DNA of 64,000 bases from Actinomycetota bacterium (lineage in GTDB: Bacteria > Actinomycetota > Acidimicrobiia > Acidimicrobiales > RAAP-2), in assembly GCA_021324045.1 (NCBI GenBank), contig JAJPJV010000001.1, positions 124,001 to 188,000 of the forward strand. The letters are read 5' to 3'. Shown here piece by piece: positions 1-64,000 of this stretch. The notes under the pieces are model-generated. The model saw only the letters and a program-made list of their open reading frames with translations, ran no database searches and was not told where the DNA came from. Each line of letters starts with the position of its first letter. Positions within the stretch are counted from its first letter, which is position 1. The position numbers and the translations under genes are program-made.

Positions 1-128
1 ACGCCTCGGAACCCGAAGGCGAGGATGGCACAGGCGCCCACGAAGCGACGGTCGACGAGGTGCTCCGAGCCGGTTACCGCTGGCGGGGACAAGTCCTTCG
101 TCCCGCCATGGTTCGCGTCAGAGGCTGA
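1..128 (+). CDS. grpE: GrpE nucleotide exchange factor, C-terminal end (partial)
   Basis: The reading frame entering at base 3 encodes about 41 residues and stops with TGA at 126-128. Its last part reads VLRAGYRWRGQVLRPAMV followed by RVRG, the typical end of GrpE, the nucleotide exchange factor of the DnaK chaperone. The start lies outside the window. dnaJ begins two bases after the stop, so the grpE-dnaJ-hspR-clpB order is that of an actinobacterial dnaK operon, and dnaK is expected just upstream of the window. The identification rests on a short tail plus this context. Confidence 0.8.
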   Translation, partial: ASEPEGEDGTGAHEATVDEVLRAGYRWRGQVLRPAMVRVRG

Positions 129-129
129 G

Positions 130-1233
130 ATGGCTCCACAGCGGGAGTGGTTCGAAAAGGACTATTACCAGATCCTTGGGGTTCCGTCGACCGCCAGCGA
201 CAAGGAGATCACGCGCGCCTACCGCAAGCTTGCGAAGCAGTATCACCCTGACGCGAACCCCGGTTCCGAAGAGCGGTTCAAGGAGATCTCTGCCGCCTAC
301 GACGTCCTGGGTAACCCTCAGACTCGCAAGGAGTACGACGAGGTTCGCCGTCTCGGCCCGATGGGCGGTGCCTTCGGCGGGATGCCTGGCGGTGGGACGT
401 TCCGCGTCGAGGATCTCGGTGATCTTGGTGATCTCTTCGGCAGCCTCTTCGGTCGTGGAGCGCGCCGGCGTACTCGAGGGCCGCAGCGCGGTGCTGACGT
501 CGAGACGGAGCTGCACTTGTCCTTCGACGACGCCGTTCGCGGGGTGACCGCGACCGTGAACGTTCCCGAGGACGTGCGTTGTCACACCTGTCACGGCACT
601 GGGGCCGCGCCGGGCACCCGAACCCGTCCGTGTCCGCAATGTGGCGGTAGCGGCGTGCTCGATGACAATCAAGGGCTTTTCTCGTTGAGCACAATCTGCC
701 CTCGTTGCAACGGGCGGGGCACGGTGATCGACACGCCCTGCCCGACTTGTGGCGGCACGGGCACGGAGCGACGGAACCGTCAGGTCAAGGTGCGGATCCC
801 TCCGGGGGTCGAAGACGGGCAACGCATCCGAGTCAAAGGCCGTGGCGCTGCCGGGCAAGGGATGGCGCCGCCCGGGGACCTCTTCGTCGTGGTGCGGGTT
901 GGCAAGCATCCCTTGTTCGGGCGTCGCGGGCAGAACCTGACGCTGACGGTCCCGGTCACCTACCCAGAGGCGGTCCTTGGCACCGTGGTGACGGTTCCGA
1001 CGCTGGACGGCCCAGTTTCGGTTCGGATCCCCGCCGGCACCGCGCCCGGAACCACCCTGCGTGTCCGGGGACGGGGGATCCCCGCCGGGGGAAAGAACGG
1101 ATCAAAGCCGGGAGATCTCCTGGTGAAGATTGACTTGGTGGTACCAAAGACGTTGACCGAAGAACAACGGGCAGCGATCGAATCGTTGGCCCGGGTGACC
1201 GAAGCGGCGCCGCGGGCCCACCTGGGGGTGTGA
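130..1233 (+). CDS. dnaJ: Chaperone DnaJ
   Basis: This is a type I DnaJ (Hsp40) of 367 residues, which stimulates DnaK ATPase activity and delivers unfolded clients in the cytoplasm. The J domain starts near residue 8 and carries the HPD motif in KQYHPDANP. A Gly/Phe-rich linker follows (MGGAFGGMPGGG), then four CxxCxGxG zinc repeats (CHTCHGTG, CPQCGGSG, CPRCNGRG, CPTCGGTG) and the C-terminal substrate-binding domain. The ATG at 130 is chosen because it lies two bases after the grpE stop and gives the usual J-domain start. An upstream in-frame ATG at 25 would overlap grpE almost completely. Confidence 0.96.
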   Translation: MAPQREWFEKDYYQILGVPSTASDKEITRAYRKLAKQYHPDANPGSEERFKEISAAYDVLGNPQTRKEYDEVRRLGPMGGAFGGMPGGGTFRVEDLGDLGDLFGSLFGRGARRRTRGPQRGADVETELHLSFDDAVRGVTATVNVPEDVRCHTCHGTGAAPGTRTRPCPQCGGSGVLDDNQGLFSLSTICPRCNGRGTVIDTPCPTCGGTGTERRNRQVKVRIPPGVEDGQRIRVKGRGAAGQGMAPPGDLFVVVRVGKHPLFGRRGQNLTLTVPVTYPEAVLGTVVTVPTLDGPVSVRIPAGTAPGTTLRVRGRGIPAGGKNGSKPGDLLVKIDLVVPKTLTEEQRAAIESLARVTEAAPRAHLGV

Positions 1234-1236
1234 GAA

Positions 1237-1664
1237 ATGGCAACGGATGGTCGGCGAATTTCTCGACGCAATGAGGGGTTCACTCCTCGCGCCGTCGATC
1301 CGACGCGGGCGGTCTACGTGATCTCGGTGGCTGCGGAGCTGGCCGGGGTCCACCCCCAGACCTTGCGGGTCTACGAACGCAAGGGCCTGCTGGATCCGAT
1401 CCGTACCGAGGGGGGGAGCCGCCGGTTCTCCGATCGGGATCTGGCGCGGCTGCGCCGGATCCAGGAGCTCACCGCCGAAGGCATCAATCTCGAAGGCGTG
1501 CGCCGAATCCTCGAGCTCCAGGCAGAGGTGGCGCGCCTGGAAGACGAGCTCGACCGGGTGCGGGAGGAAGCGCGCCAGGCAATCGAGCGAACGCATCGTC
1601 TGTATCGAAGGGAGCTGGTCCCCTTCAGACAGTCGCCCGTTGTGTACCAAAGCAAGGTGAGGTA

Positions 1665-1665
<1 letters not shown>
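1237..1665 (+). CDS. hspR: Heat-shock repressor HspR (MerR family)
   Basis: This 142-residue MerR-type regulator begins three bases after dnaJ. The winged-helix signature is in its first half ([20 protein letters not shown], then RKGLLDP and [10 protein letters not shown]). A charged helical segment follows (about residues 85-125) that should form the dimer coiled coil. In actinobacteria HspR represses the dnaK operon and clpB by binding HAIR inverted repeats, with DnaK as co-repressor. No convincing HAIR site is visible inside the window, which fits an operator upstream of dnaK. The stop overlaps the clpB start as TAATG. Confidence 0.92.
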
Positions 1666-4154
<2,489 letters not shown>

Positions 4155-4167
4155 CCCGCGCCGGGTG

Positions 4168-4767
4168 CTATCGCTGCTCCCCTTCGTCGGGACTCGCCGC
4201 GGCCTGCTGCGGGCGAGGTGGTGGCGGAGGAAGCGGATCGGTGGCGACGTTCCCGTGGTCTGACACGTAGCTGCTCCAATCGCTTCCTTCCCAGAACCGG
4301 TACTCATGAAGGCCGGTCGGATCCGAGTACCAGCCGGCCGGTGGCCAGCGTGGCGCCTCTTCGGTCGAGCCGCCAGGGGTCGCTTGCGGTGGTTGCCTGC
4401 CGCGGTCGCCCTCTTGGCCCCTGCGATCGGTTCCTTCGCTCGACTCCGGCGTTGCAGCGTCCCAGGACTCGGGCGTGCGGGGGCCACCGTCTGGCTCGGG
4501 CGTCTCCAACGGTGGAGGTCCGGTCAAGGTCGACAACGGTCCCACCCGGGTGGTGGCGCAGGCCAGAAGCGTAAGGACCAGGCCGAACGCGCTGAAGAGG
4601 AAGCCGATCAGGAGCCAGACCCCTGGTGCGATGCCCCACGGGTTGCGACCGAACCGGCGCCGGAATGCTGCCGCACGGCCATAGGCGAGCGCGCCGAAGA
4701 GGAGGGCGAAGAGGAGCGAGAAAGCGAAGACTCCCGCTCCCGGCCAGTTGCTCGTGGTCGAGGCCAC
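4168..4767 (-). CDS. DUF2510 membrane protein
   Basis: This 199-residue protein is transcribed toward clpB, with only 13 bases between the two stops. Two hydrophobic segments span about residues 12-30 and 48-70. A Pro/Glu/Thr-rich linker follows, then a C-terminal DUF2510-type motif ([19 protein letters not shown], then SDW and YVSDHG), a short Trp-rich module common at the ends of actinobacterial membrane proteins. A proline run ends the protein. Its function is unknown. The module suggests an envelope protein with a cytoplasmic tail, but that is inference. Confidence 0.8.
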
Positions 4768-4901
4768 GGGTCAATCGTAAGACGCTTGCTGCCGGGAGTG
4801 CGCGAGGGGGAGGTGGGGGGTCGCCGCCGGGTACAGTGAGGCGTAATCCGCAGCGGCTCGAGCGCGTGTGTCGTTCGGGCTCGTCGACAGACGGAGGAAA
4901 T

Positions 4902-6185
4902 GTGCCTGCAACCGTGGTCGTCGGGACCCAGTGGGGCGACGAGGGGAAGGGCAAGCTCACCGATCTCCTGGCCTCGGAGATGGACGTCGTCGTGCGTTAC
5001 CAAGGTGGCCACAACGCCGGCCACCGGGTGGTCGTGGGGAGCGAAGAGTTCACCCTCCAGCTCGTGCCCAGCGGCGTGCTCTATTCCCATATCACGCCGG
5101 TGATCGGCAACGGCGTCGTCGTCGACCCGGCGGTCCTGCTCGAGGAGATCGACGCCCTCAACGCCAGAGGCGTGGACACGAGCAAGGTGGTGGTTAGCGG
5201 CAATGCGCATCTGGTCATGCCGTACCACCAGGAGCTCGACCGCGTGACCGAGCGGTACTTGGGCAAGAACTCGTTGGGGACGACGAGGCGAGGGATCGGC
5301 CCCGCCTATGCCGACAAGGCGGCCCGCGTCGGGCTTCGGGTCCAGGACCTCTCGGACCCGAAGATCTTCCGTCAGAAGCTCGATGTCGTTCTGAAGGAGA
5401 AGAACGCGCTGCTGGCCAAGGTCTACAACCGCCTTCCGCTCGCCGCCGACGAGATCGCCGGACGGTATCTGGAGGAATACGCCCCTCGGGTGGTGCCGAT
5501 GGTTGCCGATACGGTCGACTTGCTCCATCGGTCCCTCGAGGCCGGTCGCCACGTCCTGCTCGAAGGTGCGCAGGCCACGTTCTTGGATGTGGACCACGGG
5601 ACCTATCCTTTCGTGACCTCGTCGAACCCCGTCGCCGGCGGTGCCTGCACCGGGTCGGGTCTCGGTCCGCGCCAGATCGACCGAGTGATCGGCATCGCCA
5701 AGGCGTACGTGACCCGGGTCGGCTCCGGCCCGTTCCCCACCGAGCTCGACGACGACATCGGGGACCTGCTCGTCGAGCGTGGCCACGAGTTCGGCACGAA
5801 CACCGGGCGGCGTCGCCGGTGTGGCTGGTTCGACGCCGTGATGCTGCGCCAAGCCGTGCGGTTGAACTCGTTGTCGGAGATCGCGCTGACGAAGCTCGAT
5901 GTGCGCGACACCTTCGAACGAGTGAAGGTGTGCGTTGCCTACGAGTGCGACGGCGAGCGTTTCGACTACGTTCCCTACCACCAGTCCACGCTTCACCGCG
6001 TGGTCCCGGTCTACGAGGAGCTCCCGGGCTGGCTGACCGACCTTTCGCAGGCGACGTCCCTTGCGGACCTGCCCCAGCAAGCCCGTGACTACGTCGCCTT
6101 GCTCGCTGAGGAGATCGGCGTGCCCGTGCGATTGGTCGGCGTCGGCCCCGGACGAGAGCAGTTCGTGTCCTTCGCCTCGGTGTGA
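4902..6185 (+). CDS. purA: Adenylosuccinate synthetase
   Basis: PurA (427 aa) condenses IMP and aspartate with GTP to adenylosuccinate, the first committed step to AMP. The N-terminal P-loop QWGDEGKGK, the IMP-binding GGHNAGH and the segment [13 protein letters not shown] are all present, as is [14 protein letters not shown] near the C-terminus. The GTG start at 4902 is preceded by GGAGG at 4893-4897. An ATG at 4900 is out of frame. It is the first gene of the purine cluster and its stop lies five bases before purD. Confidence 0.97.
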
Positions 6186-6189
6186 TCCT

Positions 6190-7503
6190 GTGACGACGGT
6201 CTGCGTGGTCGGCTCGGGTGGTCGCGAGCACGCGCTCGCACATTGCCTGGCACTCGGCGCAGAGGTGGTCGTCACCCCGGGGAATCCGGGAATGCCTGCC
6301 TCCTCGGGAGAGCGTCACCGCATCACGGTCACCGACGCAGCGCCCGAAGAGATCGAAGCAGACCTGTTCGTCATCGGTCCCGAGGCGCCACTGGTCGGCG
6401 GGCTCGCCGACCGCTTGCGCGCCAAGGGGCGACGAGTGTTCGGTCCTTGCGCCGCCGGTGCACGGCTTGAGGGATCGAAAGCCTTCATGAAGCAGGTGCT
6501 GGCTGCGGCGAACGTGCCGACGGCGCGGTTCGAGATCTTCGATTCCGTGGCGCCGGCGCTGTCCTTCCTCCGTTCGCTGCCACCGCCGTGGGTCGTCAAG
6601 ACTGACGGTCTTGCCGCAGGCAAGGGCGTCCTCGTCACGACCACGATCGAGGAGGCAGAAGCCGATGTCGAAGCGAAGCTTTCCGGTGCTGCCTTCGGTG
6701 AGGCCGGGCGCCGAATCGTGATCGAACAGGGGCTCACCGGGACCGAGTGCTCCGTTCAGGTCCTCTGCGACGGCAAGCACGTGGCCCCACTTGCACCGGC
6801 GCGTGACTTCAAGCGCCTGGAGGATGCCGATCGTGGTCCGAACACCGGCGGCATGGGTGCGTACTCGCCGTCCTTGGAAGCTGACGACGACGTGGTGGAC
6901 GCGGTCCTGGATCGGGCAATCGAGCCGCTGGTCGGCGAACTGCAGCGGCGGGGCATCGACTACCGTGGGGTCCTCTACGCGGGAGTCATGCTGACCGACG
7001 AGGGCCCGATGGTGCTTGAGTTCAACGTTCGCTTCGGGGACCCCGAGGCTCAAGTCGTGTTGCCCCGATTGGCTGACGATCCCGTCGACATCTTGGCAGC
7101 CGTGGCTGAAGGGAACCTGCGCGATGCGCCGCGTTTCGTGGCCGATGCCGCGGTCTGCGTCGTGCAAGCAGCGGCGGGCTACCCCGGCGTCGTCCGTCAC
7201 GGGGACGAGATCAGTGGTCTTGGCGCGGACGGGCAACTGGCTGATGCAGTGCCCGGAGTGACGGTCTTCCATGCCGGGACCGCCCGATCGGCAGCTGGGC
7301 GCTTCGTGACGGCAGGGGGGCGGGTGCTCGGGCTCACTGCTGTGGCGCCCACGTTGGTGGAGGCTCGTCGCAGGGCGTACTTGGCGACCTCGCGCGTGAG
7401 CTGGCCCGGGTGTCGTTACCGCACCGACATCGCTGGCCCTGCCGAGGCGGGGGTCGGAGCTGGTGGCCCAGAAGCAACCGCAGCAGCGGCCGAGCGGCGG
7501 TGA
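6190..7503 (+). CDS. purD: Phosphoribosylamine-glycine ligase
   Basis: PurD (GAR synthetase, 437 aa) ligates glycine to phosphoribosylamine using ATP. It begins with VCVVGSGGREHALAHCLA, the characteristic N-terminal motif, and has the ATP-grasp elements KTDGLAAGKGV and GGMGAYSP, with LEFNVRFGDPEAQ in the metal-binding region. The GTG at 6190 was chosen because it lies four bases after the purA stop and gives the standard N-terminus. Longer in-frame starts would run back inside purA. The gene end overlaps purB as GTGA, indicating translational coupling. Confidence 0.96.
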   Translation: MTTVCVVGSGGREHALAHCLALGAEVVVTPGNPGMPASSGERHRITVTDAAPEEIEADLFVIGPEAPLVGGLADRLRAKGRRVFGPCAAGARLEGSKAFMKQVLAAANVPTARFEIFDSVAPALSFLRSLPPPWVVKTDGLAAGKGVLVTTTIEEAEADVEAKLSGAAFGEAGRRIVIEQGLTGTECSVQVLCDGKHVAPLAPARDFKRLEDADRGPNTGGMGAYSPSLEADDDVVDAVLDRAIEPLVGELQRRGIDYRGVLYAGVMLTDEGPMVLEFNVRFGDPEAQVVLPRLADDPVDILAAVAEGNLRDAPRFVADAAVCVVQAAAGYPGVVRHGDEISGLGADGQLADAVPGVTVFHAGTARSAAGRFVTAGGRVLGLTAVAPTLVEARRRAYLATSRVSWPGCRYRTDIAGPAEAGVGAGGPEATAAAAERR

Positions 7504-8822
7504 TCCCTCGTTACGCCCGCGCCGACATGGCGGAGCTGTTCAGTGAACAAGCGCGCCTTGCCATGTGGCTCGAGGTCGAGCTCCTGGTGGTGGAGGCGCT
7601 CGAGGAGATCGGCGCTGCGCCGTCCGGGACCGCCGCAGCAGCGCGTGAGCGTGCACCGAAGGTCGATGAAGCCTTCGTCGCGGCAGTGGCCGAGCGGGAG
7701 AAGGTGACCGATCACGACGTCGCCGCGTTCGTCGACGTCGTCCACGATGCCGTGGGGGAGCCCGTGGCTCGCTGGATCCACTACGGGCTCACGTCCTCAG
7801 ACGTGGTGGACACCGCACAGTGCGCGACGCTCGCGCGGGCGGCAGACCTGCTCATCGGGGCCTCGAGCGAGCTGGTCGCCGCCCTGAGCGCGCGCGCGGT
7901 CGAGCTGGAGCACGTTCCGGTTGCTGGGCGCACCCATGGCATGATCGCCGAGCCGACGACCTTCGGCGCAAAGTTCGCACTGTGGGCGTTGCAAGCGCAC
8001 CGGGATCGCGAACGCCTCGTCGCCGCACGGCGGCGGATCGCGGTGGGCAAGCTGTCGGGCGCGGTCGGTACGTACTCGAACATCGATCCGGCGGTCGAGG
8101 CCTACGTGTGTGAGAAGCTCGGTCTGGAGCCCGTGCCGGCGACACAAGTGATCGCGCGGGATCGCCATGCCGAGTACCTGTGGGCTTGCGCCTGCGTGGG
8201 GGCGACGGTCGAGTTGATCGCCACCGAGGTGCGGCACCTGTCCCGCAGCGAGGTCGGCGAGGTCGAGGAGCCCTTCAGCGCGACCCAGAAGGGGAGTTCG
8301 GCAATGCCCCACAAGCGGAATCCCGTACTTTCCGAACGGCTGTGCGGGCTTGCCCGCGTGCTCCGAGGGTACGTGAACGCCGGTCTGGAGGACGTCGCAC
8401 TCTGGCATGAACGGGACATCTCTCATAGCTCGGTTGAACGGATCGTCCTTCCCGATGCTTCGTCGTTGGCCTGCTACGTGCTTCGTAAGGCAGCCGCGTT
8501 GGTCGCGAACCTCGTTGTGCACGCGGAGCGTGCCCGCGCGAACCTGGTCGAGGGATCCCTCGGGCTCGTCTTCAGCCAGTCCGCCCTGCTGGCGTTGGTT
8601 GGTGCAGGGCTCTCCCGGGAACAGGCGTATCGGATCGTGCAACGGGACTCCGCACGAGCTCGGGACCAGCAACGCGACCTGCGAGCGGTCTTGAGCGACG
8701 ACCCAGATGTCCCGTTGTCGAGCGAGCAGCTCGATGAGGTCTTCGATCTCGGACGGCTCCTGCGCCATTCGGGTCGTGCGGTGGCAGCCCTGGAGTCCCT
8801 GCGCGAGGATGACCGCCGATGA
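7500..8822 (+). CDS. purB: Adenylosuccinate lyase
   Basis: PurB (440 aa) is a fumarase/aspartase-superfamily lyase that cleaves SAICAR to AICAR and adenylosuccinate to AMP, releasing fumarate. The family signature GSSAMPHKRNP is clear, as are the substrate-binding stretches HYGLTSSDVVDTA and GRTHGMIAEPTTFG. The GTG start at 7500 overlaps the purD stop, and the stop overlaps the purC ATG, so three consecutive purine genes are translationally coupled. The start gives IPRYARADMAELFSE, the usual first residues of the family. Confidence 0.97.
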   Translation: MIPRYARADMAELFSEQARLAMWLEVELLVVEALEEIGAAPSGTAAAARERAPKVDEAFVAAVAEREKVTDHDVAAFVDVVHDAVGEPVARWIHYGLTSSDVVDTAQCATLARAADLLIGASSELVAALSARAVELEHVPVAGRTHGMIAEPTTFGAKFALWALQAHRDRERLVAARRRIAVGKLSGAVGTYSNIDPAVEAYVCEKLGLEPVPATQVIARDRHAEYLWACACVGATVELIATEVRHLSRSEVGEVEEPFSATQKGSSAMPHKRNPVLSERLCGLARVLRGYVNAGLEDVALWHERDISHSSVERIVLPDASSLACYVLRKAAALVANLVVHAERARANLVEGSLGLVFSQSALLALVGAGLSREQAYRIVQRDSARARDQQRDLRAVLSDDPDVPLSSEQLDEVFDLGRLLRHSGRAVAALESLREDDRR

Positions 8823-9733
8823 CGATGCTGACTGGGGTCCCACTCGTTCACTCGGGCAAGGTACGTGAGCTCTACGACGTCGGCGACGACCTGTTGCTCA
8901 TGGTGGCCTCCGATCGGATCAGCGCCTTCGACGTGGTCTTCAACGAACCAATTCCGGGCAAGGGTCGGGTGCTGACCGCGATGACGGCGTTCTGGTGCGA
9001 GACGCTCGCCGATCTCGCACCAGGAAGCATGGTGACCGCCGACCCCGCGGTGATCGCTTCACGGATCGCTGATTCCTTCACGCTTACCCCAGAGGAGCTC
9101 GAGGCGATCGCAGGGCGCGCGTTGCTCGTCCGCCGGGCGCAGATGCTGCCGCTCGAGTGCATCGTGCGTGGCTATCTGGCGGGACAGGCCTACGACGAAT
9201 ACCGCGAAAAGGGTACGGTCCATGGGACTCCCCTTCCCCCGGGACTGCGGTTGGCCGAACGGCTCCCTCAGCCCATGTTCACCCCCTCGACGAAGGCGAT
9301 GGTCGGTCACGACGAGAACATCGACTTCGCACAGGCGGTTGCGCTGGTGGGCGAAGACATGGCGACGCAGGCACGGGACATCTCCCTTTCCCTCTTCGAG
9401 CGGGCATCTGCGGTGGTCGCCGAGGCGGGGTTTATTCTCGCCGACACCAAGTTCGAGCTGGGGATGGTCGACGGGAAGCTCACCCTCTGCGACGAGGTGG
9501 TGACGCCGGACTCGTCACGGTTGTGGCCCGCTGACGAGGTCGTTCCAGGGGAGGTCCCCCCAGCCTTCGACAAGCAACCCCTGCGAGACTGGGCACTGAC
9601 GCAATCGTGGGATCGGCGTCCACCCCCTCCGACACTGCCTCCTGAAGTGATCGAAGCGACTGCCGAGCGCTACGTTGCAGCATACGAGCGGGTGACTGGG
9701 CGGAAGCTCGACGACTGGTTCGGCTCGTCATGA
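8819..9733 (+). CDS. purC: SAICAR synthetase
   Basis: PurC (304 aa) adds aspartate to CAIR with ATP. It shows the N-terminal motif HSGKVRELYDVGDD, VASDRISAFDVVF and, near the C-terminal half, ILADTKFELG with DEVVTPDSSR. The length fits the longer PurC class typical of actinobacteria. It starts four bases inside the end of purB (ATGA) and is followed by a 31-base gap before purS. Confidence 0.97.
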   Translation: MTMLTGVPLVHSGKVRELYDVGDDLLLMVASDRISAFDVVFNEPIPGKGRVLTAMTAFWCETLADLAPGSMVTADPAVIASRIADSFTLTPEELEAIAGRALLVRRAQMLPLECIVRGYLAGQAYDEYREKGTVHGTPLPPGLRLAERLPQPMFTPSTKAMVGHDENIDFAQAVALVGEDMATQARDISLSLFERASAVVAEAGFILADTKFELGMVDGKLTLCDEVVTPDSSRLWPADEVVPGEVPPAFDKQPLRDWALTQSWDRRPPPPTLPPEVIEATAERYVAAYERVTGRKLDDWFGSS

Positions 9734-9764
9734 GCCCCCGGCTCGCCACGGTCCGCCTGCGAGG

Positions 9765-10103
9765 ATGAGGTTCAGGGCGGAGGTCGTGGTTCGCCTGCGT
9801 CCGGGGATCGCCGATCCAGAGGGTGCGACGATCGAGCGTGCCCTCGGCGCGCTGGGATTCGACGACGTGCACGACGTCCGCGCCGGGCGGACGTTTGTGT
9901 TCGAGGTGGAAGCGCAAGACGAAGCTTCGGCACGCGCCCGCGCCGAAGCGCTCGCAGACCGCTTGTTGGCCAATCCGGTGATGGAAGACAGCGAAGTCCG
10001 GATGGCTCCGTTGCCCGCTGGCCAACAGGGAACGGGCGGGCTCAGCGAGGATCGGACGCTCAGCGGGCACCAGGTGCCCGCGGCGCAAGAACCAGGTCGC
10101 TGA
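9765..10103 (+). CDS. purS: FGAM synthetase subunit PurS
   Basis: PurS is the small structural subunit joining PurQ and PurL in the three-part formylglycinamidine synthase. The first 80 residues match the family (RFRAEVVVRLRPGIADPEG, ALGALGFDDVHDVRAGR). The protein is 112 residues long, about 30 more than the usual 80-85, because of a hydrophilic tail of unknown role. Its TGA overlaps the purQ ATG by one base, consistent with fixed subunit stoichiometry. Confidence 0.93.
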   Translation: MRFRAEVVVRLRPGIADPEGATIERALGALGFDDVHDVRAGRTFVFEVEAQDEASARARAEALADRLLANPVMEDSEVRMAPLPAGQQGTGGLSEDRTLSGHQVPAAQEPGR

Positions 10104-10813
10104 TGGCACCTCGGGTCGCCGTGGTGGTGTTCCCCGGGACCAACTGTGAGCACGACGTCATCGTCTCGCTCAGCGGACTGGGTGCCCAGGCTGAGCTCGT
10201 CTGGCACCGCGAGCGTCACCTCGTCGGGTTCGATGCCGTAATCCTCCCCGGAGGCTTCGCTCACGGCGACTACCTCAGACCTGGGGCGCTTGCCCGCTTC
10301 TCACCGGTGATGGCTGCCGTCGCGGAATTCGCGGCGAGCGGCGGTCCGGTGGTCGGCATCTGCAACGGGTTCCAGGTTCTGACGGAGGCTCGGCTCCTGC
10401 CAGGAGCGCTCCAGAAGAACCGCGGGCTGCATTTCCTCTGCCAGCCGGCCGTCATCGAGGTGGTCTCGTCGCGTTCGGTGTTGACGCGTGGGATCCCGGT
10501 GGGCACGGAACTGAACGTGCCTATCAATCATTTCGACGGGAGTTACGTCTGCGACGCGCAGACACTCGCCGAACTGCGAGCCGAGGACCGCATCGTCCTG
10601 CGGTACCGGGAGAACCCCAACGGTTCGATCGACGACATCGCGGGGATCTGCAACGCCACTGGGAACGTGGTGGGCCTGATGCCGCACCCTGAGCGGGCGA
10701 GCAGCGAGTTGCTGGGCTCCACCGACGGACTCGTGCTGTTGCGCTCCCTGCTCGCCGCCGAGGAGACCGAGATCACGACGTCCGCGCCAAGCCCACCGGT
10801 ACCGACTTGGTGA
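10103..10813 (+). CDS. purQ: FGAM synthetase glutaminase subunit PurQ
   Basis: PurQ (236 aa) is the class I glutamine amidotransferase that supplies ammonia to PurL. The nucleophile is Cys87 in GICNGFQ, and the His195/Glu197 pair lies in MPHPE. PGTNCEHD at the N-terminus and the oxyanion-region LPGGFAHGDYLRPG are typical. It overlaps purS. purL, its partner, lies about 730 bases downstream beyond an antisense gene, so purQ and purL may not share one uninterrupted coding run. Confidence 0.97.
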   Translation: MAPRVAVVVFPGTNCEHDVIVSLSGLGAQAELVWHRERHLVGFDAVILPGGFAHGDYLRPGALARFSPVMAAVAEFAASGGPVVGICNGFQVLTEARLLPGALQKNRGLHFLCQPAVIEVVSSRSVLTRGIPVGTELNVPINHFDGSYVCDAQTLAELRAEDRIVLRYRENPNGSIDDIAGICNATGNVVGLMPHPERASSELLGSTDGLVLLRSLLAAEETEITTSAPSPPVPTW

Positions 10814-10864
10814 CCCACCGCCGCCACTCGCCGTCCGGCGCCGGATGTCCCTGCCGAAACTGCG

Positions 10865-11314
10865 TCAGCCGCGGGAACGGGTGATGCCTGCTTTCTGCAA
10901 AGAGGAGGCAGGGACGCCCGCGCTTCTCCACGTACTGTAGCTGATCCCCTTACGCTCGCCATAGGACTTCGCGACCTTGATGAACATCTTTTCCAGCTCC
11001 GCGAGGTCCTGAGCTTCCCCAGACTTTTGGAGCTCTTCGGTCAGGTCCTTTTGCTGCTGGAGCAGGTGCAGCCGACTCAGGGCATCTGCAGTGGGAAGCT
11101 CGGCCTCGATTGCCTTCAGGCGCTTGGCGATCGAGGCCGGAGTACGCCGCCGACCACGCCGCGGCTTGTTGGCCTCCAGGGCTTCCAGATAGCGACGAAC
11201 GGCAAGGCCTTCCTCGCGGCCTTTGGCGAGGGCGGCCTTGTGTTGCGAGCTCATTGGGCGACGCGAACCGCGGGTCTTGGCGTTGGGCATATCTTCATCT
11301 TTAGCACTATTCAT
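10865..11314 (-). CDS. Conserved basic coiled-coil protein of unknown function
   Basis: This 149-residue Lys/Arg-rich protein lies antisense between purQ and purL. A basic N-terminal third (SSQHKAALAKGREEGLAVRR, then KPRRGRRRT) is followed by a predicted helical pair (about residues 60-100) and a C-terminal module with YGERKGISYSTWR and GVPASSLQKAGITRSRG. I recall similar proteins in many actinobacteria without an assigned function. The basic helix-rich make-up would suit nucleic-acid binding, but this is inference. An alternative start at the second Met (11290) gives 141 residues. The upstream DNA is AT-rich and carries three 15-bp repeats. Confidence 0.75.
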   Translation of the reverse strand: MNSAKDEDMPNAKTRGSRRPMSSQHKAALAKGREEGLAVRRYLEALEANKPRRGRRRTPASIAKRLKAIEAELPTADALSRLHLLQQQKDLTEELQKSGEAQDLAELEKMFIKVAKSYGERKGISYSTWRSAGVPASSLQKAGITRSRG

Positions 11315-11389
11315 CTTCAGGAGGCAATCCTATACCCCAATAATATCGGGACTTCACATCGGATATCTTTGATTTATAGGGCCGACCAT

Positions 11390-11434
11390 CGTCAGAATAC
11401 GAGTCGCCAGAATACAATTCGTCAGAATACAAGT
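11390..11434. repeat. Three tandem 15-bp direct repeats in an AT-rich gap
   Basis: Three near-identical units follow one another with 15-base spacing: CGTCAGAATAC+GAGT at 11390, CGCCAGAATAC+AATT at 11405 and CGTCAGAATAC+AAGT at 11420. They lie in a stretch (about 11300-11440) much richer in A and T than its surroundings, 76-120 bases upstream of the antisense gene ending at 10865 and about 105-150 bases upstream of purL. An operator with stacked binding sites is the simplest reading, but a chance microduplication is not excluded. Confidence 0.75.
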
Positions 11435-11539
11435 TCGAATCGCTGCAACCCCACTGGTGCATTGGCTCTTCGGCGACAAGCACGTTGGGTTCGGCGGGCG
11501 ATCGGGCGAACGTGGCCGCTCGCTACCGTCTTCGTCGTG

Positions 11540-13942
11540 GTGAGCGATCCGGTTCTTCAGGATGCGCCGGTGCATCGTGCACTAGGCCTGTCAGACGACG
11601 AGCTGTTGCGGATCACCACGATCCTCGGCCGGGAACCAAACCATCTCGAGCTCGCGATGTTCGCGGTGATGTGGAGTGAGCACTGCTCTTACAAGTCCTC
11701 GCGGATCCACCTCCGCCGGTTGCCGACGCAAGGCCCAGGGGTCCTGGTCGGGCCCGGAGAGAATGCCGGAGTGGTGGATGCCGGCGACGGCATTGCGGTC
11801 GCGCTGCGCATCGAGAGCCACAACCATCCCTCTGCCGTCGAGCCGCACCAAGGCGCCGCGACCGGGGTGGGCGGCATCCTCCGGGACGTCTTCACGATGG
11901 GCGCACGGCCGTTGGCGCTCATGGACCCGCTCTTCTTCGGGGATCTCGACGACCCTCGGCAACGATGGCTCTTCGAGGGAGTGGTCGGAGGGATCTCGAG
12001 CTATGCCAACGCGGTCGGCGTTCCGACGATCGGCGGTGAGCTCACCTTCGACCGGTCGTACGCGCGCAACCCGCTCGTCAACGTGCTGTGTCTCGGGGCC
12101 CTGCCGGTCGGACGGCTCGTGCTGGCGAAGGCGGCCGGGGTCGGCAACCTGGTGATCCTCCTCGGATCTGCAACTGGTCGTGACGGCATCGGGGGGGTGA
12201 GCGTCCTGGCCTCGGCGGGGTTCGCAGGAGCCGAGCCCGAGCCCGGGAGTCCCATCCCAGGGGTCGGCGAGCGCTCCACCGCCACGCCGGCGGGCGGCGC
12301 CGGCTCGGACCGTCCCCTTGGGGTCTCCGACGACGCGAAGCGCCCCAGCGTCCAGGTCGGTGATCCCTTCGAGGAAAAACGGCTCATCGAAGCGTGCCTC
12401 GAGTTACTCGACCGGGGGCTGGTCGTGGCCGTCCAGGATCTCGGCGGTGCCGGCTTGACGTGTGCCGCCAGCGAGACCGCGGCGCGCGGAGGGGTCGGCA
12501 TGGACATCGACGTCGCAGCAGTCCCGCGACGCGAACCGGGCATGGCGCCGTGGGAGGTGATGACGAGCGAGAGCCAGGAGCGGATGCTTGCGATCGTCAC
12601 CCCGCAGGATTGGCCCGCGGTTGCTGCAGTGTGTGAACGATGGGAGGTGCGCGCGGCGATCGTGGGAACCGTCACCGCTCCCGTCGATGCCGATGGCGCC
12701 GCTGAGGGCGTGGGTCGGCTGCGCGTCCTGTCCTCGGACCATGAAACCGTGCTCGCCGACGTCCCGGCGCGAGCACTGGCATCGGATGCCCCGATCTACG
12801 ACCGTCCGCGGAGGCCGCCCGCGGACCACGAGCGCCGGGCGGCCGACGACCCGGCCGATCTCCCGCCCGGCGACTGCACAGCGGACCTGCTGTCCTTGCT
12901 CGCCGATCCCAGTTGGGTCTACCGCCAGTACGATCATCAGCTCTTCTTGAACACCGTGGCTGGGCCGGGCGAGGACGCCGGGCTGCTCCGCCTGGCAGGG
13001 CCCGGGCTGCCGCCGAGCCGGCGGGGGATGGCCGTCACCACGGACTCGGCACCCCGGTGGTGCGCGATCGACCCGAGGGTTGGCACCGCCTGGGTGCTGG
13101 CCGAAGCGATCGCCAACCTCGCGTGCGTCGGCGCCACCCCTGCGGCCGTGGTCAACTGCCTCAATTTCGGCAACCCCGAGCATCCCGAGGTGATGTGGCA
13201 GTTCTCCGAGGCGGTCGACGGCCTGGCCGAGGCGTGCCGGGCCTTCGGCCTGGCGGTCGTCGGCGGCAACGTCAGCTTCTACAACGAAAGTGGTGGTGTC
13301 GATATCGATCCGACGCCGGTGATCGGTTTGCTGGGGTTCGTGGAGCAGCTCGCACGGCGGCCACCGGGGATCCGCTGGGAGCCAGGGTGCAGCATCGTGG
13401 TCCTCGGTGGGCCCCGAGCGCACGCGTCGACCACGGCGACCGGCGTCGAGGACTCGGTTGCGTACCCCTTGGCGGGGAGCCGCTGGGCGGTCGAGCTCCG
13501 TGGGCACCGAGGTGGCCGCCTCCCGGCGCTTGACGCCTCTGCTCACGCCAGCTTGACGCGCCTCGTCGCTGCGCTGGTCGCAGAGATCGTTGCCGGCTCC
13601 CCCTCAGCGGTCTGCGGGGTCCACGACGTCTCGGCAGGCGGGCTTGGGGTCGCGCTCGCAGAGATGGCCGCACGATCGGGGGTTGGTTGCGCAGTGGAGC
13701 TCGCCGGCGGTCACGCCGAGCTCTTCGGGGAGTTGCCCTCGAGGATCGTCGTGGCGACCCGTGACCCCCAGGGGCTCTTCGAGCGTGCCGGCGCGCTCGG
13801 CGTTCCCGCGGTCGGGCTCGGGGAGGCTGGTGGCGAGCGCTTCGTCGTGAGCGGGCTCTGCGATGTGTCCTGCGCCGAGCTCACCGACACCTGGAAGGGG
13901 GCGATCCCGCGTGCGGTGGCACGCGTCGGCGCTCGTTCGTAG
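11540..13942 (+). CDS. purL: FGAM synthetase large subunit PurL
   Basis: PurL (about 800 aa) catalyses ATP-dependent amidation of FGAR to FGAM with PurS and PurQ. It contains MWSEHCSYKSSR, VGPGENAGV, SHNHPSAVEPHQGAATGVGG and a second half with VGGNVSFYNES and GVHDVSAGGLGVALAEMA. GTG at 11540 (or 11537) gives the usual N-terminus shortly before the conserved HRALGLSDDE region. No clear ribosome-binding site is seen, and the longer frame runs antisense through the upstream gene. A low-complexity insert of roughly 35 residues (GSPIPGVGERSTATPAGG region) makes it longer than the usual 730-760. Confidence 0.95.
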   Translation: MSDPVLQDAPVHRALGLSDDELLRITTILGREPNHLELAMFAVMWSEHCSYKSSRIHLRRLPTQGPGVLVGPGENAGVVDAGDGIAVALRIESHNHPSAVEPHQGAATGVGGILRDVFTMGARPLALMDPLFFGDLDDPRQRWLFEGVVGGISSYANAVGVPTIGGELTFDRSYARNPLVNVLCLGALPVGRLVLAKAAGVGNLVILLGSATGRDGIGGVSVLASAGFAGAEPEPGSPIPGVGERSTATPAGGAGSDRPLGVSDDAKRPSVQVGDPFEEKRLIEACLELLDRGLVVAVQDLGGAGLTCAASETAARGGVGMDIDVAAVPRREPGMAPWEVMTSESQERMLAIVTPQDWPAVAAVCERWEVRAAIVGTVTAPVDADGAAEGVGRLRVLSSDHETVLADVPARALASDAPIYDRPRRPPADHERRAADDPADLPPGDCTADLLSLLADPSWVYRQYDHQLFLNTVAGPGEDAGLLRLAGPGLPPSRRGMAVTTDSAPRWCAIDPRVGTAWVLAEAIANLACVGATPAAVVNCLNFGNPEHPEVMWQFSEAVDGLAEACRAFGLAVVGGNVSFYNESGGVDIDPTPVIGLLGFVEQLARRPPGIRWEPGCSIVVLGGPRAHASTTATGVEDSVAYPLAGSRWAVELRGHRGGRLPALDASAHASLTRLVAALVAEIVAGSPSAVCGVHDVSAGGLGVALAEMAARSGVGCAVELAGGHAELFGELPSRIVVATRDPQGLFERAGALGVPAVGLGEAGGERFVVSGLCDVSCAELTDTWKGAIPRAVARVGARS

Positions 13943-13951
13943 CTCCGGGGG

Positions 13952-14791
13952 TCATGGCCGGCGGTCTCGCAGCGCCTCGAGGATGGCCTCGGGAACCGAC
14001 AGGTCTCCGTGCCCGGTCCCCACGGCGAGGTCAGCCTTCGCCGCGCCGTGGTAGTCGGATCCCCCGGTCGCCACGAGGTCGAGGTTCGCGGCAAGCGCTG
14101 CCAGGCGCTGGCGGTCCGGCTGCGCGTAGCCTCCGTAGATCGCCTCGATCCCGACGAAGCCGGCCTGGCGGAACTCGTCGAGCGCGGCCTCGAGCTGGTC
14201 CCAGTCCATGCCGAGTGACAGCGGGTGCGCGAGGACGGCAACCCCGCCGGAGTCCCGTGCCAAGCGAGCGATGGACTCCGGTGACACGCGCGCCTTGGGT
14301 ACGTACGCGGGGCGGCCCTGGGCGAGCCACCGGTCGAAGACCTCCTCGACTGATCCCGCTGCGCCCTTGGCGACGAGAAGCCGGGCGAAATGGAGCCGCC
14401 CGAGGCTGGTCTCGCTGCTGACCCCAGCGAGCGCCTCTTCGTAGGTGACGGGCAGCTCAAGCTCGCGGAGGCGCTCAGCCAGGGCTCGGTTGCGAGCGAC
14501 CCGATCGCTGCGCAGGCGCTCAAGCTCCTCGTGCAAGGGGTTGGCAGTTTCCGCGGCGAAGTACACCAGGACGTGCGCGCTCTGATGACCGAAGGCGCAG
14601 GAAACCTCGCAGCCAGGCACGAGCTCGATGTCCAGCTGCTCCGCACGCTGCCGTGCAGCGGCGAGTCCCGCCATCGTGTCGTGGTCGGTCAACGCGACCG
14701 CGCTGCACCCAACACGCTTGGCCAGCGCCGGGATTCGCTCCGGGGGGTCGGTCCCGTCCGAGACCGCCGAGTGGGTATGGAGGTCGATCAT
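13952..14791 (-). CDS. PHP-domain phosphoesterase
   Basis: This 279-residue PHP-family metal-dependent phosphoesterase resembles the YciV/RnaAM (3',5'-nucleoside bisphosphate phosphatase) group. The metal ligands appear in order: IDLHTHSAVSDG at the start, ALTDHDT, PGCEVSC, VLAHPLSLG and ATGGSDYHG near the C-terminus. It sits antisense between purL and purF, with nine bases to the purL stop. A role in recycling small nucleotides such as pAp or short RNA ends would fit the family, but the exact substrate cannot be read from the sequence. Confidence 0.88.
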   Translation of the reverse strand: MIDLHTHSAVSDGTDPPERIPALAKRVGCSAVALTDHDTMAGLAAARQRAEQLDIELVPGCEVSCAFGHQSAHVLVYFAAETANPLHEELERLRSDRVARNRALAERLRELELPVTYEEALAGVSSETSLGRLHFARLLVAKGAAGSVEEVFDRWLAQGRPAYVPKARVSPESIARLARDSGGVAVLAHPLSLGMDWDQLEAALDEFRQAGFVGIEAIYGGYAQPDRQRLAALAANLDLVATGGSDYHGAAKADLAVGTGHGDLSVPEAILEALRDRRP

Positions 14792-14961
14792 CGCCCCCGA
14801 GCCTAAGGGGCGAGGTCATGACCCCTCTGAGCCGCCTGGCAGGCGCTTCAGGCGACCGGTGTCGCCGGGCCGCCATACTGTGGGGGAAAGGGATTCGCCA
14901 GGTCCGAGGGTGGCCTCGTCCAGATGGCGCTTCCGGGAGCTAAGGGAACAAGAGCCGGACG

Positions 14962-16548
14962 GTGAAAGAAGCCTGCGGGGTCTTTGGGGTCTATGCCCCT
15001 GGTCGGGCGATCTCCCAATTGGTCTTCGACGGGATCTACGCACTGCAGCACCGCGGCCAGGAGTCTGCCGGGATGGCGGTGAGCGACGGCGAGACCATCA
15101 CGGTGGTCAAGGACATGGGGCTCGTCACCACGGTGTTCGACGAGCGGACGCTTTCGGCGCTCCAAGGGGACCTGGGGATCGGTCACACGCGCTATTCGAC
15201 CCAGGGGTCCTCGGAATGGTCGAACGCGCAGCCCGTCTATCGACCCGTCGGGTCGGCAGGGTTCGCGCTGGGGCACAACGGCAACCTCATCGGCTCCCGG
15301 GCCCTCGCCGAGCGCGCGGGGATGCTCCCGGGCCTCACGGGCTCCGACAGCGAGGTCATCGCCGAGCTGCTCGCTCAGGCGTGCGCGCTCGGGCCACTCC
15401 CGCCGACCGCACCCGCCGACGGGGAGCTCGTTTCGGCCCTGCGCCTCGTTCTCCCGAAGCTCTCCGGGGCGTTCTCCTTGGTCCTGCTCGATGCGAGGCA
15501 CCTCTACGGGGTCCGTGATCCCCATGGGTTCCGTCCGTTGTGCCTGGGACGGCTCGGCCCGGCGGATGCGCCCGAGGGCTGGGCGATCGCGTCGGAGTCC
15601 CCGGCGCTCGACGTGATCGGTGCCACCTACCTCCGGGAGCTCGAACCTGGCGAACTGGTGGTGATCGGCGAGCGCGGTGTCCACAGTGAGCGAGTCTTCG
15701 CCGACGGAGTGATCGACCCCAAGCTGTGCATCTTCGAGCACGTCTATTTCGCAAGGCCTGACAGCCGCCTCTCGGGCCGCGAGGTCCACGGCACCCGCAG
15801 GCGGATGGGGGAGCTGCTGGCCGAGAGCTCGAACGTGGAAGCCGACCTGGTGATGGGCGTCCCCGACTCGGGAATCCCTGCTGCCGAAGGGTACGCGCGT
15901 CGATCGGGGATCCCCTACGGGCAAGGCCTCGTCAAGAACCGTTACATCGGGCGGACCTTCATCGATCCTGACCCCCAGGCACGGGTGAGCGCCGTGCGAC
16001 GCAAGCTCAACCCCTTGCGCGAGAACATCGCGGGGAAACGACTCGTGGTCGTCGACGACTCCATCGTCCGGGGCACCACGACCAAGGCGATCGTCCAGAT
16101 GCTGCGGGAGGCGGGCGCGCTCGAGGTGCACCTGCGCATCTCGTCCCCACCGTGGCGGTGGCCCTGCTTCTACGGCATCGATACCCCGACGCGTGAAGAG
16201 CTGCTCGCGGCGCGCCTGACGGTCGAAGAGATCGAGCGCTTCCTGCGAGTCGATTCGCTCGCGTACCTCAGCCTCGAGGACCTCAAGCGGGCGATCGGCG
16301 CTCCGGATGCCGGCTTCTGCGACGCCTGCCTCACCGGCCACTATCCCGAACCGGTGCCCGCCGCTACTTCTTCGGGCATCGAGGCTTCCCAGAGCGTGGC
16401 GCACACCTGGGGCCAGGAGCTCGAGGTGGAAGGCCGCGATGGCCGAAGCGGAGGCCACAGGGCAGCCGAGAGCGACCTCGAGCTCGAAGGGGTGCCTCGG
16501 TCGACGCGGTCGGAGCGTACGTTGCAGACCTCGCTCCCCGGGATCTGA
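14962..16548 (+). CDS. purF: Amidophosphoribosyltransferase
   Basis: PurF (528 aa) transfers glutamine amide nitrogen to PRPP, the entry point of purine synthesis. Translation starts at GTG with only four residues before Cys5 (KEACGVFGVYAP), so a short propeptide should be removed to expose the N-terminal nucleophile. The PRPP loop is VVVDDSIVRGTTT. Four cysteines at the positions seen in iron-sulfur PurF enzymes occur in KLCIFEHVYFARPDS, WPCFYGIDTP and FCDACLTGHYP, so it is probably the oxygen-sensitive [4Fe-4S] type. The C-terminal 45 residues are low-complexity. purM follows eight bases downstream. Confidence 0.97.
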   Translation: MKEACGVFGVYAPGRAISQLVFDGIYALQHRGQESAGMAVSDGETITVVKDMGLVTTVFDERTLSALQGDLGIGHTRYSTQGSSEWSNAQPVYRPVGSAGFALGHNGNLIGSRALAERAGMLPGLTGSDSEVIAELLAQACALGPLPPTAPADGELVSALRLVLPKLSGAFSLVLLDARHLYGVRDPHGFRPLCLGRLGPADAPEGWAIASESPALDVIGATYLRELEPGELVVIGERGVHSERVFADGVIDPKLCIFEHVYFARPDSRLSGREVHGTRRRMGELLAESSNVEADLVMGVPDSGIPAAEGYARRSGIPYGQGLVKNRYIGRTFIDPDPQARVSAVRRKLNPLRENIAGKRLVVVDDSIVRGTTTKAIVQMLREAGALEVHLRISSPPWRWPCFYGIDTPTREELLAARLTVEEIERFLRVDSLAYLSLEDLKRAIGAPDAGFCDACLTGHYPEPVPAATSSGIEASQSVAHTWGQELEVEGRDGRSGGHRAAESDLELEGVPRSTRSERTLQTSLPGI

Positions 16549-16556
16549 TCCGCGCC

Positions 16557-17618
16557 GTGACCCAAGCGCGCAAGATGACCTACGCAGCCGCCGGCGTGAG
16601 CCTCGACGCGGCTGACGAGGTTGTTCGTCGCCTCCGCCCGATCGCGGCGTCGGCGACGCGTCCCGAGGTGCTCGGCGGTCTGGGGGGCTTCGGAGGGTTG
16701 TTCTCGCTCTCGGCGCGCGCGGGCGGAGATCCGGTGCTCGTGGCGTCGACTGACGGGGTCGGCACGAAGCTCCTCGTTGCACGCGAAGCCGACCGTCTGG
16801 AGACCGTGGGCATCGACCTCGTCGCGATGTGCGTGGACGACCTCGTCTGCGCCGGTGCCGAGCCATTGTTCCTTTTGGACTACGTGGCGATGGGGCGATT
16901 GGACCCACAACTCGTTGCAAGAGTCGTCTCGGGAGTGGCCGAGGGTTGCCGCCAGGCCGGGTGCGCACTGTTGGGCGGTGAGACCGCCGAGCACCCCGAC
17001 GCGATGGCCCCAGGTGACCTCGATCTCGCGGGGTTCGCGGTTGGCCTCGTCGAGCGAGATCGTCTCCTGGGTGCGCACCGCGTCCGCGCCGGCGACGTGC
17101 TCGTGGGGCTGCCCTCTCCAGGATTGCGCTCCAACGGCTACAGCTTGGCGCGGCGAGTGCTCATGGGCGACGATCAGCGCAGGCTCGAAGAACCCGCCTG
17201 GCCCGGCGCCGACCACAGCCTGCTCGAGGAGCTGCTCAAGCCCTCGCTGATCTACGCGCCGACGGTGCTCGCGGCGATTCGCGCGCAGGCCGCGCAGGAC
17301 AGCGACGGAGTGCATGCCTGCGCGCACATCACCGGAGGCGGGATCCCCGGGAACCTCTGCCGCGTGCTCCCCCCCGACCTCGACGCGCACCTTGATCGTT
17401 CCTCCTGGAAAATCCCCCGGATCTTCGAGGAGATCGCCACTGTTGGCGGCGTGGCCGACGACGAGATGTACCGAGTCTTCAACCTGGGGTTGGGCATGGT
17501 GCTGGTCGTGGGCGGGGGATCCCTTTCGACCGTGCTCGCGGCGATGCAGGGGGGCGATGTGGAACCGTTGGTCGTCGGTGAGGTCGTCCCCGGTCGGGGA
17601 GAAGTGGTGCTCCGGTGA
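16557..17618 (+). CDS. purM: AIR synthetase
   Basis: PurM (353 aa) closes the imidazole ring of FGAM to AIR with ATP. It begins with KMTYAAAGVSLDAAD and shows LVASTDGVGTKLLVA, GGETAEHPDAM, SPGLRSNGYSLAR and HITGGGIPGNLCRVLP, all typical. The GTG start lies eight bases after purF. The stop overlaps the pyrE start as GTGA, so the pyrimidine gene is translationally coupled to the purine operon. Confidence 0.97.
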   Translation: MTQARKMTYAAAGVSLDAADEVVRRLRPIAASATRPEVLGGLGGFGGLFSLSARAGGDPVLVASTDGVGTKLLVAREADRLETVGIDLVAMCVDDLVCAGAEPLFLLDYVAMGRLDPQLVARVVSGVAEGCRQAGCALLGGETAEHPDAMAPGDLDLAGFAVGLVERDRLLGAHRVRAGDVLVGLPSPGLRSNGYSLARRVLMGDDQRRLEEPAWPGADHSLLEELLKPSLIYAPTVLAAIRAQAAQDSDGVHACAHITGGGIPGNLCRVLPPDLDAHLDRSSWKIPRIFEEIATVGGVADDEMYRVFNLGLGMVLVVGGGSLSTVLAAMQGGDVEPLVVGEVVPGRGEVVLR

Positions 17619-18187
17619 CTCCAGTCGAGCGGATTCGTCAACACCTGTTGGCCAACGCGATCCGGCGCGGAGACTTCGTGCTCAAGTCCGGGGCGAGGAG
17701 CACCTGGTTCATCGATGCCAAACAGACCGTGTGCCGGCCCGAGGTCATGGTCGACCTCGCGGATGCCGTTCTCTCGGTGATCCCTTCCGATGCAACCGCG
17801 ATCGGCGGATTGACCATGGGTGCCGACCCGGTTGCGTTCGTCACGGCAGCAGTCGCTGCCACACGAGGGCGCCTCCTTCGCGCCTTCAGCATCCGCCAGG
17901 AGGTCAAGGGGCACGGGGCCGGCGGTCGCATCGCTGGCGCGCTCGAGGCTGGTGACCGGGTCGTGGTGACCGAGGACACGGTGACCCGTGGCGTCTCGCT
18001 CCTCCAGGCAGCCGAGGCCGTCCGCGATGCCGGTGGCGAACCGGTCCTTTTGCTTGCAGTCGTGGATCGGGGTGGAACAGCCGCGCGCCTTGCCGCGGAG
18101 AAGAACCTTGCATTCAAGGCGCTTCTGACCGCGCCCGACCTCGGGCTGCCCTACGAGGGCGCCGAGGCCCCGGTCGGGGCCCCTTGA
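17615..18187 (+). CDS. pyrE: Orotate phosphoribosyltransferase
   Basis: This 190-residue phosphoribosyltransferase converts orotate and PRPP to OMP. The PRPP-binding motif VVVTEDTVTRGVSLL is close to the PyrE consensus, and FVLKSGARSTWFIDAK is the expected orotate/PRPP contact region near the N-terminus. FSIRQEVKGHGAGG is the mobile catalytic loop with conserved Lys and His. It overlaps purM by four bases and is the last gene before a 271-base gap. Other type I phosphoribosyltransferases are possible, but the N-terminal and loop motifs favour PyrE. Confidence 0.93.
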   Translation: MTPVERIRQHLLANAIRRGDFVLKSGARSTWFIDAKQTVCRPEVMVDLADAVLSVIPSDATAIGGLTMGADPVAFVTAAVAATRGRLLRAFSIRQEVKGHGAGGRIAGALEAGDRVVVTEDTVTRGVSLLQAAEAVRDAGGEPVLLLAVVDRGGTAARLAAEKNLAFKALLTAPDLGLPYEGAEAPVGAP

Positions 18188-18458
18188 TCCGTCGATCTGT
18201 GCGCCGCGCCGCGACCCGCGTCATCGGAGGGCTGGTGCCGGCAAGGGTTTGAGGCGCAATGGTCCTGATGTCCGCTGTGGTCTTGGCGGCTGCGCGAGCG
18301 ACGGCGCGTTACGAACGTGCAACACTTCGGCATCGGTTCGCCGCCGACCTGGGGCTTGTCGACTGCTTTGCGTGTCGTTGGGGAAATTCTTCTTCGAGAG
18401 GGCCTCCGGTTCGCGTACGCTTCAGGGGTCCGACTGCTCGAACGCGCAGTAAAGAGGC

Positions 18459-19172
18459 GTGATGGAGGAACAGCCGAGCGCAGCCAGGAAGCGCAGTGGT
18501 GTGTCTTGCGTGACTGGTGGGCGGGCGCGCCTGGCGGCGGTGATACTCGGGGTCGGGGTAATGGGACTGGTTCTCACTGGCTGCCAGCTGAGCTCGAGCA
18601 CGTCGTACATCAGCCACCGCAGCTCCGACGGCGTCGACATGTACTTCAAGGTTCCGGCATCCTGGAAGGTCTTCGACACGAACCAGGTCCTAGAGGCTCA
18701 GAACGGCCCCCTCGGTCCCTCCCAGCTCAAGCAGCTCTCCAGTGGCGAATGGCTCGAGGCCATGTCGGCACAGCCCGGGGCGACGGCAAAGGACAGTTTG
18801 GGGATCGGCAACCGGTATCCCACCGCGATCGTCGAAGCGCGCCAGCTCGGTGCCAGTGAGCAGGACGGCATGAACTTCGCAGCCATGCGCTCCGAGCTGT
18901 TGGGAACCGACCCGCTGACGACATCGGGGTTCCAGGTGCTGAGCTACAGCGAGTTCACTGCTTCCGGAGGCGTTCGCGGCATACGGATGGTCGTGAACAT
19001 CGAGAGAGGCAGCGGTCCCGTGCACACCTTCGGGCAAGTGACTGCAGTCGATGCCCAGACGAGTTGGATCTTAGCGGTCGGCATCGGGTGTACGGCGAGT
19101 TGCTGGGGTCTCAACGACGGCGCGATCAAAGAGGTCCTCGACTCGTGGACGGTAAAGGAGCAGAGCCCATGA
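18459..19172 (+). CDS. Lipoprotein of unknown function
   Basis: This 237-residue protein has a basic N-terminus (ARKRSG), a hydrophobic signal segment (LAAVILGVGVMGLVL) and a lipobox ending in LTGC near residue 42, so it should be lipid-anchored outside the membrane. The mature part resembles small actinobacterial proteins with a PsbP/LpqN-like fold (DGVDMYFKVPASWKVFD and a closing LDSWTV), a resemblance by pattern only. Two cysteines near the end (GCTASCW) may form a disulfide. Its TGA overlaps the start of the FtsH-like gene as ATGA, which argues that the two products act together. Confidence 0.8.
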   Translation: MMEEQPSAARKRSGVSCVTGGRARLAAVILGVGVMGLVLTGCQLSSSTSYISHRSSDGVDMYFKVPASWKVFDTNQVLEAQNGPLGPSQLKQLSSGEWLEAMSAQPGATAKDSLGIGNRYPTAIVEARQLGASEQDGMNFAAMRSELLGTDPLTTSGFQVLSYSEFTASGGVRGIRMVVNIERGSGPVHTFGQVTAVDAQTSWILAVGIGCTASCWGLNDGAIKEVLDSWTVKEQSP

Positions 19173-21655
19173 GTGACGGAGCGACCCCCGGAGTCGGCGG
19201 ACCTTCCGAGCACGACGGGCCCGCTGACGGCGTCGCCACCGACTCGCTGGAGCACCTGCCGGTGCTCCCGCCCGAGACAGCGCCGACGCTCGGTCCCCTG
19301 AGCGTCCGCCCGCGCTCGAGCATGTGGGATCGGACGAAGATCTTGATGCTGTTGCTCGGGTTGTGGTGGCTCCTGCTGTGGGCCGACATGACGAACAACC
19401 CGATCGAGCCCTTCGCCGACGCGGCTCGCAATCAGCTGCACTCGCTGTGGTGGCTCGAGGTCCTCTTCGCGCTGGAGGCAGTCCGCCAGACCCATTACCT
19501 CGTCTGCGAGCGTTCGGCGCGATGGAACCACTTCTGGTCCGACGGGGTCTTCGGTGGTCTGCATCGCTTGACCCACCGCGTGAGCGACTGGAATCGGTTC
19601 CGCATCGGGCGCGCGGTTCGCGTCCTCATCGCTCTGGCCGTGCTCGCGATCATCCTGGCCGGCGTCTACCACACCTCGCCCTGGGTGTCCCTGTTCCAGG
19701 CGCCCGCTGCGCTGTACTCGGCCGCTCCGTTCATCTTGCAACTGGCGTTCGCCTTCTTCTTCATTGCTTTTCAGTTCATCGGGTTGTTCTGGTTCCTTTC
19801 GAAGGGCGGCATCGACACGTACTTCCCCGGGGACATCAAGACGCGCTTCACCGACGTCTGGGGGCAGGACTCGGTGCTGGAGCGGGTGAAGGAGAACATC
19901 ATCTTCTTGAAGGACCCCGACGCAATCGAGGCGCGCGGTGGGTACGTCCCCGGCGGCATCTTGTTGTGGGGACCGCCCGGGACGGGCAAGACCCTCATCG
20001 CCGAGGCGGTTGCGGGGGAGACCCAGAACCCCTTCGTCTTCGTCGACCCCGGCGCGTTCAACAACATGTTCTTCGGAGTCGGCATCTTGAAGGTCAAGGG
20101 CCTCTTCCGGAAGCTCCGGCGCCTCGCCCTGCGCTATGGGGGGGTCGTCGTGTTCTTCGACGAGGCGGACTCCCTCGGGCGCCGGGGCGCACTCACGCCG
20201 GGTCGGGTCTTCGGGCCGACTGCGTCGGTCGGGCCCTACAGCGCTGCGATGCCCTGGCACGACCAGGGCTGCCACGGCTGCGCCTACGTCGACCCCGGAA
20301 CGATGGCACAGGTGATGGCGTTCAGCGCCGAACCCGAGCGCACGGTGGTCAGCTCCCAGGCCCCCAATCGGCGAGGGCCGGGCCTCATCCGCATGATGGG
20401 CGGGATGATGGCCGGTGGCGACATGGGAACCCTCCAGTCCCTGCTGTCCGAGCTGTCGGGCCTGAACAAGCCGCGCGGCTTGGTGAACCGCGTCCTGCGC
20501 CGAGCGCTGGGCTTCCCCCCGAAGCCACCGCCGAAGTACCGGATCCTGGTGATGATGGCCACCAACATGCCCGAGGCCCTCGACGAGGCCCTCCTGCGGC
20601 CGGGTCGGATCGATCGCGTGTACAAGGTCGGCTACCCGTCGAAGGCGGGCCGCATCCGGACCTACCAGGGCTACTTCGGCAAGGTTGCGCACTCCCTCAC
20701 CGATGAGAACATCGACCGGCTGGCAACCATCACCCCCTACGCGACCGGTGCCACGATCAAGGATCTCGTCAACGAGTCGCTGATCAACGCGATCCGAGAC
20801 GGTCGGGACGTCATCACCTGGGGCGACGTCGTCAAGGCGAAGCAGCTCAAGGAGCTCGGGCCCCCCGAGGACGTCGAGTACATCGAACGGGAGCGCCACG
20901 CCGTCGCCATTCACGAGGCGTGCCACGCCGTGACGGCGGCTCGGATCCACCGCGATTGGGCGATCGACGTCGCCACCATCGAAAAAGGCGGTTCGTATCT
21001 GGGGATGGTCAAGCCAGTGCGGGTGGAGGACACGTTCACCAGGTGGCGCAGTGACTTCGAGTCCGAGATCATGGTCTTTCTTGCCAGCCTTGCGGGCGAG
21101 CGGATGTTCTTCGACGGGGACAGCTCCTCAGGTTTGAGCTCCGACCTCGAGAGCGCGACCCGGATCGCGACCTTCATGGAGGGGTACTGGGGGATGGGGC
21201 AGACCGTCGCCAGCCATGGCGTGACCCGCGAAGCGGGCGTCGGCGGTGGGGAGCCCGACAACGGCTCGCGGACGAAGGAGAACCGTCTGCTCACCGGGAG
21301 CCTCGGCAGCCGCATCGAGGCGAAGCTCGAGGAGCTGCTCGAGCGCACAGCGGCGCTCCTCGAGGACAACCGGTTGGAGGTGCTCGCCGTCGCGCATGCC
21401 CTCGAGCGCTTCAAGACCATCACGGGCGAGGACGTGCTGGCGATCATCGACGGGCGCCCCGGACCCTTCATCGACGGGCGCGTGTATCACACGGAGGCGT
21501 TCCGGGAGCTCGCCGAGGCCTACCATCGGGAGATCCTTGCCGCCCACAAGGGTCGCAGCCGCGCGGAGATCCCCCTCCCAGTCCTCCCGGGTCTCGTGGT
21601 GGGTGAGCTGGCTGGGTCCTACGCCGACCAGCAGGTCGCCGACCCGGCATCCTGA
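19169..21655 (+). CDS. FtsH-like membrane AAA+ metalloprotease, divergent
   Basis: This 828-residue protein has a soluble N-terminus, hydrophobic segments (about residues 55-70, 150-170 and 180-210) and an AAA+ domain with Walker A GPPGTGKT (268-275), pore-type loop NNMFFGVGILK and Walker B VVVFFDEADSLG. About 80 extra residues containing CHGC lie between Walker B and sensor-1 (MMATNMPEA), compared with classical FtsH. The zinc-protease motif HEACH is at 582-586, and SSDLESATR supplies the likely third ligand region, so proteolytic activity is probable. The start at ATG 19169 overlaps the lipoprotein stop. The usual FtsH role is membrane-protein quality control. This is probably a specialised paralogue. 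Confidence 0.85.
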   Translation: MSDGATPGVGGPSEHDGPADGVATDSLEHLPVLPPETAPTLGPLSVRPRSSMWDRTKILMLLLGLWWLLLWADMTNNPIEPFADAARNQLHSLWWLEVLFALEAVRQTHYLVCERSARWNHFWSDGVFGGLHRLTHRVSDWNRFRIGRAVRVLIALAVLAIILAGVYHTSPWVSLFQAPAALYSAAPFILQLAFAFFFIAFQFIGLFWFLSKGGIDTYFPGDIKTRFTDVWGQDSVLERVKENIIFLKDPDAIEARGGYVPGGILLWGPPGTGKTLIAEAVAGETQNPFVFVDPGAFNNMFFGVGILKVKGLFRKLRRLALRYGGVVVFFDEADSLGRRGALTPGRVFGPTASVGPYSAAMPWHDQGCHGCAYVDPGTMAQVMAFSAEPERTVVSSQAPNRRGPGLIRMMGGMMAGGDMGTLQSLLSELSGLNKPRGLVNRVLRRALGFPPKPPPKYRILVMMATNMPEALDEALLRPGRIDRVYKVGYPSKAGRIRTYQGYFGKVAHSLTDENIDRLATITPYATGATIKDLVNESLINAIRDGRDVITWGDVVKAKQLKELGPPEDVEYIERERHAVAIHEACHAVTAARIHRDWAIDVATIEKGGSYLGMVKPVRVEDTFTRWRSDFESEIMVFLASLAGERMFFDGDSSSGLSSDLESATRIATFMEGYWGMGQTVASHGVTREAGVGGGEPDNGSRTKENRLLTGSLGSRIEAKLEELLERTAALLEDNRLEVLAVAHALERFKTITGEDVLAIIDGRPGPFIDGRVYHTEAFRELAEAYHREILAAHKGRSRAEIPLPVLPGLVVGELAGSYADQQVADPAS

Positions 21656-21674
21656 ACGTCCCTCGCCCCTATCG

Positions 21675-21698
21675 GCACCCCGGGTCAGGGCGGGGTGC
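21675..21698. terminator. Hairpin between convergent genes
   Basis: A perfect 8-bp stem, GCACCCCG and CGGGGTGC, encloses an 8-base loop. It lies 20 bases after the FtsH-like stop and 34 bases before the end of the convergent bioB gene. There is no clear U-tract on either side, but the position and strength suit a bidirectional terminator. Confidence 0.6.
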
Positions 21699-21731
21699 GT
21701 CGCGGCCGTCGAGGAAGCGAGGCGCCCGCGG

Positions 21732-22703
21732 TCACGCTCCCGACGCTGCGGGGGCTTTGGGGCGCAGTCCGAGCGCGTCGAGGAGTGCTCGGTCGGTCTT
21801 GTGCTCGCTGCAGGGCACCGCATCGGTGAGCATGTAGCCCGCTTCGCTGGTGAAGATCGAGTTGGCCCCGGCCAGGAAGCACAGTGCCTGGTCGGAGACG
21901 CTCAGGCGATGGCGCCCCGCTGCGAGTCGGACGATGGAGCCGGGCATGAGGATGCGCGCCGCGGCGATCATCTGCACCGTCTCGACGATTGGGACATCGG
22001 GCTGGTCGGCCAGCGGCGTTCCAGGAACCTTGCTCAAGACGTTGATGGGAACGGACTCCGGGGGCGGATCCAGATTGGCGAGCGTGTGGAGCAAAGAGAT
22101 CCGGTCCTCTCGGTCCTCGCCCATCCCGATGATCCCCCCGCAGCACAGGCTGATCGAGGTGTCGCGGAGGTTCGCAATGGTTCTCAGGCGGTCATCGTAG
22201 GTGCGGGTGCTGATGATCGAGGGGTAAAAAGCGCGCGAGGTGTCGAGGTTGTGGTTGTAGGCGAACAAGCCGGCAGCCTCCAGCTTCCTCGCTTGCTCCT
22301 TGGTCAACATGCCCAGCGTGCAGCAGGTCTCGACCCCCAAGGCGGAGACCTCCTCGACGATGCCGAGTACCTTTTCGAACTGGGCATTGTCTCGAACCTC
22401 TCGCCACGCCGCACCCATGCAGATCCGGGTCACGCCGCCTTCCTTGGCCCGCTTGGCGATGGCCACCACGGTCTCGGCGTCCATGAGCGGAGAGGGGCGG
22501 ACGCCGCTGTCATGGTGAACGGATTGCGAGCAGTAGGCGCAGTCTTCGGGGCACGCCCCGGTCTTGATGGAGATCAACTGGTTGAGCTGGATCTCCGAAG
22601 GGTCGTGGTGGGCACGGTGAACGTCGGAGGCCCGGCGCACCAGGTCCATGAAGGGGAGCTCGAACAGTGCTCGGACCTCGTCGAGAGACCATCTCATCTC
22701 CAT
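21732..22703 (-). CDS. bioB: Biotin synthase
   Basis: BioB (323 aa) is the radical-SAM enzyme that inserts sulfur into dethiobiotin. The [4Fe-4S] ligands are Cys51, Cys55 and Cys58 in GACPEDCAYCSQS. The second-cluster region shows TCCTLGML and LCCGGIIGMGE, with AYNHNLDTS and IRLAAGR-like RLAAGRHRLS later. It is encoded alone here, without bioA/D/F in the window. The start at 22703 or the Met two codons later (MRWSLDEV) are both possible. Confidence 0.96.
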   Translation of the reverse strand: MEMRWSLDEVRALFELPFMDLVRRASDVHRAHHDPSEIQLNQLISIKTGACPEDCAYCSQSVHHDSGVRPSPLMDAETVVAIAKRAKEGGVTRICMGAAWREVRDNAQFEKVLGIVEEVSALGVETCCTLGMLTKEQARKLEAAGLFAYNHNLDTSRAFYPSIISTRTYDDRLRTIANLRDTSISLCCGGIIGMGEDREDRISLLHTLANLDPPPESVPINVLSKVPGTPLADQPDVPIVETVQMIAAARILMPGSIVRLAAGRHRLSVSDQALCFLAGANSIFTSEAGYMLTDAVPCSEHKTDRALLDALGLRPKAPAASGA

Positions 22704-22752
22704 GAGGCGAGCGTAGGCGATCCGGCCGGGGTCCCCAGCCCCGCGACGGGTG

Positions 22753-23742
22753 TCAGGACGTGGCGGCAGCGGTCTTTTCGATCGCCTTCAGATGCCTGGC
22801 GATCCGATCCTTGCTCAACTTGACGTAGCGCCGGTCGATGTCGACGCAGACGTAGCGCCGGTCTGCCTCGATGCAGGCGAGCGCGACCTGGCAGGCGCCG
22901 GCGAACGGGTCGAGGACCGCGTCGCCCCGGAAGGTGAAGAGCTCGATGAGTCGTCTCGGAAGCTCGACAGGGAAGGGCGCGGGATGCCCGACGCGCTTGG
23001 CGGATTCTGGGGCGAAGTACCAAGTGTCCAAGGTCCAGGCACGAAAGTCTTCTGCCGAGATCGTGTCCTCGTAGGGGAGCCCCCTTTCGATGCGCCTCCG
23101 CTTCTTGTTCTCGGACAGCGCACGATCGAAGCGCCCCTTCGACGCCACGACGATGCGCTCGGTGACGTCCCGGAGGACCGGGTTGGTGGCCGATGCGTAG
23201 CTTCCCCAGGCGCACGAGCCGTTCGCGCCCTTTCCTTTGACCCACACGATCTCACCGCGCAACAGGAAGCCGAGGTCGTCCTGGAGAATCGAGGTTACGT
23301 CGCCGGAGAGCGACCGGTACGGCCTCCTGCCGAGATTCGCCACGTTGACCGCGATGCGGCCTCCGGGTTCTAGGACGCGCCAGCATTCCCTGAACACGTC
23401 CCGCAGCATGTCGAGGTACTCGAGGTAGTTCCCCGGCACGTGGCCCTCGCCGAGCGTTGCCTCGTACTCCTTGCCGGCGAAGTACGGCGGGGAGGTGACG
23501 ACGAGGGCGATGCAGTTCCCCGGCAGGAACGACAGGCTCCGGCTGTCGGCGCACCAGAGGGTGTCGGGCACCGGGCATGGAACGACTTCTTCGTCCGAGG
23601 AGATCGTCGGTGCCCCGAAGCGCCGGTAGAAGGCGCTCGCGTCGTGGTTCTCCCTCTTGCCGTTCCCGAATACTGAGGTCCGAGTGGGCGTTCTCGAGCG
23701 AGGAGGACGGCTGGCTCGTTGCAGCGCCGTGACCTTCGTCAT
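22753..23742 (-). CDS. Site-specific DNA methyltransferase, beta-type (probably N4-cytosine)
   Basis: This 329-residue protein carries the catalytic motif VVTSPPYFAGKEY (motif IV) ahead of the SAM-binding motif DPFAGACQVALA (motif I), the order of beta-class amino-methyltransferases. The closing VDIDRRYVKLSKDRI is also typical. The SPPY form is most common in N4-cytosine enzymes, so m4C is more likely than m6A. Its start overlaps the end of the upstream gene (23739-24854) by four bases, which makes a two-gene transcription unit. The first 50 residues are basic and poorly conserved. The target sequence cannot be predicted by eye. Confidence 0.85.
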   Translation of the reverse strand: MTKVTALQRASRPPRSRTPTRTSVFGNGKRENHDASAFYRRFGAPTISSDEEVVPCPVPDTLWCADSRSLSFLPGNCIALVVTSPPYFAGKEYEATLGEGHVPGNYLEYLDMLRDVFRECWRVLEPGGRIAVNVANLGRRPYRSLSGDVTSILQDDLGFLLRGEIVWVKGKGANGSCAWGSYASATNPVLRDVTERIVVASKGRFDRALSENKKRRRIERGLPYEDTISAEDFRAWTLDTWYFAPESAKRVGHPAPFPVELPRRLIELFTFRGDAVLDPFAGACQVALACIEADRRYVCVDIDRRYVKLSKDRIARHLKAIEKTAAATS

Positions 23743-24854
23743 AAAAGCTCCCCTTGTTCGGCAAAGTACGGAAACGGCGACGTGAGGTTACCGGTCGGGT
23801 GTTCGGGCACCGGGGGGACCTGGGGTGTTCCGGGCGATGGCAGGGGTTGCTCGGGTGCTGCGAGCGGGAAGTACCCCGGGACGTCGGCCTGGGGGGTGTC
23901 GAGATAGATCTTGGCCTCCGGGACGCCGCAGAAGCGGCCGTGGCTCCAACGGATCTCCACATGGCCGCGAACGACACGCCTCGCGCCGTGATATCGGTCC
24001 TGGACCGCTGCGCACCATTCGACCCTGGGTTGTCCCGCCGGTGCTGCCCAGATGTCGAAGCCGCTCAAGCAGAACTGCTGTCGCCAGTCCCACGGCGTGG
24101 CGACCCTCAGGCGGACGGGGCCCTGACGATCGCTCCCGAGGACGAAATACGGACAGTCCGACAACCGGAGCATGCGCCACAGCATGAGCTCGCGGTCGCG
24201 AACGGTGCGCAGCGCGCCCGACCAACGTCGTGCGGTCGCAGTGGACACCGCTCGACAGAATTCTGCGTACGCCGGCTCCACCTCGACGGGCCACTGACGG
24301 GCACAGGCATGGCGGATCCGTTGCCGGTGCTCGCGGGTGAGCTCCGCTGGGTCCACGGGCAAGCCGTCTCCGATCGCCGAACGCACCGCCCCATAGAGGA
24401 GGCGATAGGACTGCGGGGCCACGGTCTCGAACCAGTCCTCGCCACGCGTGCTTCGCCGGATCTGTAGTCGCTCCTCGAAGACATGGGATGGCGACGCGTT
24501 CATGAGGAGAAGGGAGCCGTACTTGCACGACACCAGGTAGACGTGATCGATCCGAAGGTCTGCCGGCAGCAGGTCATACCCCGGTGGGCGATGGGGTCCT
24601 TTCCATTCGACGCGCACGGGCCTCCTTCCGCGGAGTCCGTCGCTGGCCTCGAGGAACGCCCTTCCGTTCTCGAAGGCCGTCTCGGCGAGACCTCGGTGCG
24701 TTCCCAGCGCCTCTTGCTGAGCACGGTCGAGGCTCTCCGGGGGGACGTTCACCACCTCGGGGGGTCGGGCACGAAGGGCGTCGAACAACGTCTCGTACCC
24801 GAGCATCCCGAGCCCGGTCGCAAGCTCTGTGACCTCGGTCCGCGCGTCAGCCAC
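23739..24854 (-). CDS. Unknown protein coupled to a DNA methyltransferase; candidate restriction endonuclease
   Basis: This 371-residue protein starts at GTG 24854 and overlaps the methyltransferase gene as ATGA. Visible blocks are TAFENGRAFLEASDGLRGRR, DLRIDHVYLVSCKYGS followed by LLMNASPSHVFE, and WDWRQQFCLSGFDIW. The D-x6-SCK stretch could be the core of a PD-(D/E)xK-like nuclease, and the block looks familiar from uncharacterised actinobacterial proteins beside methylases. This is recollection, not a search. The C-terminal 50 residues are proline-rich. The gene order (unknown, then methylase) and coupling support a restriction-modification or related defence pair. A DNA-repair or methylase-accessory role is the alternative. 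Confidence 0.6.
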   Translation of the reverse strand: MADARTEVTELATGLGMLGYETLFDALRARPPEVVNVPPESLDRAQQEALGTHRGLAETAFENGRAFLEASDGLRGRRPVRVEWKGPHRPPGYDLLPADLRIDHVYLVSCKYGSLLLMNASPSHVFEERLQIRRSTRGEDWFETVAPQSYRLLYGAVRSAIGDGLPVDPAELTREHRQRIRHACARQWPVEVEPAYAEFCRAVSTATARRWSGALRTVRDRELMLWRMLRLSDCPYFVLGSDRQGPVRLRVATPWDWRQQFCLSGFDIWAAPAGQPRVEWCAAVQDRYHGARRVVRGHVEIRWSHGRFCGVPEAKIYLDTPQADVPGYFPLAAPEQPLPSPGTPQVPPVPEHPTGNLTSPFPYFAEQGELL

Positions 24855-25321
24855 CAGAGGGGAGCCCTTGGATCTGCAGCACCTCGTCCTCCGCGGTGGC
24901 TCTGGAACGCCGGTTGGCCAGCGCGTCCACGCTCCTTTCGACCCTACCGAGGGACCAGAGCCGGTTGGTGGATCCCGGGTCGAAGCGTACGGGGGAACGC
25001 CGGCGCTCCGAGGAGGCCGGCATCGGGGAGGGATCGAGGTCCCGGTGACCCATGGCGGTCGTCGAGCGATCAGCCACCGCCTGAAGCTACCGGTGGCTGG
25101 GCCACTCGCGCCGACGACGGGGTAAGCCAGCCGGTCGAGGCCCCGCCCGCTTGGGGGTCGGCGGGCTCGCCCCTGGTCGGTTCCCCGGCCCGCTGACCGG
25201 ATGCATGGGGGATGCCTGGAGGCGCCGTTCGCTTCGGGCCGGTCCCCGGCTTGGGTTGTTCGTGGTGCGCAGTGGCGGACAAGATGGGCGAGGGCCCAGG
25301 AGACGAACGAGGAGGCGGCCG
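24855..25321. other. Gap with no convincing gene
   Basis: About 470 bases upstream of the candidate restriction gene. An Arg-rich open frame on the minus strand (24847-25077, 76 residues) ends eight bases inside the start of that gene and could be a small regulator. It has no recognisable motif and no clear ribosome-binding site, so it is not called. A good Shine-Dalgarno (GGAGG at 25311-25315) belongs to the following pseudogene. Confidence 0.5.
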
Positions 25322-25700
25322 ATGGCCCTCGACCTCAGCGAGGGCCAGGCCCTCTTGCAGCAGACCTTCTCGGACGTCCTCGACAAGGAGTCACCACCTG
25401 ATCGCGTGCGGAACGCGGAGCCGCTCGGTTGCGATCAGTCCCTTTGGGACCGGCTGGTCGCGATGGGAGTGGGGGAGCATGGCGGTTCCCGGGGATCAAG
25501 TCGGCGGCGCTGCCAGTGCCTTGGATCTCGCGTTGCTCGACGCCGATAGGCACCCATCGAAGGCGAGTGCCCTATTCGAGGCCGGCGACGCCCAGGGTGA
25601 GGTGCACGGGATCCGATCGACTACCAGGTCGCGAACGGCCCTTCGGGGAGTTCCTGCAGAGGGGTCTGCCACTTCGGTCACCGCCGTGCGCGTAGGGTTC
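25322..25700 (+). pseudogene. Decayed acyl-CoA dehydrogenase
   Basis: An ATG behind GGAGG (25311-25315) opens a frame reading ALDLSEGQALLQQTFSDVLD, then RVRNAEPLGCDQSLWDRL, a close match to the start of the acyl-CoA dehydrogenase at 52289-53374. The homology then jumps to another frame (GSMAVPGDQVGGAASALDLA). After a large deletion it resumes with IDYQVA and, after another shift, RPFGEFLQ, which correspond to the conserved DYxxxRxQFGxxIxxFQ region. The gene therefore has at least two frameshifts and an internal deletion and cannot make an enzyme. The last identifiable homology ends near 25700. The following 300 bases before the tRNA genes hold nothing recognisable. Confidence 0.75.
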
Positions 25701-26004
25701 GGCTGCAGACGGGGCGCAAGCCGTACGAACTGGGAGCATCACCAAGGTCGCGGTCCGAGGTGGCCGAACACCTTCCCTAGCCCGTCGCAGGGACTGTCCC
25801 ACTCGCCCCGTGTGTGCGAGGCCCACACCCCGTGTGTTGCGTAGGCACCGCCCAGCTCGACGTGCTGGCCGGCCCGACGGGGACCTCCGGGCACGGGCCA
25901 GTCAGGTCAAGCAGGGAGCCCGAGGGTCGACCTCACATGTGAGCTCGAGATCGATCACGAACGGGCGATCGTCGTGACCACGACGTTGCGCGGCATCCTT
26001 GTCG

Positions 26005-26077
26005 TGGTCGGGACCGGCGTCGATCCGGTGACCTCGCGCTTTTCAGGCGCGCGCTCTGCCAACTGAGCTACCCGACC
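26005..26077 (-). tRNA. tRNA-Phe (GAA)
   Basis: The minus strand folds as a standard 73-base cloverleaf. The acceptor stem pairs GGTCGGG with CCCGACC, the anticodon stem CGCGC with GCGCG around loop CTGAAAA, and the T-arm ACCGG with CCGGT. The anticodon is GAA (Phe). The discriminator is A, and CCA is not encoded. Confidence 0.96.
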
Positions 26078-26089
26078 GTGCGAGACGGG

Positions 26090-26164
26090 CGGACCTGACG
26101 GGATTTGAACCCGCGACCTCCGGCTTGACAGGCCGGCGTGCACTCCGAGCTGCACCACAGGTCC
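26090..26164 (-). tRNA. tRNA-Asp (GTC)
   Basis: The minus strand gives a 75-base cloverleaf with acceptor GGACCTG/CAGGTCC, anticodon stem CCGGC/GCCGG around CTGTCAA, and T-loop sequence GGGTTCAAATCCC. The anticodon is GTC (Asp). The discriminator is G, as is standard for tRNA-Asp. It lies 12 bases upstream of tRNA-Phe and is probably co-transcribed with it. Confidence 0.96.
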
Positions 26165-26286
26165 ACGATGGTGGGCCTTCACTATAGGCCACGGGCTCCG
26201 AGGGGCATCCGAGGGTGGAGCACTCGGCGTGCCCACCTGGGATCAGCCGCCCTGAGCGCGGCATCGGGCACTTCGCCGCCGAGTAC

Positions 26287-26451
26287 TCAGGGCAGGCGCT
26301 TCTCGCCCCGTCGCCGCCCCATGCGGAAGACAAAGCTGAGCAGCCAGACCACGAAGAATATGACCGCCACGGTCCAGAGTACGTGGATGACGAAGCTGAT
26401 GCCGATGAAAACGAGGACCAGGAAGAGGAGGACGAGGATCAATGGGCCCAC
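26287..26451 (-). CDS. Small hydrophobic protein (54 aa)
   Basis: A GTG-started frame encodes 54 residues: two hydrophobic helices (PLILVLLFLVLVFIGISF and VLWTVAVIFFVVWLLSFV) joined by a short turn, and a basic tail (RMGRRRGEKRLP). This layout matches the small 'hydrophobic protein' family common in actinobacteria, whose function is unknown. The tail following positive-inside rules suggests a cytoplasmic C-terminus. The ribosome-binding site is weak. The hydrophobic pattern and charged tail make chance unlikely. Confidence 0.65.
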   Translation of the reverse strand: MGPLILVLLFLVLVFIGISFVIHVLWTVAVIFFVVWLLSFVFRMGRRRGEKRLP

Positions 26452-26623
26452 TCACACCACCGTAGCCGGTCGCGGGCTCGTGTGGTCTGCGGCTTCAGGC
26501 GGGTTCTCGGAGGCCTGAGGCAGCGACGAGCGCCCTCCGAGGCACCGGCGCCTCGAAGGCGCAGTGACACGGGGCGCGGGCCGTCTGGGCACGGGGTGCT
26601 GAGCACCGTAGGCTTGGGGATCG

Positions 26624-27550
26624 ATGGTCACCCAGGCGTTGGCGCTCCGGGGCGTTCGGACATACGGAGCGCGCGTCGCCGCGTTCGTCGCATTGACCAA
26701 GCCGCGCATTGTCGAGCTGCTGCTCGTGACGACGCTGCCGACCATGGTCCTTGCCCAGAAGGGGCTTCCGCCGATCGGGCTGATCCTCGCAACGCTCTCG
26801 GGTGGCGCGCTGGCGGCTGGTGGTGCGAACGCGACGAACATGGTCATCGACCGGGACATCGACAAGGTGATGCGCCGGACCGGACACCGGCCGCTCGTCA
26901 CGGGGCAGGTCACCCCTCGAGCAGCGGCGTTGTTCGCGGCGTCGCTCGAAGTCCTCGCGTTCTTGGAGCTCTGGCACTTCGTCAACCTGCTCTCCGCACT
27001 GCTCGCGGGATCGGCTGCGCTGTTCTACGTGGTTGTCTACACCGCATGGCTGAAGCGCCGGTCGACTCAGAACATCGTCATCGGTGGCGCTGCGGGCGCC
27101 GTTCCGGTACTCGTCGGGTGGGCAGCGGTCACCGGAAGCCTCGCATGGCCGGCGTTCTTGCTGTTCGCGATCGTGTTCCTCTGGACGCCTCCGCATTTCT
27201 GGGCCCTCGCCGTCCGCTACCGCAACGACTATGCAGCCGCCGGGGTACCGATGCTTCCCGCAGTTGCTCCTGCCGCGCAGACCGCGAGGTCCATCCTGGG
27301 CTACACGATCGCCCTCATGGCGGTCTCGGTGGCCCTGGCACCGGTCGCGCACGCCGGTCCGTTGTACCTCGCCGTGGCCGTCCTGAGCGGCGCCATCTTC
27401 ATCGGGCTTGCGGCCCGCTTGCACTGGCTGGCTGCTCGACGGCGTGTCGCCGATCGCGACGCGATGACCCTCTTCACCTACTCGATCACCTACCTCACGA
27501 TCTTGTTCGTCGCCCTCGGTTGTGACGTCTTCGTCCAGCGAATCCACTGA
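26624..27550 (+). CDS. ctaB: Protoheme IX farnesyltransferase (heme O synthase)
   Basis: This 308-residue UbiA-family membrane prenyltransferase converts heme B to heme O for cytochrome oxidase. The first Asp-rich motif is in NATNMVIDRDIDKVMRRT, followed by RPLVTGQV. Further family features are the segments WTPPHFWALAVRYRNDY and YTAWLKRRSTQNIVIGG. Around eight to nine membrane helices are expected. The ending overlaps the following thioredoxin gene by 29 bases, suggesting a cytochrome-assembly operon. Confidence 0.95.
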   Translation: MVTQALALRGVRTYGARVAAFVALTKPRIVELLLVTTLPTMVLAQKGLPPIGLILATLSGGALAAGGANATNMVIDRDIDKVMRRTGHRPLVTGQVTPRAAALFAASLEVLAFLELWHFVNLLSALLAGSAALFYVVVYTAWLKRRSTQNIVIGGAAGAVPVLVGWAAVTGSLAWPAFLLFAIVFLWTPPHFWALAVRYRNDYAAAGVPMLPAVAPAAQTARSILGYTIALMAVSVALAPVAHAGPLYLAVAVLSGAIFIGLAARLHWLAARRRVADRDAMTLFTYSITYLTILFVALGCDVFVQRIH

Positions 27551-28172
27551 GCTCCGGGCCTCGGTCGGGGATGCCGTTGTGCCCCGGCCTGTGGAGTTGC
27601 TGCCGTCGCAGCAGAGCGCGAGTTCGCCGCAGCCCCGGAGGCCACGGCGGGCCTTCTTGCTGCTCGGGGTGGTCCTGGCGACGGGGCTGGGCATCGGGCT
27701 GTTCAGTGGCGTCGGCTCCAACGGCAGTCGAACAGCGACCGTCGGGGGCCCTGCTCCTGCGTTCTCCCTGCCACGGCTCGCCGGCCCCGGCAACGTCGGC
27801 ACGCCCGCCGATGGCGGCGGCGGCGGCCGGCCCGCCGTGCTCCTGTTCTTTGCCAGCTGGTGCACGCCGTGCCAGCAGGAGATCCCCGCCCTTGCCGCTG
27901 CCTATCGAGCCCAGGGTCGCGGGTCGTCGGCGGTCCCGGTCATCGGCGTCGATGTGCTCGACCCACGATCGCAGGCGAAGGCCTTCGTCGATCGCAGTGG
28001 CGTGACGTTCCCGGTCGCGGTCGATGCCACGGGCCGGGTCACCGAAGGCCTCTACGCCTTCATCGGACCGCCCGCTGCGGTGTTCATCAGTAGGGACGGA
28101 ACCATCGTGCACATCGCCCGTGGATCGATCACCCCACGACAGCTCTTGAGCTGGGAGGCGCGGCTGCGTTAG
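27522..28172 (+). CDS. TlpA/ResA-like membrane-anchored thioredoxin
   Basis: This 216-residue protein starts at GTG 27522 inside the end of ctaB. A cytoplasmic N-terminus with an Arg-rich stretch precedes one membrane helix (FLLLGVVLATGLGIGLF, about residues 45-62). The thioredoxin domain outside has the active site FFASWCTPCQQEIP and the cis-Pro region GPPAAVFIS. TlpA/ResA proteins reduce apocytochromes or copper-site cysteines in the envelope, and the ctaB neighbour supports a role in cytochrome oxidase assembly. The specific substrate is inference. Confidence 0.88.
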   Translation: MTSSSSESTELRASVGDAVVPRPVELLPSQQSASSPQPRRPRRAFLLLGVVLATGLGIGLFSGVGSNGSRTATVGGPAPAFSLPRLAGPGNVGTPADGGGGGRPAVLLFFASWCTPCQQEIPALAAAYRAQGRGSSAVPVIGVDVLDPRSQAKAFVDRSGVTFPVAVDATGRVTEGLYAFIGPPAAVFISRDGTIVHIARGSITPRQLLSWEARLR

Positions 28173-28230
28173 TCGTTGAGGCCATGTCTCGGTCATCCGT
28201 GCTGAACCCGCCTGCCAGGTACCGTGGCGC

Positions 28231-29562
28231 ATGCTCGACATCCGCTTGATCCGGGACGATCCCGAGGGTGTGGCCTCCGCGCTCGCTCGTCGAGGCGTCG
28301 ATTCGGAAGCGGTCCTGCGAGCCCGCGAGCTCGACGCCCGGGCGCGAGCGCACCTCACGAGCCGAGACCAGCTTCGAGCACGCATCAAGGCTCTTTCCCG
28401 TGAGGTTGCTGCCGCGAAACGTTCGAACGATGACGTTCGTGCTGCAGCGCTCGCTGCGGAGAGCCGCCGTCTCGGTGAGGAGGAACAGACGGCAGCGCTC
28501 CAAGCCGATCGTCTCCATCAGGCGCTGCAGGACCTGCTGCTCGAGCTCCCAAACCTCCCGGCAGACGATGCTCCCGACGGCGCGGGGCCCCAGGACAACG
28601 TCGAGCTTCGCCGCTGGTGGCCGGGGTGTAGCGAAGGCCTGCCCGAGCCTGCGGTGCTCGAGCACCAGCGCGTGCCGCACTGGGAGATCGGGGCAGCGCT
28701 CGGTGTGCTCGACCTCGAACGCGGAGCACGGCTTGCAGGATCGATGTTCCCCCTCTTTCGGGGGATGGGCGCCCGTGTGCTTCGCGCACTGACGTCGTTC
28801 GCGCTCGATCAGCACGCGGATGCCTACGAAGAGATCCGACCGCCGACGCTCGTGCTGACCGAGACCATGACGGCCACCGGGCACCTCCCCAAGTTCGCCG
28901 ACGAGGCATACCACATCGAGCGAGACGGCCTCTGGGCCATACCGACGGCCGAGGTGCCGCTGACCTCGCTGCGCCGCGGCGAGATCATCGACGAGGAGGA
29001 GTTGCCGTTGCGGTTCACGGCGGTCACGCCGTGTTACCGGCGCGAAGCCGGGGCAGCCGGACGAGAGACGAGGGGGGTGCTACGCGTCCACGAGTTCGAC
29101 AAGGTCGAGCTCTTCGCGTACGCCACCCCCGAACAAGCGCCTGCGATCCACGAAGACATCACCGCACGCGCCGAGGCGCTGCTTCAGGCGCTGGGCCTCC
29201 GCTACCGAGTCGTCGACCTTTGTGCCGGTGACCTCGGGGCGGCCTCAGCGAGGACCTTCGACCTCGAGGTGTACGCCCCAGGGTCGGATCGGTGGCTGGA
29301 GGTCTCCTCGGTCAGCTGGTACCGGGACTACCAGGCCCGACGGGCCAACGTCCGCTACCGCCCCTCAGGAAGTCGCCGGGCTGCTTCGTCGTCGGATCGT
29401 GCTCCGAGGCTCGTCCACACGCTCAACGGCTCTGCGCTGGCTTGGCCCCGCATCTGGGCGGCGCTCCTCGAACAAGGACGCCAGGCCGACGGGTCGGTCC
29501 GGCTGCCTGACTGCCTGGCTCCCTACCTCAACGGGGAGCTCACCATCAGCGCTCCCCGCTGA
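28231..29562 (+). CDS. serS: Seryl-tRNA synthetase
   Basis: SerRS (443 aa) charges tRNA-Ser. The N-terminal antiparallel coiled-coil arm spans about residues 25-105. Class II motif 2 appears as CYRREAGAAGRETRGVLRVH, and motif 3 as HTLNGSALAWPRIWAALLE. The last differs from the common HTLNGSGLAVGRT form but keeps the ATP-binding Arg. EVSSVSWYRDYQARRAN and the TxE motif IPTAEVPL are also present. It converges on the response-regulator gene 18 bases downstream. Confidence 0.95.
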   Translation: MLDIRLIRDDPEGVASALARRGVDSEAVLRARELDARARAHLTSRDQLRARIKALSREVAAAKRSNDDVRAAALAAESRRLGEEEQTAALQADRLHQALQDLLLELPNLPADDAPDGAGPQDNVELRRWWPGCSEGLPEPAVLEHQRVPHWEIGAALGVLDLERGARLAGSMFPLFRGMGARVLRALTSFALDQHADAYEEIRPPTLVLTETMTATGHLPKFADEAYHIERDGLWAIPTAEVPLTSLRRGEIIDEEELPLRFTAVTPCYRREAGAAGRETRGVLRVHEFDKVELFAYATPEQAPAIHEDITARAEALLQALGLRYRVVDLCAGDLGAASARTFDLEVYAPGSDRWLEVSSVSWYRDYQARRANVRYRPSGSRRAASSSDRAPRLVHTLNGSALAWPRIWAALLEQGRQADGSVRLPDCLAPYLNGELTISAPR

Positions 29563-29580
29563 CCAACCCTGGGCGGCCAG

Positions 29581-30345
29581 CTACGGGCGGCCGGGCACCG
29601 CGAAGCGGTAGCCGATACCTCGCACCGTCGTGATGAGCTTCGGGTCCGAGGGATCGGCCTCGATCTGGGCACGCAGCCGCTTGATGTGGACATCGAGGGT
29701 CTTGGTGTCCCCGATGTAGTCGCTGCCCCAAACGCGATCGATGAGCACGTCCCGGGTCAGGACACGGCCACGGTTCTCCACGAGGATGCGGAGCAGATCG
29801 AACTCCTTTCGGCGGAGGCGCACCTCGGCGCCGCGGACGAAGACCCGACGCTGGTCGATGTCGACGGTGACGTCGCCTGCCTCGAGGATGCCCTCTGCGT
29901 GCAGCGGACCGCGGTCGGCGTTCGTCGTCGCGTCGACGTGCGGAGCCCTGCGGAGTACCGCACGCATGCGCGCGATGAGCTCCCTGAGTCGGAAGGGCTT
30001 GGTTACGTAGTCGTCGGCCCCGAGCTCGAGCGCCAGCACCGTGTCGATCTCGGTCCCCTTGGCCGTCACCACGATGATCGGCACCGAAGACGACGAACGG
30101 ATCGACCTACAGACATCGATGCCCGAGAGCTTGGGCAGCATCAGGTCCAACAGGATGAGGTCCGGCTTGACCTCCTCGAACATGCGGAGGGCCTCGACGC
30201 CGTCACGAGCCACCGTCACCTCGAAGCCCTCGTGGCTGAGGCCGACTTCGAGAGCCTCGATGAAGGACTCCTCGTCCTCTGCGATCAGGACGCTCACCCG
30301 GTGTTCATCGGCGGATTGGGGATGGGCGATCGATCCGGAGTTCAT
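29581..30345 (-). CDS. OmpR/PhoB-family response regulator (RegX3-like)
   Basis: This 254-residue protein has an N-terminal receiver domain (VLIAEDEE acidic pair, phosphoacceptor Asp67 in LILLDLMLP, Thr in VVTAKG, Lys116 in VTKPF). The C-terminal winged helix has LRRKEFDLLRIL and KTLDVHIKRLRAQIE with RGIGYRF. Its start overlaps the end of the kinase gene by four bases, so kinase and regulator are co-expressed. The pair most resembles SenX3-RegX3, which responds to phosphate in other actinobacteria. No pho gene is present to confirm this. Confidence 0.92.
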   Translation of the reverse strand: MNSGSIAHPQSADEHRVSVLIAEDEESFIEALEVGLSHEGFEVTVARDGVEALRMFEEVKPDLILLDLMLPKLSGIDVCRSIRSSSSVPIIVVTAKGTEIDTVLALELGADDYVTKPFRLRELIARMRAVLRRAPHVDATTNADRGPLHAEGILEAGDVTVDIDQRRVFVRGAEVRLRRKEFDLLRILVENRGRVLTRDVLIDRVWGSDYIGDTKTLDVHIKRLRAQIEADPSDPKLITTVRGIGYRFAVPGRP

Positions 30346-31880
30346 TGGGGTCTGCCCTGAAGGGGGAGGACCAGGGTGAAGGTTGAACCCTCGCCTTCGC
30401 GCGACTCGACGTCGACTCGGCCGCCGTGGTTGGTGGCCACATGCCGAACGATGGAGAGACCGAGACCAGTTCCGCCCGTGTTGCGGCTGCGCCCGTGGTC
30501 GACCCGGTAGAAGCGTTCGAAGATCCGCTCGAGGTCTCGGGCGGGGATGCCGACGCCGTGGTCGGCGACCGAGATGCGAACGACTTCGTGCTCAGGCACC
30601 GGCTCCGACGGTCGGTCGATGGCAGACGACGGGGCACCAGGGGGACTCCCGAGGCCCGGAGCGGTTGCGATGGTGGTCATCGACGCGGTGGTCCCCCCGA
30701 TCGAAACCGGGGGTGAGTGGCCGGACGCCACGGCTGCCGTGCCGGCCCCGGCGCTCCACTGAGTAGGGGCAACGGTGCTGGCCTGCGGGGTGGGCTCGAG
30801 TGCTCGGGTTCCGAGCTCCCCGAGAGCCGTCGGTTCGGCGGGCTCCTTGGCGACGACGCCGCGAACCGTGACGGTGCTGTTGTCGTAGGAATAGGTGACC
30901 GCGTTCTCGAGCAGCGCGTAGACCGCCGAGACGAGCTGGCGGCGGTCCCCCATCACCGTGACGGGCGGTGAGGGCTCGTACAGCACGATCGCGATGCCTC
31001 GTTGCTCGGCGGCGGCGCGGACCCGTTCGACGGCTTCTGCCATCACGAGGTTGACGAGCACCGGCTCGCGTGGGGGAGCGGACTCCGCTTCGATGCGACT
31101 GAGGTCGAGGAGGTCGTCGATGATGCGGCTCACGCGGAAGGCCTCGCTGTGAATGCGGCTTGCCAGCCGCTTGGCGACGTCTTGGTCGGGCTCTGACAGG
31201 AGGGTCTCGGCCAGCAGGCCGAGTGCCCCCATCGGCGTCTTCAGCTCATGGCTGACGTTGGCGACGAAGTCGCGACGAACCTCTTCCAGTCGCCGACGTT
31301 CTGAGATGTCGTCGATGGTGGCGATCACCCCGAGGGAGCGATGGCCGTCGTCGATGACCATCGCGCGCACGCTGAGGGTCCTTCTTGGGGGGCCGTAGAG
31401 GTCGAGCGTCCGCTCGGCGTTTCCGTGCTCCCACGCCTCGGCGAGCAGCTCCGTCACCGCTTGGGCCGCGAGCGCGTCACCGTGGCGGCTCGCCATCAAC
31501 GCGTTCGCTGGCGTGTTCTGATAGACGACGCTGCCGTTTTCGTCGCAGACCACTACGCCTTGGGGCAGGGTGTCGAGAGAGCGTCGGAGTCGGATGGCGT
31601 CAGAGCTTGCCTCGGCGACGGCTTCCGCTGCCGCCCCGGTTACCTGCTCGAGGTAGGTCAACGCGTTTTCGAGGGTCGCGTCCTCGGCCGGTGGGTTGAG
31701 GCCAAGACGCGACCCGAGGGCGACCATTCGTTGTGTGAGCGCACTCCGCCCGGCACGACGGCCGATGACCAGTGCAAGGAGGACGGCCACGACCAGCACG
31801 CATGCACCCACCGCGTACCCGGCGGGCGCGGGCAGACCCAGGACCTTGGCTGCTCCGAGGAGCTCGGCTACGACGAGCAC
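30342..31880 (-). CDS. Sensor histidine kinase (SenX3/PhoR-like) with insert in the ATPase domain
   Basis: From GTG 31880 the protein has 512 residues: one membrane helix (GYAVGACVLVVAVLLALVIG), a PAS domain (LPQGVVVCDENGSVVYQN), the phosphoacceptor H-box FVANVSHELKTP and an ATPase domain with N-box LLENAVTYS, G1 VADHGVGIP and G2 GGTGLGLSIV. About 80 low-complexity residues rich in Ala, Pro, Thr and Ser separate the N- and G1-boxes, where classical kinases have only a short strand. The start is uncertain. An in-frame extension to 32090 would overlap the divergent gene at 31999. A GGAGG immediately precedes the GTG. Confidence 0.9.
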   Translation of the reverse strand: MLVVAELLGAAKVLGLPAPAGYAVGACVLVVAVLLALVIGRRAGRSALTQRMVALGSRLGLNPPAEDATLENALTYLEQVTGAAAEAVAEASSDAIRLRRSLDTLPQGVVVCDENGSVVYQNTPANALMASRHGDALAAQAVTELLAEAWEHGNAERTLDLYGPPRRTLSVRAMVIDDGHRSLGVIATIDDISERRRLEEVRRDFVANVSHELKTPMGALGLLAETLLSEPDQDVAKRLASRIHSEAFRVSRIIDDLLDLSRIEAESAPPREPVLVNLVMAEAVERVRAAAEQRGIAIVLYEPSPPVTVMGDRRQLVSAVYALLENAVTYSYDNSTVTVRGVVAKEPAEPTALGELGTRALEPTPQASTVAPTQWSAGAGTAAVASGHSPPVSIGGTTASMTTIATAPGLGSPPGAPSSAIDRPSEPVPEHEVVRISVADHGVGIPARDLERIFERFYRVDHGRSRNTGGTGLGLSIVRHVATNHGGRVDVESREGEGSTFTLVLPLQGRPQ

Positions 31881-31998
31881 ACCTCCAGCATGGCAGGGCG
31901 AGGGGCGACGTGGTGCGAAGGGCTGCTGCGAGCGGCTCGGCGTCGACGTCGGAGACGAGCATCCCGAGGCGAGCACCCCGAACGAAAGGAACGATCCG

Positions 31999-32292
31999 AT
32001 GCTGTTGTTCGCAGGTCCGACCATCACCCTCAACCCCGACCCGAGCAAGCTCCCCGGTGGGTCGACGCTGCAGTCGTTGACCAACGGCATCGGCGGTTGG
32101 GCCCTGATCCTGTCGCTCGTCGGTCTGGTGATCGGCGCCGCAGCGTGGGCGCTCGGTGCGCACTCGCAGAACTACCACCAGTCGTTCATCGGTCGACGGG
32201 CCGTGCTGGTCTGTGGGCTCGCGGCGCTCCTCATCGGAGCAGCCCCAGAGATCATTTCGTTCTTCTACCGCACCGGAACCGGTGTCCACTGA
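31999..32292 (+). CDS. Small two-helix membrane protein, TrbC/VirB2-like
   Basis: This 97-residue protein starts at ATG 31999, with AAGGA ten bases upstream. It has a short polar start (GPTITLNPDPSKLPGG), two hydrophobic segments (GGWALILSLVGLVIGAAAWALG and AVLVCGLAALLIGAAPEIISFF) and a basic turn between them. The layout fits the TrbC/VirB2 pilin-like proteins that open many type IV secretion loci, and it is the first gene of such a set here. There is no long cleavable signal peptide. Identity rests on topology and context. Confidence 0.6.
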   Translation: MLLFAGPTITLNPDPSKLPGGSTLQSLTNGIGGWALILSLVGLVIGAAAWALGAHSQNYHQSFIGRRAVLVCGLAALLIGAAPEIISFFYRTGTGVH

Positions 32293-33787
32293 CGTGGTCT
32301 CGGCGTTGCCGATCATTCCCGTGGCGGGATGTCCCCCGCTCGGACCGGTCGACACCATCTGCCAGGCCGCCAGTGGCGTCGGGTCCTCGATCGCCGGGGC
32401 CGGGGCCGGAGCGGTGCTCGATGCGGTTGCCGGTTGGGTCGTCAACGGGGCGAGCTGGTTGCTCACCCAGATCGCAACGGTGATCTCCAGCACGACCGGC
32501 ATCGATGTTCGGGCGTCATGGTTTGAATCGCACTACCAGACGATGGCAGGCATCGCCGTGGCAGTCATCGTGCCGTTGCTGCTGGTGTCGGTGTTCCAGG
32601 CGATCTACCACCAGAGCGCGGCAATCCTGTTGCGTTCATTCTTCGTCCAGCTCCCTCTGGCCATCTTGCTGACCTTTGCCGCCATGCAGCTCGTGCAGCT
32701 GGCGCTGGCGACCACGGATGCGCTGAGTTCGACCGTGGCGCGCCACTCCGGCAACGACATCCAATCGGCGCTGTCGGGACTGGCGAACGCGATGGCGAAC
32801 CAGCTGGTTTCCGGGAACTCCGCGACGCCCACCTTCGTGACGCTGCTTGCCGCGCTCGTCGTCGGGTTGGGGGCGCTCGGTCTGTGGATCGAGCTCCTTG
32901 TGCGGGCTGCAGCCGTCTACGCAGCCGTGCTGTTCCTGCCGCTCGCCCTTGCCAGCCTCGTGTGGCCGACCATCGCCCACTGGTGCCGGCGCCTCGTCGA
33001 GTCGCTGGCGGCGCTCGTCTTGTCCAAGTTCGTCATCGTGGCGATCCTGAGCCTCGCCGTGGGGGCATTGGCTCCGAGCTCGAAGGCTCCGGTCTCGGCC
33101 GTGCTCGCCGGGGGGTCGTTGCTCCTGCTGGCGGCCTTCAGCCCCTTCACGCTCTTTCGTCTGATCCCGATGGTCGAGGTGGGGACGATGCAGCACCTCG
33201 AGGGGCTCCGGCACCGGGCGACTCGGACGGCAGCGGTCGTTCCGAAGGCAGCGGCGGCATACGCGTTGCGCCAGATCGGTGCCGAGTCCCTGGAGCTCGG
33301 CCCAGTCGGGACCGGTCGGACGTTGTCGATGGAGCCGCCCAGCGGAGCACTCAACACCGGAGAACCGGACTGGGCGGCTACCGACAGCAGTGCCGACGCG
33401 CCGGCATCCCCGCACGCGGACCCGATCCGAGGGGCGCCCGGGCACGCGGATCCCGAGGGGATCCCCCTCTGGCAGGGTAGCCCGCCTTCGGGGGTCGAAG
33501 GAGAGGCCTTCCCATGGGCCGTGCGCGCCGAGTCGGACGTTCCCGCCGGTACGGAGGGCGCGAGCGCGCTCCCGATACGCGACGATGCGGGACGCGGGAG
33601 GCCACCGCTCATCGGTGCGCCTCGGTCGCCGGCCGTCACGCCACGGAGGCGGCCGGATCCTTCTTCATTTTCGAGCGTGCCCGCGGCCGGCGGCACCGCG
33701 GTGATCGACCACGACGAACTCGGACCCGTCATCCGGTGGGTGCCCGACCCACCCGGTGATGCCCCGCCTGCGAAGCCGAGCCCCTGA
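32282..33787 (+). CDS. Polytopic membrane protein, TrbL/VirB6-like
   Basis: This 501-residue protein starts at GTG 32282, 11 bases inside the previous gene; 32294 is an alternative. The first 330 residues hold six to seven hydrophobic segments (MAGIAVAVIVPLLLVSVF, FFVQLPLAILLTFAAMQL, FVTLLAALVVGLGALGL, FVIVAILSLAVGALAP and others). The rest is a proline-rich, probably cytoplasmic tail ending in a conserved-looking VIRWVPDPPG. This matches the channel component class TrbL/VirB6 in gram-positive type IV systems. An SD-like GAGGAGG follows for the next gene. Confidence 0.65.
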   Translation: MSTDVVSALPIIPVAGCPPLGPVDTICQAASGVGSSIAGAGAGAVLDAVAGWVVNGASWLLTQIATVISSTTGIDVRASWFESHYQTMAGIAVAVIVPLLLVSVFQAIYHQSAAILLRSFFVQLPLAILLTFAAMQLVQLALATTDALSSTVARHSGNDIQSALSGLANAMANQLVSGNSATPTFVTLLAALVVGLGALGLWIELLVRAAAVYAAVLFLPLALASLVWPTIAHWCRRLVESLAALVLSKFVIVAILSLAVGALAPSSKAPVSAVLAGGSLLLLAAFSPFTLFRLIPMVEVGTMQHLEGLRHRATRTAAVVPKAAAAYALRQIGAESLELGPVGTGRTLSMEPPSGALNTGEPDWAATDSSADAPASPHADPIRGAPGHADPEGIPLWQGSPPSGVEGEAFPWAVRAESDVPAGTEGASALPIRDDAGRGRPPLIGAPRSPAVTPRRRPDPSSFSSVPAAGGTAVIDHDELGPVIRWVPDPPGDAPPAKPSP

Positions 33788-33799
33788 GGAGGTCTTTCG

Positions 33800-35377
33800 G
33801 TGGCACCTGATTCACAGCGTTACCGCTTCGGTCCCCTCGAGCGGCGAGGACTAATCGCTGGGTGGAGGAGCGGACAGATTGCATCGGTGGGCGCGAGCCT
33901 GGTCATTGCGGTCACCGTCCTCCACGGTGCCGCCGATGTCACCGGCGGCGTGCTGGCATTCATCGCGGTCGCTGGCGGAATCGGCGTTGCCTGCTGGCCG
34001 ATCGCGGGCCGTTCGCTGGAGGAATGGCTGCCGGTCGTGATGCGCTGGACGGCCGATGGGCTCTTGGGCCGCCGCCGTCTCTTTGGTGCTCCTGAGCTCG
34101 GACACTGCATGGGGCCAGACGGCGTGACACGTTGCACCGCGGTCTCGGTGGCTCGCTCTCGCACGCGAAGCACCCGTTGGAGCCGGGAAGCCTCGGAACG
34201 AGCGATCGCGACTGAGTGCCGTGCATTCCAGGGTCTTTCGATCCTCGGTGTTCGCGCGACCGGTGTGCCAGGGGTTGCGGGAGAGGGCCACGAGCTCGAG
34301 GAGCCAACGGTTTGTGTGATCCATGACGCGAGGGCAAGCACCTATACCGGAGCGCTAGCAGTGCGTGGTCACAGCTTTGCGTTGCTCGGTCGGGAAGATA
34401 AGGAGCGACGTGTTGCGAGTTGGTCTTCGGCCCTGGCTGTGCTGGCTCGCGATGGCGCTGTCGTCAACAGGCTCCAGTGGCTGGCGTTCACCCTGCCCGA
34501 CGACGGGTACGCCGTGCACCGCCATCTCCAGGATCGTGCCACCGCCGCAAGCGACGCGCCCGCTCGACGCTCCTACGAAGAGCTCGTCATGTTCACCGGG
34601 GCGAACACCTGCCGACACGAGGTCTTGATCGTTGTCCAGATCCGTGATCGCCGCCGCCTCGGCGTGCCTTCTCGAAGCCGCCACCTCCGCCCTGGCCCGG
34701 ATTCCATGACGTGCGCGGCACTGGTCAGAGAGATGCAAACGCTTGGACGGCTCCTCTCCGACGCAGACGTGATCGTGGATGGTCTGCTTGGCCCCAGGGC
34801 GCTGGCCGCAGTGATCCGTCGAACCGGGGAGACGATGACTCGGCGGTGCCCACCATGTGTCGTGGGCGCGCCGTGGCCTGTCGCGATGGAGACCGAGTGG
34901 TCGCGGGTGCGTACCGACCAGACGTGGCAGGCAACGTATTGGATTGCCGAATGGCCTCGTGTCGATGTGGGTCCGGACTTTCTCGCGCCACTGCTGCTTG
35001 GCCCAGTCAGGCGCTCGGTCAGCGTGGTGATGGAGCCGATGGGTCCAAGGCGTGCCACCAAACAGGTGGAGCGAGCGAGGACGGCGGACATCGCCGATTC
35101 GGAGCTCCGGAGGAGAGGAGGATTCCTGACGACGGCACGGCGTGCTCGCGAGGCGGAGATGGTCGTCCAAAAAGAGAGCGAGCTCGCCGACGGGCACGCT
35201 TCGTTTCGCTTCAGCGGCTATGTGACGGTGACGGCACCGTCGGTGGAAGCACTCGAAGAGGCCTGCGAGGTGACCGAGCATGCCGCCGGTCAGTCGCGTT
35301 TGGAGCTTCGCCGCCTCTACGGCGACCAGGAGCGAGCCTTTACCTGCACGCTGCCGCTCTGCCGTGGTCTTTCGTGA
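33800..35377 (+). CDS. SCO6880-family type IV secretion protein
   Basis: This 525-residue protein starts at GTG behind GAGGAGG (about 33787). A basic N-terminus (RYRFGPLERRGLIAGWRSGQ) precedes two close membrane helices (SVGASLVIAVTVLHGAA and VLAFIAVAGGIGVACWPIAG), as in PrgI/SCO6880 proteins. A long soluble region without an ATPase motif follows and resembles the N-terminal part of VirB4-type ATPases (ADVIVDGLLGP, TYWIAEWPRVDVGPDFLAPL). In actinobacterial conjugative loci such proteins sit next to a separate VirB4-like ATPase, as here. The stop overlaps that gene as GTGA. Confidence 0.72.
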   Translation: MAPDSQRYRFGPLERRGLIAGWRSGQIASVGASLVIAVTVLHGAADVTGGVLAFIAVAGGIGVACWPIAGRSLEEWLPVVMRWTADGLLGRRRLFGAPELGHCMGPDGVTRCTAVSVARSRTRSTRWSREASERAIATECRAFQGLSILGVRATGVPGVAGEGHELEEPTVCVIHDARASTYTGALAVRGHSFALLGREDKERRVASWSSALAVLARDGAVVNRLQWLAFTLPDDGYAVHRHLQDRATAASDAPARRSYEELVMFTGANTCRHEVLIVVQIRDRRRLGVPSRSRHLRPGPDSMTCAALVREMQTLGRLLSDADVIVDGLLGPRALAAVIRRTGETMTRRCPPCVVGAPWPVAMETEWSRVRTDQTWQATYWIAEWPRVDVGPDFLAPLLLGPVRRSVSVVMEPMGPRRATKQVERARTADIADSELRRRGGFLTTARRAREAEMVVQKESELADGHASFRFSGYVTVTAPSVEALEEACEVTEHAAGQSRLELRRLYGDQERAFTCTLPLCRGLS

Positions 35378-36720
35378 GCGAGCGCCAGGCTCGCAGCGGC
35401 TTCCGGCTCCCCGCGCACACCGTGACCACCCGACATCTCGGAGCGGCCTATCCCTTCGTGGCAGAGGCTGGCCTTGGGCACCGCGGCGTGCTCATCGGGC
35501 GTGACCTCATGGGCGGTGCGTACGTGTACGACCCCTTCGAGCTCTATGCCCAGGGGATGGTCAGCAACCCGAACATGATTGTGTTCGGCCAGATCGGACG
35601 GGGGAAGAGTGCCTTCGTCAAGACCTACCTGTGGCGCCAGTCCGTGTTCGGTCGCCGTGCGTGGGTGGTCGACCCCAAAGGGGAGTACGAGGTGCTCGCC
35701 CGCTCCTGGGGCGTGATGCCCGTCGCCCTCCGTCCGGGTGGCTCTGTGCGATTGAACCCCCTCGATCGGGGCGAAGCCCACCTCGAGCACCTTGGAACTG
35801 CATCCGGCTCCCTTGGAGCCAGTGCGCCCAGCGCAGGCGAGCCCGCGGACGACTCCCAGCGGCGCCAGATCGAGCTGCTCGCATCCCTTGCCGCTGCTTG
35901 CCTGGGGAGGAACCTTGCGCCCCGCGAGCGGGTCGCGATCGACCTCGCGATGAGCACGGTGGCTGCATTCGACGCCGTCCCGACGCTCCCCAGGGTCGTC
36001 GATGCCCTCCTCGACCCCAGGGACGACATGGCTCGCAGCGTGAGAACCGATCGGGCCAGGCTGCTCGAAGACGGAAGAGACGTCGCGCTCGAGCTCCGCC
36101 GGCTCGTTCACGGTGACTTGCGCGGCATGTTCGACGGCCCCACGACCCCGGGCCTCGACCTCTCCGGAGCGCTGGTGGTCCTGGACCTGTCGGCGCTCTA
36201 CAACTCGGCAGCGCTTGGCGTCCTGATGGCGTGCGCGACCGCGTGGCTCCAGTCAGCGCTGGCTCGTGACGCGCCGCGGCGTTCACGCGACGGGAGCCAG
36301 GTCTTCGTGGTGGTCGACGAAGCATGGGCGATCCTGGCCAACCTCGGGGTCGCACGCTGGCTGCAGGCGTCCTGGAAGCTCTCGCGCGCGTTCGGGGTAG
36401 CCAACATCGCGGTTCTTCACCGCCTCTCGGATCTCCGTGCGGTCGGTGCGCTGGACTCCGAGCAGGTGGGGCTGGCCCAGGGATTGCTGTCGGATTCGGA
36501 GACCCGTGTCGTCTACGCACAGTCACCGGGAGAGGTGGAGCGGGCGAGCGAGTTGTTGTCGCTCTCCCCCACCGAAGCGGAACTGCTCCCGCAGCTTCGC
36601 CGTGGCATCGCGCTGTGGAAGGTCGGTCAACGATCGTTCCTGGTGCAACACGTCGTCGGACCTGGAGAACGCGAGCTCGTCGACACTGACACGGCGATGG
36701 GGATCCATGCCTTCGATTGA
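35374..36720 (+). CDS. VirB4/TraC-like secretion ATPase
   Basis: This 448-residue ATPase begins at GTG 35374, overlapping the SCO6880-like gene. Walker A is FGQIGRGKSAFVKT (Gly72-Ser79) and Walker B FVVVDEAWAIL, with VVDPKGEYEVLARSWG between them, typical of VirB4/HerA-type ATPases that recognise the relaxase-free DNA or protein substrate. The large N-terminal domain of classical VirB4 is missing; its role appears to be taken by the preceding protein. It is presumably membrane-associated through partners. Confidence 0.8.
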   Translation: MSERQARSGFRLPAHTVTTRHLGAAYPFVAEAGLGHRGVLIGRDLMGGAYVYDPFELYAQGMVSNPNMIVFGQIGRGKSAFVKTYLWRQSVFGRRAWVVDPKGEYEVLARSWGVMPVALRPGGSVRLNPLDRGEAHLEHLGTASGSLGASAPSAGEPADDSQRRQIELLASLAAACLGRNLAPRERVAIDLAMSTVAAFDAVPTLPRVVDALLDPRDDMARSVRTDRARLLEDGRDVALELRRLVHGDLRGMFDGPTTPGLDLSGALVVLDLSALYNSAALGVLMACATAWLQSALARDAPRRSRDGSQVFVVVDEAWAILANLGVARWLQASWKLSRAFGVANIAVLHRLSDLRAVGALDSEQVGLAQGLLSDSETRVVYAQSPGEVERASELLSLSPTEAELLPQLRRGIALWKVGQRSFLVQHVVGPGERELVDTDTAMGIHAFD

Positions 36721-38443
36721 GATGAGCGCGCTCGACCTCACCGGTGGATGGCTGGCGGCGGCCGCGGTGCTTTCGAGCGCCGGTGCCACGGTGGGCGCGG
36801 GTTGGCGGGGTCGGAGGGCGCACCAGGGCGGCCGCTCAGGGCAAGAGCGCCTCTTCGGCCGGCTGCGAGCATCGCCAGGTAGAGGGGCGCGCTGGGCACG
36901 GCGGTCGGACTTGGGGCCGCTACGGATCCGAGGGAGTGCGGAACCGCCGCCAGGCCGCCTGGTCCTCGGCTGGGTCGCGGGCTCGGCGGGCCGTCCGAGG
37001 CGGCAGTTGCTGGCAGCCGAGGCGTCCCAATCCGTTGCCGTCGTCGGTCCCACCCAGAGCGGGAAGACGAGCAGCTTCGCGGTTCCGGCGATCCTGGGAT
37101 GGAGGGGCCCGGTCCTGGCGGTCAGCGTGAAGACCGACCTGGTTCGCGACACCTATCGATGGCGGAGGAGTTGCGGCATTGTCTGGTGCTTCGACCCGAC
37201 AGAGGCGACGGGACTGGCCAGCAGCCCCTGGTCTCCGCTGCGAGCCGCTCGGACGTGGACGGGAGCTCGTCGGGTCGCTGCCGACCTCACCGAGGTCACG
37301 CGAACGAACTCGAGCACGCCCGACGGCGACTTTTGGTATGCGACCGCCGCCAAGCTCATTGCGCCGCTGCTGTTCGCGGCGGCCGCCAGCGGCCGAACCA
37401 TGGTTGACGTCGTTCGCTGGGTCGACACCCAGGAGGTCGCCGAGGTCGTCGCGGCACTCGAAGCCTCCGGCGTCCGCGAAGCCATGCAAGCGGCTTATGC
37501 ATCCTTCGGGCGCGACGAGCGCCAGCGCAGTGCCGTGTACACGACCGCCGAGACGGTTCTCGAACCTTTCGCCGGCATGGCATCCGGTTCGTTACCGACC
37601 CGGACCCAGATGATGGGGTCGGCGTGGAGTGTGCCGGATTCCCTGCATCCCACAGGGCTGCTGGGGGCTGAGCCCTTGCGAGACGCCAACAAGGCTTTCT
37701 TCGGCGGTTCCCCAGAGGCGTGGCGATCAGGTGAGATCCGTCCCGATCTGCTGCTCGATGGATCAAACACGCTCTATGTCTGCGCACCGGCGCACGACCA
37801 GCGGCGTCTCCGAGGACTGTTCACTGCCATCGTCAAGCAAGTCCTCGAGGTTGCATTCTCGCGGTCGACTCTTTTGGGAGGGCCACTGCGCCCCCCACTG
37901 CTCGTGGTCCTCGATGAAGCGGCCAACATCGCTCCGCTCGCAGAGCTCGATGGGCTCGCAGCGACGTGTGCGAGCCACGGGGTGCAGCTGGTCACCATCT
38001 GGCAGGACCTCGCACAGCTTTCAGCCCGCTACGGTGACCGTGCAGCCACAGTGATCAACAACCATCGAGCACGGATCTTTCTTTCGGGAATCGCAGACGG
38101 CGGAACGCTCGAGCAAGCGAGCCGCCTCCTCGGGGACGAAGAAGTCGAGGTGCCCAGCGTCACCCGTGATGCAGCTGGTGGTCGTTCGATGACGATCTCG
38201 TCGCACCGGCGGCGACTGCTCTCTCCCGAGGCGCTGCGCCAGCTCCCCCCTGGCACCGGCGTCCTGGTGTACGGATCGCTCCCGCCAGTGAAAGTGGCCC
38301 TCAGGCCCTGGTGGCGCGATGCGCAGCTCCAACGAAGAGGTAGCTACAGTGCCCTGAGTGACTGGCACGACCTCGGACCTGGCGGCATTCGGGGCCGCTT
38401 CGGGCATCGCAGGCCAGACCGCAAGCCCGAACGGCATATATGA
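36707..38443 (+). CDS. TraG/VirD4-type coupling ATPase
   Basis: From ATG 36707 (or 36722) the protein has about 578 residues. One N-terminal hydrophobic segment (LTGGWLAAAAVLSSAGATVG) anchors it. The ATPase has Walker A VVGPTQSGKTSSF (Gly114-Thr121) and Walker B PPLLVVLDEAANIAP, then LDGLAATCASHGVQLVTIWQ, characteristic of VirD4/TraG coupling proteins that feed substrates to the channel. It overlaps the ATPase gene upstream by 14 bases, and its last 86 bases overlap bluB in another frame. No relaxase is encoded nearby, so the cargo is unknown. Confidence 0.83.
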   Translation: MPSIEMSALDLTGGWLAAAAVLSSAGATVGAGWRGRRAHQGGRSGQERLFGRLRASPGRGARWARRSDLGPLRIRGSAEPPPGRLVLGWVAGSAGRPRRQLLAAEASQSVAVVGPTQSGKTSSFAVPAILGWRGPVLAVSVKTDLVRDTYRWRRSCGIVWCFDPTEATGLASSPWSPLRAARTWTGARRVAADLTEVTRTNSSTPDGDFWYATAAKLIAPLLFAAAASGRTMVDVVRWVDTQEVAEVVAALEASGVREAMQAAYASFGRDERQRSAVYTTAETVLEPFAGMASGSLPTRTQMMGSAWSVPDSLHPTGLLGAEPLRDANKAFFGGSPEAWRSGEIRPDLLLDGSNTLYVCAPAHDQRRLRGLFTAIVKQVLEVAFSRSTLLGGPLRPPLLVVLDEAANIAPLAELDGLAATCASHGVQLVTIWQDLAQLSARYGDRAATVINNHRARIFLSGIADGGTLEQASRLLGDEEVEVPSVTRDAAGGRSMTISSHRRRLLSPEALRQLPPGTGVLVYGSLPPVKVALRPWWRDAQLQRRGSYSALSDWHDLGPGGIRGRFGHRRPDRKPERHI

Positions 38444-39101
38444 GGTCATCCATCGTCGCCGCGACGTCCGGGGGCAGTTCACTGGCGAGCCGATCCCCCC
38501 GGAGGTCCTCGAGCGGATCCTGCTCGCCGCGCATGCCGCTCCGAGCGTGGGTCTTACCCAGCCGTGGGATTTCGTAGTCGTCGACGACATCGGGATCCGC
38601 AGGGCCTTCTTCGATCACGTCTACGCAGAACGCGCGATTTTCGCGAATTCGTTGCCACCAGGGTTCGCCGAGCGGTTCTCGGCGATCAAGATCGAAGGGA
38701 TTCTCGACGCCACCATCGGCGTCGTCGTGACCTACGACCCGCAGCGCGGCGCTCCGCATGTGCTCGGTCGTCATGCCATCGACGACGCCGGTTTGTACTC
38801 AGTGTGCCTCGCGATTGAGAACCTTTGGCTCGCGGCGACCGCTGAGGGCCTCGGTGTGGGATGGGTCTCCTTCTACCGGGAGGAGGTCCTGCGCGACCTC
38901 CTGGGCATTCCTTCTGAGGTCCGCCCGGTCGCATGGCTTTGCTTGGGGCCGGTGACGCACTTCGAACCCGTTCCCGATCTCGAACGTCACGGTTGGCGGA
39001 AACGGCTGAGCCTCGCGGAGGTCCTTCACCACAATCATTGGATTAGTGACGACTCGAGTGTCACGGAAAGGGTCGAGGAACGTCATGGCACCGGATCCTG
39101 A
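38358..39101 (+). CDS. bluB: 5,6-dimethylbenzimidazole synthase (BluB)
   Basis: This 247-residue nitroreductase-fold flavoprotein makes the lower ligand of vitamin B12 from FMNH2 and oxygen. BluB-type signatures are HRRRDVRGQF near residue 33, AAHAAPSVGLTQPWDFVVV and the C-terminal LCLGPVTHFEPVPDLE with GWRKR. The GTG at 38358 is the only start codon ahead of the domain, so the overlap with the coupling-protein gene is genuine. The TGA lies beyond the likely start of ppgK. No other cobalamin gene is in the window. Confidence 0.85.
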   Translation: MTGTTSDLAAFGAASGIAGQTASPNGIYEVIHRRRDVRGQFTGEPIPPEVLERILLAAHAAPSVGLTQPWDFVVVDDIGIRRAFFDHVYAERAIFANSLPPGFAERFSAIKIEGILDATIGVVVTYDPQRGAPHVLGRHAIDDAGLYSVCLAIENLWLAATAEGLGVGWVSFYREEVLRDLLGIPSEVRPVAWLCLGPVTHFEPVPDLERHGWRKRLSLAEVLHHNHWISDDSSVTERVEERHGTGS

Positions 39102-39924
39102 AATACTGGTGGGCAGCGGCGAGAGACGGTCTCCGACCTTGACTGAGACACCGCGTCGTCCACTGACGTTGTCGATCGACATCGGTGGAACTGGGTTGAA
39201 GGCGTCGGTGCTCGACGCTACCGGTGCAATGGTCGCAGATCGCGTCCGGATGCCGACGCCCTACCCCCTTCCGCCCACTGGGGACCGAGGTCTTGTGTCG
39301 ATTCTCGTGAACCTCGTCGCGCCGCTGCCGGAAGCCGACCGTGTGTCTGTCGGGTTTCCCGGCATGGTTCGCAAGGGTTGCGTGCTCAGCGCGCCGCACT
39401 TCGTCACCGAGTCTGGTGCCGGTTCCAAGGTCGACGAGCAGCTCGTGAAGGCCTGGGCGAACTTCGACCTCGCAGGAGCATTGTCGGCCGCCTTGGGAAA
39501 GCCGACCAAAGTTGCCAACGACGCTGACGTGCAGGGTGCGGCAGTAGTGGCCGGGAAGGGCCTCGAGCTGGTGGTCACTCTCGGAACCGGATTCGGAACC
39601 GCCCTTTTCCTCGACGGTAGGTTGCTCCCGCACCTAGAGATCGCTCATCAACCGTTCCGCAAGGGTCAGACGTACAACGAGCAGGTTGGTGATCGGGCCC
39701 GGAAGGCGATCGGTGAGGAGCGGTGGCGAAAGCGCGTTCGGCGCGCCCTCGAGACCCTTGACGCAATGTTGTTCTTCGATCACGTCTACATCGGCGGAGG
39801 CAATTCCCGACGGATCTCCCTCGACGACCTCGGCCCATTGGCCTCCCGGGCCACGATCGTGGAGAACACCGCCGGCATCCTGGGCGGGATCAAGCTCTGG
39901 GAGGGAGAGCACCTTGCGCTGTGA
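39085..39924 (+). CDS. ppgK: Polyphosphate glucokinase (ROK family)
   Basis: This 279-residue enzyme should phosphorylate glucose using polyphosphate or ATP. The phosphate-binding motif LSIDIGGTGLKASVLD is near residue 30, and GTGFGTALFLDG and HVYIGGGNSRRI follow, as in actinobacterial PpgK. The ATG at 39085 has GAGGAA seven bases upstream and is preferred over an in-frame GTG at 39046. It overlaps the end of bluB by 17 bases. Confidence 0.92.
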   Translation: MAPDPEILVGSGERRSPTLTETPRRPLTLSIDIGGTGLKASVLDATGAMVADRVRMPTPYPLPPTGDRGLVSILVNLVAPLPEADRVSVGFPGMVRKGCVLSAPHFVTESGAGSKVDEQLVKAWANFDLAGALSAALGKPTKVANDADVQGAAVVAGKGLELVVTLGTGFGTALFLDGRLLPHLEIAHQPFRKGQTYNEQVGDRARKAIGEERWRKRVRRALETLDAMLFFDHVYIGGGNSRRISLDDLGPLASRATIVENTAGILGGIKLWEGEHLAL

Positions 39925-40027
39925 GCTCACGGAAGGCAGTCGGGATCACAGCCCTCCTCTTGGCGACTAGTTTGGAAGGGGTCCAGTGTCGCGGGCACGC
40001 CCCGCACCGGACGGGCAAACCGATTTT

Positions 40028-40101
40028 GCGCTCGTAGCTCAACGGATTAGAGCATCTGACTACGGATCAGAAGGTTGGGGGTTCGAATCCCTCCGAGCGC
40101 G
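40028..40101 (+). tRNA. tRNA-Arg (ACG)
   Basis: A 74-base cloverleaf has acceptor GCGCTCG/CGAGCGC, anticodon stem TCTGA/TCAGA around CTACGGA (anticodon ACG, read as ICG in vivo) and T-arm GGGGGTTCGAATCCCTC. The discriminator is G, and CCA is not encoded. Its last bases are part of the 15-bp duplication that flanks the adjacent insertion sequence, but the tRNA itself is intact. Confidence 0.96.
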
Positions 40102-40104
40102 CTG
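40090..40104. repeat. Target-site duplication, left copy
   Basis: CCTCCGAGCGCGCTG covers the 3' end of tRNA-Arg and is repeated exactly at 41268-41282. The two copies directly abut the IS481-family element. Confidence 0.8.
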
Positions 40105-41267
40105 TGTTGTGTCGCGAGACATCCCGGACGGGTGTCGCGAGACATCCCGGACAAGGTTATCCACTCCGACCCGGTCTTTTCTGGGTCTGGTAGGTCTTGT
40201 TGGGATCGAGGGTGAACTCGGCGAGGTGTTCGCCGTCTTCGGTGATGACGCACACGTCGCGGTCAGCGACGAGCAGGAGTACTCGGGTGCCGGTGTGACG
40301 GCGTCCCACGCCGAGGTGCAGGAGGTTGGAGCGGTAGCGCAGGGTGACCTTGCCCGCCTTGTCGATGCGGCTCACGCCGCACCCGGTAGCGGGTGGGGAT
40401 CGTGAGCCCGGCCCGGCGCGGGACGGCCTTGGTGCGAGCGGCGAAGGCTTGAGCCGGCGTGCGCCGACCGAGGGCTCGGTGGGGCCGGACCTCGTTGAAC
40501 TAGGCCCGGAACCGGTTGAGTTGGCATTGGAGTTCGGCGACGCTTCGCGCCCGGTGCTGTTTGGCGAGCCACTTCTTCAAGGTCTGGTGGAAACGTTCGA
40601 CCTTCCCACAGGTCTGGGGGTGATAGGGCCGGGAGTGCTTGTAGGCGACGCCGAGGGCGATCAACTCGAGCTCGATGGCGCAGCCTTGCGGCTCTCGGCG
40701 GTGAACACAGCGCCGTTGTCGGTCAACATCGAGGCCGGTAGACCCCGCTCGGCAGCGCCGAGGTGGAAGGTCTCGACCACATCTGCGGCCTTGGTCGTCG
40801 GGAAGGCCCGGCAGGCGACGAGCAACCGGGAGTGGTCGTCGATGACGTTGAGGATCTCGACATCGGTGCCATCGATGAGGGCGAAGTGGGTGGTGTCGGC
40901 CTGCCAGCACTCGTTCGGGAGCTCAGCCTGGAACCGCCGCCAGGAGCTCTTCGGCCGCTTCTGGGGCTGGGGGACGACGAAGCCCCTACAGGTGAGGACG
41001 CGCTAGATCGTGGCCACCGACGGCGGCGATGACCGAGGCCGCTTCGACCGAGCTTTGAGCCCCTCGTCGCCCAGTTCGCGATAGCGCCCGATCAGCTCGT
41101 ACAGCCAGCTGCGCGAGATGTCGTGGGCAGCACAGACGTCGTCGACACTCTGGCCTTCGACGAGCACGGCCTTGATGACGTAGTGGGCGAGATCCATCCG
41201 CATGACTCCTTATGGTCATGTCCGGGATGTCTCGCGACAGGTGTCCGGTATGTCATGAAACCAGATA
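40105..41267. mobile_element. IS481-family insertion sequence, decayed
   Basis: This 1163-base element is bounded by imperfect 25-base inverted ends (about 16 of 25 matching, both ending in CCGGAC). Inside them lies the 20-mer TGTCGCGAGACATCCCGGAC, present twice on the left (40110-40129, 40133-40152) and once inverted on the right (41220-41239). It is flanked by a 15-bp direct repeat. A single transposase reading frame on the minus strand is broken, so the element is immobile unless helped in trans. Confidence 0.82.
40157..41203 (-). pseudogene. IS481-family transposase, disrupted
   Basis: The N-terminal helix-turn-helix part starts at 41203 (DLAHYVIKAVLVEGQSVDDV, then SRSWLYELIGRY) and meets an in-frame TAG after SPPSVATI near 41004. 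The catalytic core continues in the same frame (ECWQADTTHFALIDGTD with the first Asp, SMLTDNGAVF with the second) and then shifts frame near 40700. The Glu segment HPQTCGKVERFHQTL follows, then a second TAG after LNRFRA. The C-terminus ends at 40157 (DKAGKVTLRYRSNLLHLGVG region). At least one frameshift and two stops disable it. Confidence 0.85.
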
Positions 41268-41282
41268 CCTCCGAGCGCGCTG
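41268..41282. repeat. Target-site duplication, right copy
   Basis: CCTCCGAGCGCGCTG is identical to 40090-40104. It marks the other side of the IS481-family insertion. The following 200 bases up to the IS21 element hold nothing recognisable. Confidence 0.8.
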
Positions 41283-41623
41283 GAGAGATGCAGCTCAACG
41301 ACCTGTTCTTTCCTAGCTGTCGCATTCTCCAGTTAGCCTTATTTTCTAGCCTAGGTCACCGACCACCGGGCCGACGCTTGAGGTCGAGGGCCGGGGTCGG
41401 CATGCTCACTGCGCCCGATGATGCCTCGAGGCCCTTACGCCCCTTCCCGGCGCCTCCCGCGTGTTCGTGGCCGTGAAAAAGTCCCCGCGTGTGGCCAAGT
41501 TCAGGATCCCACCGGTGGCCAGATAGAGGTCCTTGCCCCTCGCTGAGGCATCCATCCGGGGGAGCTCCCGGCCGGAGACGGTGGAGGTGTACACCGACCA
41601 CCACTCCAACCGGAGGGCACCCT

Positions 41624-42795
41624 ATGAAATCAGCGAGGGAGAAGATGAACATGATCACCGCCTACAGAGACGTGGGCAGATACCGCGGAGCGGCCGCTAT
41701 CGTCGGGACGACCCCCAAGACCATCAGGCGAGCAGTGCAGGGGCCCCGTCGCTCGGCCAGGTGGAGTGCAAGCGCCGGGAGAAGAACGTCGACGCGGTGC
41801 GCGACGTCATGGCCAAGCGCATCGACAAGACCCACGACCGGATCTCGGCCAAGCGCCTGCTCCCAGAGGCCATGGCGGCTGGCTACGTCGGCTCAGCGCG
41901 CAACTTCCGGCGCCTCATGGCCGAGGAGAAGCAAGTGTAGCGACGCCAGCACCATCGCGCCCGGCGCCCAGGCGTGTGGTCGCCGGGCGAGACGCTCATC
42001 ATCGACTGGGACCAGGAGGGACCGCTCCATGTGTTCTGCGCCGTGTTGGCCTATAACCGCGTTCGCACTGCCCCTGAGTCCAAGGGCATGCTCGAGCACC
42101 TCGTCGGCTACGCGAAGGCCGACCTCGTCGTCCCGGCCGAGGAGTCCGTCAGCGACCTCGTCGGTGCCAACGCCGGGCGGTGTTCTGGTGCGCCGAGGTG
42201 AACGCTCAAGTGCACTTAGATACCTGTGCGGTCCCCGAGGAGTGGCTCGTCGCCGAGCGCCGGGTCTTCGGCACCCCCCGTCGTTGCACCCTTCGATCGG
42301 AAAGCGGGTGACCCGCAAGGTCGACAAGCTCAGCTGCATCCGCTTCGGCTCGGCTCGCTATTCGGTGCCGATGACGCTCATCGGGCGCCTCGTCGAGATG
42401 GAGGTGGCAGGCGTAAGGCTCCGCGCCCACCTCGGCACCACGAGGGCCGAACACGCCCTGGTCGCACCGGGCGAGACTTCAGTCAAGGACGAGCACTACG
42501 GGGCCCGCGACCACATCCTCGCCGCGCCCCACGACCGCGCTCGGCTGTCGAGCGGGACGTTCTCGGGCTCGGCTCCGCCGCCGACGTGTTCATCATCGGG
42601 ACGGTCGCCGCCGGCGCGTCCACCCTCGGATCCAAGCTTCCCGAGCTCTTGCGCCTCGACCGAGGGGCCGCCTTCGGGAAAGACGACGTTATCTCTGCCC
42701 TTGAGCGGGCGGTCGCCTTCGGGCGCTGGCGCGTCGGCGACGTGCGCTGCATCTTGGGGGCTGGAGCGGGCGTCGCCACCCCGGCTGCGCCATAA
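41624..42795 (+). pseudogene. istA: IS21 transposase IstA, disrupted
   Basis: It opens with an ATG behind GGAGG, reading KSAREKMNMITAYRDVGRYR (helix-turn-helix region). It then moves between frames: RISAKRLLPEAMAAGYVGSA, ETLIIDWDQEGPLHVFCAVL (first catalytic Asp), ARYSVPMTLIGRLVEMEVAG and VRCILGAGAGVATPA at the end. At least four frame changes and missing segments, including much of the second half of the catalytic core, show a dead gene. Confidence 0.82.
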
Positions 42796-42856
42796 GACAC
42801 CCTCATTGCCTCCTTGCCTACCGCGGCCGCCCAGCCACTGTGAGCCGACGCGCCCG

Positions 42857-43674
42857 ATGAGCACCGACGCTGCCGGCGGATCTCAGGCGGGGCTCAAGCG
42901 CCTCAAGCTCACCGCGATGCGCACGCTCGCCCCAGAGCTCTTGGTGGTGGCCAAGACGCAGCGCTGGAAGCCCGAGGAGTTCTTGCGCGCCTTGGTCGAA
43001 GCAGAGATCGCAGCGCGCGACGCCTCCAATGCTCGAAACAGGCTCCGCGTGGCCAAGTTCCCGGTCACGAAGTCCCTCGACGAGTTCGACGTCGCACCCT
43101 CCTCGGCGCAAAGGGCCGGCTTCGATTACCTGGCGTTGTTGGAGTGGATCGCGGCCAGGGAGAACCCATGCCTTTGGTCCCGCAGGGACGGGAAAGTCGC
43201 ACCTGCTTGTCGCGCTCGGCCACGCAGCCGTCCAGGCCGGCCACCGCGTGCGCTACTTCTCTGCCGCCTCGCTGGTCGAGACCCTCTATCGGAGATGGCC
43301 CACAACTCGGTGGGCAAGGTGATCGATCAGACCCTGCGGGCCGACTTCGTCATCGTCGACGAGCTCGGCTTCGCCCCGCTCGACGACGCCGGCACCCAGC
43401 TGTTGTTCCGCTTCGTCGCCACTGTCTACAACGGGTGTCACTCGGTGTGGCCAGCCCCTGGCCCTTCGACCAGTGGGGACGCTTCCTTCCCGGACCAACC
43501 ACCGCGGTCAGCCTTCTCGACCGCCTGCTGCGCCACAGCGTCGTCGTCCTCACCAACGGCGAGTCGTTCCGCATGCGTCGAAGCGAGACAGAGGGGAGGT
43601 CCGCGAAAGTCCTATCGCAGTGCGAGGGGTGGGGTCTTACTTGGCCAAAGCCGGGACATCAACTTGGCCATTGA
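42857..43674 (+). pseudogene. istB: IS21 helper ATPase IstB, disrupted
   Basis: ATG 42857 starts a frame with GLKRLKLTAMRTLAPELL and SAQRAGFDYLALLEWIAARE, the IstB N-terminal region. The frame is lost exactly at the Walker A motif, which resumes elsewhere as GTGKSHLLVALGHAAVQAG. Walker B ADFVIVDELGFAPLDD and VVVLTNGESFRMR lie in yet other frames. Homology ends near the inverted repeat at 43661. Confidence 0.83.
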
Positions 43675-43993
43675 CACTGCGACCGGGCGCCGACCTAACC
43701 CCGCCGCGGTCATGGCAGCGCCACAGCCACCACGCGGCCAGCAGGTCGAGCCCCAGGGACCGGCGCACGACCCGCCCGAGATGATCCCGACGGCTACTAC
43801 GAGTACCACCCCGAGCATCACGACTCCCAAGGCCAGGGCGCCTAACGCGGCTACCTCCGGACCGGGCACGAGGGCGACCGCCGCTACGAGGACAGCCAGA
43901 CAGACGGCCCGCCGCTGCCACCGGGTTGGACCGGACGGCCGAGATCGGCGGAGACCCTCACCGGGTCAATCTTCGTCCAATCATCGCTTCGCC

Positions 43994-44668
43994 TTATCCC
44001 GCTCCCCACCCTCCGGGGGTCTGAGACGATTGGACCTGCCCTGCGCCTCCGGTCGGCGTCACAGTGACATCCTGAAAGATCGGAACTCCGCTGCTGCTGC
44101 TTGGATTTGAAACCTCGATCGATGCCGGATAGCTGTCGACGTTGCCGGCGGCACAATCGGGCTGGCAAGTGTTGACATTGAGCGTGCCTGTTCCATAGGC
44201 CGCCGCGGTTCCCCACGATTGCCAGGTGATGGAAGTCACTGACACGCTGCCATCACCGCAAGAGAGATAGACGGTGGTCGGTCGGATGACTGGGGACGTC
44301 GGACCAGCCGCACATGGGGGAATCCCCGGCAGGGCAGGCGAAGGTGCCGATATGGTCGTCGACGGGGGGGAGGTCGTTGAGGGGAGGGTGGTTGTCGGCC
44401 GAGCGACCGACGTCGAGGTACTCGGCACACTCGCCTGGTGGCGTCGTACCGAGGAACTATGGGCAGCGGCGGCCTGGTTCGGATGGTCACTTCTTCCGGC
44501 GACGAATGCGCCGATGCCAGTTCCAGCTATCGCAAGAATTGCGAGGACAGTGAGGATGACGCGGCGAAGTACCCGGCGCGTGAGAACGAATACCGGTTCG
44601 GAGCCTGGGCCTCCTTCACCGGGTCCTTGGGGAGGAGAGCCAGATCGAAAGCCCACGGGATCCGTCAT
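43994..44668 (-). CDS. Membrane-anchored secreted protein of unknown function
   Basis: From ATG 44668 (TDPVGFRSGSPPQG) the protein has 224 residues: a cytoplasmic start, one membrane helix (VILTVLAILAIAGTGIGAFVAG) and a Ser/Thr/Pro-rich stalk (about residues 85-120). An outside domain follows with four cysteines: PPCAAGPTSP, VYLSCGDGSVSVTSITWQSW and NTCQPDCAAGNVDSYPA. This domain looks like a recurring actinobacterial secreted module with a conserved Trp-x-x-Trp and paired cysteines. No function is known to me. It has no insertion-sequence relatives and is the only intact gene seen in the accessory stretch. Confidence 0.65.
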   Translation of the reverse strand: MTDPVGFRSGSPPQGPGEGGPGSEPVFVLTRRVLRRVILTVLAILAIAGTGIGAFVAGRSDHPNQAAAAHSSSVRRHQASVPSTSTSVARPTTTLPSTTSPPSTTISAPSPALPGIPPCAAGPTSPVIRPTTVYLSCGDGSVSVTSITWQSWGTAAAYGTGTLNVNTCQPDCAAGNVDSYPASIEVSNPSSSSGVPIFQDVTVTPTGGAGQVQSSQTPGGWGAG

Positions 44669-45862
44669 TGTCGTTCTCTTCGTGCTCCGTGCGAGCCCGC
44701 CACAGGCACTGACGATCGAGACGCACACGGCATCCGCCAACGAGTGGCCGCCACCACCCACGGATCGAGGGCTCCGGGGCCGATCGCTGCCCCTCCCCGG
44801 CGCAGGGAGCCCATCACTGGCACGCAGGTCACCACACCTCTACGGCTTGGGGCGCATCGCAGAGCACCCCCAACTCGTAACGGCCACACCCTGGATCGGT
44901 TGGGACCAACGTCCAACCCGCTCGGGTCCCAGGACGTGGCGGGAGGCGGTGGGTCGAACTTCGCACCTTGGAATGAGTGAGAGAGCCAAGCGGTTGATCG
45001 TTATCAACACCATTCGGACCGTTCCCGCGAAGTGCTGGCTGCGATGGTCGACGTCGTCCCTGGGCCGGGCCGGCGCCGGATCTGGCACCCGTGACCGGCG
45101 CCCGGTGGAGAACCGCCGGCCGGCATCCCCCTGCGGGCCCGACTCCTGCCGCGCCGTGGTGGTCGTCCGGAGCCGGCGTGCCTCGGGTCCCACCAGCCTG
45201 GCGGCCCCGCGCTCGGCCAAGGAGGCGTGCATCCGGTGGCCGTCCATGGTCCGCCCGGAATTGGTGCGCGTGGCTCACCTCACCCCACACTCCGAGCAGG
45301 TCATGGTCAGGCTTGGCACTCCCACCATTGTCCCACGTGCCCTCACCATCAGTGAGTGTTGGAACCTTCGTCGGCGCAGGTTACAGGGCCGTTCCTGGCG
45401 AGTGCACTCATCGATTCGGCTCGTGACCCCATCACTCCTCCTGTGCCCCCATGTGCGGTGAATGTGTCGAGGTGCCGGGGAGTCGTGGACGGCGTCGGCC
45501 ACCCGGGGTCCTGCGGGGTACCGGCAGGCCGCGTGCCATTCGCGGGAGTGCTGAGCACCGGTGAGCGGTTCGGGTCGCTGGGCCGGGTTGGTCGGTGCGG
45601 GGTGGGGCTGACTGGTGACATCGTCGCTGGCCGCACGGTGGGAAGTAGGCCTTCTTAGGACCGCCCATCAGGGTGGGTAACAGGCTCGGTCGGGTGATCG
45701 GCCGGCTCCGGAGCTACGATGCCTACGAGCGATTTAACCTGCCGACCGAAGGTCCAACGACGCTCGTGGCCTTCGCCATCATTCCGCCGCTGTTCTTCCC
45801 CCTCATACGCCCTCTGCACGGCGAGGTGGCCACCGCTTTGCGCTCCGTTGCCCAGTGTTGCG
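44669..45862. other. 1.2-kb stretch without a convincing gene
   Basis: Several overlapping open frames on both strands (for example minus 44840-45247 and plus 44274-45461) are rich in Arg, Gly, Pro and Ser and carry no recognisable motif. None has a good ribosome-binding site, as expected of random high-GC frames. The stretch may be decayed accessory DNA associated with the neighbouring insertion sequences. Confidence 0.5.
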
Positions 45863-48064
<2,202 letters not shown>

Positions 48065-48088
48065 TCAGTGTGGGTCCGTTGTCGGTTG

Positions 48089-48535
48089 TTACATCGCCTG
48101 CTGACAGGTGGGGCAGATGCCCCAAAACGTCACCTCGGCCTCGTCAAGCACGTAGCCGTGGGTTTCCGATGGAGTGAGGCAGGGACGAGCACCAACCGCG
48201 CAGTCGATGTCGGCAGTCGCTCCGCAGCGACGACAGACGACGTGGTGGTGGTTGTCTCCCACGCGCAACTCGTGGAGCGCAGCGCTCCCTGCTGGCTCGA
48301 TGCGTCGGACGATGCCTGCTTCGACGAAGGCGCTGAGCACGCTGTAGACGGTCTGAGGTGCGACCGCTCCGAGCTGCGCCCGGACGTCGTCGATGACGCG
48401 CTCGGCGTCCGCGTGGGGCCGGCGCGCCAAGGCCCGGAGTACCGCAAGGCGGGTTGCGGTGACTCTCAACCCTGCTGAGCGGATGAGCTGGCCGAGGTCG
48501 GCTTGGGTCGGACGACGAGCCCCCTGTTCCTCCAT
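48089..48535 (-). CDS. furA: FurA-type ferric uptake regulator family repressor
   Basis: This 148-residue Fur-family repressor has a winged helix (LRVTATRLAVLRALARRP, APQTVYSVLSAFVEAG) and metal-binding elements: the His-rich GDNHHHVVCRRCG, and the structural zinc pair CRRC with CPTC at the C-terminus. Directly upstream of katG, it should repress the operon and release it under peroxide stress. Translation begins at ATG 48535, about eight bases after a putative -10 box. Confidence 0.93.
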   Translation of the reverse strand: MEEQGARRPTQADLGQLIRSAGLRVTATRLAVLRALARRPHADAERVIDDVRAQLGAVAPQTVYSVLSAFVEAGIVRRIEPAGSAALHELRVGDNHHHVVCRRCGATADIDCAVGARPCLTPSETHGYVLDEAEVTFWGICPTCQQAM

Positions 48536-48579
48536 TGCAAGCCATGTTAGTTGAGATCTAAGATTAGAGTCAATCCTGA
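48536..48579 (-). promoter_or_regulatory. Putative furA promoter, leaderless, with shared 18-mer
   Basis: Reading on the minus strand, TTGACT (48573-48568) and TAACAT (48549-48544) are 18 bases apart, and the furA ATG follows eight bases after the -10, so the mRNA probably starts at or next to the start codon. The -35 lies inside GATTAGAGTCAATCCTGA (plus strand 48562-48579), which recurs with two mismatches at 50551-50568. FurA self-regulation here would fit the family. Confidence 0.55.
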
Positions 48580-48708
48580 AAAGATAAATTTCTTGATAAA
48601 GAGGGTTTCACGACAGTGACTCGGGCGGGTCGGCGGAGCCATGGCGGGGATCAGGCCATTTTCTGTTGCTGCACAGTGGCTTCACACCGGAGTCACAGGA
48701 GGTCGCTC

Positions 48709-49116
48709 GTGACGCCGTTGCACTGGGGCCGCCTTGTCGAGGCCGCCAGCTCGCCCGGATCGCAGCATCGGGCATCGAAACCGCGGTTGGTGGACAATGA
48801 AACGGTGCTCTACGACGACGGCAAGATTGTTTGCGACGATCGTTCGCTCGTCATCCGGACTTACTACCTCTGGGGGGCTGCGAAGACCATCCCGTATTCG
48901 GCAATCCGGAGCGTGACGAAGCGACCGCTCACAGGCGTCACCGGGAAGTGGCGCATCTGGGGATCCGGTGACTTCGTGCACTGGTGGAACCTCGACACCA
49001 AGCGGCCGAGCAAGAACACTGCGCTCATGATTGACCTCGGCAAGCGCGTGGTCCCGACGATCACCCCCGATGATCCCGATGCCGTCGAGCGGATCCTGAG
49101 CGAGCACATCGGGTGA
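48709..49116 (+). CDS. PH-like domain protein of unknown function
   Basis: GTG 48709 has AGGAGG (48697-48702) six bases upstream, giving 135 residues. The core (ETVLYDDGKIVCDDRSLVIR, YYLWGAAKTIPYSAIRSVTK, WNLDTKRPSKNTALMIDLG) looks like a bacterial PH-like beta barrel, closing with the helix DDPDAVERILSEHIG. No signal peptide or membrane helix is seen. The function is unknown. Confidence 0.72.
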   Translation: MTPLHWGRLVEAASSPGSQHRASKPRLVDNETVLYDDGKIVCDDRSLVIRTYYLWGAAKTIPYSAIRSVTKRPLTGVTGKWRIWGSGDFVHWWNLDTKRPSKNTALMIDLGKRVVPTITPDDPDAVERILSEHIG

Positions 49117-49305
49117 GTGTGCGCAACCCTCGTTCCTGGGAGGACGGAACGAACCCTGGGCGGCAGGGGTCCTTCGGGTACGGCCCGCCGCGCCGTGGCT
49201 TTGAACCGCGGAGCTGGCCGGCGCCAAGCGCTGGCCGCGTGGGGAGCGCTGCGAACGAAGCGATGGGCTCTGGGCAGGCACCGGCGAGCGCGCCTGCGCT
49301 CGCCT

Positions 49306-50544
49306 CTACGACGGTGTGTCAGGGGCTGGCGAGGGTCCCAGGGAGAGGCTCCTTGGTCGTAGCGGTGTCGGGTGCCGGTACTCCTCCAGGGCGTGAGCGA
49401 CCCATCCGGCGCTGCGAGCCACCGCGAAGATCGCCTGACCTGCCCCATCGGTCATGCCGCAGGTGTCGGCGAGGCTCCCGAGTGCGAAATCGATGTTGAC
49501 GTCGCCGAGCCTGCGGTTCTGCAGCTCAGCGACGAGATGCTGTGCAACCGCCACCCGTTCGGACCCGGGGTCGGCTGCGGCCAGGAGCGCCAGGAGCCGG
49601 TGGGCTCGACCGTCGCCGTGCGCGTAGACGGGGTGACCAACCCCGGGGATCTGCTCGTTGCGGCGGAGGTGCTCGCCCAGGACCGATGCGACCAGCTCTG
49701 GACGGCTGACGTTGCGGAGCAGTCGTTCGACGCCCAGCGACGCCCCGCCGTGCATGGGTCCTGCCAATACCCCGAGCCCGGTTGCCACCACGGCGTAGGG
49801 GTCGGCGCGCACCGAGGCGGCCACTCGTGCAGCCAGGGTCGAGGCAGCAAGCTCATGATCTGCGAGCAGCACCAAGGCTGCGTCCAAGACACGCAGGAGC
49901 CCCGGTGACGGTCGCCGGGCGGTCAACCTGGACCACAGCTTCGCCGCGATGGAAGGGGCCTCGGCTGGGGTGCCTCCAGCGGCTGGGGGCAGGGCGTCGA
50001 CCATGCCGGCGATGAGCCGCCGAGCGGTTGCGGTCACCGCTGCCTCGTCGAGATGGAACCGGAGCGGGTCAGTGGCGCCGAGGACGGCCACGGCAATTTG
50101 GATCCGATCGATGGGCAGCGTCCCGGGTGGCAGGTGAGCCTGTGCCGCTCTGGAGGCCTCGACCGCGGCCGGATGCGACTGCCAGAGGCCCGCGACGTCG
50201 TCAGGCTCCGGCCAAGTTCCCGACCAGAGCCACTCGGCGACCGTCTCGTAGGCGGTCGTTCCGGCGAGCGCGAGGGCGTCGCGGCCGCGGTAGTAGGGGC
50301 GGTCGCGGCCGAGCGTGGTGACGGCGGACGCGATGGCAAGCGTGGACGGCCCGATGCGAAGGCGGGGCTTGCCCTTGAGGGCGAGGCGCTCAACCTCTGC
50401 TGCGTACAGCAGACTGCGACGACGGCCGCCGCGGACCCGTCGGAGCAGACCCCGGCTGATGTAGGCATAGATCGTCTCGGGCTTGACCCCCAACCGCTCG
50501 GCCGCACCCGCGACATCGAGAAATTCCGGGGATCCCTGCTCCAC
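49306..50544 (-). CDS. Citrate synthase-family protein with N-terminal DNA-binding domain
   Basis: Starting at GTG 50544 the protein has 412 residues. The first 60 form a MerR/excisionase-like helix-turn-helix (LDVAGAAERLGVKPETIYAY, SRGLLRRV). The rest is a citrate synthase fold with the catalytic His segments ADHELAASTLAARV and GPMHGGASLG and the Asp segment GDVNIDFALGSLAD, plus GVGHPVYAHGD for oxaloacetate binding. It could be an enzyme, a metabolite-sensing regulator, or both. It is divergent from an HMGL-type synthase, and leaderless start signals overlap the shared intergenic region. An upstream TTG (50562) is a weaker start. Confidence 0.85.
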   Translation of the reverse strand: MEQGSPEFLDVAGAAERLGVKPETIYAYISRGLLRRVRGGRRRSLLYAAEVERLALKGKPRLRIGPSTLAIASAVTTLGRDRPYYRGRDALALAGTTAYETVAEWLWSGTWPEPDDVAGLWQSHPAAVEASRAAQAHLPPGTLPIDRIQIAVAVLGATDPLRFHLDEAAVTATARRLIAGMVDALPPAAGGTPAEAPSIAAKLWSRLTARRPSPGLLRVLDAALVLLADHELAASTLAARVAASVRADPYAVVATGLGVLAGPMHGGASLGVERLLRNVSRPELVASVLGEHLRRNEQIPGVGHPVYAHGDGRAHRLLALLAAADPGSERVAVAQHLVAELQNRRLGDVNIDFALGSLADTCGMTDGAGQAIFAVARSAGWVAHALEEYRHPTPLRPRSLSLGPSPAPDTPS

Positions 50545-50568
50545 ATTATTGATTATAGTCAATCTTGA
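50545..50568 (-). promoter_or_regulatory. -10 box and shared motif between divergent genes
   Basis: On the minus strand a perfect TATAAT (50557-50552) stands seven bases before the GTG at 50544, suggesting a leaderless mRNA for the citrate synthase-like gene. No -35 match is visible. The plus strand 50551-50568 (GATTATAGTCAATCTTGA) matches the furA upstream motif at 16 of 18 positions. An ATTGAT-TATA-GTCAAT near-palindrome spans the box and could be an operator. Confidence 0.5.
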
Positions 50569-50626
50569 TCATTCTCGATAGCCATGCAACGCTGGCATTG
50601 GAGTTCGAGCGGAAAGGAGCCAGCGC

Positions 50627-51883
50627 ATGGCACAGGTCCATTTCTTGGATGTCACCAACCGGGACGGGGCTCAGGCGGCGCGCACGGGCCTGTCGAAGTT
50701 CGCCAAGACGATGGTCAACTTCTACCTGGGGCGCCTGGGCGTGTCGCAGTCAGAGATCGGCTTCCCGTTCTTGTTCCACGAGGTCCCCTACATCCGCGCG
50801 CAGCTCGCCCTGGCCGAGGCGGGGGCGTTCGGTGAGCTTCGGCTGTCGGGATGGTGTCGAGGCGTCGTCGCGGACGTGGAGCGCTCTGCTCCTTTGGGGC
50901 TGTCCCACTACAACCTGTCGATCTCCACGTCCGACTACATGCTCCGCAACAAGTTCCGCGGCCGGCTGGACCGTGACCACGTGATCAGCGAGATGGCAGC
51001 TGCCGTGAAGCTGGCCAAGGAGGCCGGTGCGCTGACCGTGGGGGTCAACGCCGAGGACGGGTCCCGCACCGACGCCGGCTTCCTCGTCGAGTTCGCGTTG
51101 GCTGCCCGCGAGGCGGGCGCGAGCCGGGTGCGCTACTGCGACACCATCGGTGGGGAGACCCCCCAGCGGATCCGCCAACGCTTCGCCGAGCTCGCGCTCG
51201 CCGCCGGCCTGCCGGTGGAGACCCACTGCCACAACGACCTGGGGATGGCCGTGGCCAACTCGGTCTCCGGTGCGCTGGGTGACCTCGATGCCGGTCAGGA
51301 CGCCTGGGTCAACACTTGCATCAACGGCATCGGCGAGCGTGCGGGCAACGCCGATCTGGTCTCCACCATCTTGGCCTTCCGTTACGGATACGGCCTCGAG
51401 GACGCCGTTGCCGGCGGGGTGCGCGTCGCCGATCCGATCGATCTGAGCTGGGCTCGCCGATTCGCCCTGTGGGCGAGTTACGCACTGGGCCAACCGCTCC
51501 CGCCCACCCAAGTCGGCACGGGGAGCAACGCTTTCGCCCACGAATCGGGTATTCATGCCGATGGCGCCCTCAAGGACCATGGGAACTACGAGCTCTATGA
51601 CGAGCAGCTCCTCGGACCGTTCCCTTCGGACTGGCACGCCCGGTCCGGAAGGGTGGTGCTTACCGGAGAGTACGGAGGAAGAGCTGGCTTTTACCACGTC
51701 CTCGACGGCCTGGGTCTCGCTCCACCGGAGGGCGAGGACGAGCTCGCCTTCCGGCTGGTGCAGTTGTGCAACGCCATGACGGGTCGTCCCCTCACCGACG
51801 ACGAACTGGCGCTGATCGTCACCTACCCGCGCCAGCTGTCGCTCATGTTCCCCGGCTCTCTGCCCGCTGGCGAAGGGCCCTAA
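50627..51883 (+). CDS. HMGL-type acyltransferase (homocitrate/citramalate synthase-like)
   Basis: This 418-residue DRE-TIM metallolyase family enzyme starts behind AAAGGAG. The barrel opens with HFLDVTNRDGAQAARTG, has the metal ligands HCHNDLGMAVANS and INGIGERAGNADL, and keeps the C-terminal substrate-side stretch FAHESGIHADGALKDH, as in isopropylmalate, citramalate and homocitrate synthases. It would condense acetyl-CoA with a 2-oxo acid, but which one cannot be read off. It lacks the long regulatory C-terminal domain of LeuA. It is divergent from a citrate synthase-like gene. Confidence 0.85.
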   Translation: MAQVHFLDVTNRDGAQAARTGLSKFAKTMVNFYLGRLGVSQSEIGFPFLFHEVPYIRAQLALAEAGAFGELRLSGWCRGVVADVERSAPLGLSHYNLSISTSDYMLRNKFRGRLDRDHVISEMAAAVKLAKEAGALTVGVNAEDGSRTDAGFLVEFALAAREAGASRVRYCDTIGGETPQRIRQRFAELALAAGLPVETHCHNDLGMAVANSVSGALGDLDAGQDAWVNTCINGIGERAGNADLVSTILAFRYGYGLEDAVAGGVRVADPIDLSWARRFALWASYALGQPLPPTQVGTGSNAFAHESGIHADGALKDHGNYELYDEQLLGPFPSDWHARSGRVVLTGEYGGRAGFYHVLDGLGLAPPEGEDELAFRLVQLCNAMTGRPLTDDELALIVTYPRQLSLMFPGSLPAGEGP

Positions 51884-51895
51884 GATGCGGTGGGT

Positions 51896-52117
51896 ATGGC
51901 GGTCTACGAATACCGGTGTCGGGTTTGCGACACCCGCTTCGAGGCGCGGAGGCCGATGTCGGAGGCCCGCGCGCCGATCAACTGCCCGGAGGGCCATTCG
52001 GAGACGACCCGGCTGCTCTCGATCTTCGCGTCGCCGGCTATGGCTTCGCCGCGAGGCCAACGGGACGACGCCGTGGCCTTCAGTGGCTGCGGCGCCGGTT
52101 GCCGCTGCGTCTCATAG
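51896..52117 (+). CDS. FmdB-family zinc ribbon protein
   Basis: This 73-residue protein has the family start AVYEYRCRVCDTRFEARRPM, with CxxC near residues 8-11, followed by INCPEGHSETTRLLSIF, where a Cys and His supply the second knuckle. The tail SGCGAGCRCVS adds three more cysteines. FmdB-type proteins are putative regulators or metal carriers of unknown mechanism. It lies 12 bases after the HMGL gene, suggesting co-transcription. Confidence 0.82.
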   Translation: MAVYEYRCRVCDTRFEARRPMSEARAPINCPEGHSETTRLLSIFASPAMASPRGQRDDAVAFSGCGAGCRCVS

Positions 52118-52288
52118 GACGGCGATCGGCAGCGCAGCGGCGGTTCAGGAGCGGGGTGGCCGACCCCGGTGACCACTGATCGTCCGTGCGTCGAGACGGG
52201 CCCGGCAGAGCAGTCCATCCGAACTCGAAGCGGTGGCACCGAAATGGCACACTGGTTTTGATTGGACCGAGGGTCAGGAGCCTTCCAG

Positions 52289-53374
52289 ATGGCTGAGCCG
52301 ATCAGCGCGCCGATTTTGCGCCGTGCCGACTATCGCCTGAGCGAGGAAGAACAGGCGCTGGCGGAGGCGTTCTCGGCGTTCTTCGAGCGCTCGTGCCCGA
52401 GCGAGCGGGTCCGAGCTGCCGAGCCCTGGGGCTTCGATGCAGCGCTGTGGGCGGAGCTTGCCCCGATGCGTCCCGTCGCGATGGGGTTGCCCGAGTCGCT
52501 GGGCGGCGACGGCGCGGGCCTGGTCGAACTGGTCCTCGTCACCGAGCCCTTCGGTCGGAGCGTCGCACCCGTCCCGCTCGTGGAGGCCGCCGTCGCAGCC
52601 CGGCTGCTCGCAGCCGTTGCCACCGCTGCACCCGGCGGACCTGCGGATGCCTGGGTCAACCAGGTGATCGACGAGCACAAGGTGGTGACCTTGGCCCTCC
52701 AGCCCGGTGGGGGTCCGCAGCTGGTGCCGGCTGGCGCGGTTGCTGACGCGGTTGTCGGCCTGCTCGGCGACGAGCTCGTGCTCGGGGTGTGCCCTGCGGA
52801 ACGCGCAGCCCGTCGGCCTCGCAACCACGGCTTCGCCCCGATCGCCTGGTGCGACCTGAGCGATCCGGAGTGCTCCTTTCGCCCGCTGTGGTCGGGGCCC
52901 TCGGCGCGGGCCGCCTTCGAGCGAGCGGTGCGGGAATGGAAGCTCCTGATGGCCTCGGCGCTCATCGGGATGGCCCAGGCGACGCTCGACATCGGCGTGG
53001 AGCACGCCCGCTCCCGGGTTGCCTTCGGGGCACCGATCGGGAGCTTCCAGGCCGTCTCCCACGCCTTGGCCGATGTGGCGATGGCGGTGGAGACGGGGCG
53101 ACGCCTCGTCCGCAAGGGCGCGTGGTACGCGGCGCACGAGCCCGACGAAGACGTGCACCGCGTCCTGATGGCGTACCGCTACGCCACGCAGACGGCCATG
53201 ACCGCGGCGACGGTCGGGGTGCACGTGTTGGGGGGCGTGGGCTTCACCGTCGAGTCCGATCCCCAGCTGTACTTTCGCCGGGTGAAGGGCTGGACGCTCG
53301 TTGCCGGCGACCCCAAGGCGGCGTTGTCGGACATTGCCGATGCGCTCTTCGGCCCGGTGGCGATCGCGAAGTGA
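52289..53374 (+). CDS. Acyl-CoA dehydrogenase-family protein, probable non-catalytic subunit
   Basis: This 361-residue protein begins at ATG behind AGGAG (52276-52280). The N-terminal helical domain (DYRLSEEEQALAEAFSAFFE, RVRAAEPWGFDAALWAEL) and the C-terminal helices (GVEHARSRVAFGAPIGSFQA, VHVLGGVGFTVESD) match the family. The middle barrel is shortened, and the catalytic Glu region (typically GT...I near the end) is not seen. Together with the next gene it fits the heteromeric FadE pairs of actinobacterial steroid or branched-acyl degradation. A decayed copy lies at 25322. Confidence 0.85.
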   Translation: MAEPISAPILRRADYRLSEEEQALAEAFSAFFERSCPSERVRAAEPWGFDAALWAELAPMRPVAMGLPESLGGDGAGLVELVLVTEPFGRSVAPVPLVEAAVAARLLAAVATAAPGGPADAWVNQVIDEHKVVTLALQPGGGPQLVPAGAVADAVVGLLGDELVLGVCPAERAARRPRNHGFAPIAWCDLSDPECSFRPLWSGPSARAAFERAVREWKLLMASALIGMAQATLDIGVEHARSRVAFGAPIGSFQAVSHALADVAMAVETGRRLVRKGAWYAAHEPDEDVHRVLMAYRYATQTAMTAATVGVHVLGGVGFTVESDPQLYFRRVKGWTLVAGDPKAALSDIADALFGPVAIAK

Positions 53375-53458
53375 CCAGCCGACGGCGATGAGGGCAGGGC
53401 CGGCCCCGGACCACGGGCAGCCGCTGCGGGTGATCGGGCGAGCGAAAGGGAAGAGAAG

Positions 53459-54634
53459 ATGGATTTCGGCGTGATCGACCTCGACGAAGAGACCGTTGCC
53501 TTCTGGGCGGAGGTGCGAGCGTTCTGCCAGACCCATGTGACCAAGGAAGTCCTCGACGAGGAGTTCGAAACCGGGAGCGGGTTCAACGAAGGCCTCCACA
53601 AGGCTTTGGGAGCCCGAGGCTGGATCCTCCCGACCTGGCCCCGCCAAGAAGGCGGCGCCGGCGCCACCCCCTTGCAGGCGGCGATCCTCGACGCCGAGCT
53701 GCGCGCCGCGCATGCACCGCTCATCACCTTGGGCACGACGCGCAACGTTCTGCCCGCCGTGCTGCGTTGGGGCACCGACGAGCTGAAGAAGGCTGTGGTC
53801 CCTGGGGTGGCCTCGGGGGACGTGCGCTTCTGTTTGGGCTACACCGAGCCGGACTCAGGATCCGACATCGCCGCGGCCAAGACCCGAGCCGTGCGCGATG
53901 GCGACGAATGGGTCATCGACGGGCAGAAGATGTTCACCACGGGTGCGCAGAACTGCCAGTACTCGTTCCTGCTCACCCGGACGAATCCCGAGGCTCCCAA
54001 GCACAAGGGCCTCACGATGTTCCTCTGCCCACTGGAGCAAGCGGAGATTCGTCCCATCCGCACGCTCGGCGGCGAGCGGACGAACATGGTCTTTTACGAC
54101 GCCATCCGCGTTCCCGACCGCTACCGGTTGGGCCCGGTGGACCAGGGGTGGATGGTGCTGCTCGGTCCCCTCAACGCCGAGCATGCGATGCCCGAGGATA
54201 CCGATTCGGCGCCGCCCATCGACCAGCCCGGCGGGATGTACGGCTATTCCGCCGTGGAAGGGCTCGAGGTGGCGCTGGCGTGGGCTCGCAGCGCCGACCC
54301 CGATGGCAGGCGCCCGATCGACGACCCCTTGGTACGCGAGCGCCTGGCGCAGGCGGCCCTCGACATCGAGGTCGCGACGGTCTCTACCGGCCCCGCCGGG
54401 CGCGTGATCTCCTCGGAGATGGCGATCCGGGTCGCCGAAGACCTGATGGACCTGGTCGGCCCGCGCGCGCTGCTGCCCCGAGGGGAGGACGCAGCGATCG
54501 GGGAGGGGTGGCTCGAGTACCTCCACCGCTTCGCACAGGGCACCGCGACCTACGGCGGCACGACCGACATCTTCCGCAACATCATCGCCGAGCGGTTCCT
54601 GGGGTTGCCTCGTCAGGCTCCGAGGGCGGGCTGA
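53459..54634 (+). CDS. Acyl-CoA dehydrogenase, probable catalytic subunit
   Basis: This 391-residue flavoenzyme has the FAD/substrate segments GYTEPDSGSDIAAAKTRA, WVIDGQKMFTTGAQNCQY and a C-terminal YGGTTDIFRNIIAERFLGLP typical of the active subunit. The start follows a purine-rich stretch (GCGAAAGGGAAGAGAAG). It is 84 bases downstream of a second, shortened acyl-CoA dehydrogenase. Such pairs form alpha2beta2 heterotetramers that oxidise bulky acyl-CoA substrates in mycobacteria. The substrate here is unknown. Confidence 0.9.
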   Translation: MDFGVIDLDEETVAFWAEVRAFCQTHVTKEVLDEEFETGSGFNEGLHKALGARGWILPTWPRQEGGAGATPLQAAILDAELRAAHAPLITLGTTRNVLPAVLRWGTDELKKAVVPGVASGDVRFCLGYTEPDSGSDIAAAKTRAVRDGDEWVIDGQKMFTTGAQNCQYSFLLTRTNPEAPKHKGLTMFLCPLEQAEIRPIRTLGGERTNMVFYDAIRVPDRYRLGPVDQGWMVLLGPLNAEHAMPEDTDSAPPIDQPGGMYGYSAVEGLEVALAWARSADPDGRRPIDDPLVRERLAQAALDIEVATVSTGPAGRVISSEMAIRVAEDLMDLVGPRALLPRGEDAAIGEGWLEYLHRFAQGTATYGGTTDIFRNIIAERFLGLPRQAPRAG

Positions 54635-54692
54635 GCGGATCCAGCCACTCGCCGGCGACCGCTCGTCCCCCCGGGTCGTGCCCATTGGGCGC

Positions 54693-55163
54693 TCAGCCCA
54701 CCCTCACGAGCTCGGCACTGAGGTGCCGAGCCAACGGATGGCCCACGGCAGCCATCCTGAGCGAGTAGCGAAGGACGTCCCCGTCGATGTTGAGATCTCG
54801 TTCGATCACGGTCACCTCCTTCGCCGATGTGGCGCGTTGTACGGCCTTCGATCGCAGGCGAAACGACGACCCGTCGAACTCCCCCTCCGAGACTTCCACG
54901 ATGCCGGTCGGCTGCGCGACGACGATCTCCACCCAGTTCGGGCGCGCGAGGCGCCAGTAGCCGAGCTCTTCGTGCAGCGGCCGTCCATCGCCTGGGTCCG
55001 TGGTGGTCTGGCGGTAGACGAGGAAGGGCTTGCCCACATGGGAGAACTCGACGGTCTCGTCGTAGTCGAACCCCTCGATGGTCGGGTACTCGCCGTGCCC
55101 CCTCCCGGACCATCTTCCGACCAAGACGGCGATCGGTGCGATCGCTGGATGGGGACGCACCAT
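54693..55163 (-). CDS. Nitrobindin-type heme-binding beta-barrel (peroxynitrite isomerase-like)
   Basis: This 156-residue protein shows the nitrobindin pattern: [55 protein letters not shown] and [14 protein letters not shown]. The C-terminal His in [14 protein letters not shown] would be the axial heme ligand. Such ferric heme barrels convert peroxynitrite to nitrate in vitro. It is one of two barrels of this type in the cluster, with a cupin between them. Confidence 0.85.
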
Positions 55164-55186
55164 GGGTTACGCGCCCACAGGGCGCC

Positions 55187-55738
55187 TCAGCCCGCGGGGT
55201 TGGCCTGGTACAAGGGGCCGGCGGTGATGGCCTTCCACGCGTCGGCATTGACCCGGAGCGCTTCTCGCGCCTCGTCGACGCGTTCTTTGGGATTGTCCGT
55301 GTAGATCACCGTGACGCTGTCGGCATCACGGAAGATCTCGAGGACCTCGACCCCTTCGGGCCCCGCGGTGTAGTAGTAGGGCGTGCCCGCGCGCACCGCG
55401 AAGCAATCGCCCGGGTACAACGTCTCTTCCCCCATGAAGCCCACGATGGATCCCGAGACGACGACGTAGAGGCTGTCGACGTCGTGCTTGTGGTGAAACA
55501 ACGGGAAGTTGGGCTTGAAGAAGAGATAGACGATCGACAAGCCCCCATGATCCCGTGGCTGGTGCACGAGGAGGCGACTGGTGGAGCATTGGGCGCTCGC
55601 CAAGATCGTTGCGATCTCGCGAACCTCGGTGTCGGCACCGAAGTCGCTCGTTGCGGCGCCGCTCTCGTGGAGCGGCGGGGCCTGCCCAGCGCGATAGATC
55701 CGAATCCCTCGTGTGGTGGTCTCCGATGCGGGTGACAT
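55187..55738 (-). CDS. Cupin-domain protein
   Basis: From the ATG at 55738, preceded by GGGGGA, the protein has 183 residues. The cupin core shows FPLFHHKHDVDSLYVVVSGS (two His and a possible acidic ligand), then YPGDCFAVRAGTPYYY with GVEVLEIF. Metal binding is likely and an enzymatic role possible, but no known dioxygenase pattern is evident. It shares its strand with the two nitrobindin-like genes on either side. An alternative start eight codons upstream exists. Confidence 0.78.
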   Translation of the reverse strand: MSPASETTTRGIRIYRAGQAPPLHESGAATSDFGADTEVREIATILASAQCSTSRLLVHQPRDHGGLSIVYLFFKPNFPLFHHKHDVDSLYVVVSGSIVGFMGEETLYPGDCFAVRAGTPYYYTAGPEGVEVLEIFRDADSVTVIYTDNPKERVDEAREALRVNADAWKAITAGPLYQANPAG

Positions 55739-55931
55739 TCGTTCCCCCTTCGTCTCATTCACGATCAGGAACTGGACCGTTCCCCGGCGGCGCCGTTCCA
55801 GCGGGATCCGTCGCGAGTCCCTCGAGGCAGGATCCTATGCGAGTGCTGCATGGTGCTCCCTCGGGGATCTTCCTCAGGGTGTGGCAGTGCGCGCTGACCC
55901 GGGACCCGAGCATAGAAGGGTCCGCAACCGT

Positions 55932-56495
55932 TCATCCGACAGCACGGCGCAGCCGGTTCCGATCGGTGTGGGCGAGCGTGCCGGGTACCCGAGCGTGCTC
56001 GATCATCGTGGTCTCGCCATAGGACCAGGACCCGTCGGCGTCGACGGTCACCGTCACCTCGTAGCTGCGGCTTCGAGCGGCGCGCGCCAGGAACGGATTG
56101 GAGAGGATCCCGAAGATCTCGGACCCGTGCTCTGCGGTCATCGTGAACTCGCGAGCGTCGGGATCGGCGACTCCGCCTACCAAGACGGCGGACCCGCGCG
56201 GAATGACGAAGCAGCGCATGACGGTGCGTTCGGCAGCGTCCCAGAGCCAGTAGCCGACCTCGGTATGGAAAGGGTTCTCCTCGTCGGCACGCCACGCCGC
56301 CATGCGGTAGTCCAGTCCGTAGAGGCACTGGGTGCCATTGGTGACCGGACCGAACGGCTTCATCGACGTTCGTTCGCGAAACGGCGTCTCGATCACCGCG
56401 TCCTTTTCGTTCGAGTACGACACGTCGATGCCCTCGTTGCCTTCCCACTCCCCGATGAGCGGGGCAAGTGGTCCCCATAGCGCCAAGTCGGTCAT
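55932..56495 (-). CDS. Heme-binding beta-barrel protein (nitrobindin-like)
   Basis: This 187-residue protein begins WGPLAPLIGEWEGNEGIDVS and carries NPFHTEVGYWLWDAAERTV and FVIPRGSAVLVGG, in a barrel-like repeat of the nitrobindin fold. It is more distant than the gene at 54693, with an Asp-rich insertion (ADPDAREFTMTAEHG). The exact ligand is unknown, and a fatty-acid-binding-like role is the alternative. Confidence 0.72.
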   Translation of the reverse strand: MTDLALWGPLAPLIGEWEGNEGIDVSYSNEKDAVIETPFRERTSMKPFGPVTNGTQCLYGLDYRMAAWRADEENPFHTEVGYWLWDAAERTVMRCFVIPRGSAVLVGGVADPDAREFTMTAEHGSEIFGILSNPFLARAARSRSYEVTVTVDADGSWSYGETTMIEHARVPGTLAHTDRNRLRRAVG

Positions 56496-56580
56496 GACCG
56501 GGGAGGCTATCGGCCGGCCTGGCGCACGACGCCGCGATGATCACCGCGGTGCGCCTCGTGGCCGACGGACGAAGGTGGCG

Positions 56581-56877
56581 ATGCGCCAGACTCTGTCCGT
56601 GCGCCTGGACATCTACGTCAAGCCGAGGGCGGCGGCGACTGCCGTCGGGGGCTTGTACGACGGCGCGCTCGTCGTTCGGGTGGTCGAACCTGCCGAGAGA
56701 GGGAAAGCAACAGCAGCTGCCCTTCGAGCAGTGGCCGAATCGTTGTCCATCCCTGCTTCCTCGGTCGTCCTCGTGCGCGGGGGGAAGAGCCCGCGAAAGA
56801 TCATCGATATCGAAGTCCGCGCTGACGATCGCTCGATCAAAGACCGCGTCGACGCGCTGTGCCGATCGATGCGGTGA
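56581..56877 (+). CDS. DUF167-family protein (YggU-like)
   Basis: This 98-residue protein has the family features LDIYVKPRAAATAVGG, VVRVVEPAERGKATAAALRA and VVLVRGGKSPRKIIDI, common to DUF167 proteins found across bacteria and eukaryotes. The function is unknown. It is divergent from the heme-barrel gene, with 85 bases between starts. The ATG was chosen because it gives the usual length. Confidence 0.85.
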   Translation: MRQTLSVRLDIYVKPRAAATAVGGLYDGALVVRVVEPAERGKATAAALRAVAESLSIPASSVVLVRGGKSPRKIIDIEVRADDRSIKDRVDALCRSMR

Positions 56878-56999
56878 GCCGTGGGAAATCCCGTGACCGG
56901 AGCGAAGGCAACGGAGCACCACGAGCGATCCCCGAAAGCGGTGAGCGGCGTCGAGGGTGGGGTCGACAGCCCTCGATGGACCGGTGAGACTTGGTGGCA

Positions 57000-57563
57000 A
57001 TGGGACGCGTCTACGAAGGCATCGACGACCGACTGGCCGCTTGGCTCGAAACGCAACCGGTCTTCTTCGTGGCGACGGCTCCGCTTGCGGAGACCGGCCA
57101 CGTGAACGTCTCGCCCAAGGGCAATCGCAACGAGCTCTTCGTCCTCGGCCCTGAGGCGGTCGCCTACCTGGACCAGACCGGGAGCGGCGCCGAGACCATC
57201 GCCCATTTGCGCGAGAACGGTCGGATCGTGCTCATGGCGTGCGCGTTCTCCGGGCCCCCGCGTATCGTTCGGGTTCACGGCCGTGGCCGAGTGGTGGTCC
57301 CTACCGACGACGGATGGGGGGAACTGGCCGCGACCATCGAGCAACGGGGAGGGAACCCGGCTGGGGTAGGGGTGCGCAGCATCATTGCCATCGATGTCAC
57401 CCGCGTCGCCGATTCCTGCGGCTATGGCGTCCCGTTGCTTTCGTTCGAAGGGCACCGTGACACGATGGACTCGTGGTCGGCTCGAAAGGGCAGGAGCGGG
57501 ATCGCCACGTACCAGGCGCAGCACAATCATCGGAGCATCGACGATCTACCCGCCCTGGGCTGA
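57000..57563 (+). CDS. Pyridoxamine 5'-phosphate oxidase-family FMN-binding protein
   Basis: This 187-residue protein has the split-barrel features AAWLETQPVFFVATAPLAET, HVNVSPKGNRNELFVLG and RIVLMACAFSGPPRIVRVHG, characteristic of a family that binds FMN (or F420 in actinobacteria). A C-terminal extension (SARKGRSGIATYQAQHNHRS) differs from PdxH. The enzyme activity is unassigned. Its 3' end overlaps the convergent methyltransferase gene by 18 bases. Confidence 0.85.
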   Translation: MGRVYEGIDDRLAAWLETQPVFFVATAPLAETGHVNVSPKGNRNELFVLGPEAVAYLDQTGSGAETIAHLRENGRIVLMACAFSGPPRIVRVHGRGRVVVPTDDGWGELAATIEQRGGNPAGVGVRSIIAIDVTRVADSCGYGVPLLSFEGHRDTMDSWSARKGRSGIATYQAQHNHRSIDDLPALG

Positions 57564-58370
57564 GCGCTGGTCCCTCTTCGCAGCGACGAGCCTGCAGTGA
57601 TAGTAAACCGTGATGATCCCGCCGAAGGCATCGATGGCATCACCGACGGCTGCAAGGAGCGCCTCGCGCTGTAGCGGCGCCATCATCCGGTGATCGCTAT
57701 GGGTCTGGAGGAGATCGATCCATTCCGAGGATGAATAGGTTCGTTCCCAGGGGAACGAACCGATCTCGGGTGCCTCGAAGGCACCTGAGGCCGTCACTGC
57801 GGCGCTGGTTGCTTCGATCCGATCGACAACGATGCCGTTGCCCAGGACCACCGATCCTCGTTCGAGCTCAGGGGCCATGCGACGGTATAGCGCTCGAAGG
57901 GCGCGTTCTGTCTCGGGTTCGTGGTTCACCTCGTTCCAGAAGAACGCTGCCATGCCCCCGGGTCGAAGGACCGCCGCCACCTTCTGGATCCCGCTGACCG
58001 AGTCGATCCAGTGCCAGGCCTGCCCACAGGTCAACAGATCGAAATGGCGGCCAGCGGGGTCCCAGTCCTCGAATCGTGCCACTTCGACCTGGAGACCGTG
58101 CGTGCGGGCAACCGTTGCCATGCGGCGATCGGGTTCGACGCCGAGCACCTCGCAGTCTCGCTCTCGGAGGAGGCAGGCCGCGATCCCTGTTCCGCATCCG
58201 ACGTCGAGGGCCGTTCTCGGCGATCCGGCTACGAGCTTGTCGATCAGTGCCGCGGGGTAATCCGGCCTTGCCTCGTCGTAACGCTTGGGGTCCTCTCCGA
58301 ACGACAGGGCGCGGCGTCGATCGCGCGTCTGCGCCCACGTGCCGCCGGTGCCGCTACCTGTCAGTTCCAT
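57546..58370 (-). CDS. Class I SAM-dependent methyltransferase
   Basis: This protein has 274 residues from ATG 58370. The SAM motif is TALDVGCGTGIAACLL with the acidic end of strand 2 at EVLGVEPDRRMA, and LTCGQAWHWIDSVSG and LRPGGMAAFFWNE follow, as in ubiE-like small-molecule methyltransferases. The early region GEDPKRYDEARPDYP is typical of methyltransferases that accept lipophilic substrates. The specific substrate is unknown. An upstream in-frame start at 58427 would add 19 low-complexity residues. Confidence 0.85.
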   Translation of the reverse strand: MELTGSGTGGTWAQTRDRRRALSFGEDPKRYDEARPDYPAALIDKLVAGSPRTALDVGCGTGIAACLLRERDCEVLGVEPDRRMATVARTHGLQVEVARFEDWDPAGRHFDLLTCGQAWHWIDSVSGIQKVAAVLRPGGMAAFFWNEVNHEPETERALRALYRRMAPELERGSVVLGNGIVVDRIEATSAAVTASGAFEAPEIGSFPWERTYSSSEWIDLLQTHSDHRMMAPLQREALLAAVGDAIDAFGGIITVYYHCRLVAAKRDQRSAQGG

Positions 58371-58887
58371 CGCTGCGTTGGCGTTCGTCGATGATGCCCC
58401 TGGCCGACCTCGCCACCGTGGGTCCACTCACGTACGTGGCGCGGCCGGCGCACTTGGCACGAGCGCGCGCTGCGATCGAAGCTTGCAGTCTCGAGAGCGC
58501 AATGAGCGGTGCCGGTGCCCAGTGGTGCCAGGTCTCGGTCGACCGTCTGTACGACGAGCACGGCGATATCGCTCCCACGGGCAAGACTTCTGGAGCTGGC
58601 GCGTTCGGGTTGCGGCGGCGCGCCTGTGATGTTTTCGAGGCGCCGGTTGGCGCATCGCTCCTTGCCGGCCGCGTCCCCAGGCCAGTTCTGACGCACGTCA
58701 CCAACGTGCGATCGCGCGCGCTGGGTTCAGCGAAAAGACCGAACAGCGCTTCCACAGCGGCGAGGGTGACCGGCAAAGGGCTCTCGGCCTCCCCCGAGGG
58801 GCACAAGTGCCGTTCCGAAGCCTCCAAGCGACTGGTGCGGATCGCTCGGTTCGCGAGGTCGTTCGCCAATGCGGGAAGGGCGGATCG
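58371..58887. other. Gap with no convincing gene
   Basis: About 500 bases between the methyltransferase start and a small Cys-rich gene. Open frames exist on both strands (for example minus 58354-58869), but they show no motif, start signal or hydrophobic pattern. Decayed sequence is one possibility. I see no regulatory structure. Confidence 0.45.
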
Positions 58888-59139
58888 TTACGCTTGGCCC
58901 TCGGGTGTCTTCTCCCACCATTGGCACCACCACTCGGCGCCGACGAGAATGCGAAGCTTCTGGTGCCAGCAATACGAGATGTCGTTGTAAGGCTCAAGGT
59001 AGTAGCGGCAGTCCTGGCATTTTTCGCCACCCTGTGGATGGCCTCGCAAGACCGCATTCTGTGCGAGATGGCGGAGCTCGATGGACAGCCGCTCGTCGAT
59101 CTCCTTGGGTTGGGGCTCGGGGATTACGTAGTCGGACAC
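58888..59139 (-). CDS. Small Cys/Trp-rich protein of unknown function
   Basis: This 83-residue protein has four cysteines in an ordered pattern, CQDCRYY, then ISYCWHQ, then EWWCQWWE (spacing 2, about 13 and about 14 residues). It is also rich in Trp and Tyr. This would suit zinc or an iron-sulfur cluster, with no family match I can name. It is on the same strand as the hydrolase gene and overlaps it by 16 bases, suggesting coupling. Confidence 0.65.
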   Translation of the reverse strand: MSDYVIPEPQPKEIDERLSIELRHLAQNAVLRGHPQGGEKCQDCRYYLEPYNDISYCWHQKLRILVGAEWWCQWWEKTPEGQA

Positions 59140-60035
59140 GCGGGCAATCTAATCGAGCCCGAACGACCCGATGCCTCTGGCGAGTGCGACAGTACCCAGT
59201 GGACTGCGCCGGCAACCCTGGTTGCACAGACCTCGGAGATGCCGTGTGCCATGTCGCCGACGACGTCGAGGAACGAGGGGCCGCCAGCCGCCCGGGAGAG
59301 ACGCTCACTGTGGTTCACGCCGAAGAGCCGGTCACGGGTCCCGTGCAACAAATAGACAGGGACGCGAACCTGGCTGATCATTGATTCGGGGTCTGGTCCC
59401 GAATGCCACCGCTTCGCGATGCGGACGCCGAGCCAGCGCCGTGATGCCCAGCGACCCAATGCGCTGCGCGTGGCAAGTGCCAGGAGCAGACCTGCAGAGG
59501 TCAGCTTGGGGCGCCAGCGTGCCGGCGCACTGATGAGCACCGCTCCAAGCTGCCATGACTGATCGCTATCACTGGCGCCAGAGCGTGCAAGATGCCGAAC
59601 CACTGCGATGGCCCCCATCGAAACACCAACGTGCACGATGGGCAGTCCTCGTGGCGTGGCCGTCGCCGTCGCTGCGGCCACGTCGAGGTGCTCCGCACTG
59701 CCGCACCCGGAGAGCCCGCCGGACTGGCCGTGGCCACGAGCGTCGTAGGAGAGGACGTCGAACCCACGACGTGCCAAGCGCTCTGCGAGGCGACGAATGC
59801 TCCCGTCATCCCTACTTGCACCGAAGCCATGGGCGAGCACGACGACGGCGAGGGGGTCAGGGCCCCGGTACCAGCGTCCGTAGAGGAGCACGCCGTCGGC
59901 GGTCCGGAAGGTCAGCTCCTCGAGGTCCGGGACCGCGGGGCCGCGGAGCTCGAGCCCCTGACCACCGAGCCCCACCGGGTGGCGCTCGCCTTCTCCCACC
60001 CGGCCCTCGTTCACCGGGGCGGAGTCTAGGGACAT
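59124..60035 (-). CDS. Alpha/beta hydrolase
   Basis: This 303-residue hydrolase has the strand-turn VVVLAHGFGASRDDGS, a nucleophile elbow HVGVSMGAIAV, the acid in YLLHGTRDRLFG and the catalytic His in VGDMAHGISEV. It belongs to the lysophospholipase/BAAT-like group of soluble hydrolases. There is no signal peptide. An esterase or lipase role is the general expectation. The substrate is unknown. Confidence 0.87.
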   Translation of the reverse strand: MSLDSAPVNEGRVGEGERHPVGLGGQGLELRGPAVPDLEELTFRTADGVLLYGRWYRGPDPLAVVVLAHGFGASRDDGSIRRLAERLARRGFDVLSYDARGHGQSGGLSGCGSAEHLDVAAATATATPRGLPIVHVGVSMGAIAVVRHLARSGASDSDQSWQLGAVLISAPARWRPKLTSAGLLLALATRSALGRWASRRWLGVRIAKRWHSGPDPESMISQVRVPVYLLHGTRDRLFGVNHSERLSRAAGGPSFLDVVGDMAHGISEVCATRVAGAVHWVLSHSPEASGRSGSIRLPACPTT

Positions 60036-60133
60036 CGGGGGTTCGAGAGGACCGCAGGACCTGCGTCCCAGGTCTGGCGGGATCGTTGTGGGCGCATCCG
60101 GCCCGGGTGCGATGCTCGAGACGACCGGTCACC

Positions 60134-61150
60134 TCAGTCAGGCGACGACCGGTCGAAGGCGCGTCGGATGCGTGCCTCGGCAGCGGAGAGCGGGTCGTCG
60201 CCGGCGATCATCGCATCGATGAGCTCGAACGTCGGATAGCCCTCCATCGCTTCCTGCTGGAAACGCTTGGCGAAGCCGCCATTTCGGATGTCCTCGAGGA
60301 TCTCCCCGAATGCGCTTCGCATGGCCTGGGTGTCCAGCCCCGAGGTCCGCACGAATCCGCCGAACGCCGCGGCCCGCCCATGGAGCCGCACCCCGCGGAA
60401 GAAGCCCTCCTCGGCGAAGGCCTGCCAGGTGCGCGACATCTCACCGGAGAGGTACAGCTCGAGCACCAGCGCTTCCGGTGGCAACCCGGCGGCGATGCCT
60501 GCCTCGAAGGTCGACAGCAACGCCATGCCCACATAGGGGCCGAAGGTCTGCTCCACGAACAGATCGACGATCGCTTCGTCGCGCGCCGAGAGCACCATGG
60601 CCCGCAAGGACGCTCCTCCGATCCCCCGAGCCAGCGCCAGGACACGGTCCGCGGCGCGACCGCTTTGGTCGTGCTCTACGGAGAGGTAGGCCACGAAGCC
60701 CTCGTCCTGCACATAGCGGCGCCGCACCTCGGCGCCCACCATGCGGGGGGCGACCATAACGACGTCGCCGCCGTGGGCGGCCGGATCCACCAGGTCGAAG
60801 GCGAGGACGTAGCCGGAGGAAAGGCACAACGTGCCGCCGTCGCGCACCCGAGGGCCACCAGCAGGCGGAAGGACGCTCGGGATCACCTCGTCGGGCAGCA
60901 GCATCCAGACGACCTCGGCCTCGGAGATCGCGTCGCTGACGGAGATTGTCTGGAACCCCTCTTCCCTGGCCTGCTCGGCGAACGCATCCTCGCGGTTCCC
61001 GACGACCACGGTCAGGCCGCTGTCACGAAGGTTGTGCGCGACCGACCTGCCGAGGTTCCCGTACCCGACCACGGCGACGGTCGTATTCGCGAGGACCGAA
61101 AGATCGCCATCGGCCCCCAGGTAGAACCTGCGATCGAGCGCCTGCACCAT
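60134..61150 (-). CDS. Ketol-acid reductoisomerase-like protein, atypical
   Basis: This 338-residue protein matches IlvC in layout: ADGDLSVLANTTVAVVGYGN, LGRSVAHNLRDSGLTVVVG, AEVVWMLLPDEVIPSVLP and, in the C-terminal domain, DEAIVDLFVEQTFGPYVG with the usual Asp and Glu. However, the GYGSQGHA loop reads GYGNLGRS, and the catalytic AHGFN block reads SSGYVL, so the His expected there is absent; VAPRMVGAEV replaces the usual VAPKGPGHTV. The protein may be a related reductase or isomerase rather than the branched-chain amino-acid enzyme. No ilvB or ilvN is nearby. Confidence 0.78.
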   Translation of the reverse strand: MVQALDRRFYLGADGDLSVLANTTVAVVGYGNLGRSVAHNLRDSGLTVVVGNREDAFAEQAREEGFQTISVSDAISEAEVVWMLLPDEVIPSVLPPAGGPRVRDGGTLCLSSGYVLAFDLVDPAAHGGDVVMVAPRMVGAEVRRRYVQDEGFVAYLSVEHDQSGRAADRVLALARGIGGASLRAMVLSARDEAIVDLFVEQTFGPYVGMALLSTFEAGIAAGLPPEALVLELYLSGEMSRTWQAFAEEGFFRGVRLHGRAAAFGGFVRTSGLDTQAMRSAFGEILEDIRNGGFAKRFQQEAMEGYPTFELIDAMIAGDDPLSAAEARIRRAFDRSSPD

Positions 61151-61377
61151 GAACCTCCTTCGGATGAGACCCGCTGACGGGCGTCCCTATGATCGTGGCT
61201 GTCCTGGGCGAATGCACGCGTTCGGCGACGGGATCCCGAGGGAGCCCGGGCGGCCCCTCGGCGGGGAAGCACACCGGGGTCCCGACCGCGGTCACCAAGG
61301 GGCCTGCGGTCGTGGGCTACACTGCTCGCATCGCTGGAGCGCCTCCCCTTCTTCGAGTGCGCATCGACCGCGACGCC

Positions 61378-62070
61378 ATGCTGGACGCCTCTGGCGATGC
61401 CCTGTCGGTGCTCGAATTGCCATCCCTTCGGAGGGCGCTTCGGCACTCGCTGCCGACCCTCTTCGAGGGCGTCGCTGCGCCCTTTGGGGTCTTCTACCTC
61501 GTCCTGCTGGTGAGCGGGATCAAGGGCGCCTGCCTCGCCGGGCTCGGTTGGTCCTTCTTGGCGATCGGTCGGAGGCTGTTGTATCGCCAGCGCGTGCCCG
61601 CCACCTTGGTCCTCGGAACGCTGACGCTCAGCTTTCGAACGGCCGTGACGATGGTGACCGGGAGCGCCTTCTTCTACTTCGCGCAGCCGACGGCGGGGAC
61701 TGCCTTGCTCGCGCTGGTCCTGCTGGCGTCGGCGATGATGCGTCGACCATTCATCGAGCGTCTGGCCCATGACTTCTGCCCGCTCGAACCGACGATGCTC
61801 AGGCGACCTGCCGTGCGCCGCTTCTTCATCCAGATCTCGCTGCTGTGGGCATTCGTGCTGCTCGGGAACGCCGGATGTGTGATGTGGTTGCTCCTGACGG
61901 CCTCCCTTCGCGCGTTCGTGCTCGAACGGGTATTGGTCACTGCGGTGCTCACGGGTGGCGCGATCGTGGTGTCAGTCATGTGGTTCGTTCGCGCGATGCG
62001 CCGCGAGCGGATCCTGGTGCGTTTCAGCGGGACCTTGCGGCCGCTGCGGGCGAGCCATTCCTCGGAGTGA
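61378..62070 (+). CDS. VC0807-like integral membrane protein
   Basis: This 230-residue protein starts at ATG 61378; an in-frame ATG at 61189 is possible but adds low-complexity sequence. Five to six hydrophobic segments (VFYLVLLVSGIKGACLAGL, TVTG-type segment LSFRTAVTMVTGSAFF, ISLLWAFVLLGNAGCVM, VLVTAVLTGGAIVVSVMW) alternate with Arg-rich loops. The family has no known function. Its TGA overlaps the next gene as GTGA, so the two are translationally coupled. Confidence 0.68.
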   Translation: MLDASGDALSVLELPSLRRALRHSLPTLFEGVAAPFGVFYLVLLVSGIKGACLAGLGWSFLAIGRRLLYRQRVPATLVLGTLTLSFRTAVTMVTGSAFFYFAQPTAGTALLALVLLASAMMRRPFIERLAHDFCPLEPTMLRRPAVRRFFIQISLLWAFVLLGNAGCVMWLLLTASLRAFVLERVLVTAVLTGGAIVVSVMWFVRAMRRERILVRFSGTLRPLRASHSSE

Positions 62071-62741
62071 GGTTCGGTCCTCTCCCCGTTCAGGTCGACT
62101 CGACGGCTCCGGCCGTGCACGGGGACCCGCTACCGGCGCCGTTCGTGGTCGCAGCGTCGTTCCTCGTCGGGTCGATCCCGTTCTGCGGCATCGCTGCTCG
62201 GGTGCTCAGGGGCGTCGATCTCCGTCAGGTGGGGACGGGAACGGTGTCGGGTTCCGCGCTCTACCAGGTCGCCGGCTTCGTGCCCCTTGCCGGGGCCGGC
62301 ATCCTCGACGTCGCCAAAGGAGCGCTCGGACCATGGCTGGCCGGACCGCATCGGCGCGGGTTGGGTGCGCTGGCCGCGGCCGCGGCGATCTGCGGGCACA
62401 ACTGGTCGCCGCTGCTTCGTGGGGCTGGCGGCCGCGGCATCTCCCCGGGAATCGGTGCCCTGCTGGTCCTGGCGCCAGAGGGCGCGGGGGTGGTCCTGGG
62501 CGGGCTCGCGGTCGGGCGGATCGTTCGACAGACCGCGGCGGTGACGCTGGCTTCGCTCGGGGTTCTCGCGGTCCTGCTCGGCCGTCGGAGGGGAAGGCCA
62601 GGCCTGGCGACTGCGGCGAGCATTGGGATCCCGATCGTGGCCAAGCGCCTTGCCGGGAACCGTCTCCCACGCCGAACGCCTCGCCATGAGCTGGCGCGAG
62701 TGCTGCTTTCGAGGCTGCTCTTCGATCGAGATCCCGCCTGA
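62067..62741 (+). CDS. PlsY-like glycerol-3-phosphate acyltransferase
   Basis: This 224-residue membrane protein has the PlsY-type blocks FLVGSIPFCGIAAR, GAGILDVAKGALGPW and CGHNWSPLLRGAGGRGISPG, and more Arg than usual at the C-terminus. In the first block the family's glycine follows two residues late, and the middle block's lysine is kept. True PlsY transfers an acyl group from acyl phosphate to glycerol-3-phosphate. The divergence leaves a paralogue with a different acceptor possible. It overlaps the VC0807-like gene by four bases. Confidence 0.72.
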   Translation: MRFGPLPVQVDSTAPAVHGDPLPAPFVVAASFLVGSIPFCGIAARVLRGVDLRQVGTGTVSGSALYQVAGFVPLAGAGILDVAKGALGPWLAGPHRRGLGALAAAAAICGHNWSPLLRGAGGRGISPGIGALLVLAPEGAGVVLGGLAVGRIVRQTAAVTLASLGVLAVLLGRRRGRPGLATAASIGIPIVAKRLAGNRLPRRTPRHELARVLLSRLLFDRDPA

Positions 62742-62961
62742 GCCGAGGGTCGAGATCCGGCCGGGGTCCCCTGCACCATGCGTGTGGAGCGCTCGACGTC
62801 GCCCAAAGCCGTCCGTTTCTGTCGATGCCTTCTATCGATGCCACAGCGAGCAGCGCGCGAAGGCCACGACGTTTCCGGTAGGCCTGAGGGGGCACCGGTT
62901 GTCGAGCGGCCCGGGTTTCGGAGGAGGGGCGAGGGACGACGAGGGGGCATGGGCAGCGGCC

Positions 62962-64000
62962 ATGCAGAGGAGCGAAACTGTTGTCGTGACCGAGAGTCAG
63001 GCGGTCGATGGGCTGGTCGGCGTGGCCGTCGACGACGTCCCGCAGCGGCGCGCGCTCACGAAGTTACGCCGCCTGCGGCCGGTGCTCTCGGTCGGTCTCC
63101 TCGCTGCCGCTGTTGCCTTCATCGTGCTGCGATTCGGTGACATCACCTCGGCTGCGCGACGGCTGGAGCAGGTGCGGCCCGGCTGGGTGGTGCTTGCTGC
63201 GGCCGCCGAATCTGGATCGATGGTGAGCTTTGCGTTGCTCCAGAAGCGCCTCTTCCGTGCCGGCGGGGTCCAGCTCGGCGTGTGGTCGATGATCGCGATC
63301 ACCACGGCGGCGAACGCAGTGACCGGGACGTTGCCCGGCGGTGTGGGATGGGCCGCGGCGTGGCAGTTCGACCAGTTCGGTCGGCGCGGCGTGACCCGGT
63401 TCCTTCGAGTGTGGGTGTTCTTGGTTGCCGGCGGCGTTTCGAGCTTCGCCTTGTTCATGGTGATCGCGACGGGGGTCGAGACCGCCGGATCCCACGGGCC
63501 GGTCTCCAGGCTGCGCTGGCTCGTGTTCCTGCTCGCCCTGATCCCCATCTTCGGCCTGTTGATGGAGATCTTCCACAACAGTCGACCCGTCCAACGTCTG
63601 GCGCTGCTCGCAGAGGCGGAGACCGCCAGGCTGCCGGGCGGCACGCGGCTGCTCCGAGGCGTCAACGCCCTGGTCTCCCGTGCCACCGCGGTCCGCCTGG
63701 GACCTTCGGGGTGGCTGACGGTGCTGGCCCTCGCGCTTGCCAACTGGTTGCTGGATGCGCTGGTCTTGGTCGCAGCCATGCTCGGCCTCGGCGTGGCCGT
63801 TCCCTGGTCGGCGATCCTCGTCGTCTACGGCCTGACCCAGATCGCCGCGTCGGTGCCGCTGACGCCTGGGGGGATCGGCGTCGTGGGCGGCAGCCTCGGG
63901 GCATTGTTGACGGCGTACGGAGTGAGCACGACCAACGCGCTATCGGTGGTACTGCTCTATCGCCTGCTTACCTTCTGGTTGCTGGTTCCGATCGGTTGGG
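62962..64000 (+). CDS. LPG-synthase TM-region (UPF0104-like) membrane protein, partial
   Basis: An open frame beginning at ATG 62962 runs to the window end (346 codons, no stop). Several hydrophobic helices follow (LLAAAVAFIVLRFGD, VVLAAAAESGSMVSFALL, MIAITTAANAVTGTLPGG), with ASVPLTPGGIGVVGGSLGAL late in the sequence, the hallmark loop of the MprF/UPF0104 flippase-like family. The C-terminus is missing. The role is presumably in moving or modifying a lipid. The 220 bases upstream carry nothing recognisable. Confidence 0.82.
   Translation, partial: MQRSETVVVTESQAVDGLVGVAVDDVPQRRALTKLRRLRPVLSVGLLAAAVAFIVLRFGDITSAARRLEQVRPGWVVLAAAAESGSMVSFALLQKRLFRAGGVQLGVWSMIAITTAANAVTGTLPGGVGWAAAWQFDQFGRRGVTRFLRVWVFLVAGGVSSFALFMVIATGVETAGSHGPVSRLRWLVFLLALIPIFGLLMEIFHNSRPVQRLALLAEAETARLPGGTRLLRGVNALVSRATAVRLGPSGWLTVLALALANWLLDALVLVAAMLGLGVAVPWSAILVVYGLTQIAASVPLTPGGIGVVGGSLGALLTAYGVSTTNALSVVLLYRLLTFWLLVPIGW

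Follow-up and report, generated by a model that had tools for sequence, protein, structure and literature searches.

The five-gene block at positions 31999 to 38443 of the DNA examined here is, in the reading we moderately favor, the first locus of a resident, vertically inherited, stripped-down two-locus conjugation machine that would move the cell's own single-stranded DNA. The window, meaning the whole stretch analyzed, comprises 64,000 nucleotides from an Actinomycetota bacterium (Acidimicrobiales; RAAP-2; assembly GCA_021324045.1, JAJPJV010000001.1:124,001-188,000). The bacteria that carry these genes live in soil and freshwater. The second locus lies on another contig and encodes a MobF relaxase and a further VirD4 protein. 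Both loci keep fixed chromosomal positions, they are inherited together, and the catalytic residues of their enzymes are conserved.

The original prediction described five head-to-tail genes with tight junctions and two distinct P-loop ATPases, and both points were confirmed by the open reading frames of the window and by profile matches. All five genes are on the plus strand, with coupled junctions. The first (31999..32292) encodes a 97-aa VirB2/TrbC-like pilin (DUF6112) with two hydrophobic, helical stretches starting at residues 27 and 63; it matched PF19607 at 26.8 bits (cut-off 25) and TrbC/VirB2 PF04956 below threshold (E 0.0011), and a syntenic orthologue is present in 28 copies of locus 1. 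The second (32282..33787, with its start at either 32282 or 32294) encodes a VirB6/TrbL-like polytopic channel protein of the SCO6881 family, which matched NF047967 at E 2e-21, below the model cut-off. Its AlphaFold model (mean pLDDT 73) was most similar, although weakly, to TrwI/VirB6 of R388 (7o3v_J, E 7e-3, prob 0.99; 8rtd_L, prob 1.00). The third gene (33800..35377) belongs to the SCO6880 family (NF042935, E 7e-72, 243 bits against a cut-off of 60). The fourth (35374..36720, 448 aa) begins at a GTGA overlapping the SCO6880 stop and encodes a VirB4 motor domain (NF045971), and the ATG of the fifth (36722..38443), one base past the VirB4 stop, opens a VirD4/TraG coupling ATPase, TraG1 (PF02534, E 5e-36; PF12696, E 2e-24; CD1115 VirD4-like NF045973, E 8e-31).

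Both ATPases carry intact P-loops, GQIGRGKS with DEAW in the VirB4 motor and GPTQSGKT with DEAA in TraG1, and the VirB4 residues G72..GKS79 and D315-E316-A317-W318 are invariant across 20 genera or families. Chance does not come close to accounting for the block, as dozens of genomes have its parts in identical order. We also considered a defence system, since PADLOC mad8 gave matches; these involved only the P-loop ATPases and are not specific.

The family assignment of SCO6880 made in the original prediction holds, although its status as a separate kind of component does not. We saw no P-loop in this protein, and its structural model (pLDDT 82, pTM 0.83) places a membrane hairpin (helices 24-43 and 47-65) ahead of a VirB4 N-terminal domain. 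All 14 matches at E <= 0.001 in the fold search were R388 inner-membrane-complex or TrwK/VirB4 entries, and the best solved match was TrwK residues 1-384 (Z 25.6). Within the CD1110 VirB4 model NF045971, the motor protein covers positions 413-729 and SCO6880 covers positions 192-362. We therefore identify SCO6880 as the N-terminal half of VirB4, joined to a two-helix membrane anchor, so that VirB4 is split over two genes, with the motor as its C-terminal half; the hairpin appears similar to VirB3/PrgI. EccE of ESX systems was also matched in the fold search (Z 12-17). SCO6880 is a common actinobacterial family with no assigned role, almost unmentioned, as is DUF6112, in the open-access literature, and it here gains an identity as half of VirB4.

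The original prediction also suggested that the block may be resident rather than mobile, and proposed comparing synteny across related genomes as a check on whether it is fixed beside the two-component genes. Immediately to the left, on the minus strand, lie a divergent PAS/histidine kinase gene (30342..31880; PF00512, PF02518) and a gene for an OmpR/PhoB-type response regulator (29581..30345; PF00072, PF00486), and our synteny survey found this conserved pair adjoining the block across the whole family and in numerous further families of Acidimicrobiales. To the right, on the plus strand, are a gene for a nitroreductase-family protein (38358..39101; PF00881), often conserved, and a conserved ROK-family kinase gene (39046..39924; PF00480). 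The neighbors had been named as the two-component pair, bluB and ppgK; the first and last of these stand, the kinase being ppgK-like, but "bluB" matches the nitroreductase family. A recurrent 410-aa gene after TraG1 seems, from a reading of its sequence, to resemble a cytochrome P450.

Mobile copies of this secretion type do occur in the order (L053, L061), and the window contains broken IS-type open reading frames and a tRNA-Arg gene downstream of the block, raising the potential that the block is a recently integrated or decaying integrative and conjugative element (ICE). However, the tRNA gene and IS fragments lie beyond ppgK, no integrase was present in the flanks that we read, and the relaxase sits on another contig and in no integrative element. 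In a quick VirB4 tree, with long branches and open forks, the mobile copies mostly tend to branch apart. In addition, VirB4, MobF and TraG2 (the second VirD4) show distances that track those of housekeeping genes about as well as housekeeping genes track each other. Locus 1 keeps its place next to the two-component pair across families, it evolves like its housekeeping neighbors, and its flanks, as read, contain no integrase. We therefore conclude that it is resident and not an ICE; together with the invariant active sites, this evidence already contradicts the ICE reading, which we consider very improbable.

The original prediction that no relaxase is present was correct for the flanks but not for the genome. 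A genome-wide search returned one TrwC match, a MobF relaxase of 469 aa at G000:C30:45875-47275, within a second locus spanning about 44-49 kb of that contig. It matched PF08751 (E 5e-67) and the NCBIfam MobF model (E 1e-57) and no other Pfam family, so a helicase domain was not found; MobF proteins across its family are likewise about 330-500 aa and lack a helicase match, and longer ones occur in other families. The catalytic Tyr14 is present in all 34 alignment rows that cover the position, and the metal-binding residues H152, H163 and H165, as well as H161, are present in 35 of 35 rows. The MobF gene directly follows the only PafBC-type regulator in the genome and converges with the gene for TraG2, a soluble, membrane-free VirD4. 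This order, pafBC-MobF-TraG2, is conserved within the family together with its cofC/gpsA side, and the pafBC-MobF link was found in further families too; locus 2 is also fixed. A MOBP-type relaxase (PF03432) was absent from this genome and present in 2 of 61 relatives.

We surveyed how consistently the two loci occur together in genomes that were mostly metagenome assemblies, with genome-wide absences called from profile searches. Among 150 genomes of the family, 138 contained the VirB4 motor and 146 contained MobF (90 and 97, respectively, of the 98 near-complete genomes). Across 298 genomes of the order, MobF accompanied the motor in 116 of 121 motor-bearing genomes, a raw count that ignores kinship and includes mobile MobF copies; in the order, contigs that carry mobile copies of this secretion type also encode long MobF proteins. 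Both loci are retained even in genomes under 2 Mb. Finally, in the sister family f16, 87 bp separate the MobF gene from the five-gene operon; the two are divergent and flanked by housekeeping genes (L184, with a similar arrangement in L052), which ties the two halves together.

The original prediction left open whether the machine moves DNA or protein, and the link to a relaxase favors DNA. Alternatively, locus 1 could deliver effector proteins, with locus 2 an unrelated resident relaxase. Locus 1 does have its own VirD4, and the chromosomal type IV secretion systems (T4SSs) of Patescibacteria, which have few relaxases, are thought to serve other tasks (PMC12102498). Yet we found no effector-like gene conserved beside locus 1, where the genes that follow are ordinary metabolic ones and variable, and the co-occurrence of motor and MobF and their adjacency in f16 also weigh against protein secretion, which we regard as improbable. 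The Patescibacteria systems resemble ours in being widely kept and of the monoderm conjugation type, although most are without a relaxase, which is kept here at a fixed site (PMC12102498).

In the two-locus conjugation reading, locus 1 would supply the membrane part (the VirB2-like pilin, the VirB6-like channel, the anchored SCO6880 with the VirB4 motor, and VirD4), and locus 2 would supply the helicase-free MobF and the membrane-free VirD4. MobF would nick chromosomal DNA at a putative site and then bind the strand, the VirD4 proteins would pass this single strand, with the relaxase attached, to the VirB2-VirB6-VirB3/B4 channel, and the channel would deliver it into a neighboring cell for recombination or repair. 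Of the relaxase and the oriT that the original prediction suggested seeking elsewhere in the genome, we found the relaxase, but a shared-word scan of the intergenic region upstream of TraG2 did not find an oriT; the words above shuffles were part of the Lys/Ala-rich repeat gene or of a TTGACC-like promoter. Profile A5 identified no VirB8-like protein in this genome. Its matches in the family were weak and partial, and five other genomes of the order gave strong ones. No VirB1-like wall hydrolase was seen at locus 1 or locus 2. Both proteins were seen with mobile copies, the hydrolase in L053 and L061. With no VirB8-like protein found in the genome and no wall hydrolase seen at the loci, the channel could have been reduced to serve a different task.

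One such task would be intracellular: the complex would handle DNA at the septum or membrane while the chromosome is segregated or repaired, and MobF would act as a site-specific nickase. Such a system would derive from a conjugation machine but would have ceased to connect cells. The nearest studied relative is cmdABCDEF of Streptomyces coelicolor (SCO4126-4131), whose deletion causes defects in chromosome segregation and sporulation and for which no role in transfer has been reported (PMC2782261). Like locus 1, cmdABCDEF and SCO6878-6881 are chromosomal, and the core order of their genes for VirB4-, SCO6880- and SCO6881-like proteins matches that of locus 1; the Streptomyces locus we examined also has a VirD4-like gene. 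This shared order, the missing VirB8-like protein and hydrolase, and the joining of the relaxase to a DNA-damage-type regulator would all fit an intracellular role. On the other hand, cmd is a distant relative (27-37% identical in VirB4: 36-37% for the motor and 27% for SCO6880), a gene for a VirB8-like protein, absent here, separates its pilin-like and VirB6-like genes (L245, L246), and no MobF partner has been described for it. The pilin and channel retained here have no obvious use inside a cell, and cell-to-cell transfer requires a relaxase whose active site, like that of MobF here, is intact. We therefore consider an intracellular role unlikely, though well short of negligible.

The same parts would also suit a system in which single-stranded DNA is shed into the surrounding medium instead of being passed to a partner, to be taken up naturally by other cells. 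The gonococcal genetic island provides a precedent, being a chromosomal T4SS with a relaxase that secretes DNA. Our data do not distinguish release from transfer, and we assign release a slim chance.

The position of MobF suggests when a two-locus conjugation machine might be used. The regulator preceding it is the only protein in the genome that matches PafC over the cut-off, and in mycobacteria PafBC is activated by single-stranded DNA (PMC11804915); by analogy, this machine may be linked to DNA damage. An approximate PafBC-type promoter pattern had no match upstream of locus 1 (B2) or pafBC, a negative result of little weight. Ced of Sulfolobales and Ted of Thermoproteales are domesticated chromosomal VirB2/VirB6/VirB4 machines for cellular DNA (PMC9905601, PMC11868833), and a chromosomal set of the same three proteins is present here. 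Expression of Ced is induced by DNA damage, whereas gene linkage between the relaxase and a PafBC-type regulator is what points to damage here. Ced and Ted are also archaeal and have no recognizable relaxase, whereas our system has MobF, a pair of VirD4 proteins and a VirB4 divided over two genes.

A bolder reading, which we offer tentatively, is that the order has a built-in mating system, a vertically inherited core T4SS and relaxase at two fixed loci that would exchange the cell's own chromosomal DNA under DNA-damage control. If true, this would be a bacterial counterpart of Ced in which the relaxase is kept. Bacterial conjugation is regarded as a property of mobile elements, and the contrast with archaeal Ced has been stated outright (PMC9905601). 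A core relaxase and T4SS with intact active sites, at two fixed sites in many families, suggest that some bacteria may retain conjugation for their own use. Our search of the open-access literature found no paper on such a system in Acidimicrobiia.

Among mobile systems, MPF_FATA of monoderm ICEs and plasmids shares the CD1110-like VirB4, the CD1115-like VirD4, a VirB6-like protein and a relaxase in the genome, and the hairpin may be a counterpart of its VirB3; unlike it, our system is not on an element, splits VirB4, has its relaxase at another locus and lacks a VirB8-like protein, and no hydrolase was seen in the loci. MobF shares its relaxase domain, with the catalytic Tyr and His triad, with TrwC of R388, just as SCO6880 fits TrwK, although TrwC is a relaxase-helicase and no helicase match was found here. 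Like the transfer proposed here, mycobacterial distributive conjugal transfer and Streptomyces TraB transfer are actinobacterial routes for chromosomal DNA, but they use ESX genes and an FtsK-like TraB, respectively, and neither is a T4SS with a MobF relaxase (PMC12857230). The question is testable, since at least one carrier of both loci, Aciditerrimonas ferrireducens MV1, is in culture.

We found that the five genes at 31999-38443 are co-directional, are joined by coupled junctions, and encode a VirB2-like protein, a VirB6-like protein, SCO6880, a VirB4 motor and a VirD4 coupling ATPase (TraG1), in that order. VirB4 starts on a GTGA that also contains the stop of SCO6880, and one base lies between the VirB4 stop and the VirD4 ATG. 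The second gene is assigned as VirB6-like on its family match, together with a weak resemblance in fold to TrwI/VirB6. The two distinct P-loop ATPases of the original prediction held up, with complete P-loops in both VirB4 and VirD4.

We compared the window's proteins against Acidimicrobiales relatives, mostly MAGs with genes called by a basic in-house tool. The gene order serS, response regulator, kinase, VirB2, VirB6, SCO6880, VirB4, VirD4 recurred in loci of the same family, including the small genomes of its largest genus (L253-L257), and, as counted from inspected examples, in many further families of Acidimicrobiales. In the cultured Aciditerrimonas ferrireducens MV1, the same order is followed by a nitroreductase and ppgK, as in the window. 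The block is therefore resident beside the two-component pair, as had been proposed. In several genera the operon has come apart, and VirB4 and VirD4 lie away from the first three genes or on other contigs; VirB2-VirB6-SCO6880 is in place in L024, L025, L026, L037 and L039, with VirB4 and VirD4 elsewhere or absent from the stretch. ppgK directly follows VirB4 in two genomes of the largest genus (L253 5408-9647; L256 5116-9527), which seem to have lost TraG1 and kept a second VirD4, TraG2, at another locus, although absence from a single genome may be assembly loss. Beyond ppgK and outside the conserved block, 40028-44110 holds a tRNA-Arg and then broken transposase-like ORFs (IS481-/IS21-like, by sequence reading).

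SCO6880 covers positions 192-362 of the NCBIfam VirB4 model NF045971, and the next gene covers 413-729. We modeled SCO6880 (33800-35377; m0412e3f50ccb) with AlphaFold from 53 sequences (mean pLDDT 82.4, pTM 0.83), and the predicted structure has membrane helices at 24-43 and 47-65 plus one domain. All 14 significant Foldseek matches of that domain were R388 TrwK/VirB4 or inner-membrane-complex entries, and a structural aligner placed the model on TrwK residues 1-384 with Z 25.6 (rmsd 5.1, 352 residues). Given that the two genes share NF045971 and that SCO6880 has a predicted TrwK/VirB4 fold, VirB4 is, on this evidence, split into an N-terminal domain with its own membrane hairpin and a separate motor. 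The model also fits EccE from the type VII secretion systems ESX-3 and ESX-5 (6umm_A, Z 17.2, 270/285 residues, both membrane helices included; 6sgz_D, Z 12.7; 7b9f_E, Z 11.9), a fit through which type IV and type VII secretion may be linked structurally.

The block itself lacks a relaxase, as originally predicted, but the genome does not. In a profile search its only TrwC match, on contig C30, adjoined TraG2, and this 469-aa protein is a MobF relaxase (PF08751, E 4.5e-67; NCBIfam MobF, E 1.2e-57). MobF is convergent with TraG2 and starts directly after a PafBC-like gene (HTH_PafC, WYL, WCX), the genome's only match over the PafC cut-off. Across the family, pafBC-MobF-TraG2 is bordered at one end by cofC/gpsA and at the opposite end by ctaG or different fixed genes; the pafBC-MobF pairing also occurs in other families. 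The TraG2 P-loop lies ~30-60 residues from the likely start, and the membrane helix is absent in most genomes. A gene for a Lys/Ala-rich, histone-H1-like repeat protein adjoins TraG2 in many family genomes (L043 12209-13183 and relatives).

Among 150 family genomes, 138 had the VirB4 motor and 146 had MobF (90/98 and 97/98 of near-complete genomes). Across 298 genomes of the order, MobF was present in 116 of the 121 with a motor, 38 had MobF alone and 139 had neither (Fisher p 7e-42, kinship uncorrected and mobile copies counted in). In a sister family (f16; L184, Acidiferrimicrobium sp. IK), 87 bp separate MobF from a divergent VirB2-VirB6-SCO6880-VirB4-VirD4 operon, with lysyl-PG-synthase-like and MurT/GatD-like genes flanking the pair, one on each side (MurT/GatD and sigma-factor names at f16 loci were assigned by reading sequences). 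L052, also of f16, has a similar arrangement without VirD4. Pairwise VirB4 and MobF distances correlated at 0.71, and the correlation of each with serS, gpsA and manB was similar to that between serS and gpsA (0.67). On the co-occurrence in family and order, the f16 adjacency and the distance correlation, the two loci belong together, and we infer that they act jointly. L052 also has an insertion between SCO6880 and VirB4 (10516-12684), which encodes a 722-aa protein bearing F5/8 type C and Ig-like domains, possibly a surface adhesin of the machine.

The active sites of MobF and VirB4 are kept, judging by alignment. Across 35 resident MobF proteins, ~28-48% identical to the source genome's copy, Tyr14 was present in all 34 rows covering that position, and H152, R156, P160, H161, H163 and H165 were each present in 35/35; the VirB4 P-loop and D315-E316-A317-W318 were invariant. 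The parts of the machine, their positions and their conservation are shown here. In the working we propose, the relaxase would nick chromosomal DNA, the VirD4 proteins would hand the strand to a VirB6/VirB3-VirB4 channel, and the VirB2-like protein would form a pilus or tip on it; the substrate would be DNA, its transfer would run from cell to cell, and its regulation may be tied to DNA damage. Ced, a domesticated archaeal system, serves repair through DNA exchange (PMC9905601). In mycobacteria, PafBC is activated by single-stranded DNA (PMC11804915), so the MobF-PafBC linkage suggests DNA damage as a trigger or consequence of the system. The main rival to transfer between cells is an intracellular role, which the phenotype of Streptomyces cmdABCDEF in segregation suggests (PMC2782261).

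Mobile copies of this secretion type (L053, L061) come with NlpC/P60 or CHAP proteins, and relatives in other classes and Streptomyces have a one-helix protein, VirB8-like by sequence reading, between VirB2 and VirB6. Neither kind of protein was seen at the resident loci inspected, and a VirB8-like profile had zero matches in the source genome. In a VirB4 tree built with a quick method, which has open forks, the mobile copies tend to group apart. Other actinobacterial classes (L236-L244, L247, L248) have this core as well, with the VirB8-like gene between VirB2 and VirB6, and VirB4 scores in several of them were well above those of the mobile copies.
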